Shown here one piece after another: positions 1 to 64,000 of a stretch of DNA of 64,000 nucleotides; position 1 is the stretch's first letter; the number at the start of each line of letters is the position of its first letter. The position numbers and the translations under genes are program-made. The notes under the pieces were generated by a model. That model was not told where the DNA came from, searched no databases, and saw only the letters and a program-made list of their open reading frames with translations. The DNA lies in the NCBI GenBank assembly GCA_963920765.1, contig OY987242.1:31582002-31646001 (forward strand), in the 5' to 3' direction. This stretch comes from Ulota crispa (lineage: Eukaryota > Streptophyta > Bryopsida > Orthotrichales > Orthotrichaceae).

Positions 1-10
1 TTGCTTGCAT

Positions 11-733
11 TTAACCCCTAAAGGTCCAATTGTCCCCTCGGGGAACAAATGGATTTTGGGCATGTACTTGCAGCTAATCTACTTTTTATAACTTTTTGAA
101 ACTTTTATTGAACATGTGGAATTCAAATATCTACATGGGCATCTCATTTTTTCTTCATTCTAACATTTATTGAAGAAGTTAAAAATGAATTTCAAAAAAC
201 AAGTGAGATTGGGCAGTCCAAAAACTTCTTTAAAACTTTCATTTTAAAAAAAAGAAAAAAGAAATAGACTCTTTAGACTTTTATTAACTTGGGGAGCTTT
301 GATTCATTCAATTTTGACTAATGAGATGAAAGTTATGAGAACTTTTAGTTTACGGGTAGGCATGGTTTTGAGATTTTCCACACCTACCCGCAAACAAAAA
401 CTTCTCATAACTTTCATCTCATCAATCAAAATTGAATGATTCAAAGCTCCCTATGTATACATAAGTTTAAAGAACCTATTTCATGTTTTTATTTTTTTTA
501 AATGCAATTTTTAAAAAAGTTTTTGGGCTGCTCATCCTTGCCTATTTTCTAGAAATTCATTTTAAACTTTTTCAAAAAATGTCAAAATGAAGAAAAAATT
601 AGATACCCAAGTAAATCTTTGAATTCCCATCATCCATAAAATTTTCAAAAAATCACACAAAATAATTTAGCCATAGGTATATGCCCAAAATCCCATTTAT
701 TCCCAAAAGGGGGCTTGGTCCTTGAGGCGTTAA
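11..733. mobile_element. TTAA element A1, palindromic foldback MITE
   Basis: The two halves are inverted copies of each other over about 350 bp, meeting near 370. It begins TTAACCCCTAAAGGTCCAAT and ends with the decayed inverse (ggtccttgaggcgttaa). A short hairpin TCCCC/GGGA lies about 20 bp inside the left end. It has no coding capacity. Its arms match the right half of the F elements, so it looks like a snapback derivative of F. Confidence 0.85.
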
Positions 734-949
734 ACCAATTCTGTCCTCACATTGATGCCAAACATCTATGCTACTTAATATCATAAACCATTTACCCAAA
801 TCTTTTACAGGACGAGGTCAAAAGGCCAAAAAAGGGCGTAGTTCGAATTGCATAATTCAATAATGGACACAAGAAAGGCTACATTTAGAGAACATTCAAT
901 GGATGATGCACGAACTCCGCCTGAAGTGCCCCACATTGAGCACGAGTGA

Positions 950-1596
950 TTAACCCCGCAAAGGGACCAAAACTGTCCACCTTGCATTTCAATCTGGAAA
1001 TTTTTTACTTTTTTGAAGATTAATTTTAGTGGTTATTTTTTTAAATTATTTTTATTGAAGTCTTTTTTTAGTATCAAAAATCTAATTTTGAAAATGAATG
1101 ATTATGATTTGTCTATCCAAGATTTGATGCAAGGGTGTCCATTGCAAATCTTCATTTTCTAGTGTTAAGAGCTCTTGGAAATGAGCCTCAAGTACACTAG
1201 AACTTGGAGAAACAATCACATTAGAAACTTAATTTAAAAAATTGTAGAGTAGATTTTAAGAAGCCATAAATTGATTAGGGTTACACATGTTGTACTTTAC
1301 ATATTCACATCTTTTTTGATATCCTCAATTTTAAAGTTGAGACGTGAAAAGAGGATTGAAAGACTTCAAATCACTTTTAGAGTTTTACCACCCACATGAT
1401 CAAATCTTATAATCTTTCAATCCATAAGTGATATTGTTGTGTTTTCTTTTAATATGTGATCTCTAACATATCTAGTTTGAATTTTTACGATTAGAATTTT
1501 TTTTAAATGATGCAACTTATCAACATGTTGCCATTTAGTTCATCCAACATCAGATTCTCATATACTTGGGAACGTCCGTGGGCGGTGAGGGGTTAA
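950..1596 (+). mobile_element. TTAA element B1 (~650 bp MITE)
   Basis: It is bounded by TTAA at 950-953 and 1593-1596. The right TIR reads inward TTAACCCCTCACCGCCC; the left TIR (TTAACCCCGCAAAGGGACC) has drifted. The interior matches the copies at 8693, 10745 (inverted), 26541 and 32110, including a shared stretch around 1130-1210 (gtgtccattgcaaatctt). The interior is not palindromic and is non-coding. The right TTAA is shared with the adjoining element D1. Confidence 0.8.
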
Positions 1597-2506
1597 CCCT
1601 TTAGAGACCACCAAACCATATTTTGGTTTGGGAGAGTAGTTTTTGGCCTACACAGTAAACTTGCTCAACTATTTGGAAAATGATTTTGAAGAAAACATGT
1701 GATTATAAGATTTTTGCATCCATCTAAAAAAATAGTAATGGAATTGGGTATGTAAGTTGATAAATAATGGTGTTTATACGGCATGGCTTCAAAATATGTA
1801 TCCATTTTTTGTCAAAGATGAATAAAAACAATAACACAATACATCAAATATGCAAGAAGAATGTCAAATTTCAATTTCACAATCCTAAAAAAATCAAATT
1901 GCTTAAGAAATACGCTTGTATTGTTTACCTATAGAGTAGCATTATAATTGTAGTATTTGAAGATCTATTGAAATGGTGTTGTCATTTCATCTTTAAAATT
2001 TTTATTCCTAAACTTAAGGCCAATTTTTGATTGTTTTTGCCAATCAGATTTTCCATAATATTTACCAACTTTTTTGTCAACCCGCCCTAGGGTAGCAAAG
2101 AAAATGGGATTTTTGACCCTTTTTGTCCACTTAGCTACACCTTGTGATTGCTATTTTTGTCTATTTTGTGTGAAACTAGTCTTGTTGGAAAGGTGGGAAA
2201 CCTTGCTTTCTAGAAATGTAAGGCTCTTTTCAACCAAAACTTGCATGAAGCGTTAACATTCAAAACCACACAAGCATGAAAAACTAAAGATTTTCCATAT
2301 ATGGCTCACTCAATCATTATGTTATTTCACCTCCAACGGTAAATCTAGCTGAAATTTTGATACATTACAACAAACAAAGTGTCCTTCACATTTGTACGGT
2401 TGGATTATTCAAATTGGGTCCATATTTGATTCAAATGCACATCTAGTTTTAGGGCCCCGGTTTCTGGTGGATTTTGGGAAAATGTGTGTGGTTTTTAAAG
2501 AGTTAA
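1593..2506 (+). mobile_element. TTAA element D1
   Basis: Bounded by TTAA at 1593-1596 and 2503-2506. Its interior, from about 1690 to 2450, is nearly identical to the inverted copy at 25522-26488, including the same 60-codon open frame (2074-2256 here), which I regard as chance. The first ~100 bp differ from that copy although both keep a hairpin at the same place: CCAAACCA/TGGTTTGG around a TATTT loop at 1611-1631. Confidence 0.85.
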
Positions 2507-2631
2507 CTTACTTTCTACCTCCAATCTAAAAAAAGGCCTAGAAAACAACTCAATGGCAAAATTTTCCAAGGATTGCAAACTTACTATGTGTCATGTGGGG
2601 TCACTGCCTTGCATTATTCACTAAACCCCTA

Positions 2632-3552
2632 AAGGACCATTGGGACAAATGGGATTTCAAGCATGTACCTTTCAATAAGCTACTTTGTGTGATTTTTTCA
2701 AAATTTTATTGAAAGTGGGGAATTCTGAGATCTACGGGGGCATCTAATTTTTTTCTTCATTTTGACACTTGACAAAGAAGTTATACAAGGAAGTATGAAA
2801 ATTTGGGGAGGACTAACCTTCTGGGCAGCCCAAAAACTTTTTTAAACTTTGCACTTTAAAAAAATAAAACTTGGAATTGGTTCTTTAGATTTTTGATAAA
2901 TGGGAAGCTTTGCACCATTCAATTTCAATCAATGAGATGAAAGTTATGAGGAGTTTTTGTTTATGGACAATTGTGATTCTCTACTCTAAAATCAACTTTG
3001 AAGTCCTTTATTTTACTCGATTTTCAATAATTTGGAAAAAAAATTAAATCAAAGGAAGTAGATTGCTTATCACAACATTACAACAATTGAGATTTGCATT
3101 TTTCATTTCAAATAATCTAATTCTCAACATTTTAGTGATTTGAATTATTATCTACTTTTTTTTACTTATACTTTTTTTCCCATGTGTTGTCTAGTTCCAA
3201 TTGATTTGAAAATTCCCCCACATATACCTAACTTGATCTCCTACATGGAAAAGTAAAAGCGCAATTTTGAGTAGAGCAATTTTTTTCATGTAAGAGTGGT
3301 CAAAGGCTTTTGAAATTTATTGGCAGCAAGGAAAAATACTTTTTCCCTTCACTTCAAAAGTAAATATCCCCCTCCTCTCCATCTAGAAGGACTTGATTTT
3401 TTCTCATAAGTACCTCTTCTAGTTGAAGGCAAGATCCTACAGTTGGATATTGAAAAAAATAAATAAATAAATCCACCTTCTTACTCATGCCTTAGACGTG
3501 CCAGTTTTTAGTGATTTTGGCAAAAAAAAGGGCTTGATCCTTTAGGGGTTAA
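2632..3552 (-). mobile_element. TTAA element F2
   Basis: Inverted F copy. Left boundary is slightly decayed (taaacccctaaaggaccat); right boundary reads atcctttaggggttaa. The left half resembles the A arm (gggacaaatgggatttcaagcatgtacc region) and the right end carries the F-specific segment around gtgccagtttttagtgattt. Non-coding. Confidence 0.75.
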
Positions 3553-3721
3553 TGTGTAAAGAGAACAGCGTTCCTAAAAGCTCCCTTTGTGACAATATTA
3601 AAAATCTCCCGGTTACATCATTCAAGCCAGCCTTTTATTTTTATTTTTTTTGTTGATCGTGCGACAGGCCATAACATTCAATAGCCTGAAGAGAGGCTAC
3701 CTTTCCCACAAACTTCTTTTG

Positions 3722-3761
<40 letters not shown>

Positions 3762-4242
3762 TTTAATTTTTTAATTTTTTCTGACATGGCTGGCCCCCAT
3801 ATTGACGTATGTGCACTAAATTGAACCTCTCTTCTATAAACTCTCTGACAAATTTAGCCAAGTGTCCCCATAGCTAAAAATGGATGTGGAATATTCCACA
3901 CCATTTCTTCTGGTGGATGAAATGGTGTGAAAAATTCCACAACATTTCATCTGAGGGAGGGCAGCGCTACCAAGCGCTATTGAATGTTATGGGCACCCAA
4001 CAATGCAAGCATTTAAGACAAAATTGGATAGAAATGGATAGCATCATTGACTTGTGCACGTTCCTTCATAAAATCTACTAATTTAATAACTCTCATTCAA
4101 AATTTGGCAAACACCATGATTGCATGAGGGACAAACCTAGCAATTTCATCCATTTTTTCACGTGATTTTTCTAATGTTATGGTAGCCACTTCAAAACCAA
4201 TGTAAGATTTAGACAAAAATTCACCAGAAATTTAAAGGCTAA
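3553..4242. other. Intergenic DNA with an AT microsatellite
   Basis: Contains an uninterrupted (AT)n run at about 3727-3759 followed by T-rich sequence. I see no gene or recognisable transposon end otherwise. Confidence 0.6.
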
Positions 4243-5163
4243 TCAACCCCTAAAGGACCATGGCCTTTATTTTGTCAAAAGACATTCAAAACTGCCACTT
4301 CTATGGCAAAGAGTTAAAAAGTTTGAAATTGGTCTTTTTGAATATTTGACCATAGGATCTTGTACTAGACTAGTATGAGAATATGTCATACAAAACTCAA
4401 GAACTTTGACTGCACAAACTCGAAGATATTTGCATTCAAATTGTAAAAAACAAGGTTTTTTGCACCTTGCATGACTAGATTATTTAACTATGAACTTTTT
4501 TAACTTAAATTTTTGCACCATACAATTTGGAACTTTATTTTTTGTGATGGGAAGTTGAGTTGGGAATCTTGGAATGAAAATCAAAACAAAGAACACTTAA
4601 TTTTCATTCTTAAAAAAACATTAGGTAGAAGAAGGTATGAAATTGAACAAAAAATTAAATTATTAATAACCATGCAATGGAATTGAAACGCAACAATCCC
4701 AGCAATGAAATTGTTCTAGAAAGCAAACTTCACCCTTTTTAGCATTTTTTTTGAAAAAATGTTAAACTTGCATTCAAAAATGAAGTTTATTAGTTATTTT
4801 TTCAAGAAGATGCTTGAATTGCCCAAAAAACAAGATTGTCCATAACTTTCTCATATCTAGTCCAAATGGAATAAAGCAAAGCTTCAAATGTATACAAAGA
4901 TATAGTCTATCAGAAAAAATTCAAAAAGTAGTTCAAGTTTTTGTAGAAAAAAAATTTGCTGCCCAGACTCTCCAAATTTGTGCTTATTTGGGCATAATTT
5001 TTGCTCCCAGGCATTGATTGGAATAATATTTATATTCTCCAAAAGCTAATGTGTTTTTCTATCTTCAAAAAAGTTTCAAAAATTTGGGACAAAAGTTAAG
5101 GCCATAGGTACCTGCCCAAAATCCCATTTGTCCCCGTACGGACAATGGTCCATTAGGGGTTAA
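4243..5163 (+). mobile_element. TTAA element E1
   Basis: Left end is TCAACCCCTAAAGGACCATG and right end caatggtccattaggggttaa inverted, so TIRs of about 18 bp. A CCGTACGG palindrome lies ~20 bp inside the right end. Its outer parts are related to F, but the middle (4300-5080) is distinct and matches the copy at 29127. Its right TTAA (5160-5163) is also the left TTAA of C1. Confidence 0.75.
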
Positions 5164-5385
5164 CCCTTAAAGGACCATAGGGCATAGTATATAGACTGCC
5201 GTATAATTGGCATTTGCTACCAAAAAGAAGTTTTAATTTGGAATCTCCAGTAGCTCACTAGAACGGCTTTGATCTATTCTTTGACTTCTTTGTTGATCTC
5301 AATTGTAGTAAAGGTGTGAATTTGGTATAAATAAAAGAAAAACACCTCATATTATACTAGTCGCACCGGCACGCTATGTCCTTTA
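5160..5385 (+). mobile_element. TTAA element C1 (~226 bp MITE)
   Basis: Begins TTAACCCTTAAAGGACCATA and ends at about 5385 (tatgtccttta) where element A2 starts. Interior (cataattggcatttgctacc, then aatttggaatctcca) matches copies at 30932 and 32962. Too short to code. Confidence 0.7.
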
Positions 5386-6106
5386 CCCCTAAAGGACCAA
5401 GCCCCCTCTTGGGGGACAAATGGGATTTTGGGCATGTACCTATGGCTAAACTACTTTGTGTAATATTTTGAAAATTTTATGAATGATGGGGAATTCAAAG
5501 AGTTTAGTGGGCATCTAATTTTTTCTTCATTTTGACATTTATTGAAGAAGTTTAAAATGAACTTCTAGAAAACGGGCAAGATTGGGCAGCCCAAAAACTT
5601 TTTTAAAAATTGCATTTCAAAAAAATCAAAATATGAAATAGATTCTTTAGACTTTTATAGACTTGGGGAGCTTTGAATCATTCAATTTTGACTGATGAGA
5701 TGAAAATTATGAGAAGATTTTGTTTGCAGGTAGGTATGGTTTTGAGAAAAACCACACCTACCTACATACAAAAACTTCTCATAACTTTCATCTCATCAAT
5801 CAAAATTGAATGATTCAAAACTCCCTATGTATATATAAGTCTAAAGAACCTATTCCATATTTTTATTTTTTTTAAATGCAATTTAAAAAAAAGATTTGGG
5901 TTGCCTAATCTTGCCCATTTTTGAAAATTCATTTTAAACTTCTTCAATAAATGTCAGAATGAAGAAATAATTAGGCGCCCACATAAATATTTGAATTCCA
6001 CACTTTCAATAAAAAATTCAAAAAATCACAAAAAATAAATTAGCTGTAAGTACATGCCCAAAATCCATTTGTCCCCCAAGGGGACAGTTGGTCCTTTAGG
6101 GGTTAA
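5382..6106. mobile_element. TTAA element A2, palindromic foldback MITE
   Basis: A nearly complete ~720 bp palindrome centred near 5745, with ends cccctaaaggaccaag and ttggtcctttaggggttaa. Subterminal hairpins are CCCCC-TCTT-GGGGG (left) and CCCC-AA-GGGG (right). Left boundary abuts C1 at a TTTA/TTAA site, making an E1-C1-A2 chain. Confidence 0.85.
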
Positions 6107-6285
6107 GGGTTAAGCTCTCCCGATAATTTCCGCAATTATACCCTTTTGAAAGGAGCTGACTGGCTTTTTGGGCCAACCCTTCGGTTATCTTCAAAATCTT
6201 CCCAATTTGATTTCCTTTGCTACCCAGTTACAAACTAGCTGATTATCTTGGAACTGGGATTTCATTAGTTACAATCCTAAATGCC

Positions 6286-8043
6286 TTAACCCCTAAAGCC
6301 CCAAGTCTCTTTTTTTGGGGTAAAAGTAGCTGAAAATTACCTTTTTTGGGGGAATAAGTAGAAATGTAAGAAAAAAGAATTCTTGGAAATTTAACCTTGG
6401 GATCTTGCCCTAAATTATGGGAAGTATTTGTGGAAAATATATCAGCTTATTTCAAATGGAGAGGAGTGAGATATTGACATCTAAAGTGAAGAAAATGGTT
6501 TTTTTTCCTTTTTGGCCAAAATTTTCAAAAGCCTTTGACCACTCTTATAGTAACAAAGAACTCTACACTAAGTTCAAATTTAATTGCTCCATGCATTATA
6601 AGAAAAACTGTCCAAATCAACATGACTAAATCTACAAAAATTGTCCAATTTGACAGTTTTTTTGTCATTTTGGACACATTTAGCCAATTTGGACATGTTG
6701 ATTACAACACAATTTCTTGTAGTGGTGTAGAAGACCAAGTCACGTATAGGTAGGAGAATTTACAAATGAATTGGAACTGCACAACATACTTTCAAAAAAG
6801 ACTTGAATGCCGGAAGGACACAAAATTTGCAAATACACTAGGCAAAATTGGAGGATTTATGCAAAATTCAAAAAATTGGATTACACTAATCCAAATAGTG
6901 AAAACCAAGGAATCTTAGCCCACTACAACTTGAAAAAAAAAATCAAATACAAAAATCACACAAAAATCAAAAGTACCAAATTTTACTAAGGGCAAAAGGA
7001 ATGGAGGGTTGGGAGTCTCCCAAGGTGGGCTCCTTCCACTCCACTCTCCTTTGTCCAATTGTTTACACCTTGTACCATTAGAGCTAACCCTCTTTGGAGT
7101 CAACACCTACAAAACAGAAACCTTGCCTAAACTAGCCCTTCTCTTCTAAATTTAAATTTTTTTGCATAACTTCTTTGTTGAATATTGAAATGAAATAAGA
7201 ACTAAATACCCTTGTAGGTCTTTGAATTCCCCACTTTCATTAACCCCTAAAGGACCAAGCCCCCTTTTGGGGGACAAATGGGATTTTGGGAATGTACCTT
7301 GCATGATTTTTTGAAATTTTTATTGAAGATGGGGAATTCAAAGATATACATGGGCATCTAGTTTTTTCTTCATTCTAACTTTTATTGAAGAGTTAAAAAT
7401 GAATTTATGGAAAACGGTCTAGATCAGGCAGCCCAAAAAACTCTTAAAATTTTCATTAAAATAAATAAAAATACAAAATAAGTTCTTTAGACTTACATAT
7501 AGGTGGGGAGCTTTGAATTATTCAATTTTCATTGATGAGATGAAAGTTATGAGAAGTTTTTGTTTGCGGGTAGGTGTGATTATGAGAGAAATCATACCTA
7601 CCCACAAACAAAAACTTCTCATAACTTTCATCTCATTAGTGAAAATTGAATGATTCAAAGCTCCCCACCTATATATAAGTCTAAAGAACCTCTTCCATAT
7701 TTTATTTTTTTTATAATGAAAATTTTAAGAAATTCTTGGGCTGCCTGATCTATACTTTTTTCTAGAAATTTATTTTTAACATCTTTAATAAGTGTCAAAA
7801 TGAAGAAAAAATTAGATGCCCAAGTAGATCTTTGAAGTCTCCGTCTTCCATAAAAAATTCAAAAAATTACACAAAGTAGTTTAGCTATAGATACATGCCC
7901 AAATTCCCATTTGTCCCCCGAGGGGAGAGTTGGTCCTTTAGGGGTTAAGAGTGTTAAAAATTTGCACAAACTCATTTTTAGTTGTAGTACATGCTCAAAT
8001 TCCATTTGTCCTTGGAAAGAACATTTGGACCTTTGGGGATTAA
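6286..8043 (+). mobile_element. TTAA element F1, interrupted by A3
   Basis: Starts TTAACCCCTAAAGCCCCAAG and ends atttggacctttggggattaa. Interior is F type. At 7240-7948 it is split by a complete A element; the F right arm resumes directly after the second TTAA (gagtgttaaaaatttgc), so A3 inserted into F1. Confidence 0.75.
7240..7948. mobile_element. TTAA element A3 nested in F1
   Basis: Palindromic ~709 bp element with well-kept ends (TTAACCCCTAAAGGACCAAG / inverse at 7930-7948). Hairpin CCCCC-TTTT-GGGGG just inside the left TIR. TTAA flanks both ends inside F1, as expected for a TTAA target. Confidence 0.85.
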
Positions 8044-8692
8044 AACTGCCATTTTGGGGCCTAAAGTACAGGTCTTTATTTGTTGCATTCTTTGCAAGAA
8101 ACGAAAGGCAAGTATTCTTCTAACTTTCCAAGATTGAGTTGAGTTTGATGTTAGAATTTTTTTGGCTATCATAAAAACTATTCCTTTTAATTGTGTACTT
8201 CAAATCTTAACCTTTTTTTCGGTGAATCTAATGCTCGGGGAGGTGACATCTTTTAATTGTGTACTTCAAATCTTCATCTTTTTTTTGGTGAATCTAATGC
8301 TCGGGGAGGTGACTCTCCAATTTTTAGTAAATTATGTGAGATAAAAAATAGGGTCAATTTTATTCATTGGAAGTCAATTTTATATTTTTGTTAGAAATAC
8401 CATAGCACCAATAATATGTCTATTACTTCATTATATGTAAAATAGGGTGGTGAATAATGCCTTCATTTTAGAATTTGTTAGAAAAAAATTAGGGTAGGAA
8501 ACATAAGATCCTCTAGAATATATTTAGTAGGACGAGTTTGATTATTATTGTTTCACAAGTTTGAATGAAAAATTAAGTATGTTATGTCCAAGTTTTGAAA
8601 AGAATGGAGGGAAGTTTGTTTAGAATTACTTCGACATTTAGGGTGGAGCGTGCAAGCTTGTGTGTGATGCGGCTTTGTGACAGGTTCGTTGC
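8044..8692. repeat. 66-bp tandem duplication in non-coding DNA
   Basis: Two adjacent copies of a 66-bp unit occupy about 8185-8316 (each contains ttttaattgtgtacttcaaa and ctaatgctcggggaggtgac). The rest of this stretch shows no gene or transposon end. Confidence 0.7.
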
Positions 8693-9339
8693 TTAACCCC
8701 TCACCGTCCAAGGGGCCCAATTTGGGCCCCTTTGAAATTTATATAGAGGTGTGGGAACTTTCTTCAAGATTTTTTTAGTGAATATTATTACTTTTAAATT
8801 CTTATTGAAGTCTAGTTTCAGCATCAGGAGTTTGATTTTGAAAATGCATTAAAGTAGTTTGTCTATTCAAAATTTTGTGCAAGGGTGTCCATTGCAAATC
8901 TTCACTTTCTAGTGTTGAAGGCTCTTAGAAATGAGCCTCTAGTACACTAGAACTTGGAGAAAAATCCACATTAAAAATTCAATTTAAAAAATTGTAAAAT
9001 AGATTTTGAGAAGCCGTAAATTGATTGGGATTATGCATGTTATACTTTACGTACTCATATTTTTTTGGTACCCTCAATTTTTGGTTTGAGATGTAAAAAG
9101 AGGATTGAAAGCACTCAAATCACTTTTGCAGTTTTAACACCCTCATGATCAAACATTATAATCTTTCAATCCATAAATGATATTGTTGTGATTTCTTTTC
9201 CTATGTGATTTACAACATGTCTACTTTGAATTTGTACGGTTGTGCTTCAAAGAAAATCAATAAGATTGACCAAAATACTGGCATTTTGTTCACTTTCAAG
9301 TGAATTTTGAGATAAGTACCGTGGGTGGTGAGGGGTTAA
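8693..9339 (+). mobile_element. TTAA element B2
   Basis: TIRs are TTAACCCCTCACC at both ends. Just inside the left TIR, at 8710-8732, is a perfect hairpin with 10-bp arms AAGGGGCCCA/TGGGCCCCTT and an ATT loop. Interior aligns with B1 and the other B copies. Non-coding. Confidence 0.85.
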
Positions 9340-10744
9340 GCTTATGTGTGGTGGGGAACTATAATTGGTTGTTTGCATAAATTTGTGTGTGGTGTGGAAC
9401 TAATTGGTTGTCTGCTTCAACTTCATGTTCTTTGCTGCGTTTTCTCATTCAAAAGTGTTTTTTTGTAATTTAGATGCTTGTAAGGGCCAAAGTCTTTTAT
9501 AAACCCATTGTATACACATAATTTTTTCTTATGATACTTTTGTGTTTGTAAAAAAAATAGGGTTTGAAAAATTAGGTCATATAACCATTTAGAAATAAGC
9601 ATAGGGTACCCTAAAACACACTAAAGTAGCTTTTTATCTAAAGAAAAGGAGGAAAAATTTACCTTAAAATATCTAAATACCCCCCATTTAATTACCCCAT
9701 TATCGCATGTCGTATTCAATTGTAAAAGGGTGTGACCCCCTCGAGATCTAATGTCATCCTTGCTAAATGTCAAAAAATTCACCAATAAACTTTTTGATTG
9801 ATCCTTCCAAAGCAATCTACATCATACATTCCTAATGTGATATTGTGGTGGGCAATTTTGACGATTGAGGCCTCCTTTACACTAGAGGTGAGAATTCATG
9901 GAGAGCAAAATTTCAGCCAATGAAAACTACAGACTTTGAGAAGACTAAGTTATGTCACTTCACACTAGAATTTTTTTCCAAAGGACAAGAAAAAGAAAAA
10001 ATAAGGTGGATAATACTTTTGTCCTTCATGACAAAATGAAAGTGCAGAATTTTTGGGTCCCCAGAATAATAGTCAAGCTCTCCTAAAGAAGTGGGTCTAA
10101 CTATAATCCTAGGGACCATTTGGCCAAAATCCTTACACCCAATCATTTTTGTTTTTTTAATATTTTTTAAAGAAAATATGCTAAAAAGATAGATTATAAT
10201 TTTATGACCCCTTCTCACTTTACCTACAACTGAAGGCTAGTACCTTCAAAGGCCCACTTTTCAAGGACAAGCCATGGCCCATGAGGGATTTTATTCACGA
10301 TTCTTACCTCTTGTAAGGTAGAAATACCATAAATAGTTAAAATAAGCCACTTTAGCTTGTAAGGTATGGGGAATTTCTTGAGAAATTAAGCTCAATCTGT
10401 GGAGAAACAAGGATAAGGAAGAGTACAAAAAAATTACTCAAGAATGAATATTTCATGCAATATAAATGCAGATTTAGGGTTTGGATCAATTTTGGTTTCA
10501 TAGGTGTACCTTAAACGGCTACCTCTAGAACCTTGATCTGAAACAACTTTGAACCAATTAAATTCAAGGAAATAGCATCTTTCTAAAATCTTTTTCAAAG
10601 CTAGCTCTTTCTGGTTTTAGAACAATCTATGCTGCCATATTGGGGAGTAACCGCTTATGGTATTTCTTCCTTATAGAGAGGGCCTGAGTTTGATACGGTT
10701 TCACACAAGAGAAAACTTTTGCATAGAGAATTTGCTCCTACATT
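9340..10744. other. Intergenic, nothing recognised
   Basis: A short imperfect duplication lies at about 9340-9420 (gtgtggtggggaact / gtgtggtgtggaact). Otherwise AT-rich sequence without a gene, RNA or transposon end I can support. Confidence 0.5.
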
Positions 10745-11397
10745 TTAACCCCTAAATGCCCAAGGCCTTTTTGGGCTTTTCAGAGTTTTCATGAAACAAG
10801 ACAATCAACCAACCTTTTCATAAATCTCATCAACTTTTTTTAAATTGTAACCATACTAATTTAAACTAGATAAGTTAGAGATTGCATGGAAAAAGAAAAC
10901 ACAACAATATCACTTATAGTTTGAAAGATTATAATGTTTGAACATGAGGGTGTTAAAACTGCAAAAGTGACTTGAAGTCTTCCAATCCTCATTTCACATG
11001 TCATATCTGAAAAGTTGGTCACCAAAAAAATATGAGCTTCAAGGTCATTATATGTTTAAGCTCAATCAATTTACGGGATTCAAAATCGACTCCTACCTTT
11101 TTTTTAAATGAATTTCTAATGTGGATTTTCCTCCAAGCTCTAGTGTATTTGAGGCTCATTTTCAAGATTTCACAACACTAGAAAACTCAAGATTATAGTG
11201 GACACCCTTGTACAAAATCTTGAGGAGAAAAATCATCAACATTCATTTTCAAAATCAGATTTTTGATGTTGAAAATAGACTTCAAAACAAACTTGTATTT
11301 GAAAAAAATTACCAAAAATAACGTTTTAATAAAATTTTATTCATCTTCAAAGTTTTGTAAACACCCAAATTGGGTGCCTTGGGCATTTAGGTGTTAA
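10745..11397 (-). mobile_element. TTAA element B3 (inverted)
   Basis: TIRs are TTAACCCCTAAATGCCCAAG and, from the other end, TTAACACCTAAATGCCCAAG. They match each other over 20 bases but differ from the TIRs of B2 and B4. Interior is the B family in reverse. The B 'left' hairpin is at 11362-11376, arms CACCCAA/TTGGGTG. Confidence 0.85.
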
Positions 11398-11745
11398 AAT
11401 TGCCAGCACTTCCAAACATCCACAACCATACTTGTTCACATACCAGCCATACTTTTTACCAATTCCAGAGCGATTGTCAATAAAGTTGATTTTCTGAAGA
11501 AACAGTAAGCCTTTGTTGTCCTTTGTTGTCCTTTGTTGTCTTGAACTAATTGGGGATAATTTGGAGGGACATTGTCACATTGGTCCAAATTTGTCAAAAT
11601 TCGCTATATTTTGCTGACAAATTAGTGTTGTTTGTCAACCGTAAATGAAACCAATTAATTAATATCCTCTTTGATGAAAACTAAAAAAGCCTCAAATTTT
11701 TCTCTACTTGGATATGAGGAGACTAGCACCTCCACTAATTTCTTA
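11398..11745. repeat. 10-bp tandem repeat in non-coding DNA
   Basis: The unit ctttgttgtc is repeated three times at about 11513-11541. Nothing else recognised. Confidence 0.6.
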
Positions 11746-12754
11746 GAGCATCTCTTGCAATCCGTCAAATGTCCATGCTCCGATGAAATCCGGATGAAAA
11801 GTAACCAATTTTAGTTGTGTTGAACTTTACATTTACCTTCTCCTTCACATAAGTTATATTTGAAGTGGGCCTCTAAACTCTTTACAAGCTATATTTTATG
11901 ATGATCATAACTTAATTTATTGCTTTTCAAAGTTCTTTGACTTGTGCTTAGTTGGTATTATACTTTGTGGGTTGCACTGTAGGGGATACAAGTGGCCGTT
12001 CCCTCTAAAACGGATAAAGAGGAATTAGAGGGACCTAGACTTTTGGAGGGTTGTAGGCAGATTTTAAATTTTTGGCAACAAGAGACACAAGAGAACTAAG
12101 GATATGTTTGATATTTCAAATAACACAAGGATACATTTAATATTTAAAAATGATGAAGGGCCATTTTTGATATTCTTCCAAAAGACTAGGATAATTGATG
12201 TTCCTACATAAAGCGAGGAGTGTTTTTGATATTTGTACACAAACCAAGGATATTTTTGATTTTTCAAATCTTTGAGGGTTATGTATGATATTTCTGAAGA
12301 ATTGATGGGTATTTTGATATTCTCTTTAGATTTTTCACTTAGAAAGAAATGAAGTTGTGTATTTCCTCTCTCTTAAGTGGTCCTTCTTGTACCTTAAGTA
12401 ACTCACCCCTGGAGCCAAACAATATGGGACAAACCCCCCACTCTTCCTTACAAGTGATTTTTTGAATTGAACAGGCTTAGTGTACTACACAAGATGCAAG
12501 ATGCAAGAGACATGATGCAAGATGCAGAAGACATGATGCAAGATGCAGAAGACATGATGCAAGATGTGGAATGCATGACAGAATGGACAAACCAGGTGAC
12601 GGAGTCGCGACCGGGTACATAACTTGCCATGTGTGCCACATCGGCTAGGCCCACTTTTGTGGGCACAATATAACGTTGTGCCTGGCATGGTGAGATGCGT
12701 GTTGCTTTACTAGGGAAAAACCAAAAATTTAGCCGCTGGTTGTAGGAGATGCTC
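11746..12754. mobile_element. Harbinger-like MITE (~1 kb)
   Basis: TIR GAGCATCTCTTGCAA on the left and the inverse of GAGCATCTCCTACAACC on the right, flanked by TTA at 11743-11745 and 12755-12757. A 3-bp TTA duplication with GAGCATCTCC-like ends fits the PIF/Harbinger (Tourist) type. Non-coding. It carries an internal tandem array of a 20-24 bp unit (catgatgcaagatgcagaag) at about 12484-12575. Confidence 0.75.
12484..12575. repeat. Short tandem array (gatgcaagatgcagaagacat)
   Basis: Three to four imperfect repeats of a ~21-bp unit built on gatgcaagatgcagaag. They lie inside the Harbinger-like MITE and generate Ser/Cys/Ile/Met-rich open frames with no biological meaning. Confidence 0.75.
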
Positions 12755-13051
12755 TTACAAGCCCTGGTTGATTTCCGATCCTATTAAAATTTCCCAAAAT
12801 TTTCAAAAAATTTACCTTCATTTTGAATTTCCAACCAGTTCTTTGGCCAATTCCAACGATTCGTTCTGTCTTATTTGCCAAGTCTCCCCAATCATTATAA
12901 GAGAATTCTGCCAACCTAAGGTATCATGGGGGTCTAGTGGAGCCCATAATGTGAGTCACCACCTTGTTGTCGTTGACAAGTAATTCGGTTTTATTCTAAA
13001 GCAAGGCTGTACACTCAGACCTCTTCAACCCATCCACTTTTTTTTTTTTTA

Positions 13052-13525
13052 AGGGAAAATGTGATAAATGCATTTTTGATGGATACCCTTGATTTTTTTG
13101 AAAGTGCAAGAATATCCTTGAAAATGTTGGGGTTGCAAGGAACTTTGGGAATGACATGCTTTGACAGTCACATCCTTGACCATAGTGTAGTATTTTAATT
13201 TTAATTGTTTTTGTTTTGTCATTAGACAGTGTAAGCATGTGCTCATTATGTTGTCAAAATTGTGTTTTTTTGTATATACATGCTTTAAGTATTATTTGTT
13301 TTGTGCAAAATAGTGGAAACAAAGCAATTTGTGGAGCAACATCACATAGTGACATGGACACACAAACAACTTGTTTTGTGACAAATTGGAGTGATGTATT
13401 GATAATTATCCCCTCTCCAAAAACTCTATTAGGATGTTCTTGTAATTTCCAAGAAAATCGAGGATATACATCAAAAATCTGCAAAAAATCGCAATATACA
13501 AGGACATTTATTAGTTTTCTCTTTT
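13052..13525. mobile_element. Possible decayed Mutator-like MITE
   Basis: Begins gggaaaatgtgataaatg and contains the 'gatggatacccttga ... aatatccttg' pattern seen at 13660 and 54970. The right side (ggacatttattagttttctc) is only weakly inverted to the left. No target duplication identified. Confidence 0.35.
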
Positions 13526-13659
13526 GAAGTTTTGGTTATTTTTATAGGCAAAGATTTTACCTCATTTTAACACTGGCAACTTCATCAATAAGAATTTTTT
13601 TTTTTAAAAAAACGGGTGAAATACTGGGTAAAATTGCCACTCCTCTCATGCAAAAACAA

Positions 13660-13993
13660 GGGAAAATTTTATGGTCACCCTTGCAGTTTGCCATATTTGT
13701 ATGAATATCCCTAGTTTTTGGGAAATTGCACGGATATCCTTGGACCCAAAGTTTCAAGAATTTGTTTTGTTATGCATGCTTCTTCCTTTATGACAAATGT
13801 TAAAGCAAGGAGTGCCACAAAATGGAAAAGAAGCCGCATATGCATAAGTGAAAAAAAAAAAAAAAAAAAAAAAAAAACGCATGTAGAACAAATGCCTGAA
13901 AATTATGATCCAAGAATATTTGTGTAATTTTTGAAAAACTAGAAATATCTATACAATTATGACAAAATTCAGGGGTATCCATAAAATATTCCC
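13660..13993. mobile_element. Mutator-like MITE
   Basis: TIRs gggaaaattttatggtcacc and (inverted) gggaatattttatggatacc. Flanking 9-mers caaaaacaa (13651-13659) and aagaaacaa (13994-14002) match at 7 of 9, consistent with an old 9-bp duplication. A poly-A run at 13850-13877 lies inside. The same left end occurs at 54974. Confidence 0.6.
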
Positions 13994-14873
13994 AAGAAAC
14001 AATAGGTTTACCACGCTGCAGATGATGATTACTTATGATAACTGACCTTATGGATGAACGTACACACATGGATGTCTATAATTTCCTTTTCTTTTAATCC
14101 AGAACATTATATGGGCAATTGTTTCTTTACCACTGAAAAACTAGAAAATAAAAAATTCTTGTTACCCAAGACAATATCGCTTAACTGCTTTGCAAGTTTT
14201 TTCTTAAGGTAGCCGCACCCATAGAGTGAAAATAAGGGTTTTGGAGTAGGTAAACAATTGACTAACTTTGAGAAAAATACTATAAGTTAGCAAGAGAAAA
14301 ATAAAAATATTGGCAGTAATTTCATGGTTCTTACCACAAGTATTTGTTCACAAAAAGATTTCAAAGTCCAAAATCATTGAAAATGTAAAGTCGTGTGTAG
14401 GAGATGCTAAAAACAAGGTTTTTTGGTTCTTAAATAGTGAGATGGGGTACTTAAAACTATCATGCCAGTCACCCAAAACCACCATTTTGTCACCCATAAC
14501 CATCACTTTGTCATCCATATACATCACTTAGATACTCATAATATAAGGTTTTTAATATTTGTCAATTTTGATAGTGTGATAGAGGCATAGGTCACAGTCA
14601 TGGAGACCCTCACTAGGATAGGTGCAACTACCTCAAGTGCTAATTCCTTAAGATATCTACATTGTATTTCAAGAAATATTCATACATGCTACCCAAACTA
14701 GTATATCATTTGATGTTCAAAATTTATTATTTTAGTCATTTATTATACTCAAAAGGCAATTTTCTATTAGCACAAGAGTTGAATAGTGAGATGTTTGCCT
14801 TCACACTAATCTAGGTGATTCTTGTGTGATAAGTGTGAAGGGATGGCATGCCTCTCACCTTCTATTCCTATTA
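13994..14873. other. Intergenic, nothing recognised
   Basis: AT-rich sequence without a supported gene or element. A run of related phrases (cacccataaccatcac) at 14468-14528 is a weak local repeat. Confidence 0.5.
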
Positions 14874-15292
14874 GGGCATCCCCAATGCAGCTGTAAAAGA
14901 GGTAGGCAAAAGCTTGTGCAGCGCTTTAAACCGGACTTGAGCAAAAACATGGGCTTCAATGCAGCAGGTAAACCATACTGCATTTTTCAGGGCTCCCCAC
15001 ATAAGAGCCCCTCCCCTGCAAATTTTCACTATTTGGAGAGTCTTGCATATCACTCTAGCTCTGACACTGACGCAATTTCAAGGAATTTCATATACTTCTG
15101 ACATGAATCAGCCACACATAAGCATTTTAAAAAAACATAAATTATTACAAACTCATGTTTAGTGAGTGTCAGAGCTTGTGTGCATTGGGGACTGCTTAAC
15201 TTGAAAATGCCCCTACTCTGCACCACAGCCGGTGTCAGCCACTGGCTGACCCAATTTGCCCAGCTCGTTTTCCAGTTGTGTTGGGGATGCCT
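14874..15292. mobile_element. Harbinger-like MITE (~420 bp)
   Basis: Left TIR GGGCATCCCCAATGC, right TIR inverse of AGGCATCCCCAACAC, with TTA on both sides (14871-14873 and 15293-15295). Non-coding; the open frames crossing it are not conserved proteins. Confidence 0.75.
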
Positions 15293-16569
15293 TTAGGATA
15301 GAACCTCTATAAACCAATATGGTTGGGACTCCAAGGTCCATAATAGTTTAAGCAGGTCATCAATTAATTTTGTAGAGGTGTAATTGGAGTAACCTTGAGT
15401 GTAGTGCCGGCTTGCCAAAGATAGCATCCAAGAACATGACTATTATTAATTGAAATGTTTTAGTCCATGATAGACATTTACTTCTCTGTGGCAGCATTAT
15501 TAGTTTTGTATTTTGATATTATAGGGCTCACATCGAGATCGAGATTAACAATAGATGTTAGATTAGAAGGGATATTAGTTTAGAAAATATTACTTTACAA
15601 AGATTTTATTGTAGGAGTTTTGGGCACAACCTTATTGCAACCTCTTGAGAAGCAACTTAGAGGCGCAACCTCCTCAATATGGCATCCTTCACGCATCATA
15701 TACAATGCATCCTCACAAAATATCTCCAATATTTTGGTCACTTGACTTTTTGAGTCACAAACTCAAGGTACGTGAGATAATATTGACATATAGTAGTCCA
15801 TAATATATTGAATCTACTTAAATTGTAAATTACTTCATTAATGCACCTTACAAATTCACTTGTTTCTTGAATGAGTGCAAGTTAGCATTATAAGCAAAAA
15901 GTGCAATAATTGAAATAACTTGTGTGATTTATATGTATATGAAAGGAAACTAATCTTCAATTGATTCAAAAAATTCATTGTTATCCGTAAAATGTTAAAT
16001 TTTGCAAATAATCAAATGGTGTATTTGTTTTACTATCTAAGAAGACTTTAGAAGACTTTATTAGTTTTCAAAATATAAATGTTATGTTAGAAATGTTTTT
16101 GTACAAACATGTCTCCAATGCTTGCTAAATTGCAGATATTAATGAGTTTCAATTCTTTACATGAGATTGTTTCAAACAAAACTTGAGGGGCACTAGCACA
16201 AAACTTCGAAATCATGAGAGAAACACTTTAAGGTGGATTATAGTTCTCAAAGCTATAGATTAGAGGATTTAGAGATTGCCTAGATATATGATAGAATAAT
16301 CAAAATGAACTTTGAGTCAAAACACATACTATAAGGTCTCTTTTATTCACCAATTTAGAAGAAAATTAGATACCTTAAAGTGGGTTTAAAAGAAAGACCC
16401 CTTGAGAAATAAAATACACATGGTGAATTCTTTGTAAACCATATTTTTCTAATACAATTAAAACAATCTTAATATTGTAACATTTCCTATATAGAAAATT
16501 GAGACATTGAACATGTCTCAATTTTTTTTAACTAAGTGATTTTGTACATATCATATTACAAGGTTCTTA
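15293..16569. other. Intergenic, nothing recognised
   Basis: AT-rich non-coding DNA. I found no splice-linked exons, RNA gene or element ends. Confidence 0.5.
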
Positions 16570-16705
16570 GGGCCTCCTTCCATGTGGAGCCGATATAGTG
16601 AAGCTCAACAATTATTAGTGAGATGTGAGGTCTGATTTTACTGGAGCTCCATCTCACCAATAATTGGTGAGCTTCACCGGTACTGGTTCCACATGGAGGA
16701 GGCCC
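16570..16705. mobile_element. Small palindromic Harbinger-like MITE (136 bp)
   Basis: An almost complete hairpin: GGGCCTCCTTCCATGTGG on the left, its inverse on the right, and inner arms around ccaataattggtgag. TTA flanks it on both sides (16567-16569, 16706-16708). Confidence 0.75.
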
Positions 16706-16833
16706 TTATTATATGCAACATCTTAAACAAAAAACATTGATCCAAAGCTGCAGCTTATGAATTGGTTCTTAAAAGCACCCTAAATGGATTTCTATATTTA
16801 GTATCTAAGCTGCACTTTTGATCTACAAGCTTA

Positions 16834-18243
16834 GAGCGTCTCTTGCAGCACATTAACCCCTAAAGGATCATGCAAAGTTTTCACCAAACTCTCCAAAACT
16901 GCCATTTTAGATAGTCAACCAAATTTGAAAATAAAAACATTTTTGTGCATAAGTGACCATAGGATCTTGTAGAAGAATAGTTTTAGAAGATGTGGAATTT
17001 TTTTAAACATTTCTACCATGTGGATTGGAAGATAGAATGGTTTGAATATTCAGAAATGTCTTGTGGAAAACCGGGCAACTACTATTCAGAAGGTGAAATT
17101 CCTAAGGAAAAAGGGCTGCGTAGGTGGTGCTTCTCAAGATTCCTCTTTTCACCTAAGTAAAGTACATCTGTACATGTCAAAAATGTTTCAAATCATTTGA
17201 AATTTTACAAAACATTAAAAAAAATTAGTAAGTAAACACAAGTAGAGAATAATTGAAAACACAAAATTGTTAAGAATTTTATTATGGAAATGAAAAATGC
17301 CAATCCCAATGGTTGTAATGTTGTGATAAACAATCTACATCCTTTGGTTTTGTTTTATATCCAAAATATTGAAAATTGAGTAAAATAAAGGACTTCAAAG
17401 TTTATTTTAGAGTAGAGAATCCACAACTGCCCTCAAACAAAAAATCCTCATAACTTTCATCTTGTTGATCAAAACAAAATGATTCAAAACTTCCTACATT
17501 CACATAAATCTCCTAAATCAATTTTAAAAACTTTTTTTTGAAAAAAAAAAAAAAAAAAAAAAAATTTGTCCAGGCTGCCCGCCAAGTGAAAAAAACAACA
17601 TATTAGGCCATAATATTTTACTCATAATTTCAAATGTCATGAAATTTAGTGCACATGAAAGAGAAACCTTGTTCCCAAATTTTGTTAAAATTTTAGCCTA
17701 AAATATGAAAAGCTCCAATCACAAGTACATGCCCAAAATTGCTATGTTGCTAAAAAAGGGGATTTGGTCCTTTAGGAGTTAAAACTGCCCTTTTTGTTCA
17801 ACCCGTAATGGCTTCTGCAATTCAAGTCTCCAACAACACTATACTTGTTGATGTGCAAGAGTGGGGCTTTTCAAGCTTGGGCCATTTTCATGTCAAATTG
17901 GAGCTTTCTCCAAGCCCCTTCACGGTCCCTGCCAAACACTATTCACGCACTATTCACTTTGCAATACCAAAGGTTGAATGCCATTTTCATGGTGTTTTGG
18001 GGTGCTACGGCAGTACCAAAAACTTTATTAATTTATAAAGAGATAGGAGGTGAAGTGTAATGGTAAGTTCCACTACCAGATGTGCAACACCAAAGGTACC
18101 CTTGCAATTTGTTGCAACGCATGTGCATGCCCTCAAACCTTCCGAACTACAAGGAAACTTCATGCTTTGTTGCATTACTTACTGCTCTTGTCCCCTCCAA
18201 ACCTTGTTTCTAGGCACTTCTTTAGACGTGCTGCAGGAGATGC
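16834..18243. mobile_element. Harbinger-like MITE interrupted by F3
   Basis: TIRs GAGCGTCTCTTGCAGCACA and inverse of GAGCATCTCCTGCAGCACG, with TTA on both sides (16831-16833, 18244-18246). The interior is split at 16853-17782 by TTAA element F3. The host part (17783-18243) aligns in reverse to the uninterrupted copy at 63450-63822, for example around the phrase cactattcacgcactattcac. Removing F3 leaves about 480 bp. Confidence 0.8.
16853..17782 (+). mobile_element. TTAA element F3 nested in Harbinger-like MITE
   Basis: Starts TTAACCCCTAAAGGATCATG and ends tttggtcctttaggagttaa. A poly-A tract lies at 17538-17563. The junctions are gcagcacaTTAA and TTAAaactgccc. The uninterrupted relative at 63.8 kb reads, inverted, gcagcacgTCAAaacagc. 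So the insertion added one extra TTAA and removed nothing. Confidence 0.85.
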
Positions 18244-18753
18244 TCTTACAGGCGTGTTATTCTTTTGGAAAATGTTTACTACCGGGGGATATTAATGTTA
18301 AATTCAGGGCAAATTGCAAGTTTCTGAAAAAAAATACAATACAAATATAGAGATAACTAGTATTAATGAGGGATTACTAAATCACTTTCTTTGCGAACAT
18401 CAGTGTAACAACAATCGTCACTTTGTTTTTGAAATTTATTGTATACAATAATGTTTCCACTTGCATTAATTTAAATGCAGTATAGAATATAGATGGTGTA
18501 AATTTTGTAAATTAGTGTCACAATAACTTAAAAAGCTGATCTGTGTAAAGGATAATTTAATCTTTCAAGTTTGTAAATGCTGAACACGTTGTATATTTTT
18601 ATAATGTTCAAACTGTTTTTCTTTGTCCTCCTTATATTGCTTATATTGCTGTTTGACTTGAGAGGCAGTTCACACTTATGTCCTGTGTCTCAATTCTTCA
18701 TATCTTGGTTTAACTCCAAATTTGCACAGTTTTGGGTTGCGAAGGAGCAATAA

Positions 18754-18987
18754 GGGGCTGTTCACACTACGTCCCACTATCCCCTCTTTGTAAGTCCCAT
18801 CTCAACGTGAGATGGTGGGATTTGGGCTGAAAGTTGGAATTAACAAATTGGTTGAACTAAACCTTGAGTGAAGTCCCACCGTTATTGGCGCCAAAACTTT
18901 CAAAAAGTGTTGACATGTAAGCAAAATGTAACAAATTGGGAAGTGGAACTTGGGATGAGGAACATGAGACATAGTGTGAAGTGCCAA
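18754..18987. mobile_element. Possible MITE with GGGGCTGTTCACACTAC ends
   Basis: The left phrase ggggctgttcacactacgtc is mirrored by gacatagtgtgaagtgcc on the right. Related phrases at 18670 and 19440 suggest decayed relatives. No clear target duplication. Confidence 0.4.
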
Positions 18988-19521
18988 TTTAGTCTTGACT
19001 TCTAACCTCCCACTTCCTCGATCAGCTTCCACTAAGAATTCACTGCTAAGTAGAAGCAGCTGGTTTTCATCCCTTATGGGGTTTTCGGCTTTTTCCCCCT
19101 TTCAAGGGGTTTTTTCATGTATTCCGAATTCATTTTAACTATATGAACTCGACATCTCCGAACGAACCGGTTTTTTTCCCCATAGGGGTTTTCCTAAGTC
19201 TTGACTTCTAACTTTACACCAACTAGATTCTTAGATTGTAGTGGAACATGGAACATGGGACGAAGTTTGAACTACCCTTGAATAGAACAATGAATGAAAG
19301 TTTTGTTCAAGGAAACAGTTGGACCTGACTCTCAAGTTGGATTTTCATAATTACTATACTCAACTCTTAGAGCACAGTGCCACTTTCTTAAAGCCAAAAG
19401 AACTAAAAGGTGTCATTATATAGACATTTTTTTAAGTGAATTGGAGCTTGGGACATAGCGCAAAGTTATAAGACATGATTTTCACCCTTTTCAAAAATCC
19501 ATGGATCCTTGGGACTTGGAA
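18988..19521. other. Intergenic, nothing firm
   Basis: Contains a CCCC/GGGG-bearing stretch at 19075-19195 with two similar phrases (ccctttcaaggggttttttc and ccccataggggttttcc). I could not assign it to an element. Confidence 0.4.
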
Positions 19522-20180
19522 TTAACCCCTAAAGGCTTTTGACTATATTTTCATCAAAATTGCCCCAAAATTGTCATTTGTAGTGCAAGTATCAAATTTT
19601 AGATGAAAGTCATTTTTGGACACATCTAATTGTAAGATCTTGTAGTACACTAGTATCCAAAGATGTGGAAAAAAAATCAGAAATTCCTACCATGTGGATT
19701 GTTAGGTGATTGAGTTTGAATTGACAGAAAGTCGTTTTTTGTCCTTGCAAAAATCTGGGCAGCTGCACTTCACAAGGTCATATTTGTATGAAAAAGGTTT
19801 CAAATTGGTTGTAGTTTTTTGTATTCATTCTTCAACGCAAGTTAGGAACACACTTAAAAAATTCATATCATTTGGAAATGTATAACACATAGGAAAAAAA
19901 TAGTAAGTAAAAAAAAGTAGAGAATGATACAAAACACTAAATTATTAAGAATTTAATTATGAAAAACAAAAGTTCCAATACCAATAGTTGAAATGCTATA
20001 ATAAAAAATCTACATATTTTGGCTATATATTTTTTCCAAAATATAAAAAATTGAGTAAAACATAGGACTTAAGAGTTTTTTTTAGAGTAGGGAATCCATA
20101 ACTGCCCACAAACAAAGTCTCCTCATAACTTTCATCTCATTGATGAAAATTGAATGATTCAAAGTTTCCAAGGTGTCATA
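19522..20180 (+). mobile_element. TTAA element F4, truncated
   Basis: Starts TTAACCCCTAAAGGCTTTTG and follows the F interior to about 20175, where a (TA)n tract and a Helitron-like element begin. I do not see its right end downstream. Confidence 0.65.
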
Positions 20181-20183
20181 TAC

Positions 20184-20252
<69 letters not shown>
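20181..20252. repeat. (TA)n microsatellite
   Basis: About 70 bp of TA with a few CA interruptions, at the edge of the Helitron-like element. Confidence 0.95.
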
Positions 20253-20253
<1 letters not shown>

Positions 20254-21100
20254 TAGTGGACCTGTGCACCCTTCGGGCCCACTTCAAACACATAAGTTAA
20301 GGGTGAAGGCTTAATCATGATTTGTTTGTTGTTTATTTTAATTATTTATTCTAATTACGCTTATCATTTTGTTTATTTTAATTATTTCTTGCTTGCTTAA
20401 TCACGTCACGTTGTCGCTTATTTTAATGGTTTTTGTGACATGTGAGGCTAATTGTTATTTTAAGGGAATCGATATGTGCACACCGGGGGTTGATATTTGC
20501 ACATCCCTTGGAAGGTAAGTTGTAGATTTCTACCATCAAAAAGCTGAATTTGAGAATTTTGAATTTGAATGTGGAGTTAGAGACCATGGTATACTTTAGA
20601 ACCATTAAAAAAAGTTGCAATTAAACAACACTCGGTGAAAAAGCTTAGCTAAGGGAAAAAGTATTACTTTTATTTTTGTTTGTAAAAAAAGATAAGCTTT
20701 TTCATTGGGTGTTGTTCAATTGCAAACTTTTCTATGGTTCAAGAGTAAATTATGGTCTCTTAGTTCAAATTTGAATTCAAAAGTCTCAAATTCAAGTTTT
20801 TGATGGTAGAAATCTACAATTTACTTTCCAAGGGATGTGCAAATATCAACCCCCTGTGTGCACATATCAATTCCCTTTTTTAATCATTTTTTTAACGTGT
20901 GACAAGTGAGGCTTATTTTAATTGTTTTTTTAATATGTGACAGGTGAGATATCAATCCAAGAACTTTTTATGATTATTTTTATCAACCCCCCATGGCCCC
21001 ATGCATGCCCCCTGCATGGCCCATCTGCAATTTTATCATGCAACTCCCTCAAACTAATACATGTATAAAGACACCCTGTTCTATTATAGAAAGAAGAGAG
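20253..21100 (-). mobile_element. Helitron-like element Hel1
   Basis: Read on the minus strand, the element ends in CTAG next to a T, preceded 7 nt upstream by a hairpin (GTGGGCCC-GAA-GGGTGCAC, with one mismatch and a wobble). That is the Helitron 3' pattern. The 5' end (a TC near 21090-21100) is not precisely placed. A second copy with the same end lies at 22079. It contains a nested foldback (20464-20875) and no Rep/helicase gene. Confidence 0.6.
20464..20875. mobile_element. Mutator-like foldback nested in Hel1
   Basis: Nearly palindromic 412 bp; ends gggaatcgatatgtgcacac and inverse. The same element sits at the matching place in Hel2, so it predates the Hel1/Hel2 duplication. Its first bases (GGGAATTGATATRTG) also match the foldback in the chlorophyll synthase intron. 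Confidence 0.7.
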
Positions 21101-21102
21101 AG

Positions 21103-21181
<79 letters not shown>

Positions 21182-21205
21182 TATTTATATATATATACAT
21201 ATATT
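21101..21205. repeat. (TA)n/(TG) microsatellite
   Basis: Long alternating TA tract with few substitutions. Tyr/Ile repeat open frames on both strands here are artefacts of it. Confidence 0.95.
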
Positions 21206-22078
21206 ACTAATTTTGGTCATAATCACCCCAACACAAAAATCTCTATAAGAAAAATTTTGAAACTCTCTGGAAATTTTTGTTAGAAGGAAAGATGTGCACA
21301 TGGATGTTTCCTACATATCCATGCAATCAAATCTCAAAAGTTCATCACCAATGTGTTTTAATCAATTATCATATAAAACCATGAATTTCATTTATAACAA
21401 TTCACCAAAAATAGGATTTTGATTTTTTGGAACTCAAATTTGGTATACTTGATTAGGATTGTGTAGGAATTAAAGCTTAGTGATACAAGATACAAAAAGA
21501 CCAATTACACTCTATAAAATGACAAGTCCTTTTAATAGTAGAATGGGGTGGACATAAACTTATTCTACCCCACATCCATACCCGACTGTTTAAGGGTTTG
21601 GGGTACTGCAAGGTCCAGGAAAATTCAGCAAAAAAATCTATAGGATTAGCATTTTAATAATTTATCACGGAACATCATTTTTGTGGAAAAGGTATTATAG
21701 AATATTTTATATTAGAGGGCAAAGTCACAACTCATAAGGTCTCTAAAAGCAACTCTAAACTAATCTTGAAACTATTTGGATGTGTTCCTATACATATACT
21801 TGATGGTCTCAATCTCAGCCCTCCCAAACTAGCTCCTAAGCTAACATACGGCATGATTTGTTGGTGCTAGTAGTGTTTACTGCTCCACTTTGGGTTCACT
21901 CTAAGTGATGAACACCTCAAACCTAGCATAAATATAAGGGTCAGCTTTTGAGACCGGTTGGAGAAAGGTGTGTTTACCTTAATGTGCTTGGCAAGTATTG
22001 TTCCTCTAACTCCTTTATCCTTTATAGACCCATTGATATTTTACCATTTGATCAACCACTTTGTGTTTTATAATTATA
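21206..22078. other. Intergenic, nothing recognised
   Basis: AT-rich non-coding sequence without element ends or gene structure that I can support. Confidence 0.5.
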
Positions 22079-22229
22079 CTAGTGGACCCGTGCACCCTTT
22101 GAACGCACTTCAAACACATCAGTTAAGGGTGAAGGCTTTAATCATGATTCGTTTGTTGTTTATTTTAATCATTTATTCTAATCATGCTTCTCATTTTGTT
22201 TATTTTAATTGTTTCTTGCTTACTTAATC

Positions 22230-22405
22230 AAACTGGTAGAAAATTGCAATAGAATCCACCAAAAAATGTAAGGTAGGTTATGTTGAGTTCCATGTTTCTA
22301 ACGCAAAATTTTGTTGAACAATGCAAAACTTTGTGTTGGAAACATGGAACTCAACATAAACTACCTTACATTTTTGGTGGATTCTAACATAGTTTTCTTC
22401 ACGTG
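22230..22405. mobile_element. Hairpin MITE inserted in Hel2 only
   Basis: Two ~70-bp inverted arms (gttgagttccatgtttc ... gaaacatggaactcaac). Hel1 lacks it: there gcttaatcacgtcacg is continuous. The flanks aatca / atcac suggest a short duplication (3-4 bp). Confidence 0.65.
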
Positions 22406-22499
22406 ATCACGTCATATTGTCGCTTATTTTAATCTTTTTTTGCTTATTTTAATAGTTTTTGTGACAAGTGAGGCTAATCAAATTTTTATGGGAATTGAT

Positions 22500-22903
22500 A
22501 TGTGTACATTGGGGGTTGATATTTGCACACCCCCTTGGGGAGGTAAATTGTAGATTTCTACCATCAAAAAGTTGAATTTGAGAATTTTGAATTCAAATGT
22601 GGAGTTAGAGACCATGGTTTACTTTAGAACCATAAAAAAAGTTGCAATTAAACAATACTCGGTGAAAAAGCTTAGCTAAGGGAAAAATTGTTACTTTTAC
22701 TTTTGTTTGTAAAAAAAGATAAGCTTTTTCATTGGGTATTGTTCAATTGCAACTTTTTTCATGGTTCTAGACTAAATCATGGTCTTTAAGTCCAAATCTG
22801 AATTCAAAATTCTCAAATTCAGATTTTTGATGGTAGAAATCTACAATTTACCTCCGAAGGGGGTGTGCAAATATCAACTCCCAGTGTGCACAAAACAATT
22901 CCC
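22500..22903. mobile_element. Mutator-like foldback nested in Hel2
   Basis: Counterpart of 20464-20875: ends gggaattgatatgtgtacat and inverse, with palindromic arms around atttctaccatcaaaaagtt. Confidence 0.7.
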
Positions 22904-22974
22904 TTTTTTAATTGTTTTTTTAATGTGTGACAGGTGAGATATCAATCCAAGAACTTTCTGTGATTATTTTTATC

Positions 22975-23155
22975 GTCCCCCCATGGCCCCATGCATGCCC
23001 CAACCCATACATACATACGGGCGTTTTATCATGGAGCCCCCTCTTAATTTTTATCAACCTCCATGGCCCCATGCAGCCCCAACCCATACATACAAACGGA
23101 CATTTTATCATGGAGCCCCCTCTTAATTTTTATCAACCCCCATGGCCCATGTGCA
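22975..23155. repeat. ~76-bp tandem repeat in Hel2
   Basis: About 2.5 units, each containing catggccccatgca, cccatacatacaaacgg and ttttatcatggagccccctc. Absent as an array from Hel1. Confidence 0.75.
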
Positions 23156-23257
23156 AGGAAGGGCCTACAACCATGGATTTTCCATGGAATTGCAATCATC
23201 TTCTAGGAGTTATTTTGGCAATGCAATCAACATCAAAATTCAATATTATAATTTAGT

Positions 23258-24119
23258 AGAAGAAGCTATGTGCATACTACATGTATAAAAAAAGTCCATA
23301 AATTTTGGTGAAAATTTGAAATTATTGTAGTTTTTTGAAGCAAATGCTAAAGAAATTCATATAAATTACAAAATGTATTGAATTAAGTCAATTTTTTTAT
23401 CATGGATGTGAATCATGATGAAGATCATCATGATGGAGTTTCTTTTCCCGTGTTGGTAAAATTAGAAAAATAACCATTTTGTGGTAATAGGTATTCAACT
23501 TGTGACAGTAATAAAATTTTCAAAACTTAAATTTTTTCAAAATCTTAAAGTACAAGGAGAAACTAGATTTGGTAAAATTTCTATAGTTTGTTATGCTCAA
23601 ACTAAAAACACATCATTATAATAACTTAAATTGATTTTTGGTAAAAAGATCCTCAGAATTCAAAATACACTATACGGTGGTGCATCTTTACTACTCAATT
23701 GGCAAGTGGGACCCTTATGTGAACATTATGTATGCAAAAGCTAGCTATCTACATGCTCTAGAATTACACTATTCATATCCCAACAAAATCTTAGATGAAA
23801 AACAATGTTATTCCACTATGAGAGCACTTTCCAGTCATCCAAAAGCCACAAAATGGCTCCTGCAACGTTTAAGGGTTACCTAATACATACATACAAACAC
23901 CTTGTAGCTACCAAGTTTATGATAAAAAAAAAAGCTTGACATTTGTGGAGTCACACGTACCCAAGCTAGACGGACAGACAAACCATAAACCCCGTTCATA
24001 ATAAACTAACCTAGATCTATAGACATTCTTATCAACATAGGCCAAATTCTACGTGAAATGCATTTTCTTGCTAAAACCAAACAATATTCAAAACTTGCAT
24101 TAACATGTCCCAAGTGTTA
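23258..24119. other. Intergenic, nothing recognised
   Basis: An 81-codon open frame (23638-23883, +) has no recognisable domain and no supporting structure; I do not call it a gene. Confidence 0.5.
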
Positions 24120-25061
24120 TTAACTCCTAAAGGACCAAACCTTTTTTTCTATCAAAATCACTGAAAACTGCCACTTCTAGGGGATGAGTAAGAAGGTAGG
24201 GTTTTTCTTTTTCTTTTTTGGGAGATCCAACCATAGGATCTTGCTTTAGACTAGAAGAGATACTTGTGGGAAAAAAATTAGGTCATTCTAGATGGAGAGG
24301 AGGGAGATATTTACATTTGAAGTGAAAAGAAAGGTTTTTTTCCATATTGTCCAAGAAATTTAGAAGCCTTTGACCACTCTTACATGAAAAAATTTGCTCT
24401 ACACAAAGTTGAGGTTTATTTTTTCCATGTAGAAGACCAAGTTAAGCATGTGTGGGAGAATTTTCAAATCAGTTGAAACTATAAAACACATGGGAAAAAA
24501 ATAGTAAGTAAGAAGAAGTAAAGAATGAGTCAAATCACTAAGTTGTTAAGAATTTAATTATTGAAATGAAAAATGCAAATCCCAATGGTTGTAATGTTGT
24601 AATAAGCAATCTACTTCTTGAGGTTTAGTTTTTTTTCCAAAATATTGAAAATTGTGAAAAATAAAGGACTTCAAAGTTTATTTTAGAGTAGAGGATCCGG
24701 AATTGCCCACAAACTAAAACATCTCATAACTTTCATCTCATTGATTAAATAGGAATGATTCAAAGCTTCCCACATATAAAAAATCTAAAGAACCAATTTC
24801 AGATTTTAGTTTAAAAAAAATACAAATTTCAAAAAAGTTTTTGGGTTGCCTAGATTGCCCTCCCTCCCACGGGCAGTAGACATTATTGCATAACTTCTTT
24901 GTCAAATGTCAACATGAGGAAAAAATTAGATGCCCACATAGATTTTTGAATTCCTCATTTTCCATAAAAAGTTTTAGAAAATTACATATAGTAATTTAGC
25001 CATAGGTACATGCCCAAAGTCCCAATTATCCCCAAAGAGACAACAATCCTTTACTCGTTAA
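24120..25061 (+). mobile_element. TTAA element F5
   Basis: Starts TTAACTCCTAAAGGACCAAA and ends acaatcctttactcgttaa. Full-length F (942 bp), with the typical left segment (aaaactgccacttctagggg) and the A-like right arm. Non-coding. Confidence 0.8.
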
Positions 25062-25521
25062 AACGCTGGCTTTAAAAACAAATAAATAAATTGTTGATAG
25101 TTAGAGTGCATTTGGTCCTTTCATTATTTAAAATTTTAAAAAAAAACCCAATTATGACAATGTACATTCATGTGCAAAAGTAATGACCAACTTTTGTCTA
25201 TTAGTGAAATACTTTGCTACAAACGCCCTTGCAAAATAAAGAAAAATAAAAGGAGACCCTCTACTTATGGGTCCCTATTTGCATATTTAGAGATTGGTAA
25301 TCATCCCAACAAACATCCTTGTGATAATCCATCATTCTCAAAATCCAAAAAAGCAAAGCATTTTCTTTATTACATCTTGTTTATTGCATGACACATTGAT
25401 ATGTAGCGTCCCATCTTTCCATCAAATTGTCAATTAACTTCTACACAACGCAAACCAAGGAGAGAACCCCTTCAGAAATGTCACTCCCCCTATTCCACCA
25501 CAAGCTTCAAAGGATTGGCCG
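25062..25521. other. Intergenic, nothing recognised
   Basis: A 73-codon open frame (25170-25391, +) without recognisable features. No element ends. Confidence 0.5.
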
Positions 25522-26488
25522 TTAACCCTTTAAAAGACCATACACATTTTCCCAAAATTCACCAGAAACCGGGGCCCTAAAACTAGATGTGCATTTGAAT
25601 CAAATATGGACCCAATTTGAATAATCCAACCGTACAAATGTGAAGGACACTTTGTTTGTTGTAATGTATCAAAATTTCAGCTAGATTTACCGTTGGAGGT
25701 GAAATAACATAATGATTGAGTGAGCCATATATGGAAAATCTTTAGTTTTTCATGCTTGTGTGGTTTTGAATGTTAACGCTTCATGCAAGTTTTGGTTGAA
25801 AAGAGCCTTACATTTCTAGAAAGCAAGGTTTCCCACCTTTCCAACAAGACTAGTTTCACACAAAATAGACAAAAATAGCAATCACAAGGTGTAGCTAAGT
25901 GGACAAAAAGGGTCAAAAATCCCATTTTCTTTGCTACCCTAGGGCGGGTTGACAAAAAAGTTGGTAAATATTATGGAAAATCTGATTGGCAAAAACAATC
26001 AAAAATTGGCCTTAAGTTTAGGAATAAAAATTTTAAAGATGAAATGACAACACCATTTCAATAGATCTTCAAATACTACAATTATAATGCTACTCTATAG
26101 GTAAACAATACAAGCGTATTTCTTAAGCAATTTGATTTTTTTAGGATTGTGAAATTGAAATTTGACATTCTTCTTGCATATTTGATGTATTGTGTTATTG
26201 TTTTTATTCATCTTTGACAAAAAATGGATACATATTTTGAAGCCATGCCTTAATAAACACCATTATTTATCAACTTACATACCCAATTCCATTACTATTT
26301 TTTTAGATGGATGCAAAAATCTTATAATCACATGTGTTCTTCAAGATAAAATTCCAAATTACTAAGTGCTTTCAATCTATAAGCCAAAAAACACTCCCTA
26401 CGACCAAAATATGGTCGTGTGATCCTTTAAGGGTTATGATCCTTTAAGGGTTATGATCCTTTAAGGGTTATGATCCTTTAAGGGTTAA
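25522..26488 (-). mobile_element. TTAA element D2 (inverted copy of D1)
   Basis: Interior nearly identical to D1 over about 750 bp, so a recent duplicate. Ends differ from D1. The subterminal hairpin is ACGACCA/TGGTCGT (26400-26418) in place of D1's CCAAACCA/TGGTTTGG, with the same loop. Its right TIR is repeated four times (see 26421-26488). Confidence 0.85.
26421..26488. repeat. Four tandem copies of the 17-bp D2 terminus
   Basis: gatcctttaagggttat is repeated head to tail at 26421, 26438, 26455 and 26472. The last copy ends TTAA instead of TTAT. The unit is the terminal inverted repeat of the element itself. Confidence 0.95.
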
Positions 26489-26540
26489 GAAGAAAGATCA
26501 ACCAAGCCAAATCTACAATGCTATTCTTGTGTTTACAATG

Positions 26541-27196
26541 TTAACCCCAAAACGACATTGAGGACATAATGTGTCCTCAACCAATTTTTGAAGTTAAATA
26601 AAACCTTACCAAATCAAAATTTTTAGTAGTTTATTTATTTTTAATTTTCATTTAAAGTTTAGTTTTAGCTTTAACAATTTGATTTTGCAAATGATTGATC
26701 ATGATTTTTCTATTTGAGATTTTGTGCACAAGTGTCTATTGCAATCTTGACTTTATGTAGTGTTGAGGGCTCTTGGGAATGAACCTTAAATACATTAGAT
26801 CTTTGAGAAAAAAGCATATTAGAAATTCATATAAAAAACTTGTAGAGTAGATTTTGAGAAGTCATAAATTGATTGAGGTTATGCATGTTAGGCTCTTTAA
26901 CCTCGTGTTTTTTAGGTGATCAAAATTTTAAATATGCCATGTGAAAAGAAGATTAAAAATCTTCATATCACTTTCACAATTTTAACACCCTCGTGGTCAA
27001 ACATCATAACCTTTCAATCCATAAGAGATATAGTTTTGTGTTTTTTTTTCTAATGTGATCTCTAACATGTCTAGTTTGATTTTATATGGTTACAATTCAA
27101 AAACAACTGATACAATTTATCAAAAAATTGGCTTTTTGTTCAGATTAGAGTAAATTCGTAGAAGCTCTTGAAGTTCCAAGGTCGTTTTGGGGTTAA
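26541..27196 (+). mobile_element. TTAA element B4
   Basis: TIRs TTAACCCCAAAACGAC at both ends. The left hairpin at 26558-26580 has 9-bp arms TTGAGGACA/TGTCCTCAA and a TAATG loop. Interior is B type. Its TIR differs from those of B2 and B3. Confidence 0.85.
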
Positions 27197-28305
27197 TCTT
27201 CACTAAATTACATGCATTGTCTTCGAATATTTGTATGATAACGTGTCTTCAACATTCTTATTATTCTAATAAAGCAGACTTATTTTAAAAACGAACACTA
27301 GTGATCATAAGGTCCCACCCACCAAGTTCTAATACTCTAGCTTGGTGCCCCCAAGATGTGCAATTTTCAACACAATATGTTCTACATATGTGAAATTGAG
27401 GGATTCATTTATGAAATATATATTTTTGTTTATGGAATTGATATCCGTAACAAGGAACAAGGAGAACCAGCAGTTGAAATTGCAAAACACTTGGTTGAAA
27501 CCTAAAACTACTAGATAAGAATTGGTCCTTTTTTTCAAAAATCTAAATTTAGTCAATTACAATAGAAATTTAGAAGTTTTAGAGAAAATAATTGGTGCAT
27601 GTTAGTGAAAATCCAATTGAAATTGGGAAATGCAAAATTTTGGCGGGTGAAGCTAAAACTCCTCCCCAAACATTAATATGTATCACACCTTTTTTATTGT
27701 TTTATCACGCCTACTATATATCTATCTATACTACTAAGTGGGAGGATTTCACCTCCGTACCCTTTTTGAGAACCCTCTAGAATTTTTTGGTGTAAGTTGA
27801 AGCAATAAAGGACATCCTAAACATAAAACACCAAGCGCCCTTCAACCTTCTTTTCCAAAACCTTATAACCTTTTGGTGGAAGTTGAACAATAAGGATACT
27901 TTAAATATAGAACACCAAATGCCCTCCAATCATGTGCTAGAAAACTAACAAATTGCCAAGCACCCTCTAGCAATGTATTTAAGAGTAGCATTGTGATGAA
28001 GGCAACTACTATTTTTGGTTTCAAATAAGAACCAAAATGACAGCAAGATTAGGTTTTGAACCAATTGAGATATATTGATTTTTTGTAAAGAACATTAAGA
28101 TTATATTCGACCATTTGATTTGATTCTACAAATTTGAATGTTGCATTATCCTTACATGTCCAATTCATGCAAAGCGTGTGCTTGTATACTATGGCCAATA
28201 TTTGTGACATTGTACTTAGATGTGGTAGAATAGTAAAAAAGGTGTGGACTGGATATCAGTTCCATTTATTTATCATGAGTATTTTTTGCAGATATTGTAA
28301 AAAGT
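27197..28305. other. Intergenic, nothing firm
   Basis: The phrase tctatactactaagtggg at 27725 resembles a Helitron 5' end, but no matching 3' end was found. Two loosely similar stretches follow at 27780-27960. No gene supported. Confidence 0.45.
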
Positions 28306-28422
28306 TAAAATCCCATCTTGGTCCAAGTTAAAATCCCATCTTGGTCCAAGTTAAAATCCCATCTTGGTCCAAGTTAAAATCCCATCTTGGTCCAAGTTAA
28401 AATCCCATCTTGGTCCAAGTTA
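28306..28422. repeat. 23-bp minisatellite, five units
   Basis: Five essentially identical 23-bp units, each containing ttaaaatcccatcttggtcc, head to tail. The near identity of the units implies recent expansion. Confidence 0.95.
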
Positions 28423-28818
28423 ACATGTCTACGTCCAGCATGGTGGCATTGTACTTGTCCTGACATAAACAATTCTGATAACTTTATGGTGTGGGCATGC
28501 AATTTCATTTGGTTATTTGTACTTGGGTATATCTCATATTTAATGAAGGCATCCCGTGTACATGGACCATTTCAGACATTCAATTCCCTACATTCATTAT
28601 TGTACTTCAATTTATAGTATAAGGGCTTTAGAAATACACATACCGGAACAAAGTGATGAAGGTTGAATGAAAAAATAAAACACAAAATAAAGTTTAGTAC
28701 TTGACATGAGATTTTGTTGTCGATATACGAATTTTATTAGTTGTACAAGCCATTCATGAGGCCTTTTCTAACTTGAGTATCTGAAGGACAAGGATGGCGA
28801 AAAATAATTTAACATGTA
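28423..28818. other. Intergenic, nothing recognised
   Basis: No gene or transposon end that I can support. Confidence 0.5.
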
Positions 28819-29120
28819 CACTAAATAGTGAGAATAGGTTGGTGAGGTTGCTCACGCTAATTTCTTGACATATCACGCTGAAGTACTTTCTGATTATACA
28901 GTTATTTTCATCAATAATTACTGCAAAAAAAATTGTTAAAGTGTCCGGTAACAATAACTCTTTGGAAAATAATCTAGCTGCATTTAGGCCGTAAACCATG
29001 TGAAACCCTAGTATCTATAGAGTTGCATGTGTGTCTAATTGGTCAAGTGATGTCACATGAGGCAACTTTTTAGGGTAAGGTAACCTAATTGTTAAGGCAA
29101 CTTATTTTTACTATTTAATA
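28819..29120. mobile_element. CACTA-like MITE G1 (~300 bp)
   Basis: Left end CACTAAATAGTGAG and right end actatttaata, a decayed inverse. Inner phrases ggcaac / taacctaattgttaaggcaac match copies at 36938, 37235 and 61212. Non-coding. Confidence 0.6.
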
Positions 29121-29126
29121 TATTTG

Positions 29127-30452
29127 TTAACCCCTACAGTCATGGGGTTTTTCTTTTGTCAAAAGACACTCAAAACTGCCACTCTTAAGTTGCAAAGAGT
29201 AAAAAAGTTTGGAAATTGGTCCCTTTTCACATCTAGCCATAGGATCTTGAACTAGACTAGTATAAGAATATGGATATAAAAATTCCAAAACTTTAACCAC
29301 CCAGATTGCAAGATATTTGCGTTTAAAGTGTATAAAACAAACATTCTTGCACCTTACATGATTAAATTATTTGACTTTGAACTTTTTTTAACTTAATTTT
29401 TTTGCACCACAGAGTTTGAGGTTTATTTTTATGGTGGGAAATTGAGTTGCAAATCTTTGGAAAAAAATCCAAACAAAAAATACTTAATTTTTGTTCTTAA
29501 AAAATACATTAGGTGGAAGAAGGTATGAGATTGAACAAAAAGTTAAATTGTTAATAACCTAGCAATGGAGTTGCAACACAATACTCCCAACAATGAGATT
29601 GTTCTAGAAAGCAAATTTCACCCTTTCCAACAATTCTTTTTGAAAAAAGGTGAAACTTGCATTCAAAAATGAAGTTTATAAGTTATTTTTCCGAGAAGGG
29701 CTTGAATTGCCCAAAAAAACAAGATTATCCATAACTTTCTCATGACTAGTCTATATGGAATGAATCAAAACTTCATATGTAGAAAAAACCCCTATGAGAA
29801 GAAAGATTAAAAAAAAACATTCAAGTATTTGTAAATTATTTTTTGTTACCATAAATTTGTGCTTATCTAGGCATAACTTTTGCTTTTGGGCATAGATTGG
29901 AATAAAAATTATATTCCCCAAAAGCTAATGTGTTTTCCTATCTTCAAAAAAAATGGGAAAATTACAAATAGGGGCATGAAAACGTAAAATATTATAAATA
30001 AGGGCGCAGTTTCAAAATAATTACGAATAGGGGCACAATTTTCAAAAAAAAATTAATTTTTTGTATTTTTTTTGGTTTAGACATTAGTTGATTTAGACAC
30101 ATCACATTAATGCTAGCTAATTTCCAAAAAAAATAAAAGTCTCTCCAAATCAAGCCTAATTGAAGAAATTTTAGTGAAGGAGATGGCAATTTTTGAAGAC
30201 TTTAATATTTCTGGAAGTTAGCTAACATTTAATGTAATGCATCTAAATCAATCAATGTCCAAACCAAAAAAAATTATAAAAAATGACAATTTTTTTGAAA
30301 CCGTGCCCCTATTTGTAATATTTTACGTTTTTGTGCCCCTATTTGTAATTTCCCAAAAAAATTCAAAAAATCAGGACAAAAATTGAGACTCTAGGTACCC
30401 ACCCTAGATCTCATTTGTCCCCCAAGGGGACACTCAGGGATTTAGGGATTGA
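29127..30452 (+). mobile_element. TTAA element E2, interrupted
   Basis: Starts TTAACCCCTACAGTCATGGG and ends cactcagggatttagggattga (TTAA decayed to TTGA). E-type interior. Split by a Mutator-like foldback at 29955-30354. Confidence 0.75.
29955..30354. mobile_element. Mutator-like foldback nested in E2
   Basis: Palindromic 400 bp: gggaaaattacaaatagggg on the left and its inverse on the right, with the motif gggcacaaaa / ttttgtgccc repeated inside. Flanking 9-mers aaaaaaaat and aaaaaaatt match at 8 of 9, fitting a 9-bp duplication. Confidence 0.75.
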
Positions 30453-30931
30453 TAACTTTGAGAAATATTATTTTCAAACATATGTTTTTGGTGGAGGTTT
30501 ATCATAATGTGCATTTTCTTTTTTATTATTTACTGATATTCTTTGGAAAGCCAGGAAAGTTCAGGCATTGCATTCGGTTAGATTTCTTGTTTGTTATGCT
30601 TAGTAATTTTTTGTAAGTTATTTTCTATACTATGGAAAATGTATTATCTTCGGAAAAAGTGTAATTGTTTAAACTTGAAATCTTTTGGAAAACCTTAATT
30701 TCATTTTTTGGTCTTTTCATTCTCTCCTAGGAATTTTAAAAGTATTCTTGTCGTATAATTCAGTATATACAACGGTGGCGTTGGATCTTTCCATGTTGGT
30801 TGGTGAGGTGAAAACTTGATGATTTTTTTGTTTGTGAACAATACAAACTTGTAGAAAGATGTCTAATTCTAAATACTTTCCATTCCTTGTTTTTTTTTGA
30901 CAAGTTGAGTGAAAGAAAACAAGAGCATCGT
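30453..30931. other. Intergenic, nothing recognised
   Basis: AT-rich non-coding sequence. Confidence 0.5.
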
Positions 30932-31169
30932 TTAACGCTTAAACGACCATAGGGCATAGCATATTTGCCTTGATATATATTGACATATAATTGTCATTTG
31001 CTATCAATAAGAAATTTTAATTTGGGATCTCAAGTAGCTCATTAGAACCTTATTGATTTATTCTCCAATTTCTTTGTTGGTCTCAAATGTGGTTGAGGTG
31101 TGGATCCATTCCAAATACAAGAAAATTATTTTGTATTGTATTGGTTGCAAAAGGACTTTTGGTCGTTTA
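30932..31169 (+). mobile_element. TTAA element C2
   Basis: Left end TTAACGCTTAAACGACCATA. The right end read inward contains CCTAAACGACCAAAAG. A hairpin AAAAG-GA-CTTTT lies just inside. C-type interior. Abuts element F6. Confidence 0.7.
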
Positions 31170-32106
31170 GGCCCTAAAGGCCCAAGCCCTTTTTTGTGTG
31201 AAAGTCACTAAAAGTTGCCCCTTTTGGGAGAATAAGTAAAATGGTAGGATTTTTTTAGGACATCCAATTGTAAGATCTTGCCTCAGACTAAGGAAGGTAC
31301 TTGTGGGAAAAAATCAGCTCATTCTAGATGTACAAGAGTGAGATATTGACATTTGAAGTGAAAAACAAAGTTCTTTTCTTTGGTGACCAAAAATTCTAGA
31401 AGCCTTTGACCACTCCTATATCAAAAAATTGCTCTACACAAACTGAGGTTTTTTTTTTCTCATGTACAAGACCAAGCTAGGTATGCGTGGAAGAATATCC
31501 AAATGAATTGGAGGTGTGAATCATATTTTGTAAAATCTTGCAATGTTGTAAGGCCATGGAATTTGCATATACACTAGGCAAAATTGGAGGATTTCTGTAA
31601 AATTGAGAAATTTGAATCACTTAGATCTAAATGGTGAAAACCAAGGAATTGTAATCTGCTACAACTTGGAAAAAAAAGTAAAAAAACAAATACACAGAGA
31701 GCTAAAAAAGTAAAGCACCAAGTTTTACAAGGGGCAAAAGAAATGGAGGTTTGGGAGTCCCACACTTACCCGCAAACTAAAACTTCTCATAACTTCCATC
31801 TCATCAATTGGAATTGAATGATTCAAAGCTTCTCACATATGTAAAAATCTAAAGGAACAATTTCAAATTTTTATTTCAAGAAAACGTTTTTTTTGGGCTG
31901 CTTAATTCTCCCCTGTTTTTAAGTTATTTGTGCATAACTTCTTTAATAAATGTTGAAATGAAGAAAACATTAGATGCCCATGTAGATCTTTGAATTCTCC
32001 ATCTTACATAAAAGTTTTAGAAAATTACATAAAGTAGTTTAGTTATAGGTACATGCCCGAAACCCCACTTGGCCCTCGAGGGACCACTTGGGCCTTTAGG
32101 GGTTAA
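31167..32106 (+). mobile_element. TTAA element F6
   Basis: Left end ttaggccctaaaggcccaag (TTAA decayed), right end cttgggcctttaggggttaa. The inner TIR AAAGGCCCAAG matches at both ends. The right subterminal hairpin is CCCTCGAGGG. Chain C2-F6-B5. Confidence 0.75.
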
Positions 32107-32109
32107 GGG

Positions 32110-32770
32110 TTAACTCAAAAATAACCCTAAGGACAGAATGTGTCCTCAACCAATTTTTGAAGTTAAATAAAACCTTTCTAATTTACTATTTGTAGTAATT
32201 AATATTTTTGAAAGATTCTTTTTCAAGTTTAGTTTTAGCTTCAACAATTTGATTTTGCAAATGATTGATCATGATTCTTCTATTCAAGATTTGTGCAGGG
32301 GTGTCTATTGCAATCTTGACTTTATGTAGTATTGAGGGCTCTTGGGAATGACCCTCAATTGCACTAGATCTATGAGAAAAAACCAAATTATAAACTCATT
32401 AAAAAAAACTGTAGAGTAGATTTTGAGAAGTCACAAAATGATTGAGGTTATGCATGTTAGGCCTTTTAACCTCATATTTCTTTGGTGACCAAAATTTTAA
32501 ATTTGTCATGTGAAAAGAAAGAAGATTAAAAAACTTCATATCACTTTCACAATTTTAACACCCTCATGGTCAAACATCATAACCTTTCAATCCATAAGAG
32601 ATATAGTTTTGTGTTTTTTTTTCTAATGTGATCTCTAACATGTCTAGTTTGATTTTATACGGTTACAATTCAAAAACAATTGATTCAACTTATCATAATG
32701 CAAGCTTTTTTGTTCAAATTATAGCAAATTACTAGCAGCTTAGGAAATTCCAAGGTTGTTTTGGGGTTAA
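32110..32770 (+). mobile_element. TTAA element B5
   Basis: Left end TTAACTCAAAAATAACC (decayed), right end inverse of TTAACCCCAAAACAACC. Hairpin AGGACA-GAATG-TGTCCT at 32130-32146. Closest to B4. Confidence 0.8.
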
Positions 32771-32961
32771 ATTGCTTGTATCAACACCATTACTATTAAG
32801 ATTAAGTTTCTTAAATTTTGCATTGGCCTCCTTGTTAGTTTAGTTGTTTTCTTTTTATTATGTGCCTCCTCCTATTTGTTGATGATTATAGAGAATGAAA
32901 ATAAAGTACTTTTGGGATCTTATTGTGTTGATGTGTACATGAAAGTAAAAAACCTCATGTC

Positions 32962-33195
32962 TTAACTCTTAAACGTCCATAGGGCATAGTATATACACTG
33001 ACGTATAATTGCCATTTACTACCAGTAAGAAATTTTAATTTGGGATCTCAAGTAGCCCACTAGAACCACATTGATCTATTCTCCAACTTTTTTGTTGATT
33101 GCAAATATAGTAGAGGTGTGAATTCATTCCAAATACAAGAAAAAATTCCCATATTGTACTGGTCGCAAAGGGCCTTTCAAACGTTTAAGAGTTAA
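32962..33195 (+). mobile_element. TTAA element C3
   Basis: TIR TTAACTCTTAAACGT at both ends, 234 bp, C-type interior. A hairpin AAAGG-G-CCTTT lies near the right end. Confidence 0.85.
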
Positions 33196-33445
33196 TAGTG
33201 CAAAAGTTTTATACTGTCACCCCTTGAAGAGTACAAAAGAGGTCCCTTTATTTTTTTCACTTCAAACGCTACAATCTTGCAATTCAGGTTCAATATATTT
33301 GAAGAATACATCCTTTCATTTTCTTAATGGACTATAGCAAGAACCGAATTTCCAAAAACAAGTTTTAAAAAGTCTAAAAATAAAATGGCAGCTTTGGAAT
33401 GCTCCTTCTAAGATCTTACTCAAGGAACTATAAGGTTGAGCCTCA

Positions 33446-33763
33446 GGAAAAATATGGGCCCCAATAAGGCCTTGAGTTTGGGGGTCCTTAGCCATGGGAA
33501 CCCAATTCCCAATAAAATCATGCGCAGGTTGATGTGGCATCATTGATGCCATGTCACCTTTTTCAAAATTTTTAATTTTTTTAATTGAAAAAATCAAAAA
33601 AAAAAAAAAAAAACTCTTATTTTTTCTAAGACTTATTTTTTTGATTTTTTTAATTAATTTTTTCTAGCCATCAGCAAGGGCTAGTTCCCCACATTGGGAA
33701 CCAAAAGAATGGGGGGCTGGATTTGTTTTTAAAGGCCTTCTTCAGGCCCCATATTTTTCCTAA
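33446..33763. mobile_element. MITE with AGGAAAAATATGGGG ends
   Basis: Left aggaaaaatatgggccccaa and the inverse of aggaaaaatatggggcctga on the right; inner parts (ttcccaat / attgggaacc) are inverted too. The centre is A/T-rich (poly-A at 33597-33613). No coding sequence and no clear target duplication. Confidence 0.6.
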
Positions 33764-34279
33764 TGATACTTCAACATCATCCTGTGGTTTTTCCTAGTGG
33801 CTCGAGTGCCTCTGTCCCTCTAAAAGCGTCCAAAAGCTTCCAGGTTGCAAAGATTAACTATATTTCTAGTGTTTGTGTTAGTGACACGTGCATTCTAGAG
33901 TCAATGTATCATTTACCAAATGTATGCAAAATCTTTAGCTTTGATATTGCCATTTGGGTACCCAAATTCTATGCAAAAAGTACCATATTTGTGCATGCTG
34001 CCAGCTCCTTATTATTGATGATTTAAAGGTTAGTAGCAACAATGGTACCGCATATGGACAAGGCCAAGCTTGCTAGGAGAGGAATGCTCTCTAATTGCTT
34101 AACTTGCCCCCATGAGATCACTGAACATTGCAAAGATTTTTTCAACATTTGAAATTAATAAAAGGGAGCTTTTAGTAGTACAAGAAATGTGTATGATTTG
34201 GATGTTTTTAGAGGGACATAGGGAGTATAATATAGGAGTACCCAATATCACAAGTGTATCTAATGATGTCATTCTCTCT
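33764..34279. other. Intergenic, nothing firm
   Basis: An 87-codon frame (33763-34026, +) was considered as a transposon protein scrap but is too weak to call. Confidence 0.45.
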
Positions 34280-34398
34280 ACAAGGTGGTCATTTTAGAAC
34301 TGAAATCTAGATACACCATAGATAGCTTATTGTCATTGATAAAAATGATAAGCTATCTATAGTGTACCTAGATTTAAGTTCTAGAATGACCACCTTGT
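34280..34398. repeat. 119-bp near-perfect hairpin
   Basis: Arms of about 53 nt (acaaggtggtcattttagaa ... ttctagaatgaccaccttgt) with few mismatches and a short loop near 34340. It could be a tiny MITE or a small-RNA precursor; the sequence alone cannot tell. Confidence 0.85.
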
Positions 34399-34840
34399 GT
34401 ATAGAATAACGCCATTAAGTACACGGTTTGTGTGCTCCTACCTTACATGAAATGGCCGCCATACAAGAATTGATGTACTAATTTAAGAAATAAGTGGATT
34501 TTAGAGGGACCCTTGTAAAGGGGTTTACAAGAATTCAACTTGATTTACCTACTATGAATACTATATCTACCTATTATCTCAAACACATGTATGATTCAAG
34601 TGGCCAAAGCTCTCGAGAGAAGTTGCTAGCATATATCTCAACTAAAGAGCCTGTGGAGAATGTCACATTATAAAGGTTGTTTGCCAAGTCCTTAAAAGAT
34701 AGATAACTAAAGATTGTGACCAAATTCCTACTTGAAAAACAAGAGCTAAAGACATGCCTCATTTGCACGGTAATTATACCAGATTCACACAGATTAGTGT
34801 GAATAGGTTTTGCACTTGTCAAAGTTTTGCAATGATAATA
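34399..34840. other. Intergenic; one end of the CCTACCTTA family
   Basis: At 34432-34447 the phrase gtgctcctaccttac matches the TIR of the elements at 42863 and 58401. No partner end was found nearby. Confidence 0.4.
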
Positions 34841-35279
34841 GGGGGTTTCAAACATGAAATCTGGCCTACAAGTTTCTCACCTCAAAGGAATTCAGGTCAC
34901 TAGTGATTTTTTTTGTTCACTCACTTGCCCAAAATCTCAAACACTTGTGAATTTGCGTGAGTTTGCATGTAGAGTTCAAATTTTGCAACAACAACACTGC
35001 AAGAGCAAGACCAGCACAAGCACAAGCATAAGCAGCACTAGTACAAGGAGTAGGGCATGAGTGGGAGCAAAATGGGTGGGTAACAATCTTTGTCCGCATT
35101 CACACTTGTCTCCAAACTATTGCTCATCGGAACCACAAAGGTGGATTTCCGAAGTTCACTCCTAAGGTGAATCAAGTTAGGAGTGAATTCCAGAGGTGAG
35201 TCACCTCCCTGTTCACTAGTGAATCCATCAAGGTGAACGACAACGTAAGTCACCTAAAAAAGCTGATGTTTGAAACCCC
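34841..35279. mobile_element. TIR element P1 of a three-unit array
   Basis: Ends gggggtttcaaacatgaaat and the inverse of ggggtttcaaacatc. Flanked by TAATA at 34836-34840 and 35280-35284. Interior has inverted phrases around gtgagtcacct. Confidence 0.7.
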
Positions 35280-35284
35280 TAATA

Positions 35285-35609
35285 GGGGTCTTCAAACATA
35301 AAATTTGACCTTCGAGCTTCTCACCTCACAAGATCTCCGCTCACTAGTAAGTTGCTTTCTATCCCTTGCATGTGCATTGTTTGAGATACTCGTAAGTTTG
35401 CAAAAATTTCTCTGAAAGAAGTTTCTAAGTTTGAGGACACAAGTGGAGGAACTGTGGGAAGCCACAAAGGTAAGTTTCTGGAGTTCACTCCTCACGTGAA
35501 TCACGTTAGGAGTGAACTCCAGACGTGAGTCACATCAAAGTTCGATAGTGAATTCACTAACGTGGCTAGCAAAGTGAGTCACCTATTTCAGTTTAAGTTT
35601 GAAGCCCCC
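35285..35609. mobile_element. TIR element P2 of a three-unit array
   Basis: Ends ggggtcttcaaacataaaat and the inverse of gggggcttcaaactt. Flanked by TAATA (35280-35284 and 35610-35614), each shared with a neighbour. Confidence 0.7.
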
Positions 35610-35614
35610 TAATA

Positions 35615-35921
35615 GGGGGCTTCAAACATCAACTAATATAGGTGACTCACGTTACAATTCACCTCTGTGACTTCACTCGTGAACCGCAAGGTGACGCACC
35701 TTTGGACTTCACTCCTAATGTGATTCAAGTGAAGAGTGAACTTCAGAAACTCACCTTAGAGGCTTCTTCAGGCTCATTCATATGCATCCTCAAACTCCAA
35801 AATTTCTTTTGCAGAAACTTCGGCAAACTTTGTGCATGCAAGGGAACAAAAACAATTCACTAGTGCGCGGAGATCTGTGAGGTGAGAAGATTGAAGACCA
35901 GATTTTATGTTTGAAGCCCCC
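35615..35921. mobile_element. TIR element P3 of a three-unit array
   Basis: Ends gggggcttcaaacatcaac and the inverse of gggggcttcaaacataaa. Flanked by TAATA on the left and TAGTA on the right (35922-35926). Confidence 0.7.
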
Positions 35922-35926
35922 TAGTA

Positions 35927-36937
35927 GTAACTTTTTGTGGTAAGTCACCCCTTGGCAGTGTTTTTGTTTGGGGCGAAATGTCGCCAAAAAGCGATATTTC
36001 TTTAGGGACGCTTGAAATTAACTCCACAGGTAGGGTTTTCAATGAATATGTTTTGCCAAAATTTTCTACATATCATTACAAAATCTGGACATGTTGCCAA
36101 GTAGCATCATCACCATTCATTGTTCACCGTTCACCGTTCACCATTCACCATTGACAAAGCACAACAAATATATAATTTTATTTGTATGTGGCAATTGTAC
36201 CAGCATAACCATCAATTATAGTACCAAATCGTAAAAGCCTCTCAAGTGGGTCCACAATCCACACATAGATTTAAGTTTATATGGTACCCGACTTATTCCA
36301 AAGTACCATGATTTTACCAAGGCATAAAAAATACTAGTGTGATGGATAAATACTACGTATCACGTATGTACTGGTTAAACTATGTAAACAAAAGATGACG
36401 TGGTACAATCTGTTAATTTCATTGGTCAATTGTGCCCAACTGAGCTACACTGAATATTGCATGTTGGTCAATGTTTTTGTTTGGAGCTACAAATCTCTAG
36501 AAAACAAATTTTTTTAGAAGCATGGAATTAGCACTAGAGCTTGTGAAAACAATAAGTGTAATTTGTCAAAATTTACCAATGAAAAAGACTGTTTTTTCCC
36601 ACTATTTCCCACATGTCACACCACAGTCATTTGCTTTAGATATATTTTGCACAAAAAATTTGAAAATCGCCTATGGACTTTACCAAAAAATAGATTAAAG
36701 AAGCCAAATTTGCAACCGAAAAAAAGGCAATCGCCAGATTAGCACCAAACAAGAAAATCCAATTTAAACACTGCCCCTTGGAAACCATCGCCACAGCCTC
36801 AATTCTCTACTACAAAGTTAACCCACTTATCACAAAATATTCACATTCCCTTTACCCTGCCCCACATAGGCATGGCAACATTCCTACAGCGATGAACAGC
36901 CTTTGACTGAATCTCTGCACAATGTCCAAAGAACCTA
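35927..36937. other. Intergenic, nothing firm
   Basis: Short (caccgtt/caccatt)n repeat at 36115-36155. No gene or complete element. Confidence 0.5.
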
Positions 36938-37232
36938 CACTAATATTGCAACCAGGTTGCCCCAAACTAATTTCTTGACAATTCACACTATATAAATACT
37001 CTCTCTGATACTACAATAATTTTCATCAAAATTTATTGTGATATACAATTTTTAACAAGAACAAGGGTCTAGCAACAACATCAACATTGTAGAAAAACAA
37101 ACTAGCAATGTTTTGGCCGTGCACTATGTGAATTTCTAATATTTAGAAAGTTGCATGTGCCTCCAAGTGACCAAGCGTTGAGTCATGAGGTGACTTTTTG
37201 AGGGTGGGGCAACCTAATTGCACTATTTAATG
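36938..37232. mobile_element. CACTA-like MITE G2 (~295 bp)
   Basis: Starts CACTAATATTGCAACCAGG and ends cctaattgcactatttaatg (decayed inverse). Same family as G1, G3 and G4. Its right end lies 2 bp from the left end of G3. Confidence 0.6.
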
Positions 37233-37234
37233 TA

Positions 37235-38496
37235 CACCAAATAATGCATTTAGATTGTCTTAACAATTAGGTTGCCTTAGCCCCTAAAGGATTGTTGTCT
37301 CTTTGGGGAACAAATGGGACTTCAAGCATGTACCTATGGCTAAACCAATTTTTATAATATTTTTGAAACTTTGGAGGGAGGTGGGGAATTCAAAGATGTA
37401 TTGTGCACATGTAATTTTTTCTTCATTCTGACATTTATTGAAGAAGTTATGCATAAAATTTTGAAAAATGGTGGAAGGTGGCAATCAGGGCCGTCCAAAA
37501 AACTTCTTTAAAATTGCATCTAAAGAAAATAAAAACTTGAAATTTGTTCTTTAGATTTTTATATATGTGGGAAGCTTTGAATAATTCAATTTCAACTGAT
37601 GAGTGAGAAGTTTTAGCTTGCAGGTAGGTGTGGGACTCCCAAACCTCCATTCCTATTGTTTGTAAAGTTTGGTGCTTTAATTATATTTTTGACTTTTTTC
37701 TTTCCAATTTGTAGTAGACTAAGATTCTTTGGTTTTCACCATTTGGATCATAAAAATTCAAATTTCCAAATTCTACATAAATCCTCCAAATTTGCCTAGT
37801 GTGCATGCAAACTTCGTGGCCTTGCGGCATTACAAGATTTACAAAGTATGATTCACACCTCCAATTCATTTGAGAATTCTCCCATGCTTACCTAACTTCG
37901 TCTTCTACATGGAATAGATAAACCTCCACTTTGTGTAGAGCAATTTTTTTGATACATGAGAGGTCAAAGGCTTATGAAATTTTTGGGCAGCATGGACAAA
38001 ACTTTTTTTTGCATTTTAGATTTCAATATCTCACACTTGTACATCTAGAATGAGCTGATTTTTTACCCATAAGTACCTCCCATAGTCTAGGGCATGATCC
38101 TACGATTGGATCTAAAAAAACAAAACAAATTTTCTACCTTTTTGTTCATTGCCCTAGAAGTGGCAGTTTTCAATGCCTTTTGCAAAAAAAAAGGCTCAGT
38201 CCTTTAGAGGTTTAATAATTAAATTGCCTTACCTTGGTAAAATTAACTCATGACTCACCTTGACCCACCTAGAGGCACATGTAGCTCTCTTTATGCTACA
38301 ATACCTCTTGAGTTTGACTAAAATTCCATCTTTCTTGCTCCCTAGATTTGGCACTTCTTGTTGCACCTAACCTCTGCTTGCTTCTTCCATTGCTTATCAC
38401 AATACGTATTGACGGAATTACTGGAGTCTTGGTAAATATTCAGATAGTGAAATGTTAAGAAAATGATATGAGGCAATCGAATTGCACTATTCAGTG
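37235..38496. mobile_element. CACTA-like MITE G3, interrupted by F7
   Basis: Starts CACCAAATAATGCATTTAG and ends caattgcactattcagtg-like (attgcactattcagtg). Without the nested F7 (37277-38215) it is about 320 bp, like the other G copies. Confidence 0.6.
37277..38215 (-). mobile_element. TTAA element F7 nested in G3
   Basis: Left boundary ttagcccctaaaggattgtt, right boundary cagtcctttagaggtttaa. Inverted F, full length. G3 sequence continues on both sides. Confidence 0.75.
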
Positions 38497-40705
38497 TAGA
38501 CTTCAAACCCTAAATCTACTGCAGATGTAGGAAACATCCCAAGTACCCAAATATGTAAGGGTCCAGTGTCCCCTGCCAGTCACCATGAAATTAGCTGAAA
38601 ACCATCCCAGCACGCCAGCAAGTCCTGCAGATTAGCAGTGATTGCAAATTATTAATGTAACCAGCCAGGCAGATGAATGAAAAAACATAGATTTCGGATA
38701 TGGTGGTGGTGCTGTTCTTGGGGGCAGTACCACCTACACCTTTGTCGGAAGCCCTAAATCTCTCTACCTCTCTCCAAGTTATTACGTTGGGCTTGTTGGA
38801 CCTTGTAAAGAAACGCTTGAGTGTCTTCTTGAGGGTTGGTGGCCATGTTATGAGTCAATTGGAATATTGATTTGTGGAAAGATGTAGCGTGTCATCATTT
38901 TTCATGCAGAGTCATCAAAATGATGAAGAGAATTATGTGGAAAGTGGTAGATCCATTAAATGGAACTTTCATAATTAAATTGGTTATATGCTTGTTGAAG
39001 GAGCTCCATCCACATGGTATGAAACCTAGCCAACGTCCTAAATGCGTGGGTTGTGGGAAGTAATTAAAAAAACTATCTCTTATAACTCCTTGCACCATTG
39101 TAATCTTTGTTTTTACTTACTCATATCCAGTACCAATTTCTTGTTGCAATTTACCGATTCTAGAACACTCTATATGCCAACTTTGGAACATCGCATATTA
39201 GGCCTTGGACCATGGCTCTTCCAACTACTACCTCATGCATTTGCAAGGGTGTTGACTAGCATTGTTACTTTGGGCAAGTTTAGGCTGGTTGTGTCCTCTC
39301 TCATTATTCAAATCATTTTTAGGGTTTTTGACCTAAAAAGAGGTAAATCATTATTTTTCATTTTTATTACGTGATATGGCTTTAAATCCATGTTTTGACT
39401 TCATGTTGGCAACAATAAATGTCACCAACATGTACAAAGCAAATTTTTTTCATCATTTTTTATCATTTTTTGAAGTGAACTATGGTTTGACTACATCATC
39501 AAACGAACATGAGCTTGACTAGGCACTTTGGACAGACGGGCAATTGGACAAACGGGCAATCCAATATGACATCCATGGTGTTGACTTCCGAAGAAAAGAG
39601 AGCACCGTGTGTTTTGCAGACTCTTTGAGCTATTGTTCCATGAGTCATCTCATGAGTGCAAGAAGTTCACAAGATTAAAAAAAAAACTATTTTGTAGTGG
39701 CGCTTCATTGCGGCACTTTGATTGCATGGAGAAGTCTCAACATCAAAGGTCCTAGCCATTCTTGTCATGATGAATAGTTGTTTTCATGTGTTGGTTGTGC
39801 TTGAGGATGTCTTTAGCAAATGATACATGACCTTGATGCAAAAAAATCTAGATATTGTAGATGAAATTGTGAAGTCTTAAAACCAAATGATCAATGAAAC
39901 AAATAAATGGAGGTGCATTTTAGGTCAAAGTTCATGTTTTGAAATAGTAGTTTCATCAAATGAAGACATAATGGAGTGAATAGATGAAGATTTTTAAGCA
40001 AATGATAGAATGGAGAGGCAAAATGGGCAATTTTTGTTTTGGAAGCATTATTCTTAAAAAAATGTCAATGTTTTTGCTATCACTTAGTAGCACAAAGGTA
40101 CTTAATTAAAGTGGAATTTAGTACGTGAAATTGCCATTGTCCAAAATGTGAACAATGAATGATTCATACAATTGTTGGAGCAATTGTTTGAAATGGTTGA
40201 GAGCCATTCTAGAATGATTAGATAGCAATTTAGGTCTACACTTCAATTACATGACTTTTTTTGGTCATTAAATGCTTCATGATTTTTATGCAAAGCTATC
40301 TGAATTGCTTCGTTGCTTCGTATAAAGACGGAATAATGAAATAGCTTGCAAATTTGAAGATATTGTTTTCAATTTTGTTTTTTTTGTAGGTCATGATTTA
40401 CTGTGCCCTCAAAAGCTCCAGATCTACACGCTACCCACTCCCGCCTCCCATTGCACCCGTAGAAGCAATTAAATGTTCAAAATGGACTTCACAAAGGACA
40501 AAAAAACTATTATACAGCTTGGAGTAGTTGCAACTTCTTCTTCTTGCCTTTAAAAAAAATACTACAAAAATATTTAAAAAGTAGCAAAAGACCTTTATCC
40601 TAATTGATTAAAATTTCCACTCAGTGACGGTTTTGGGTGTTCCTACCGTAGCGGTCCCCTTCAAAGGCATTTACCTACCAAGCAGTACAAGGTCAAATCA
40701 AAAAG
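38497..40705. other. Intergenic, no gene supported
   Basis: Contains several open frames (for example 39042-39374, +) without recognisable domains, start context or exon structure. No transposon ends that I could pair. A diverged single-copy gene remnant cannot be excluded. Confidence 0.5.
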
Positions 40706-40850
40706 CCATGGATGAAAGTCGATCGCTCATGGATGAAATTCGATCATACTTGGATGAACATCGTTCCGCATATAGATGAAGATAGTTAGTATATGGATGA
40801 AAGTAGTTCACACATGGATGAAAATCGTGCATATATGGATGAAAAACGCA
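40706..40850. repeat. ~27-bp minisatellite upstream of the NLR gene
   Basis: Six imperfect units of about 24-28 bp, each with the core (ca)tggatgaaa.tcg, e.g. catggatgaaagtcgatcgc. It lies 1.2 kb before the receptor start codon. Confidence 0.85.
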
Positions 40851-42012
40851 GTCGGGTGCCTCGGAGCGGGCCGATGCTCTGCGCCCCGGTGTTGCAGAGG
40901 AGCAAATCTCTCTCTCAGCTGCATGCCGTAAGCTTAGCCATGGCTCCATCAATACCGTAAGGCTGCGCTGCAATAACTGAACTCATCACAATGGACCAGA
41001 GCAGAAACAAGATGCCCGGCTTGAGAAAGAACTTTTCATCCGAATTTTGTGAACAATTTTGTTTCCACAAAGTGACGAAGAAGAAACACACTCAAGCTTA
41101 CTCGTTTATCGCAGTAATTCCATGCACTTTGTGAGCAAGACGAGGAGGGGCCTCAGAGATTGCAGTGAGAGCGACAGATCTGGGGGGTAGTGCAGTGGGG
41201 AGCTCTGAGGATTTGCGAAAATTTGGGCTATATTTGGCGCAGCAGGCAGCCAAGGTGCGCGCCAGAGCGGGATTTTCAACAGAGGACCGACCCCACCATC
41301 GCACTCCCCCGCCTGCTGCTGCTCTTTTCGCTTCCTCCGAACTTAGTGCTTGTTTGTTTTTTGTAGGTGGTTGATGATTACGACGACGACGACGATCATG
41401 TGCTGCTGTGTTAGCTGATCGTTGTTGGGCGGGGCCCTGCCTGCTTCTCTCTCTCTCTCCTCTTTTCTTTTCTCAGGGCTATTGTCCTCACTTCCGTCAC
41501 TGCAGCTGCCGTTTCGCGCACTGTGCCCCGCCTCGTTTTGCGCTCCCCCGCCCGCCCTCCCCTCCCTCCCTCTCTCTCGCCTTGCATGCGCGCGACCCAA
41601 CCCCCTCCTACTCTCACCCTTCGTCCCATCCTCCGTGTCGGTCTCTTGCTCTTGGGGTTTCACTCTACAGCCGACTTTTGTGTTAAGATTACCGTATTCT
41701 CGGAGAGATTCTGCGCAACGGTGTTTATCTTATTCCAGGGTCCCAGATTTGCGAGCCGCCGCATTGGAATTTGAGTTACAGGTGGGAGTAACTTAGTAGC
41801 CGCAACGGATCTCGTGGATGTGTATCTTCTTTTTGGAATTAGGGTGTGCAGATCGTTGAACTGGATGCTGTGTAGTGCGACGACGCCCTGTGCGTTATGG
41901 CAAGAATGTAGTCCGTCTCGGTATGTTGAGCTGAGAGGAAGCGGCCGACGACGGTGTAGACTGTAGCAAGAGAGAGAGAGAGAGCGAGAGAGGGGACTCG
42001 GGGGGTGTAGGA
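40851..42012 (+). promoter_or_regulatory. Upstream region and probable 5' leader of the NLR gene
   Basis: GC content rises sharply here. It holds CT-rich tracts at 41437-41475 and 41550-41580, a CGA-repeat at 41378-41396, and a GA tract at 41968-41995 directly before the start codon. Such pyrimidine/GA tracts are common in plant leaders. I cannot place the transcription start or exclude a leader intron. Confidence 0.45.
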
Positions 42013-45000
42013 ATGGGGAAGAAGACGTTGGATGATGAAATGTTCGTCCCGGACACTCCGCGGTCGACGACCAAGAACCGCAAGCCGCTCTCGTCGCTGG
42101 ACGTGATGACGCCGACGTCGGGCACCAGATCTGTGGACGTCGTGAGTCCGCGGGGCATCGGGAAGAGTCCCCGCAGTGTCGGCAAGAATAACACGAAGCT
42201 GGACTTCAATAGCCCCACGCCTGGCAAGGGAGGCAGTGGTTCGCCTAAGAATGAGAACGGCGATGGCGATCCGGAGTACGTCAACGCCGACATCACCGCC
42301 GACGAGCTTCGGCAGATCGAGCAGGTGCTTCGCATGTCGGAACCCCGGCTACAGGAGCTTTACAAGAAGGTCCGCCCAGCCAGTGCATCCCGCCCCTTCC
42401 AATGCTGTTGCGACATTGCTAAGACTGTAAAAATGGTGACAAGCATTCTTCCGTTGTGTTTTTGAGGTTGCTTTCTTTGATCGCAGGTGTCGGAGTCGTC
42501 GTTCAAGGACCACGCGGCCGTGTTCGAGAATCTGCACTGGGACATTCTCAAGGAAACGGGGTACATGAGCTGGTTCGGGTTGGCATTCACGCTGGCGGGG
42601 TACTTGAGTTACCACTGTCAAATGGAGGCGAAATCTTCTGCTGGGGAGAAGTGGTCCAGCCTTCGGTCGGAGACGGACTTCATCATCGATCAACTGGATG
42701 AGCTCAAGCTTTGTCTGGAAGTTGACAACGACATGTACAAGATTGCTGCCGGGACACTTCTTTATTGCTGTGCTGCTGTTCGGCTCTTGAAGAAGAAGAA
42801 CCGCGGGTTAGCCTTTCGACCTACCACCTTCCATTTTCACTAAGAAACGAGAGAATCCCTACTAAGGTAGGAGGCTCATGAATGGACCATCTAAGGGCTG
42901 AAACTGAATTTCAGGGAGGTGAAACTTCTTAAAATGTTTTTCAGTAAATTTTCCTTGAAAGACAAGAGGAATGGCATCTAACCCAAGTTGTTTCATATTT
43001 TTTGGAGCTTTGTGGAATTAGTTATGAAATTTTGAAGTTGATAGGGCATAGGGCTCTAAAATGGTGCACCTCCTCAAATGTACAGTACATTGCCTGTATA
43101 TTATTGAAGGGCTATGAAAACAACATGTACAAACAGAGTACATTTGAGGAGGTGCACCATTTTAGAGTCTGCACGCTTTTAGAACCTCCTACCTTAGTCC
43201 ACACCTCTCCCTTGCCAAGCAACGAAAGCAAAGCAAGCATTTCGAAGAGCATTGCATTGGGCGTTGCTCCAGCCTAACTAAGTAGTGATGAGAGCAAACA
43301 ATGCGAACAAGACGTAGCCGTGAGAGATGTGGTCTTAAAATGTACACCTGTGCTACATTTTTCCTTGTAGATCGTGCACCTGGTGTGTACTGAGCAGCAT
43401 GGCCTTTATAGTTTGACTGTCTCGGAGTCCCGAAGGCAATTGCATAGTTTGAAAATGTCAAGGATAGTGTGGCAAATGTGCAGTATATTTGTGAATGTTG
43501 TTTTTAGAGATGGTTATAGTGTAAAGGGTTTCAGATGTTAGGCAATGACATAGTTTGAAAATGTCAAGGATAGTGTGGCAAATGTGCAGGATATTTGTGG
43601 ATGTTGTTTCTAAAGATGGTTAAAGTGTAAAGGGTTTCAGATTTTTGGGAGTTGATAGTTGGTGGTGTATGGCAGGTGCTTGTGTTTTGTGTCAAGGAAC
43701 TCGGTGGTGCCAGTGAAGGAGCAGATCGAGAACTCGATAGCAGAGCTGAAGAGTTTGCAAAAGAACATCACATTTGCCACGTTGGCTGCAGTGGGGAACC
43801 GGGTGTCACAGCCAGTGACTGACGGAGGGGCTACTACAAAACGTTCAGGACCCGAGCAATGGACAGCCAGTGTGGGCTTGGAGCACCACGTGGCCACGGT
43901 GTGCGAGCTGGTGAAGAACAAAGGGATCACGCTCATAGGTATCCACGGACAAGCTGGGTTGGGGAAAACCACGCTGTTGAATGAGATCGTGGCGAAGGTG
44001 GAGAAGGACGAGAAGCGGCTGTTTGCGTACATAGAAGTCGGGGAAGACCTGAAAAAGCTGCAGAGTTCGCTTCTGGAGCAGCTCGGGGGTGGCAAGAAGG
44101 AGATCACCAGTGTCGCCATGGGACGCAGTGCTTTGCTTGCTCAACTTCGGAAGCTGAAGGAGAACAACAAGGTGGCAAGGATTGCGATTGATAACTTGTA
44201 CGACGTGCGCTTGGTTGGTGAGTTCTTCCCTCATAGTTTGGGGAAGTTTTTGCCTGCTAATAGTTGTGTGATCATCACCTGCCCGTCTGTGGCGATTCTG
44301 AGCAAGGTGGACCAGCTGTGTCGCCCTGCTATGCCGAACTACCACTACGTTCCTTACAAGCTGCCCTGCTTAGCCCCCCAGCAAGCCAAGGCTCTTTTCA
44401 TCTCCCACGCTGCTTCGGAGCCGGTGAACACTCTCTACTCCATCAATGGCATCTTCTCCAAGTACGGTGACCTTGCAAACCACTTCTTGCCTTTGTGTGA
44501 GGGTCTCCCCATGGCGTTGAAGGTGGTTGGGTCCTACTTTTCCAACCCTGCCAACCGCAGTGAAGAGAACTGGATGGCTATTGGGAAACGGATGAAGCAA
44601 GTCGCTGAGGAAATGGATACTTCTGAAGACCAAATGTTTGCCAAGTTGCTGGTATATTGCACTCTTTGCTCTTCTTTAAACTTTCCCATCTCTATGCAAA
44701 CATGCTGTCTCGCCAATGCAAAATTCGGAACCTCTTTCTACTTCTTTCCTGACACCTAAAATGTGCACGTACTCCTGCCTACTGTAGAGAGTTCATATCA
44801 TTTTTGTTTTCTAATATGTTGCTTTTGGTGTTTTTGTATTAGGTTATTTATGAAAAGTTAGGGCCAGCTCAGAAGGAAGCTTTCCTGGATATCGCAGCCT
44901 TTCTACGAGGCTGGGATTGGCGCACAGTGGAGCGGGTTGTTGGAAAGCCTCAGTTAGACACTCTAGTAGACCAAGCCATGGTTAGTGCCAAGCTGAAGGA

Positions 45001-46763
45001 CGCAGAGGGTACCAGTGGCATTTCCTTGTATACAAGGTATTCAGACAGGCCGTGGAAGTCGGAGATGGTGATGATGCACGAGCTGCTGTACGCCATTGCA
45101 TGCAGGCGGGCTGCTGGGAATCGTGTGTGCTCTGAAGAACAGGCCCACTTGCCTGAGAGGCTCAAAATGGATGGTCCTGGAATGGTCAGTAACTTGATTT
45201 CTTTTTTGTTTTATCACAGAACGTCAACTTCCACGTGGTCACATTTATGCACAATATCTCAGCCGTGAAATGACCTTTGCACGAGTTTTCAAATTCTGCA
45301 GGAAATGTGTTTCACTTTACTCAGTTTTTGGGTCTCGCAGGAGTTGAGCTCTCTGCAAGGGTTGTCGTTGATCAGCTGTAAAGAGCCACTGCAAGGAACC
45401 ATGCTGGAGAAGATGCAAGGTGCTAGGATATTGATACTCCACGACACGGGTGTGAAAGGCTACTGCACGAAGCCCCTCAACCAGCTCCAGTTCTTGTACT
45501 GGGGCCGAAGCAAAGTAGCCCCCGACGTGCGAATCCCTTTCCAAATGGAGAGGCTGAAGAGACTGGAGATGTGCATTCTTCGAGCTGCCGAGATAGACCT
45601 CACCATCAAGGTACAATGTTTCCTAATCTTGTCTTTTTGCAAGTTATTGGATTTTTACAATAGAACAAGGAGTTTTGTGCTGGACCTGTTTTTTGTGCCA
45701 TTATCAAGAGAGGATGCCTTATTTAAGTTTTATGGTTTGTGATATTGAAATGTGCACGTGTTTTTGTGTATGTTGCTGTTTTGGTTGGTTGCAGTTCCCT
45801 TCGCAGCTGAAAGATCTGACGCTCATAGGTTGCAACAACATGGACGTGCTACACGAGCACATCCTGCAATTAACAGGGCTGCTGGAGCTCCACCTGATCG
45901 GGTGCAACAAGCTTCACGACCTGACAGCCGAGTTCGCCGAGCTACGAAACTTGAGGAAGTTCAGGCTGGAGAATTGCTTGAGCATCCGGCATTTGCACAA
46001 GTCGGTAGGCCAGCTGGCAAGCATTCGGGAGCTGGACCTGTCCGGGTGCACGAACATCGCCACGCTTCCAACAGAGATTGGCAACGTTCAAACGTTATTA
46101 AAGCTCAACCTCGTGCTCTGCAAGTGTCTGGTGAGACTGCCAGCTGAGATTGGAAACCTGAAGAACCTGACGCATCTCTTCCTGGGCCAGTCCGGGATCA
46201 CGTCTCTGCCTGCAGAGGTCGGCAAGCTCCGGTCACTGGAAGAGCTCTCCCTCACCGGCTGCGTCCGGTTGGAGAGACTGCCTCGGGAGATCGGCCAGCT
46301 GTCGTCGCTGCAACGCTTGAACCTGGGCTCGTGCACGGGCATTAAAGAGCTCCCCTCGGAGATAGGTGGCATGATGTCGTTACAAAAGCTGGTGCTGAAC
46401 TCGTGCACGGCGTTGGCACGGCTTCCGGATGAGCTTTTCAACCTCGTCAATTTGCAGTCTCTGGAGCTCGACTACATGAAGCATTTGGCTCACCTGCCTG
46501 CCGAAATCGGCAACCTCAGCAGCCTGCAACGGTTATCCCTCAACTGCTGTACCCGGCTCAACCGGTTGCCTCCGGAGATTGGCAGCCTCCCCGCTTTGCA
46601 GGTGCTCAACCTCGTGGGTTGCACCGGGCTTAAACCGGAGCTCCCCATGGAGATCCAGAGACTCGCCAAGGAGAACGCCGTGTATGTACATAGGGAGGAT
46701 GACACCGTCATTCTCGAGGGGCCCAATAACCCCAGTTTCAAGCTTTACAGTATGAACTACTGA
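42013..46763 (+). CDS. NB-ARC/LRR immune receptor (NLR), six exons
   Basis: Intracellular NLR-type receptor, a nucleotide-binding switch expected to sense pathogen effectors. Proposed exons: 42013-42369, 42487-42806, 43697-44651, 44843-45184, 45341-45610, 45795-46763. All phases agree and give about 1070 residues. The exon 3 start is uncertain; 43676 also keeps frame. Residues 1-95 are a basic Ser/Pro-rich head with many SP/TP sites (DTPRS, VSPRG, SPTPGK). Residues 95-230 look helical and match no N-terminal class I know. NB-ARC: P-loop GQAGLGKT at 310-317, Walker B/kinase-2 IAIDNLYDV near 388-396, RNBS-B-like VIITCPS at 417-423, GLPMAL at 495-500, RNBS-D-like FLDIAAF near 558-564, and MHE at 622-624 where most NLRs have MHD. 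Residues ~659-1050 are about a dozen leucine-rich repeats of the form LPxEIGxLxxLxxLxLxxC. The first exon's donor (aag|gtccgc) is weak. ATG 42013 is chosen because it opens the frame right after the GA-rich leader. Confidence 0.85.
42863..43196. mobile_element. Palindromic MITE in NLR intron 2
   Basis: TIR ACTAAGGTAGGAGGCTC at the left and the inverse of ACTAAGGTAGGAGGTTC at the right. Inner inverted arms of about 33 nt lie at 43050-43083 and 43136-43167 (ctaaaatggtgcacctcctc). Same end motif as 58401-58718. Confidence 0.65.
43445..43642. repeat. 106-bp tandem duplication in NLR intron 2
   Basis: Two copies, starting at 43445 and 43551, of a segment beginning tagtttgaaaatgtcaagga and ending agtgtaaagggtttcagat, with few differences. 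Confidence 0.9.
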
Positions 46764-49045
46764 TGGATTTTGGTTGCCCCTCATCAGCCTCGACATTGGA
46801 ATCAACAGTGTTTTTGCGGATCAACACTAGCACCACTACCTATTTTTTTTGCTTTCCTTGGAGGCTGTGGGAGGTTTTGTGGAGTGAGTGCAATCGTACA
46901 GGTAATATTATTATTATTATTTATTTTATTTATTGGGTGGCCTTTTATTTCTCCCCAGATTTTTAGAATTTTTTTATACTGGTAGACTGTGCAAAACGGT
47001 TGGAAATATGTTCTCTTCCTCGGCTGGAGTGGGTTTATGAGCATCGTCCCTTGGGATGGTCTGTAGGTGCCCCACTGGTTTCCTTGCCTCCGTCTGAGGT
47101 TGGTTGGTTGTTCTCACATCTCGTAGTAAAACTAGGAGCAGGTCACGAGGCGTGTGCTCATTCTTGTGATTGGCGCCAGAGGGTGGGTGGGTGTAGGATA
47201 TAGTTTAAACAGCAGTAGTGTAGTATAGGGTGGGGGGATGGGAGGGAGGGAGGGGAGGGGAGGAGGCTTTTAGTCTGTCGCGGGACGGAAGAAGACATCC
47301 TTAAGATGTTTAGTTTTAGAAGAACTTGAACTACATCCATTTGTTTATTTTTCACTGTCATCCATGGCGCCACTATTTTTTTTAGCTCAAAAGCTTCCTT
47401 TACAAATACTGCTGTTTTTATTTGTGTTTCCATGCATTTATGTGCTGTTTTTCCTCCGTCCTCTTTAATTTCTACGTTTTTTGTAAGTTTTTGTGTGTTG
47501 TGTACTGAAAGGTTACTCTCTATTCTGAAATTGACTCAGAGCTGCATTATACTCTCAAAGACGTAGATTGGTATTGGTGTTGGAATGGGGGTTTGTGCAT
47601 TTTGAATTTCAGAGGTCAGGTTATTTCTTGTAAAATGAGATTCTTTGTTGTCTTCACCAGTATTAGTTTCATAAAAATTTGAAATCCCTTTTTAAAATTT
47701 TGTTCATGTGAAATTTGTTACAACAAATTCAAAATTGCAAAAGCTTTCATACGTGTTAGTATTCTGAACTTCAAAGATAGTAAGTGTGGTTCATCTCAAA
47801 AATTCTGTTTTCCGAACGCATTTTAAGGACAATTGCAATAATATTTAGCCCTTTGCTTTGTGATTGCTGCCTTGTCCAACATTGTTGAACAAATTTCAAT
47901 TATGACATTTGTTTTTGGAAAGGACTATTACAATTTATCTGGTTTTGATATGTTGCAATTTCTTGAAGTAATATAAAAAAATTCAAGGATATTTAGAAAT
48001 GGCCAAGACCATAGGTATAGCAAATTGTGGCACTTTCTCAAATGTTAATGTGTGGATTTTGCATACAATGTAGACAACTTGAGCAAGAAAGTCAACTAGG
48101 AATGCAAATATTTCACATCAAATTTTTTGTTAAGGGTAGGTTTCTTACTTTACTTGATTATTTGAAATTTTTCAAGATGAAAGAATATAATTTAAGTAAA
48201 CTACACAAGTTGTTTCAATTATTGAAGGTTGTAATAGTCCTAACACACCAATTCAAGATATAAGTGAATTTGCAAGGTACATTAATAAATTAGCTCAAAA
48301 TACTTTATGTTGATTCAATATATTGTGACCTATGGGATGTAAATACTATCTTAAATAGTGAGACTCAAGCGGCCAACATTTAGAGGAAATTTTGCAAGCA
48401 AACATCTTTTTTAAAAATTTCTAAGAAGAATGTTATTTTAGAAGGGTGCATTACTAAGTCATTACCTAAAGGGGTGGCAAAAAATTGCGATCAAAATTCT
48501 CCTTGAAGAATAAGAATAGGATGCATACTTCAAATTAATCATAATCTACCCCAATTAGTACAATTTGGTCTTGCAATATTCAAAATCTAGCCCTAATTAA
48601 TATAACTTGTGCATATAATGACATTTCTTATATGTATAACATACACATGCACATGTACATGTGAATAAATTTACACTCATAAATTTCCTATAGACACACA
48701 CATACATTGTGCATATAATGATATTTGTTGAACTTTGTTGAACTCACGGGTGTGAAAACGGATAATTTTGGACTGGTTTGTACGAGAAATCTCGGAAGAC
48801 CAGTTTCCAATCGGATTCCATCTCCTGCGTCCATTTCCTTAGAACCTCACCCTATCAACGAGGATAAGGTCACTGATACCCAGAAAATACCCGGACGCCA
48901 CCGGTTCTCAATCACTAGCCCGTCGTCTTCTTTTTCCGGAGTCCGGTTATGGAGTTTTGTTTTGTTGGAGAGACGACGCTGTTGCAGCAAATCCGAGCTT
49001 GTTCCGCCATAGCCACACCAAACAGTCTCGCATCTCCACCAGACC
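46764..49045. other. Spacer between the NLR gene and chlorophyll synthase
   Basis: The first several hundred bases are probably the receptor's 3' untranslated region, with a G-rich stretch at 47228-47265. About 47.5-48.7 kb is AT-rich with no gene. The last ~300 bp before 49046 are GC-richer and probably hold the promoter and leader of chlorophyll synthase, but I can name no specific site. Confidence 0.5.
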
Positions 49046-52000
49046 ATGGCGATGGCAACAATGGTGGCGTCCACGGCTCAGGCTGCCGCTGGCATGCGCT
49101 TGGCGTCGGTCCCGTCCAACCGCAGCTCTGTTAATTCGTTGTCGTCTGCCTCGGTCGCAGTCCAGGGTTTCATGCCGTTGTCATTGCATGCTACTGGACG
49201 TCTCTCTCGTGCAGGTAATCTTCGTTTCTCCTCGAGAGATTCGTTTCAAATTTTAGGTCAATTCTTGGACGTAAAATTTCGTGAAGAGCGTATGTGGCTT
49301 ATTTTCAAGTGCGTCTCGATTGCTTCACTGCGTTCCTTGTCCGATTTTGTGCTTGATAGGATTGGACACATAATTTCTGCATTCGTTGTGTATAAGATTC
49401 TGTGGAGCTAACATTCTTGCTTTCCACCATTTTGGAATATCAAATTTGAGACAATCTGCCAGTTAATTTTTGTAATGGCTTTCACGAAACACATTTCTTC
49501 CCTTTGAGGACATCTAAGTGAATGTGAATTCTCCGTGTGACAGGTCCTCTTCGAATCAGGGCAACTGGCAAAGATGTTGAAGAAGGTAAATTAACCTTCA
49601 AGCATATTGCTTCGAATTTCGTTGTGGCTGGAATTGCAATATCTCGAAATATTTTTTTCCTCGCCTCATAAAATCGGAACTTAAAGTTAACGATCTATTA
49701 ATCGCAGGGGTTTATACTGGCTCTGATCGAAGGTTTATCTTAGAACGTTATTTTCGTGAAAATAACGAAATTTTCTAGAAATCTACACTCTTTTATATTC
49801 TCGTCTGGAACCTCAGCTCTTCACTAGTCCAAAGTTTAGAGGTCTGTGCACTTAAGTGTCGCAATTCTGGTGCTTGACACACGCCAATTTTACGAATATG
49901 CGTATTTAAACTAAATGGTGATTTTTGCCGTTTTTCGGACACATATGTGAAGCGTGTATGCGATGGTCATGGTTCTTAGGATGTGTAAGCTTGGCTTGAG
50001 CAGATGAAGTTTACGAAGATGGTCTTGTGGTTGATTGCAGCCAAAAATTCAGTGGCACCGGATGTGGCTCCAAGTCCAGTTGGATCAGCCATGAACCAGT
50101 TGCTTGGCATAAAGGGAGCCTCAGCTGAGACGGTAGGGTGGATGATAGGGATTGTATGGCCTATGAATTTGATTCTTACCTCTCATTGTTTCGAATCTCT
50201 GATCTCGCCATATGTTGCATTAATTGGGAGGCACAATTTAGGCATTGTATTTTATTCGTTTGGGAGACTTAAAACTTTCCGGGGATGCAGAATAAATGGA
50301 AGATTCGGCTGCAGCTCACGAAGCCTGTGACGTGGGCCCCCTTAATCTGGGGGGTGTTGTGTGGTGCTGCTGCTTCAGGTATCGTACAAACTCATAACCA
50401 AAAAAATAAAATTCTATAGAAGTAATAGAAAATGAAGAGATTCGTGTTGTATCTAGTGAATCAAGTATTTTGTAACATTTTGTCATTTCTCTGGCTTGAA
50501 ATGTAGGGAATTTCCAATGGACTCCAGAGGATGTAGCTAAGTCTTTGACATGCATGCTGATGTCTGGACCTCTCCTTACAGGATACACTCAGGTATGCTT
50601 TATGCGATTGTCTGATTTCTATTGTTGCTACATGACAAGTCGGGAGTAATTATGTTTAGTAGCGTTTCTGAAGTCGTTTGTGCTAATTCTTTGAATGGGG
50701 ATGTTTGTCTGGCTCTTACACTTGAATGTGGGCTTACCAGACAATCAATGATTGGTACGACAGGGAGATTGATGCAATTAATGAGCCTTATAGGCCCATT
50801 CCCTCTGGAGCAATCTCAGAACCAGAAGTATGTTAAATCCTCAGATACATACTTTTCTCTCGAATTTGTTTATATGATTGGTTTGGAATTATTTGTTCTA
50901 CTCTCATCTAACATGGTGTTGGTTTTTGCAGGTCATAACTCAGATTTGGGTTCTCCTGCTTGGAGGATTAGCAGTAGCATATGGTTTGGATAAGTGGGTA
51001 AGTAATGCTCTTTGTTTTGTCTTATACCCTATAGGTTTCTTATACCTTGGCTGGCTTATTATCGGCAGTAACTAATCTAACTGCACTTGGAATCGGTTCT
51101 CATTACATTCAACGGAGATGCAACTGAAACTATTAGCGGATGCTGGAAGGACTGCCTCTGTTCTCTTGGCCAAGTCTGAAATGCCGATATTCTTATTAAA
51201 CTCTTGATCACGGGTCGTGGTGCAGGCAGGACACGATTTCCCAATAATTCTGAGTACAGCGATCGGAGGCTCATTCTTGTCGTATATATATTCTGCCCCT
51301 CCTTTGAAGGTATCTCACTACATGTTAATTGTTTTCTGTGCACGCGCTTTCGTGAACCTCACTTGTTCGCATGTTGACAGCATAACTTCTTAATGCATAA
51401 TTTCGGGGATTCGATTCTCTATATCTTTGACTTTTTGAGCCTGTTCTTGGTACTATCCAAGAAACAATGCATTTCCAAATATCGATGTCTTTGTTTGTTA
51501 ATGCGCAGCTCAAGCAAAGTGGATGGATTGGCAACTACGCCCTGGGCTCGAGTTACATTTCTCTACCTTGGTGAGTCAGCTCATTTCTTTGACTTATACT
51601 TGTGCCATTAATAGCCTGTCAGATCTTGCCTCACTCTCCTGCTGGATTTTATCTTCACGAGCTTGACAATCATAAACATTGAGTTGCGCAAAAATGCCTC
51701 AGTAGAAAGTTCTCAGGATAGCTTCTTTTTTACCTTTCAGTCAACTGCTGCAGCTCGTCTTTATCCTCGAGAGAAAATTCGGAGTAAGTGAGCTGGTCAA
51801 GCTGAAGTCGAGTAGGCTACTAGTTTGCTGCTTAATTTACCGTTCATTGAATTGGTCATCAGAAATCTACCATCGATACCCTATCGTCAATGAGAAGTCC
51901 ATTGTGTTGCCACAATAATGACGATATGACAAAAACTGTACTCAGGTGGGCTGGACAAGCATTATTTGGCACAATATCATGGGACATCGTAATTCTCACT

Positions 52001-53883
52001 CTTCTGTACAGCACAGCGGGGGTAACCTTTTTATTCCTTCCACTATCATCAATAATAGCGTTTTTTATACTATATGATATTAAGCATCGTAGTTTTTGGC
52101 ATCGCTGTTTTGTTTAGTCAGATTGAAAAGGTGCTGGTTATGTTCTTGCAGTTGGGAATCGCTATAGTCAACGACTTTAAAAGTATCGAAGGAGATCGGA
52201 AGATGGGCTTGCAGGTAAGTTTAAATTGATTCCACCTTTTGCACAATAATCAATTATCCATTCTAATGTGCACCGCGTTACTAGTAGGGAATCACGATTT
52301 CAGAATCTAGTGTACGGAGACGTTGAAACATGCATAAAGCTCTGGCATTTGACCGCGTTGGTTTTTTAATATCTGTACTGATGTGGTCGATGGAGCAGTC
52401 ATTACCAGTAGCGTTTGGTATCGACACAGCGAAGTATATTTGTGCCGCCTCCATTGATGTGACACAACTAGCAGTTGCAGGTGAGTCCAAGGATGCAGCA
52501 TGATATGGTCCTACGCTTAGGTGGTAGTCAAGTGGTTGGCAAACATACTCTGAATTCCTTCCACATACTTATATTTTTCATGTCACGGCATATTATGTCA
52601 GTCCAAGAACGGAACCCCAGCTTTGAGTCTTAGAACTGCCCACTATTATATATTACCTATTTAGAAGACGGGTATTGATATATGTACCACACCCTTTTGA
52701 CTATTCTACCACACACACTATGTATGGCCTATATTTATGATCTTATAGTAGGACAGAACATCACTAAATTGAAGATACAATCTGACATGTAAGTTGTAAG
52801 TTCTAACTTTAGCTCTATTTTTCAATTCTAGATCCTGCTCATAATATTGATTAAAAGATCTAAATTATGCTAAGTCTAGTTTAGATCTTTTAATAAGTAT
52901 TATGAGTAGGATCTAGAATTGAAAAACAGAGCTAAAGTTACAGCTTCCATGTTAGGTTGTATCTTCAATTTAATGATGTTATGTCCGTGGTCCACACTTA
53001 CTAAAAGATCATGAATATAGGCCATATATAGTAGGTGTGGTAGAATAGTCAAAAGAGTGTGGTACATATATCAATTCCCTTAGAAGACTTGTGACGAATA
53101 CAGCGTCTTTACATGTTACTATGTTAGTCATTGTGTCGGATATTCGTCCACTTAGTCTACAGATACTTTTTCTAATTTGACAAGGGTTGCAGCATACATC
53201 TTCTATGAAGGGAAGACATACTTCGGGTTGGGGCTACTCGCCTTGATTATTCCTCAAATAATTTTGCAGGTAACGTCTGCTGATCCCGTATGTTAATTAT
53301 GCAAGTGGTTAGCCTAGCCTAGCCAAATTGCCGTTTGTCACTTAAGCATAGAGTTGAGCTAGTTGTTAGAATGACTTTTAAGGTTTTTATCCTGTGTAAT
53401 ACCGACAACTTGCAGCTTTCTAGGGTTTAAATAGTCCTAGAAGTAAGGTATCGTTCCATCTCGACGTTGGTCACACTTATTAGTCCGTTTCAAAGAAATC
53501 GTTTCTGTCTCTGTGTCCCTTCTGGACCTTCGCTGGATCATCCAACTGGGAGTGGATAAGATGCATTTTATCCTTTCTGGATACAATTTGGACAGATTCC
53601 GAGGATCTTATTCTATTCGGAATGTTGCTAATATTGGGTGTTATACTGCAGTTCAAGTACCTTCTAGTGGATCCTGTGAAGTATGATGTCAAATACCAGG
53701 CAAGTGCTTTTTGAATCTATTCCACGCCGTGAGTCTGTAGTACAGATTTATTGCGAGCCCTTTTTTTGTGCAGAGCTCCTTCGGATCCATCTTATGACAT
53801 CATTTCTGCGTTGTGTGCAGGCTAGTGCACAACCCTTCTTCGTATTCGGTCTCCTATTGACCGCCTTGGCGACGAGCCACTGA
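49046..53883 (+). CDS. CHLG: Chlorophyll synthase, chloroplastic (15 exons)
   Basis: Membrane prenyltransferase of the UbiA superfamily that esterifies chlorophyllide a with phytyl or geranylgeranyl diphosphate, the last step of chlorophyll a synthesis. Exons: 49046-49214, 49544-49585, 50041-50132, 50291-50378, 50507-50592, 50741-50827, 50932-50997, 51226-51309, 51509-51570, 51946-52021, 52152-52214, 52399-52480, 53193-53269, 53652-53699, 53821-53883. Phases all agree, giving about 394 residues. Residues 1 to ~60 are Ser/Ala-rich and acid-poor, a plastid transit peptide. The first Asp-rich motif NDWYDREID is at 162-170 and the second (NDFKSIEGDR) near 291-300. Other family hallmarks are NQLLGIKGAS, GYTQTINDWYD, YRPIPSGAISEPE, SYIYSAPPLKLKQ, SYISLPWWAGQALFG and DPVKYDVKYQASAQPF. 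Length is close to the ~387 residues I recall for Arabidopsis. ATG 49046 has a good context (accATGGCG). Intron 12 carries a transposon and the last intron looks GC-AG. No sign of inactivation. Confidence 0.95.
52680..53079. mobile_element. Mutator-like foldback in chlorophyll synthase intron 12
   Basis: A 400-bp palindrome: gggtattgatatatgtacca at the left and the inverse of gggaattgatatatgtacca at the right. It is flanked by the identical 9-mer TTAGAAGAC (52671-52679 and 53080-53088). A perfect 9-bp duplication indicates a fairly recent Mutator-type insertion. It leaves the splice sites untouched. Confidence 0.9.
53700..53820 (+). other. GC-AG intron (last intron of chlorophyll synthase)
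   Basis: The exon ends taccag and the intron begins gcaagtg, a good GC-donor consensus (CAG|GCAAGT). It ends ttgtgtgcag. Only this boundary keeps the conserved YDVKYQ-ASAQPF junction in frame. Confidence 0.85.
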
Positions 53884-54973
53884 AAGTCCAGAGAGCGTAA
53901 AGATCGGCGGTTACTTTAGGAGCACATCCTGGAGGTTCGGGGTTTTGTTGTTTCTTGGGCGTATATTACCGGCACTGATTCCTCCCGTAGGTTGGCCACC
54001 TCATCCATAGTCACTTAGACTTATATTGAGAGGAAATACTAGTATCTACAGGTATATTTTTTGGTCTTACCTTTAGGAACTCCGACGGGGAGTTTACTGA
54101 TCACAATGCTAGATTAACCCTCAAATCGCTTTATCAAAGGAGGCCTGAGGCATCATCGAACGCTCATCTAATCTCTCACCACACAGGAAGTGATGAATAT
54201 GACATCTTGCCTGCTTCTCAGGCCCAGTCAGTTTTTGTGGTAGTCATTGGAGCCTCAACGTCGACCTCCAGCAATCATTGTTCTGTGGCTCTGCGAAGTT
54301 TGCTGGTAATGAATATACTCCTTGCAATTGTGGGTCTACAGCCTGGCATTATACGTCGTGGTGACTTTTATCTAACGAATTTGGTGTTCAGTGACAATAT
54401 GTTTTCCATCAAAGCCTGGATCTAAGGAATTCTACCTTCTGTACCGATGGAGTACTGAAACGCGCTGAAAATAGAAATTATTCTAAGATTGTGTTAACTG
54501 TACTTGTACACCTAGCTTGAAAGGAGGCTCATAAAGATTCAGGATTATGTATGATTGCTGAGAGGTGTGCTATGATTGATTTCTGCACTCACTGAGGAAA
54601 TTTGCGAGATTTGAGGTTTCTCATGTTGTGATTCGAGGAAGATGTTCCTGTCGAGACAACACCAGCCAGGTGTATGTCTGCGAAGACTTATGACGAGGGA
54701 GAATATGCAGAGATTTTGCAGAAGTTGGAACGAGGAATCAGAGATGCAAAGGAGCGCAACAAGCGGACGAAGTAACTCAATGTTGCCAGTCTTGAGTGCT
54801 CAATTTGTTGAGAACGCTTCTCTCTCCTTGTGCATTTGGTAAGGTGGACGATATTAGTTGCTTCACTCAAAGCATTTGAAGATACGCAAGGAGATCTTTG
54901 TGGAGAGTTGTTTGTGTCTGGGAACCGAAGTTGTTGTCTGTAAAGTTTTATCACCGTGTAGAATTTTCTAGGG
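53884..54973. other. Downstream region of chlorophyll synthase
   Basis: Probably contains the 3' untranslated region in its first part. No further gene; the open frames here have no recognisable domains. Confidence 0.45.
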
Positions 54974-55060
54974 GAAATTTCATGGATACCCCTGAAGTTC
55001 GCAATGATTTCACAAATACCCCTGCTTTTTTCAATAATTTCACAAATATCCTTTGACCAA
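54974..55060. mobile_element. Single left end of the 13660-type Mutator-like MITE
   Basis: ggggaaatttcatggatacc followed by 'cacaaatacccctg' and 'aatatcctttgacc' parallels 13660-13745. No inverted partner found to the right. Confidence 0.5.
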
Positions 55061-57612
55061 GCGACTTCTTTCTAGGCGGTATCTTTCCTTTAATCTCTGA
55101 AGCAGCTTCTTTCCCATGAATCCTAAAATGGCGCTTTCTCGTTAATATCAAGAGTCTTTGAATGCGAGACAATGCAAACGCCCTTTCACAATCCAAGTTG
55201 CTGCTCATCTCCATGCTGCTGTTGCAACAAGGCTTAAGCGTGCTTGTCAAACCTTGTCTATTGCTGCATCACAACAATTTTTGCTATCACAAACTCCAGG
55301 TGTAACACAACACATACCCTCCTCATAACAATCCCTCCTCTTCTTCACATTTTTTTGACCCCCTGAACAGCTCGAAAGCCCTTTGCGGCCGTATGTACGG
55401 TTGTATGTACAAACATATTTGAGCTGCTCTGAGGGCTTTCCAAAATTTTTTATGCACCCATCATCATACAACCCTTCAATATGTATGGTTGTAATACTTA
55501 ATTTCCAGCTAATTCAAACTTTTGAATATTGGTTGCGACCGTATTTGGTACCATATCTCTAGAGCCCAAGGGCCCTTTAGGGATTAAACCTCTAGTTTTT
55601 TCCCTCTTGTGAATATCCAAATTGTTGCGTCGCTTCCGCAAACTCGCAACCTTCCTTTGTCCTTGTTTTCAATTTATCTAGGAATTGTTCTTGTGGTTAG
55701 CAAGCTCCAGCCCAATTCCCATCCACCTGAATTTGTGAGGGATAATTTTGTTGTAGCCTCAAGATTTTTGTTGATGAATTATGTCATTGGCTAAGGTAGA
55801 AGAACCTAAAACCAACACTTACTTTAGATGCTGCACTCTAGAAGGTCTTTTGAGAATGTAATACCATGTGCTTGTTAGGAAATGGACACGGATGCAAGCA
55901 AAATTGTTTTCAAATTTTTTTGAGATTGTATGAATAAACTACGAATTGTTAAAGATAACTCCCTAGACTGTCTTATAGTCAACACTAGACCTCGTTTGAA
56001 ATGTTCATATTGAAATGAAAAGGTGCCATCAAAAAGACCATGTCACATGCTTAGCTTTTGCGCCACCTACACAACTTGTGTTCTCTGTACCCAATTATAG
56101 TGACAGCTTTCCTTAACTTGGGTGTTGGGATTAGGTCAAGCAACTAGTGCATTTCCTCAACTTTATAGCTGTTGGAAAACAACCATTGTCGTAATTGGGT
56201 GCTCCTACCTTACTCCAATTGCATAGTTCATATCTATCACTGTAAATAAGGGGTTTCAGATATCTCAAAAACACGGTGAATGAATGGTGGTGAACAAGTT
56301 TTTGTTCACCGGTGAATGTGCCAATACAATTCTTTGTGTAGAGGGTAGATTTTCAAGGGCAAAAGAAGAAAAGAAGAAAGTAGGAATTGTTTTTGGAAAG
56401 ATGTGAATGAAGGGTGCTAAACCTTCACCTTGATCCTTGTCAACAAAGAAAAAAGCATCATTATTTTGGAAATGGCTTTCCATTGCAAGACAATATGATT
56501 GCATTTGCATATACCTTGTCAAAGCAAAAAGTTTGAGCTGTACTTAGAATTGGGAACAGATAGATTTGCTTTTCATTTAGACTCTTTTTACATAATTAAT
56601 ACCTCCCCAATGCAAGTTTGAAACCATTGACATATTTCAAGAGTTAGGAACAAAACTAAAAAGGTGTTCATAATTGGAGTCACTTCAACAATCACAAGTG
56701 GTAGTAGGAAAAATTCAAAAAAATAAAAATCTTGGTTAAGGGGGTTTTGTTAGTTATTACAAGTTCCCAACCAATGTACCACCTATTTGTTTCTAACCTA
56801 CAAGACTTTGACTTGACTTGTAGCAATTTGAAGTTCTAGAGATGATAGAACAATCAAGAGCCAAAAAAGAGTGGATAGACATAGATGAGCATGACATACT
56901 AGCAGGTGCAAACTTGCACTTGGTAGTTGACATGGAACTAAGTAAGGAGGATCATTCAACTTCTCAACTTTTGATATCATTTGCCTTTCTTATTAGCAGT
57001 TTGAAATGAATAGATAATTACTTTTAAATTTGATGGGAATTGACTGTATGAAGGATTTGAGTGAGTAATGGATCTTTTTGTTCCAAACTCTAGTAGTACA
57101 ACATGCAAGTTTTGGGTGGCAATCTAACAAAACTTCTTGTGTTTTTTGTCAAATTGTGCATAGAAAGGCAAATAACATAATTTACTTAACACTAATTGCA
57201 AAAGGGTTGGTAAATTCTAAAAAGAAATCTAAGTTTAAGACTCAATTATTGCAAGAAGGTTGATAGACTGTGGAAGGGATTTATCTTCAAAACTCCATTG
57301 CCAACATTTGTCTAAGCATAATTTTTTCCATTTACACATTTAATGGATATAAGGTCAAAAAGTTTTGGACAAATTTTTGCCAGACCTAATTTCATTTGCT
57401 AACGTATAGATTTTATGAATTGAATGCTCACACACAAAATCTTTTAAGTGTTTTTCCTTACTTGGCAAAACAAAGTTACTGACATTCAAAATGGGCAACT
57501 GTTTGACATTTTTGGCCATAAATATGTTGGTTTGTACCATCTTACATTGTAAGATGAGTGTTGCTTAAACAACAAAATGAATAATAGAGCAAGTTTATAT
57601 GATAACAAATAT
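55061..57612. other. Intergenic with scattered repeat pieces
   Basis: An inverted repeat (aacagctcgaaagccc / gagctgctctgagggcttt) lies at 55368-55441. A solo TTAA-type end, gggccctttagggattaa, lies at 55571-55588 with an AAGGGCCCTT palindrome inside it and no partner end found. A CCTACCTTA-family end (gggtgctcctacctta) is at 56199-56214. A small Cys-containing frame on the minus strand (55247-55471) was not accepted as a gene. Confidence 0.45.
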
Positions 57613-58036
57613 ATGGAATTGCTAAAGCCACACTCAAAATTACTAATGCCACACCCCTATGAGCATGCAATTTAAGAATCCAAAGTTGTTTTATATTTTA
57701 TTCAAGTGGTCCATCATTCATTCAATAATGGCATTACAACCTCCTTGAAAAAAAAAACAAACAAAATACAATCTTTTGTTGAACTTTGATTGTACCATTG
57801 CTATATTTATATATATATATATATATATATTTGCTTTAAGTAATTCAAAAGTCTTATACCTTTAGTTTCAAATTCAAGCACCTTGATTTTTTTTTAATAT
57901 AGCCTTAGAATGATAGAAGTGAAACAAATCCTTTGATTAAAACCAAAATAATCAACATTAGATTCTCATATTTCATGTTCCAAACACACATTGGGATGTG
58001 GCTTTAGCAATTTTAGGTGTGGCTTTAGCAATTCCC
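57613..58036. mobile_element. MITE with repeated 'gctaaagccaca' ends
   Basis: The left ggaattgctaaagccacact is mirrored on the right by gtggctttagcaattccc. Each end carries the gctaaagccaca word twice in tandem. An (AT)n tract lies inside at 57806-57831. Target duplication unclear. Confidence 0.6.
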
Positions 58037-58400
58037 TCTAAGCAAATATACAAACATACCACCAAATCTTTTATGTGTATAAGAACAAAAGTTTGGGAAC
58101 AAAAAAAATACCCTTACTTGGCCATAACGTATAGGGCAATGCCGGAGGAGGGGATTGCACAAAATAAAGAGCTGATGAGGAGGGTGGAGCCCAACAAGGA
58201 GGCCCTTTATTTTGCGCAATCCCCTACAACAAGGGGCATTACTTTTGTAAACCACTGTAGGGATGTGGATGAAGCATGAGTTCTAGATGAAGAATCCATA
58301 ATCCCCAATTACGTGGGTTTTCCTGCAAAACACTTCAAAAACCCTAATTTTGCAATAGAATCTGCCCAGGAAATGAACTAGAAACATCTCTGTGGTGGTT
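58037..58400. other. Intergenic, nothing recognised
   Basis: Contains inverted phrases ggaggggattgcacaaaataa / ttattttgcgcaatcccct (58146-58226), a local hairpin of ~80 bp. No gene supported. Confidence 0.5.
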
Positions 58401-58718
58401 TAAGGTAGGAACACCAATAAGCGTTAGTGTCGCCATAATCGTCACCTCTAAAATCTTGGAGAATCTATAGAAGTAAATAGATGTAATTACAAGGATGTAC
58501 AACATGTGAACATGAAACCTTAGTGTTGGTTATGAGTACAATGGCAGTTTGCTCTTTAAAAATTCACAACTTATTCTCACAGTATCCAAATAATACATTT
58601 GAAAGTGCAAACTAAATATTTTTTTGTTCCTAATAAGATCCTATAATTTGCTAGCTGTTTATTAATACTCATCATGTTCAAAACCCTTAGTTTGACGCTT
58701 ATGGGTGCTCCTACCTTA
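58401..58718. mobile_element. MITE with TAAGGTAGGA ends
   Basis: TIRs of about 24 bp: taaggtaggaacaccaataa and the inverse of taaggtaggagcacccataa. A third end of the same type (gcgcttatgggtgttcctac) lies at 58818-58839, suggesting a second, partial copy next to it. Confidence 0.7.
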
Positions 58719-59513
58719 TATGTAAAAATCTACTTGAAATAAGATAACTTCTAAACTTCTTCCTTCTCATATATCTTTTGTGTCACCTTGTTGTGTTTTC
58801 TATTCCCAACAAAACTAGCGCTTATGGGTGTTCCTACCTCTCACGTACCTGGTCCAGCTTTCATGAATGGTCACCCAAGACTTTGTCGTGCGGAGATGGG
58901 ACCGACATTACCGACAATTACAAAAGGGAGCCTACCACAAGTAGTCGATATCGTCTGCCAAAGAATTGCAATTTTCTAAGCATTAGGGGTAGTCACGGTT
59001 GATCTGAGAGGGAATTTTATGAAGATTGAGAAATCGCTAAGGGAGTGTAGGAGTCAATGGGAGTAGTTCTCCATGGAAGGAGGTGTGACACCCCTTTTGT
59101 GGGTGATGGAGAATGCAAAATGGAGAATGAAGAATGAAGAATGGAGAATGTATTACTTAGAGGGAAGGCAACATGGCCACCGATTGGAGGAGCAGAAAAT
59201 GTGAGGGTGAAAAACAATTCATGAGCAGGTAAACAGACAAATTACGGTAAGAATACTCATGCAAAATATTTTCTGAGCCAATTTCTTCATGCCTGGGGCT
59301 GATAAAAATATTTCTCCATCTTCACGGAACTGCGCTCGTGCGAGTCGCGGAGGAAGCGCCATAGCGATTTTCTGTGAAGATTGAGAATGCAAAAATGCAA
59401 CTGTGACTACCCCTATTGCTTCACCCTCCACATCACCCCAAGCGCATCCATTGCTGCAGTACAAGCGAGGGCAGCAGCACGAGCTCACACCACAAATCGA
59501 GAGGAACGTGGCG
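58719..59513. other. Upstream region of the first membrane-protein copy
   Basis: 58890-58975 is related to the modules at 62284 and 63903 (taccgac ... cagtcgg-like phrases, then ctgccaaag). 59100-59150 is a short (gaatggagaatgaagaat) repeat. 59401-59513 matches the leader of the second copy (catcaccccaagcgcatcca). Confidence 0.55.
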
Positions 59514-60113
59514 ATGGAGGGGCAGCAGTGCCAGGGGATGCAACTGCAAGCGGAGTACACAATCCACGTCCAAGACGACTCCAAGTGCTCACCCCGATTC
59601 GCTCTTCTCGCCAGCACGTGGTTGCCACGATTTCTGGGAGTGATTCTGTGGATCGCCCTTCGCATCGTGCTTGTTGTGTATCTCTTTTTCCACTGTCTCT
59701 TCACCTCAGTGATACACCTCTCCTCCGCAGTTGCAATGGATTTAGTATTTAAGATAAAAATTGGGCTTGTGATCCTCAGTCTGATCATGCCCCTGCTTCT
59801 GAGCATGGTCATAATTTGGTTACTCGGATGGATCAGGCTTGCGGTCTTGTGGCTGTGTCGGAGTCGCACACTGCCTGTGAGGGCACCGGGTTAGAGTGTG
59901 GCACATTACATTCTCTCTGTTGGTGGAACGCAACCGTGGTCTACTCATGATCTGCTTCAAGACGTCTTGAGCGACCCGCAAACTCCAGAGCTGCCTTGCG
60001 TGACAGTGGGGATTTGCAGGCACGTTGCGGCAGAGTGGCTCCCTTTTTGGAGAGAAGTTGTCCTGACTTGCGGTCGCAAGGTTTTGCTCTTGGACGACAC
60101 CCTAGTCATCTGA
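59514..60113 (+). pseudogene. Small multi-pass membrane protein, copy 1, interrupted
   Basis: Same family as the intact copy at 62465-63097. Starts MEGQQCQGMQLQAEYTIHV, has hydrophobic segments around residues 37-60, 64-80 and 84-112, and then RSRTLPVRAPG, where a TAG (59892-59894) closes the frame. The intact copy has CAG at the equivalent place. The same frame continues to 60113 with the family tail (VAHYILSVGGTQPW at the start, LDDTLVI at the end). So one nonsense change separates it from a full-length frame, which implies recent loss, a truncated functional form, or readthrough. I do not recognise the family. The tail differs from copy 2 much more than the front does. Confidence 0.6.
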
Positions 60114-61211
60114 CAACGGAACGATCATATGACACCTAAGCCTCTTTCTTCTCTAAACCTTGAAGCATGGTTCGGGAAATATTTGAGATATTTTGGTAGA
60201 TTTCCTTCAATTCCTATATTGAACCGGTTTATCAAGGAACACTTCCGGTTATTTTCTCTGTTTCATCCTATAAATAAATTTATAAAAAACTTTTGATTGA
60301 TTTTTAGCCAAAGTTTATAAATTGCAAATGGATTTTTTTGATTTCAATGTGCTAGCATTGAACTAGCAGTTGATTCTTCCCGGACCTTACCTTGAAGTCT
60401 AAAACCCTAAAGTCCAAAACCCTAACATCCAAACCTTAAAGTCATGTTTGGTGTCCAAAGCTACCCTTAAATCTCCATTGCCATGAATTTTCAGTATGAA
60501 TTTCTTTTGTTCATTTGTTCATACGAACTCATAATCAAGTTGATTTTGAACTTTTTTCGGTATGAATTTTTTTTGTTCATTTGTTTGTATGAACTCATAA
60601 TCAAGTTGATTCTGAACTTTTTCGGTATGAACTTCTATTGTTTCCAAATTGCACAAAGCAATCCCTCAAGAGAAGGGTCATCCCATGCTTAGAGAGTATC
60701 ATTTTATAAGGTGTGCATGATACTAAAAAAGTTCTCAATCACCATTGCCTAAATCAAGTGAGATTTACTTTCACCATGTGCAGGAAGTCAATTACAACAT
60801 ACTCCGTAAGTTAGTAGTAGTCAATTACAACACAGTGCTCAGTGGTAGTACAAGTCCCCAAAATTTTGCCTAATTATTCTATAAGTTATTCTCCAAAATG
60901 CCCAGTATCAAACAAAACAAAGAATTGAAATGCTACATATTATAAGAGTCATTAAGTTTAATTAACAATGGAAGGTCAAGGCTAATTCTATGAGGGCTCA
61001 ATCTATAGCACACATTATATCAATGGCTAATTTTAGAAAGTTGAAGATGCTTAGAAAAAGGCTTGATTCTACTAAAAGAATTGGTTGAATGCCAAATAGT
61101 AACAACTTTTTTTGAAAATGCCTAATCCTTGTCTAATTCCAAAATCTAATGCCTGAATAGATTTTTTTCAAAAAATATTCAATTTGGCAACCACCTGCCA
61201 AATCCACTCTC
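60114..61211. repeat. Non-coding region with a 66-bp tandem repeat
   Basis: Two full units and a partial third (starts at 60495, 60561 and 60626; cores ttgttcatttgtt and gaactcataatcaagttgat). Otherwise nothing recognised. Confidence 0.7.
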
Positions 61212-61512
61212 AACTGAATATTGCATTTAGGTTGCCTTGACCATTAGGTTGCCTTACCTTGGCAAGTTACCTCATGACTCATTGCTTGGCCACTTGAAGG
61301 CGCATGGAACTCTCTAAATACTTAGATATCACATGGTTTATGACTTGAAAGCCGCTAATTTGTCTTTTTGTAGCTTCATTGTCACTGACAAACCCTTAAA
61401 AATTGTTTATTACAATAATTTTTGATGAAAATTATTGTAACACCAATAAATATTTATATAGTGTGAAATGTCAAGAATTTAGTGTGGGGCAACCCAAACA
61501 CAATATTTAGTG
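61212..61512. mobile_element. CACTA-like MITE G4 (~300 bp)
   Basis: Left actgaatattgcatttaggt and the inverse of cactaaatattgtgtttggg at the right. Uninterrupted member of the G family. Confidence 0.65.
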
Positions 61513-62464
61513 TATAGTACTTTGTCCAATGATGTGGCCACTGTTTGGGAAATTTTAGGAGCCCCTCCAGCTGATTTCTTCCTATTACAAAATTGAGCCG
61601 GTTTTTTTTCAGCAGGCACCAATTGCATCCTCTCAATTAAAAAATGTCCAGTTGATTTCCTATAATTTCAAATTTTCACTGGCTAATTTCCTTCAAATTG
61701 AAATTTGTATCCGTAATTTTATTAAATTCTCATAATGCATAAAAGAAAAGACAATTTCAAAGGGATTACAAAACACAACCACTGAAAAAATCACAAACAA
61801 AGGTAGAAGGCAAAGATGTTAATAGTAAATTTTGTAAATTCATAACCAACGCCCCAAGTCCAGGAAGACTTATGTGATGATTATGAGTGGCAAATCCGCA
61901 ACTGTTTACAATTTCAAAAACGGCATTTGTTTGGCAATGGTTTGTTGTTGCACCATTGTGCACTTTGCATAGGGCTCAGGATACTAGAGTGAGAAATAAT
62001 ATCCAGAGGGTTTCAAGGAACTATACCCAAAGGGTTGTGGGATTGATACCTGGGTATAACCCTAGGCTTGCCCGGGTACTAGCCAGTGAATATTTTAACC
62101 TACCGGCTGAAATCCATCATGTTTTGATAAAAGCTGATTAAAAATCTTACAAATTTTGAAAGGTACTGGTTGAAATTCGACTTTTTAAATTTCTTTCTGG
62201 TTTTGCATCCTCTAAATTTAAAATCCAACCAGTTATTTTCCTAATTCCACCTACTAACAATGAACTAGCAGCTGAGTTTTCCCGCAGCCGGCTCTACCGA
62301 CGCGTGACAAGCGGGGCCTGTCGCAAACAGTCGGTAAGTTTATCCTCTGCCAAGGAAGTGAAGGAACTGCCGCGCTTCTCTAAGCCCCTTCTTTCGTCCT
62401 CCACATCACCCCAAGCGCATCCATTGCTGCAGTACAAGCGAGGGCAGCAGCACGGAACGTGGCG
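61513..62464. other. Upstream region of the second membrane-protein copy
   Basis: 61513-62270 shows nothing I recognise. 62284-62340 (ctaccgacgcgtgacaagcg ... cagtcggta) is the repeat-unit module that reappears at 63903. 62395-62464 matches the leader of copy 1. Confidence 0.55.
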
Positions 62465-63097
62465 ATGGAGGGGCAGCAGTGCCAGGGGATGCAACTGCAA
62501 GCGGAGTACACGATCCACGTCCACGACGGCTCCAAGTGCTCACTTCATTTTGCTCTTCTCGCCAGCACGTGGTTGCCGCGATTTCTGGGAGTAATCCTAT
62601 GGATTGCCCTTCACATCCTGCTTCTTATTGCTTCCACTGTCATGGTCCACGTTTCCATTGTACTAGGCTTTCTCAACATTCTTTTCATCGATGTATCCTT
62701 CGCTGTCATGTTTAGGCTCCCGTTCCTCGTTGTAGGCATTCCCCTGCTTGTGGCTGTGGTCTTTGCCATGGTCATAGCTAGGGCACTCGGATGGATCTGG
62801 CTTGCCGTCTCGTGCCAGTGCCGCTCGCTGCCTGTGAGGGCACCGGATCAGGGTGTGGCGCATTACATTCTCTCTGTTGGTGGAACACAACCGTGGAGGA
62901 TTAAGTATCTGGATGAGGTACGGCAGGGACGTGCGTACAACGACGGAGAACATTGGTCACAGAAGTGCCTTCTTGCGCCTTTCTTGACAGGGTTGCTTTG
63001 CAAGCTAGCTGCGGATGGGTGCCTCGGTTTCTGGAGAGGAAGCGTGTCGACCTACTGTCGAAAGATTTGGCTCTGCGACGACACTCTCGTCATCTGA
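62465..63097 (+). CDS. Small multi-pass membrane protein, copy 2 (intact)
   Basis: Single-exon frame of 210 residues, unknown family. MEGQQCQGMQLQAEYTIHVHDGSKCS at the N-terminus (soluble, no signal peptide). Then come three hydrophobic stretches at about 37-58, 60-80 and 84-114, the last possibly two helices. A short basic/Cys linker (CQCRSLPVRAP) follows, then an ~80-residue soluble tail with GVAHYILSVGGTQPW and several Cys/Trp, ending CDDTLVI. ATG 62465 is chosen because copy 1 has the same start and identity is high from there. The neighbour at 59514 is a broken duplicate, and a third unit seems to start at the window edge, so this belongs to a tandem cluster. Paralogue conservation of the frame, including the last seven residues (DDTLVI), supports coding. 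Function not inferred. Confidence 0.65.
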   Translation: MEGQQCQGMQLQAEYTIHVHDGSKCSLHFALLASTWLPRFLGVILWIALHILLLIASTVMVHVSIVLGFLNILFIDVSFAVMFRLPFLVVGIPLLVAVVFAMVIARALGWIWLAVSCQCRSLPVRAPDQGVAHYILSVGGTQPWRIKYLDEVRQGRAYNDGEHWSQKCLLAPFLTGLLCKLAADGCLGFWRGSVSTYCRKIWLCDDTLVI

Positions 63098-63449
63098 CAA
63101 CGGAAACCCCAGCATCGATGTGTTGTTCCTCCGATGCACTCAACTCTCTTTGCTTTGCTTTTCCAACTCTGGAGCGTGAAAGGAATTTGTATACATCAGT
63201 AAGGGCATCTCCACCGGTGGGTCAAACATACTCAAAGTGGATGAAAAGTGTTGGGGCCCTCTCAAAATCCTCTCAAGACACCAGCCTTCAAGACACTATT
63301 ATGAATTTTTGTCCTTTATTTATTTTTCTTGATAAGTGGTCAATTGATTATTTATGGAACGTTTTGGAGTGGAAGGCCACCTTTTTGAAGAATACAGGTA
63401 GAGATTAAGGGGTTTGAGGGCAAACCAAAACAGATGGAAAACTTTGTAA
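63098..63449. other. Spacer with a possible Harbinger-type end
   Basis: taagggcatctccaccggtg at 63201 resembles a Harbinger-like TIR, but no matching right end was found before the next element. Confidence 0.4.
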
Positions 63450-63822
63450 GGGCATCTCTTGCAGCACACTTTCCAAGCCTTGGAAAAATGATGTTTCATG
63501 GGGAGAATGATGCGAACCTTCACGGCGAGGCTTGAAGTTCTCCTACAACCCTGGAGGTTTTAGGGCTTGAACCTGTATTACAACGAATTGCACGAGTACA
63601 CCTGATTATGGAGTGGAGCCGTGTGTGAATAGTGCATGAATAGTGCTTGACAAGGACCATGAAGGAGGCCTGTAGAAAGTTTGAATTTGACGGGAACAAG
63701 GCTCAATTTAAAAACCCCACGGCCCGCATAAGGACGCATAGAATGTTGTTGGGGACTTGAAACTTGAAAGCTGTTACGGCTAGGAAGCGCAAAGCTGTTT
63801 TGACGTGCTGCACGAGATACTC
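63450..63822. mobile_element. Harbinger-like MITE, uninterrupted relative of 16834-18243
   Basis: Left GGGCATCTCTTGCAGCAC, right inverse of GAGTATCTCGTGCAGCAC; flanks TAA and TCA. In reverse it aligns with the element at 16834, including the phrase cactattcatgcactattcac, and at the equivalent of the F3 insertion site it reads TCAA. Confidence 0.7.
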
Positions 63823-63902
63823 TCAACCAAGCACCACTGTACTTGGTCACACTGCAGTGGCATATCTAAAGTCAAACAACACATTTTTAACATGTTGACG
63901 TG

Positions 63903-64000
63903 GCCGGCTTTACCGACGCGTGACAAGCGGGGCCCATCGCAAACAGTCGGTATCCTCCACCAAATGACATGCGGATTTCTGAGCCCTTATACTTCGCCCT
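63903..64000 (+). other. Upstream module of a probable third membrane-protein copy (cut by window edge)
   Basis: ggctttaccgacgcgtgaca and gcaaacagtcggtatcctcc closely match 62289-62340, upstream of copy 2. Copy 2's start codon is about 180 bp past its module, so a third copy would start just beyond this window. Confidence 0.6.

Follow-up and report, generated by a model that had tools for sequence, protein, structure and literature searches.

Matched end words of piggyBac-type MITEs in a moss genome belong to subfamilies

In a window of 64,000 nucleotides (the whole stretch of DNA analyzed here) from a 275 Mb plant genome, several small repeats have left and right ends that share one outer word, and this word differs between copies of one family. 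The question raised by this locus is whether the ends of individual copies change in concert, as the first-pass annotation supposed, or whether their agreement has another origin.

Elements in the window and their class

The elements under study are as follows.

B1, 950..1596, + strand: B-family MITE with the TCACCG word; right end TTAACCCCTCACCGCCC, left word apparently altered privately
B2, 8693..9339, + strand: B-family MITE; TCACCG-type word, TTAACCCCTCACC at both ends
B3, 10745..11397, − strand: B-family MITE; TAAATG word at both ends (TTAACCCCTAAATGCCCAAGG), with a single mismatch at position 6
B4, 26541..27196, + strand: B-family MITE; AAAACG word, TTAACCCCAAAACGAC at both ends
B5, 32110..32770, + strand: second B4-type copy within the window; left end decayed
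C1, 5160..6113, + strand: C-family MITE with the AAAGGAC word; interrupted by A2
A2, 5382..6106, + strand: A-family MITE; TAAAGG word at both ends
C2, about 30931..31175, + strand: C-family MITE; AAACGACCA at both ends; ends approximate
C3, 32962..33195, + strand: C-family MITE; TTAACTCTTAAACGT at both ends

All strings quoted in the first-pass annotation for the matched words of B2, B3, B4, C2, and C3 are present, the two ends of B3 reading TTAACCCCTAAATGCCCAAG and TTAACACCTAAATGCCCAAG. The span assigned to them, 8693–27196, holds for B2, B3, and B4 but not for C2 and C3, which sit at 30.9–33.2 kb; the right terminus of C2 runs into a neighboring element. The sequence of C1 comprises 5160–5381 plus about 6107–6113, A2 having inserted at a TTAA within the right terminal repeat of C1; the TTAA duplication is visible, one copy now reading TTTA.

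Two kinds of exception occur in the window. The ends of the two D elements match poorly, and those of B1 are unlike (CCCCGCAAAGGG and CCCCTCACCG). Since the words of 10 fetched relatives of B1 are of the TCACCG type at either end, in some cases with one or two bases substituted, the left end of B1 looks like a private alteration, and a naturally mixed-ended B1 subfamily was rejected.

The B and C elements and their kin are non-autonomous piggyBac-type MITEs, with a TTAA target site and CCC ends. End positions are numbered from the first T of TTAA. Of the 232 ends of 116 copies, 218 have this motif, which flanks 102 copies on both sides, and 204 have CCC, the CC(C/T)-type start of the short terminal inverted repeats. 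The outer 8 bases common to the elements are TTAACCCC or TTAACCCT. Inward from TTAA, the consensus ends of the groups match for 12 to 17 or more bases, two C groups having a single inner mismatch. Lengths are even across copies, at about 234 bases (C) and 640–666 bases (B), and no ORF of 100 aa was found inside B2, B3, or B4. Each query of the genome gave 3684–5149 first-look candidates, 40 of them scored, and C left ends number 1065 in the genome at ≤2 mismatches. Small, non-coding, and present in many copies of even length, the elements are MITEs by the usual description.

Agreement of ends in copies and in subfamilies

Left-right identity at positions 5–16 was 0.890 among 90 B copies, compared with 0.736 when right ends were shuffled family-wide, and 0.859 among 26 C copies, compared with 0.795 (0 of 5000 shuffles as high in either family). 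When right ends were shuffled within subfamilies, the observed value was reached in 2206 of 5000 shuffles; hence, the agreement of ends exceeds chance yet belongs to subfamilies, not to single copies. Consensus words match at positions 9–15 in all eight groups with five or more copies. The expectation that the ends of one copy would resemble each other more than those of different copies was not borne out within subfamilies: identity was 0.883 within a copy and 0.890 between copies of the same subfamily, compared with 0.691 between different subfamilies of the same family.

These values bear on the idea, put forward in the first-pass annotation, that the two ends are copied from one another. 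In end-to-end conversion, the terminal repeats would pair while the element transposes or is repaired, and a mutation in one of them would be transferred to its partner; a new word would then arise simultaneously at the two ends. Word differences that involve both ends of elements whose interiors have hardly diverged in net terms (see below) agree with such a process, as does the proposal of terminal repeat exchange and conversion for Galileo in Drosophila, in the parts of PMC3573991 drawn on here. Private end changes, however, were not clearly concerted: over all ten groups together, there were 11 same-change pairs for 8.8 expected. In B4 alone, there were 5 for 2.6 expected, which leans toward conversion.

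Some left/right differences, moreover, are fixed and have outlasted amplification, whereas conversion of the whole stem should erase them. At position 8 of the AAAGG type of C, T is found at 6/6 left ends and C at 6/6 right ends; in the CGT type that shares the right-end module of the AAAGG type, the figures are 6/7 and 7/7. The mismatch at position 8 thus persists, even though the two types differ from each other at positions 13 and 15 of both ends. Further fixed differences lie beside the word, at position 17 of B4 and position 19 of B1/B2. Conversion in the resident copies, tested copy by copy, was therefore unsupported, both by the number of concerted changes and by within-copy identity, which does not rise above same-subfamily identity. 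Conversion may have been confined to rare founding events; as an explanation of the matched words, we consider it unlikely.

Interiors, word changes, and mixed forms

A plainer account, which we rate no higher than conversion, is that the words mark old founder lineages, each drifting as a unit, and that nothing more than founder effects and the usual constraint on terminal repeats is at work. Consistent with this, copy-level concert was not seen, and the interiors of B1+B2, B3, and B4 for the most part form distinct, old groups, with a net divergence of 0.11–0.21. For these groups, the situation named beforehand as speaking against a special mechanism, that terminal repeat types simply mark old subfamilies with equally diverged interiors, largely obtains. 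It does not obtain within B4 or within C, whose forms are set apart by the words at both of their ends at a net interior divergence of 0.003–0.004. The AAAACG and TAAAGG forms of B4 differ by 0.112 in their interiors, compared with 0.105–0.112 within forms (TAAAGG, n = 3), and the interiors of the CGT and CGA forms of C are almost undiverged. Three B3-like copies (L013f, L023f, and L041f) carry the B3 word on interiors that are nearer to B4 (net 0.052 versus 0.112). Furthermore, founder drift alone leaves the like change at both ends unexplained.

Words are also common to unlike interiors: TAAAGG occurs in A, E, F, and G elements, in C, and in part of B4, and AAACGAC occurs in both B4 and C. 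A single clade of the TAAAGG copies of B4 (L073, L075, and L135) was neither rejected nor demonstrated (p-AU 0.338); L075 groups with two AAAACG copies (support 97/89). Statements on B clades rest on the tree of the B interiors itself, in which the join of B3 with its far relatives is weak (94/42). Label-based change counts were set aside because the labels merged decayed CpG words (AAAATG) with TAAATG and called cut-off ends “mix”. A Fisher test on a hand count (6, 0, 0, 19) that could not be reproduced was also set aside. The C interior tree, built on 154 columns, has little resolution, and its sole supported clade is the AAAGG type.

Mixed forms are uncommon. Of 32 B4 copies for which both ends are known, a hand count that excluded differences due to CG decay or one odd base gave 3 whose left and right ends disagree at position 9 or 13 (L072, L087, and C2:29532780); among C copies, 1 of 18 readable ones is mixed (L126). 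Words one step away from the main ones occur on B4 left ends (AAAAGG on 5/63 and TAAACG on 2/63), and intermediates therefore reached several copies, a point against the reading preferred below.

A new word could also be supplied to each end by a donor family, through recombination that swaps terminal segments between elements. Right ends of the C family come as two modules, and the CGT word is found with either, as such an exchange would allow. Against it, L073, L075, and L135 keep bases typical of their own end just inside the word, so that any swapped tract must have been very short; further pattern searches likewise gave own-end-typical bases inside the word, with patterns that themselves required many of those bases. 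We regard end exchange as a very improbable explanation of the words.

The reading that we prefer, with a probability of roughly 0.55 on the sequence comparisons made here, is that both ends must fit one transposase lineage and that MITE lineages change word. Positions 9–15 would act as a recognition word, and a transposase lineage would move a copy well only if both ends carry a word that it reads, which is why copies with matching words would have founded the large subfamilies. Occasionally, a lineage would switch its word, either because both ends acquired a few substitutions or because ends recombined, with mixed forms as uncommon intermediates. Both the reading of the word by the transposase and its role as the cause of the matching are inferred; subfamily-wide matching fits enzymes that accept only matching ends, without proving it.

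Transposases, and comparison with known systems

The genome that holds these MITEs also holds piggyBac transposase domains: PF13843 gave at least 120 matches, all above the cut-off and many with stops, and none in 14 control genomes. Two transposase copies, L061 and L070, share 90% identity over 4 kb; their similarity ends at TTAACCCTTCATTGCC (downstream ends read). Together with L066, they end in TTCA(T/C)(T/C)GCC, which is similar but not equal to the B1/B2 word. The word pattern of L061/L070 has 51 matches in the genome, of which, by eye, only the three that supplied the pattern have a listed transposase nearby. For the exact words TAAATG, AAAACG, and TAAAGG, no transposase could be assigned from the candidate ends near L063, L064, and C4:3591922; these were not accepted as transposase ends and may be parts of other repeats. 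Of the stretches compared, L133 and L134 match repeats of other kinds, L131 is single copy, and the L132 stretch gave no candidate transposase end. A word-to-transposase link would thus hold for one similar word at most. The annotation's other suggestion, that transposase lineages select matched ends, fits these data in general, and the link made for it is that of one pair (L061/L070) to a word resembling the B1/B2 word.

A bolder version, which we hold tentatively and at somewhat less than even odds, is that a small number of interchangeable words of seven bases is shared among unlike MITE interiors, that every word has a piggyBac lineage of its own that reads it, and that MITE lineages change word at both ends faster than interiors diverge. 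If so, the words are a record of the transposase behind each burst. One genome offers a large natural data set on the joint change of transposase specificity and terminal repeats, with several words, several interiors, and probably thousands of copies, judging from the candidates per query of which 40 were scored. Matched ends in single copies can mislead, because the match is inherited by subfamilies.

In the literature search, no report of abundant piggyBac-type MITEs together with transposases in a land plant was found, nearly all of it being at listing level, which is no proof of absence. Nor was a closer precedent than PMC2872659 found, judged by title and abstract start; PMC10619864 has only the word “piggybacking” and is no precedent, and the main text of PMC12550479 mentions neither TTAA nor piggyBac.

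Members of the piggyBac superfamily have a TTAA target and short repeats with a CC(C/T)T-like start, as described in the relevant parts of PMC2872659. The elements studied here share both features and lie in the same genome as PF13843 domains; unlike piggyBac transposons, no coding was found in them, and a candidate partner transposase exists for one similar word at most. Galileo of Drosophila mojavensis resembles them in that a single element has subfamilies whose repeats are very similar (98% to 100% identity), and terminal repeat exchange has been proposed as a source of new subfamilies (passages of PMC3573991). Galileo, however, belongs to the P-element superfamily and has very long terminal repeats, whereas the matching part here is 12 to 17 or more bases, and the resident copies show no clear conversion.

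The same pattern is already known from the coral CMITEs (Wang et al. 2010, PMC2872659). In the portions of that paper used here, these elements have TTAA sites, piggyBac-type CCC ends, and a conserved interior, and their families differ in short terminal repeats whose left and right copies match in families I–III and less well in IV–VI; the authors suggest cross-mobilization by several piggyBac-like transposons. The moss elements are alike in all of TTAA, CCC ends, conserved interior, and family-specific matched terminal words. They differ in size and host, the CMITEs being about 100 bases long and found in corals, whereas those described here are about 234 and 640–666 bases long and found in a plant; in addition, unlike interiors share words here, and concert was tested at the level of copies.

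Element type and copies compared

The B and C elements, two families of MITE copies in the window, bear the marks of piggyBac-type MITEs, which, as far as a study of coral elements describes them, are a TTAA target, CCC-type ends, and a piggyBac transposase (PMC2872659). Among the 116 B and C copies retained in our end table, 218 of 232 ends start with TTAA, and CCC follows TTAA at 204 of 232. The TTAA duplication is directly visible because one element sits at a TTAA inside the right terminal repeat of another; one of the two TTAA copies around it now reads TTTA.

Window 5382-6106: A2, an A-family copy inserted at TTAA within the right terminal repeat of C1

The genome assembly, whose 157 contigs total 274.8 Mb, includes the window at C1:31582002-31646001. 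It contains at least 120 matches to the piggyBac transposase domain PF13843, all over the cut-off (116 of 528 candidates scored), and many of these contain stops. Among the papers listed by our literature searches, we saw no report of piggyBac transposase domains being abundant in a plant genome. The NAM domain is plant-specific; it gave 25 matches here (28 candidates scored), often parts of one gene and perhaps representing 13 genes, and matched in 0 of 14 control genomes. Its presence points to a land plant, and so small a gene number would suggest one without seeds. The window itself carries NB-ARC and leucine-rich-repeat reading frames (43659-46763), a plant gene of the disease-resistance type.

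Other repeats in the window include the A3 element, which contains a long hairpin (7446-7725) with 136-base arms that are 85% complementary and separated by 8 bases, and two copies of a hairpin-bearing repeat starting ACTAGTGGACC (20243-21011 and 22069-23001), one of which adjoins long AT repeats. Tandem repeats have a 23-base unit at 28302-28430 and a 21-base unit at 12489-12572.

Copies were sampled as 30 loci each for B2 and B3 (the window's own copies among them), 20 from the 40 best matches for B4, and 10 from 40 matches for B1. For C, 10 loci were taken by similarity and 20 were picked by left word, the word being the short string at positions 9–15, among about 100 listed places. The sample is not random, since all copies are close matches to window copies or were picked by left word. 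The end table excludes 3 of 30 B3 and 1 of 30 B2 copies (end absent or too dissimilar); window copies B1, B5, C1, and C2; the flanking copies L054f and seven diverged C copies, and partial B copies in flanks; and C loci with a decayed word (L093, L094), a mixed word (L126), a right end beyond the stretch (L127, L129), or a right end joined to another element (L128). Locus L095 contains two C copies head to tail, with one common TTAA and unlike right-end modules (the two alternative C right ends).

Matching of left and right ends

The terminal strings quoted in the first-pass annotation are real, every one being found in the window, but C2 and C3 fall outside the range to which they were assigned (8693..27196). 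The left/right match is a property of the subfamily. With positions numbered from the first T of TTAA, left–right identity over positions 5–16 was 0.883 within copies; the expected excess over between-copy identity holds against other subfamilies of the same family (0.691) but not against different copies of the same subfamily (0.890). When right ends were shuffled within subfamilies, the observed identity was reached in 2206 of 5000 shuffles; when they were shuffled across the whole B or whole C family, it was reached in 0 of 5000 each. Left and right consensus words were equal in 8 of 8 groups with at least five copies.

One proposed explanation is that the two ends of a copy are copied from one another. 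Private changes alike in position and base at both ends numbered 11 against 8.8 expected, B4 contributing the most (5 against 2.6 expected), and concert at the level of single copies is therefore not demonstrated. End-to-end copying should also have wiped out fixed left/right differences beside the word. At position 8, the C AAAGG type has T in 6/6 left and C in 6/6 right ends, and the CGT type with the AAAGG-type right module has T in 6/7 left and C in 7/7 right ends. At position 17, B4 has A in 12/19 left and C in 18/19 right ends, and at position 19, A occupies the left end (B1, 9/10; B2, 26/29) and C or T the right (B1, 10/10; B2, 27/29). Given the number of like private changes and the persistence of these differences, we find no support for conversion among resident copies; it may have acted at founding events.

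Terminal words and interiors

In a tree of 99 B interiors (97 different), copies with the word TCACCG, B1 and B2 among them, form one clade (support 100/100), and B4 copies form a separate one (100/99). TAAATG copies, which include B3, lie outside both, and their own join is weak (94/42). The first-pass annotation would have been contradicted by word types that simply mark old subfamilies with diverged interiors; this is largely what we found among B1–B4 (net divergence 0.11–0.21), but not inside B4, where TAAAGG and AAAACG forms differ by a net value of about 0.004 (distance 0.112 between 3 and 18 copies, 0.112 within the former, and 0.105 within the latter). B1 and B2 have a common word despite a net divergence of 0.11, and the B3 word is carried by three far B3-like copies that lie closer to B4 (net 0.052) than to B3 (0.112).

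One-ended searches for B4, which could detect words of the form NAAANG only, gave TAAAGG at 18/58 right and 12/63 left ends and AAAA(C/T)G at 36/58 and 42/63; the one-step words AAAAGG and TAAACG occurred at 5 and 2 of the 63 left ends. The two ends are both known for 32 B4 elements (20 fetched, 2 from the window, and 10 pattern-search pairs, counted by hand); of these, 4 have T at position 9 on both ends, 1 has it on a single end, and 27 have it on neither (Fisher p 0.00014).

In C, net interior divergence was 0.003 between the CGT (12 copies) and CGA (10) types and 0.033–0.039 between AAAGG (7) and either. The right end was readable in 18 of the 20 copies picked by left word; it matched the left word, or was one substitution off, in 6/6 AAAGG copies, and, allowing for CG decay, matched in 6/7 CGT copies (L120 ambiguous) and 4/5 CGA copies (L126 mixed). 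TAAAGG ends, in some cases decayed, are found on the window's A, E, F, and G elements as well as on C and part of B4, and AAACGAC ends on both B4 and C; hence, the words are not bound to one interior. D elements fit poorly, with low agreement between their two ends. The D pair was probably recently active, as no other long pair in the window self-comparison is as close.

Window 1594-2507 and 25521-26436: D element copies, 0.9 kb, 96% identity

One D element ends in four tandem copies (26420-26487) of a 17-base unit, TGATCCTTTAAGGGTTA, that resembles a terminal-repeat end.

Transposases and known systems

Transposase lineages would, in the mechanism we favor, select copies with matching ends. 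Such selection accounts for matching that is subfamily-wide and limited to the outer part of the ends, for words common to unlike interiors, and for the scarcity of mixed-word copies (3/32 in B4, 1/18 in C). The word, we infer, is the part that the transposase recognizes.

Two transposase loci, L061 and L070, share 90% identity across 4 kb, and their similarity ends downstream of the transposase domain at TTAACCCTTCATTGCC; a third, L066, has TTAACCCTTCACCGCC at a comparable place. These end strings are similar to the B1/B2 word. Genome-wide, 51 sites match their pattern exactly, of which, judged by eye among the transposase matches listed, only 3 are close to a transposase, namely the three source loci. 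The stretches downstream of four further transposases yielded three candidate ends, the fourth stretch being without one. None of these candidates was accepted: two lie within stretches that match other repeats, and the remaining one is single copy. At L043:1089-2330, a B2 element is inserted in a stretch resembling what lies downstream of the transposase at L063.

Subfamily-specific terminal repeats are described for Galileo, for which the account consulted proposes exchange (PMC3573991). The coral CMITEs, as their description has it, have TTAA sites, an interior that is conserved, and terminal repeats that are specific to each family and match in three of six families (PMC2872659). On that description, the Ulota crispa elements belong to the CMITE kind and represent it in a plant, the CMITEs themselves being from corals.
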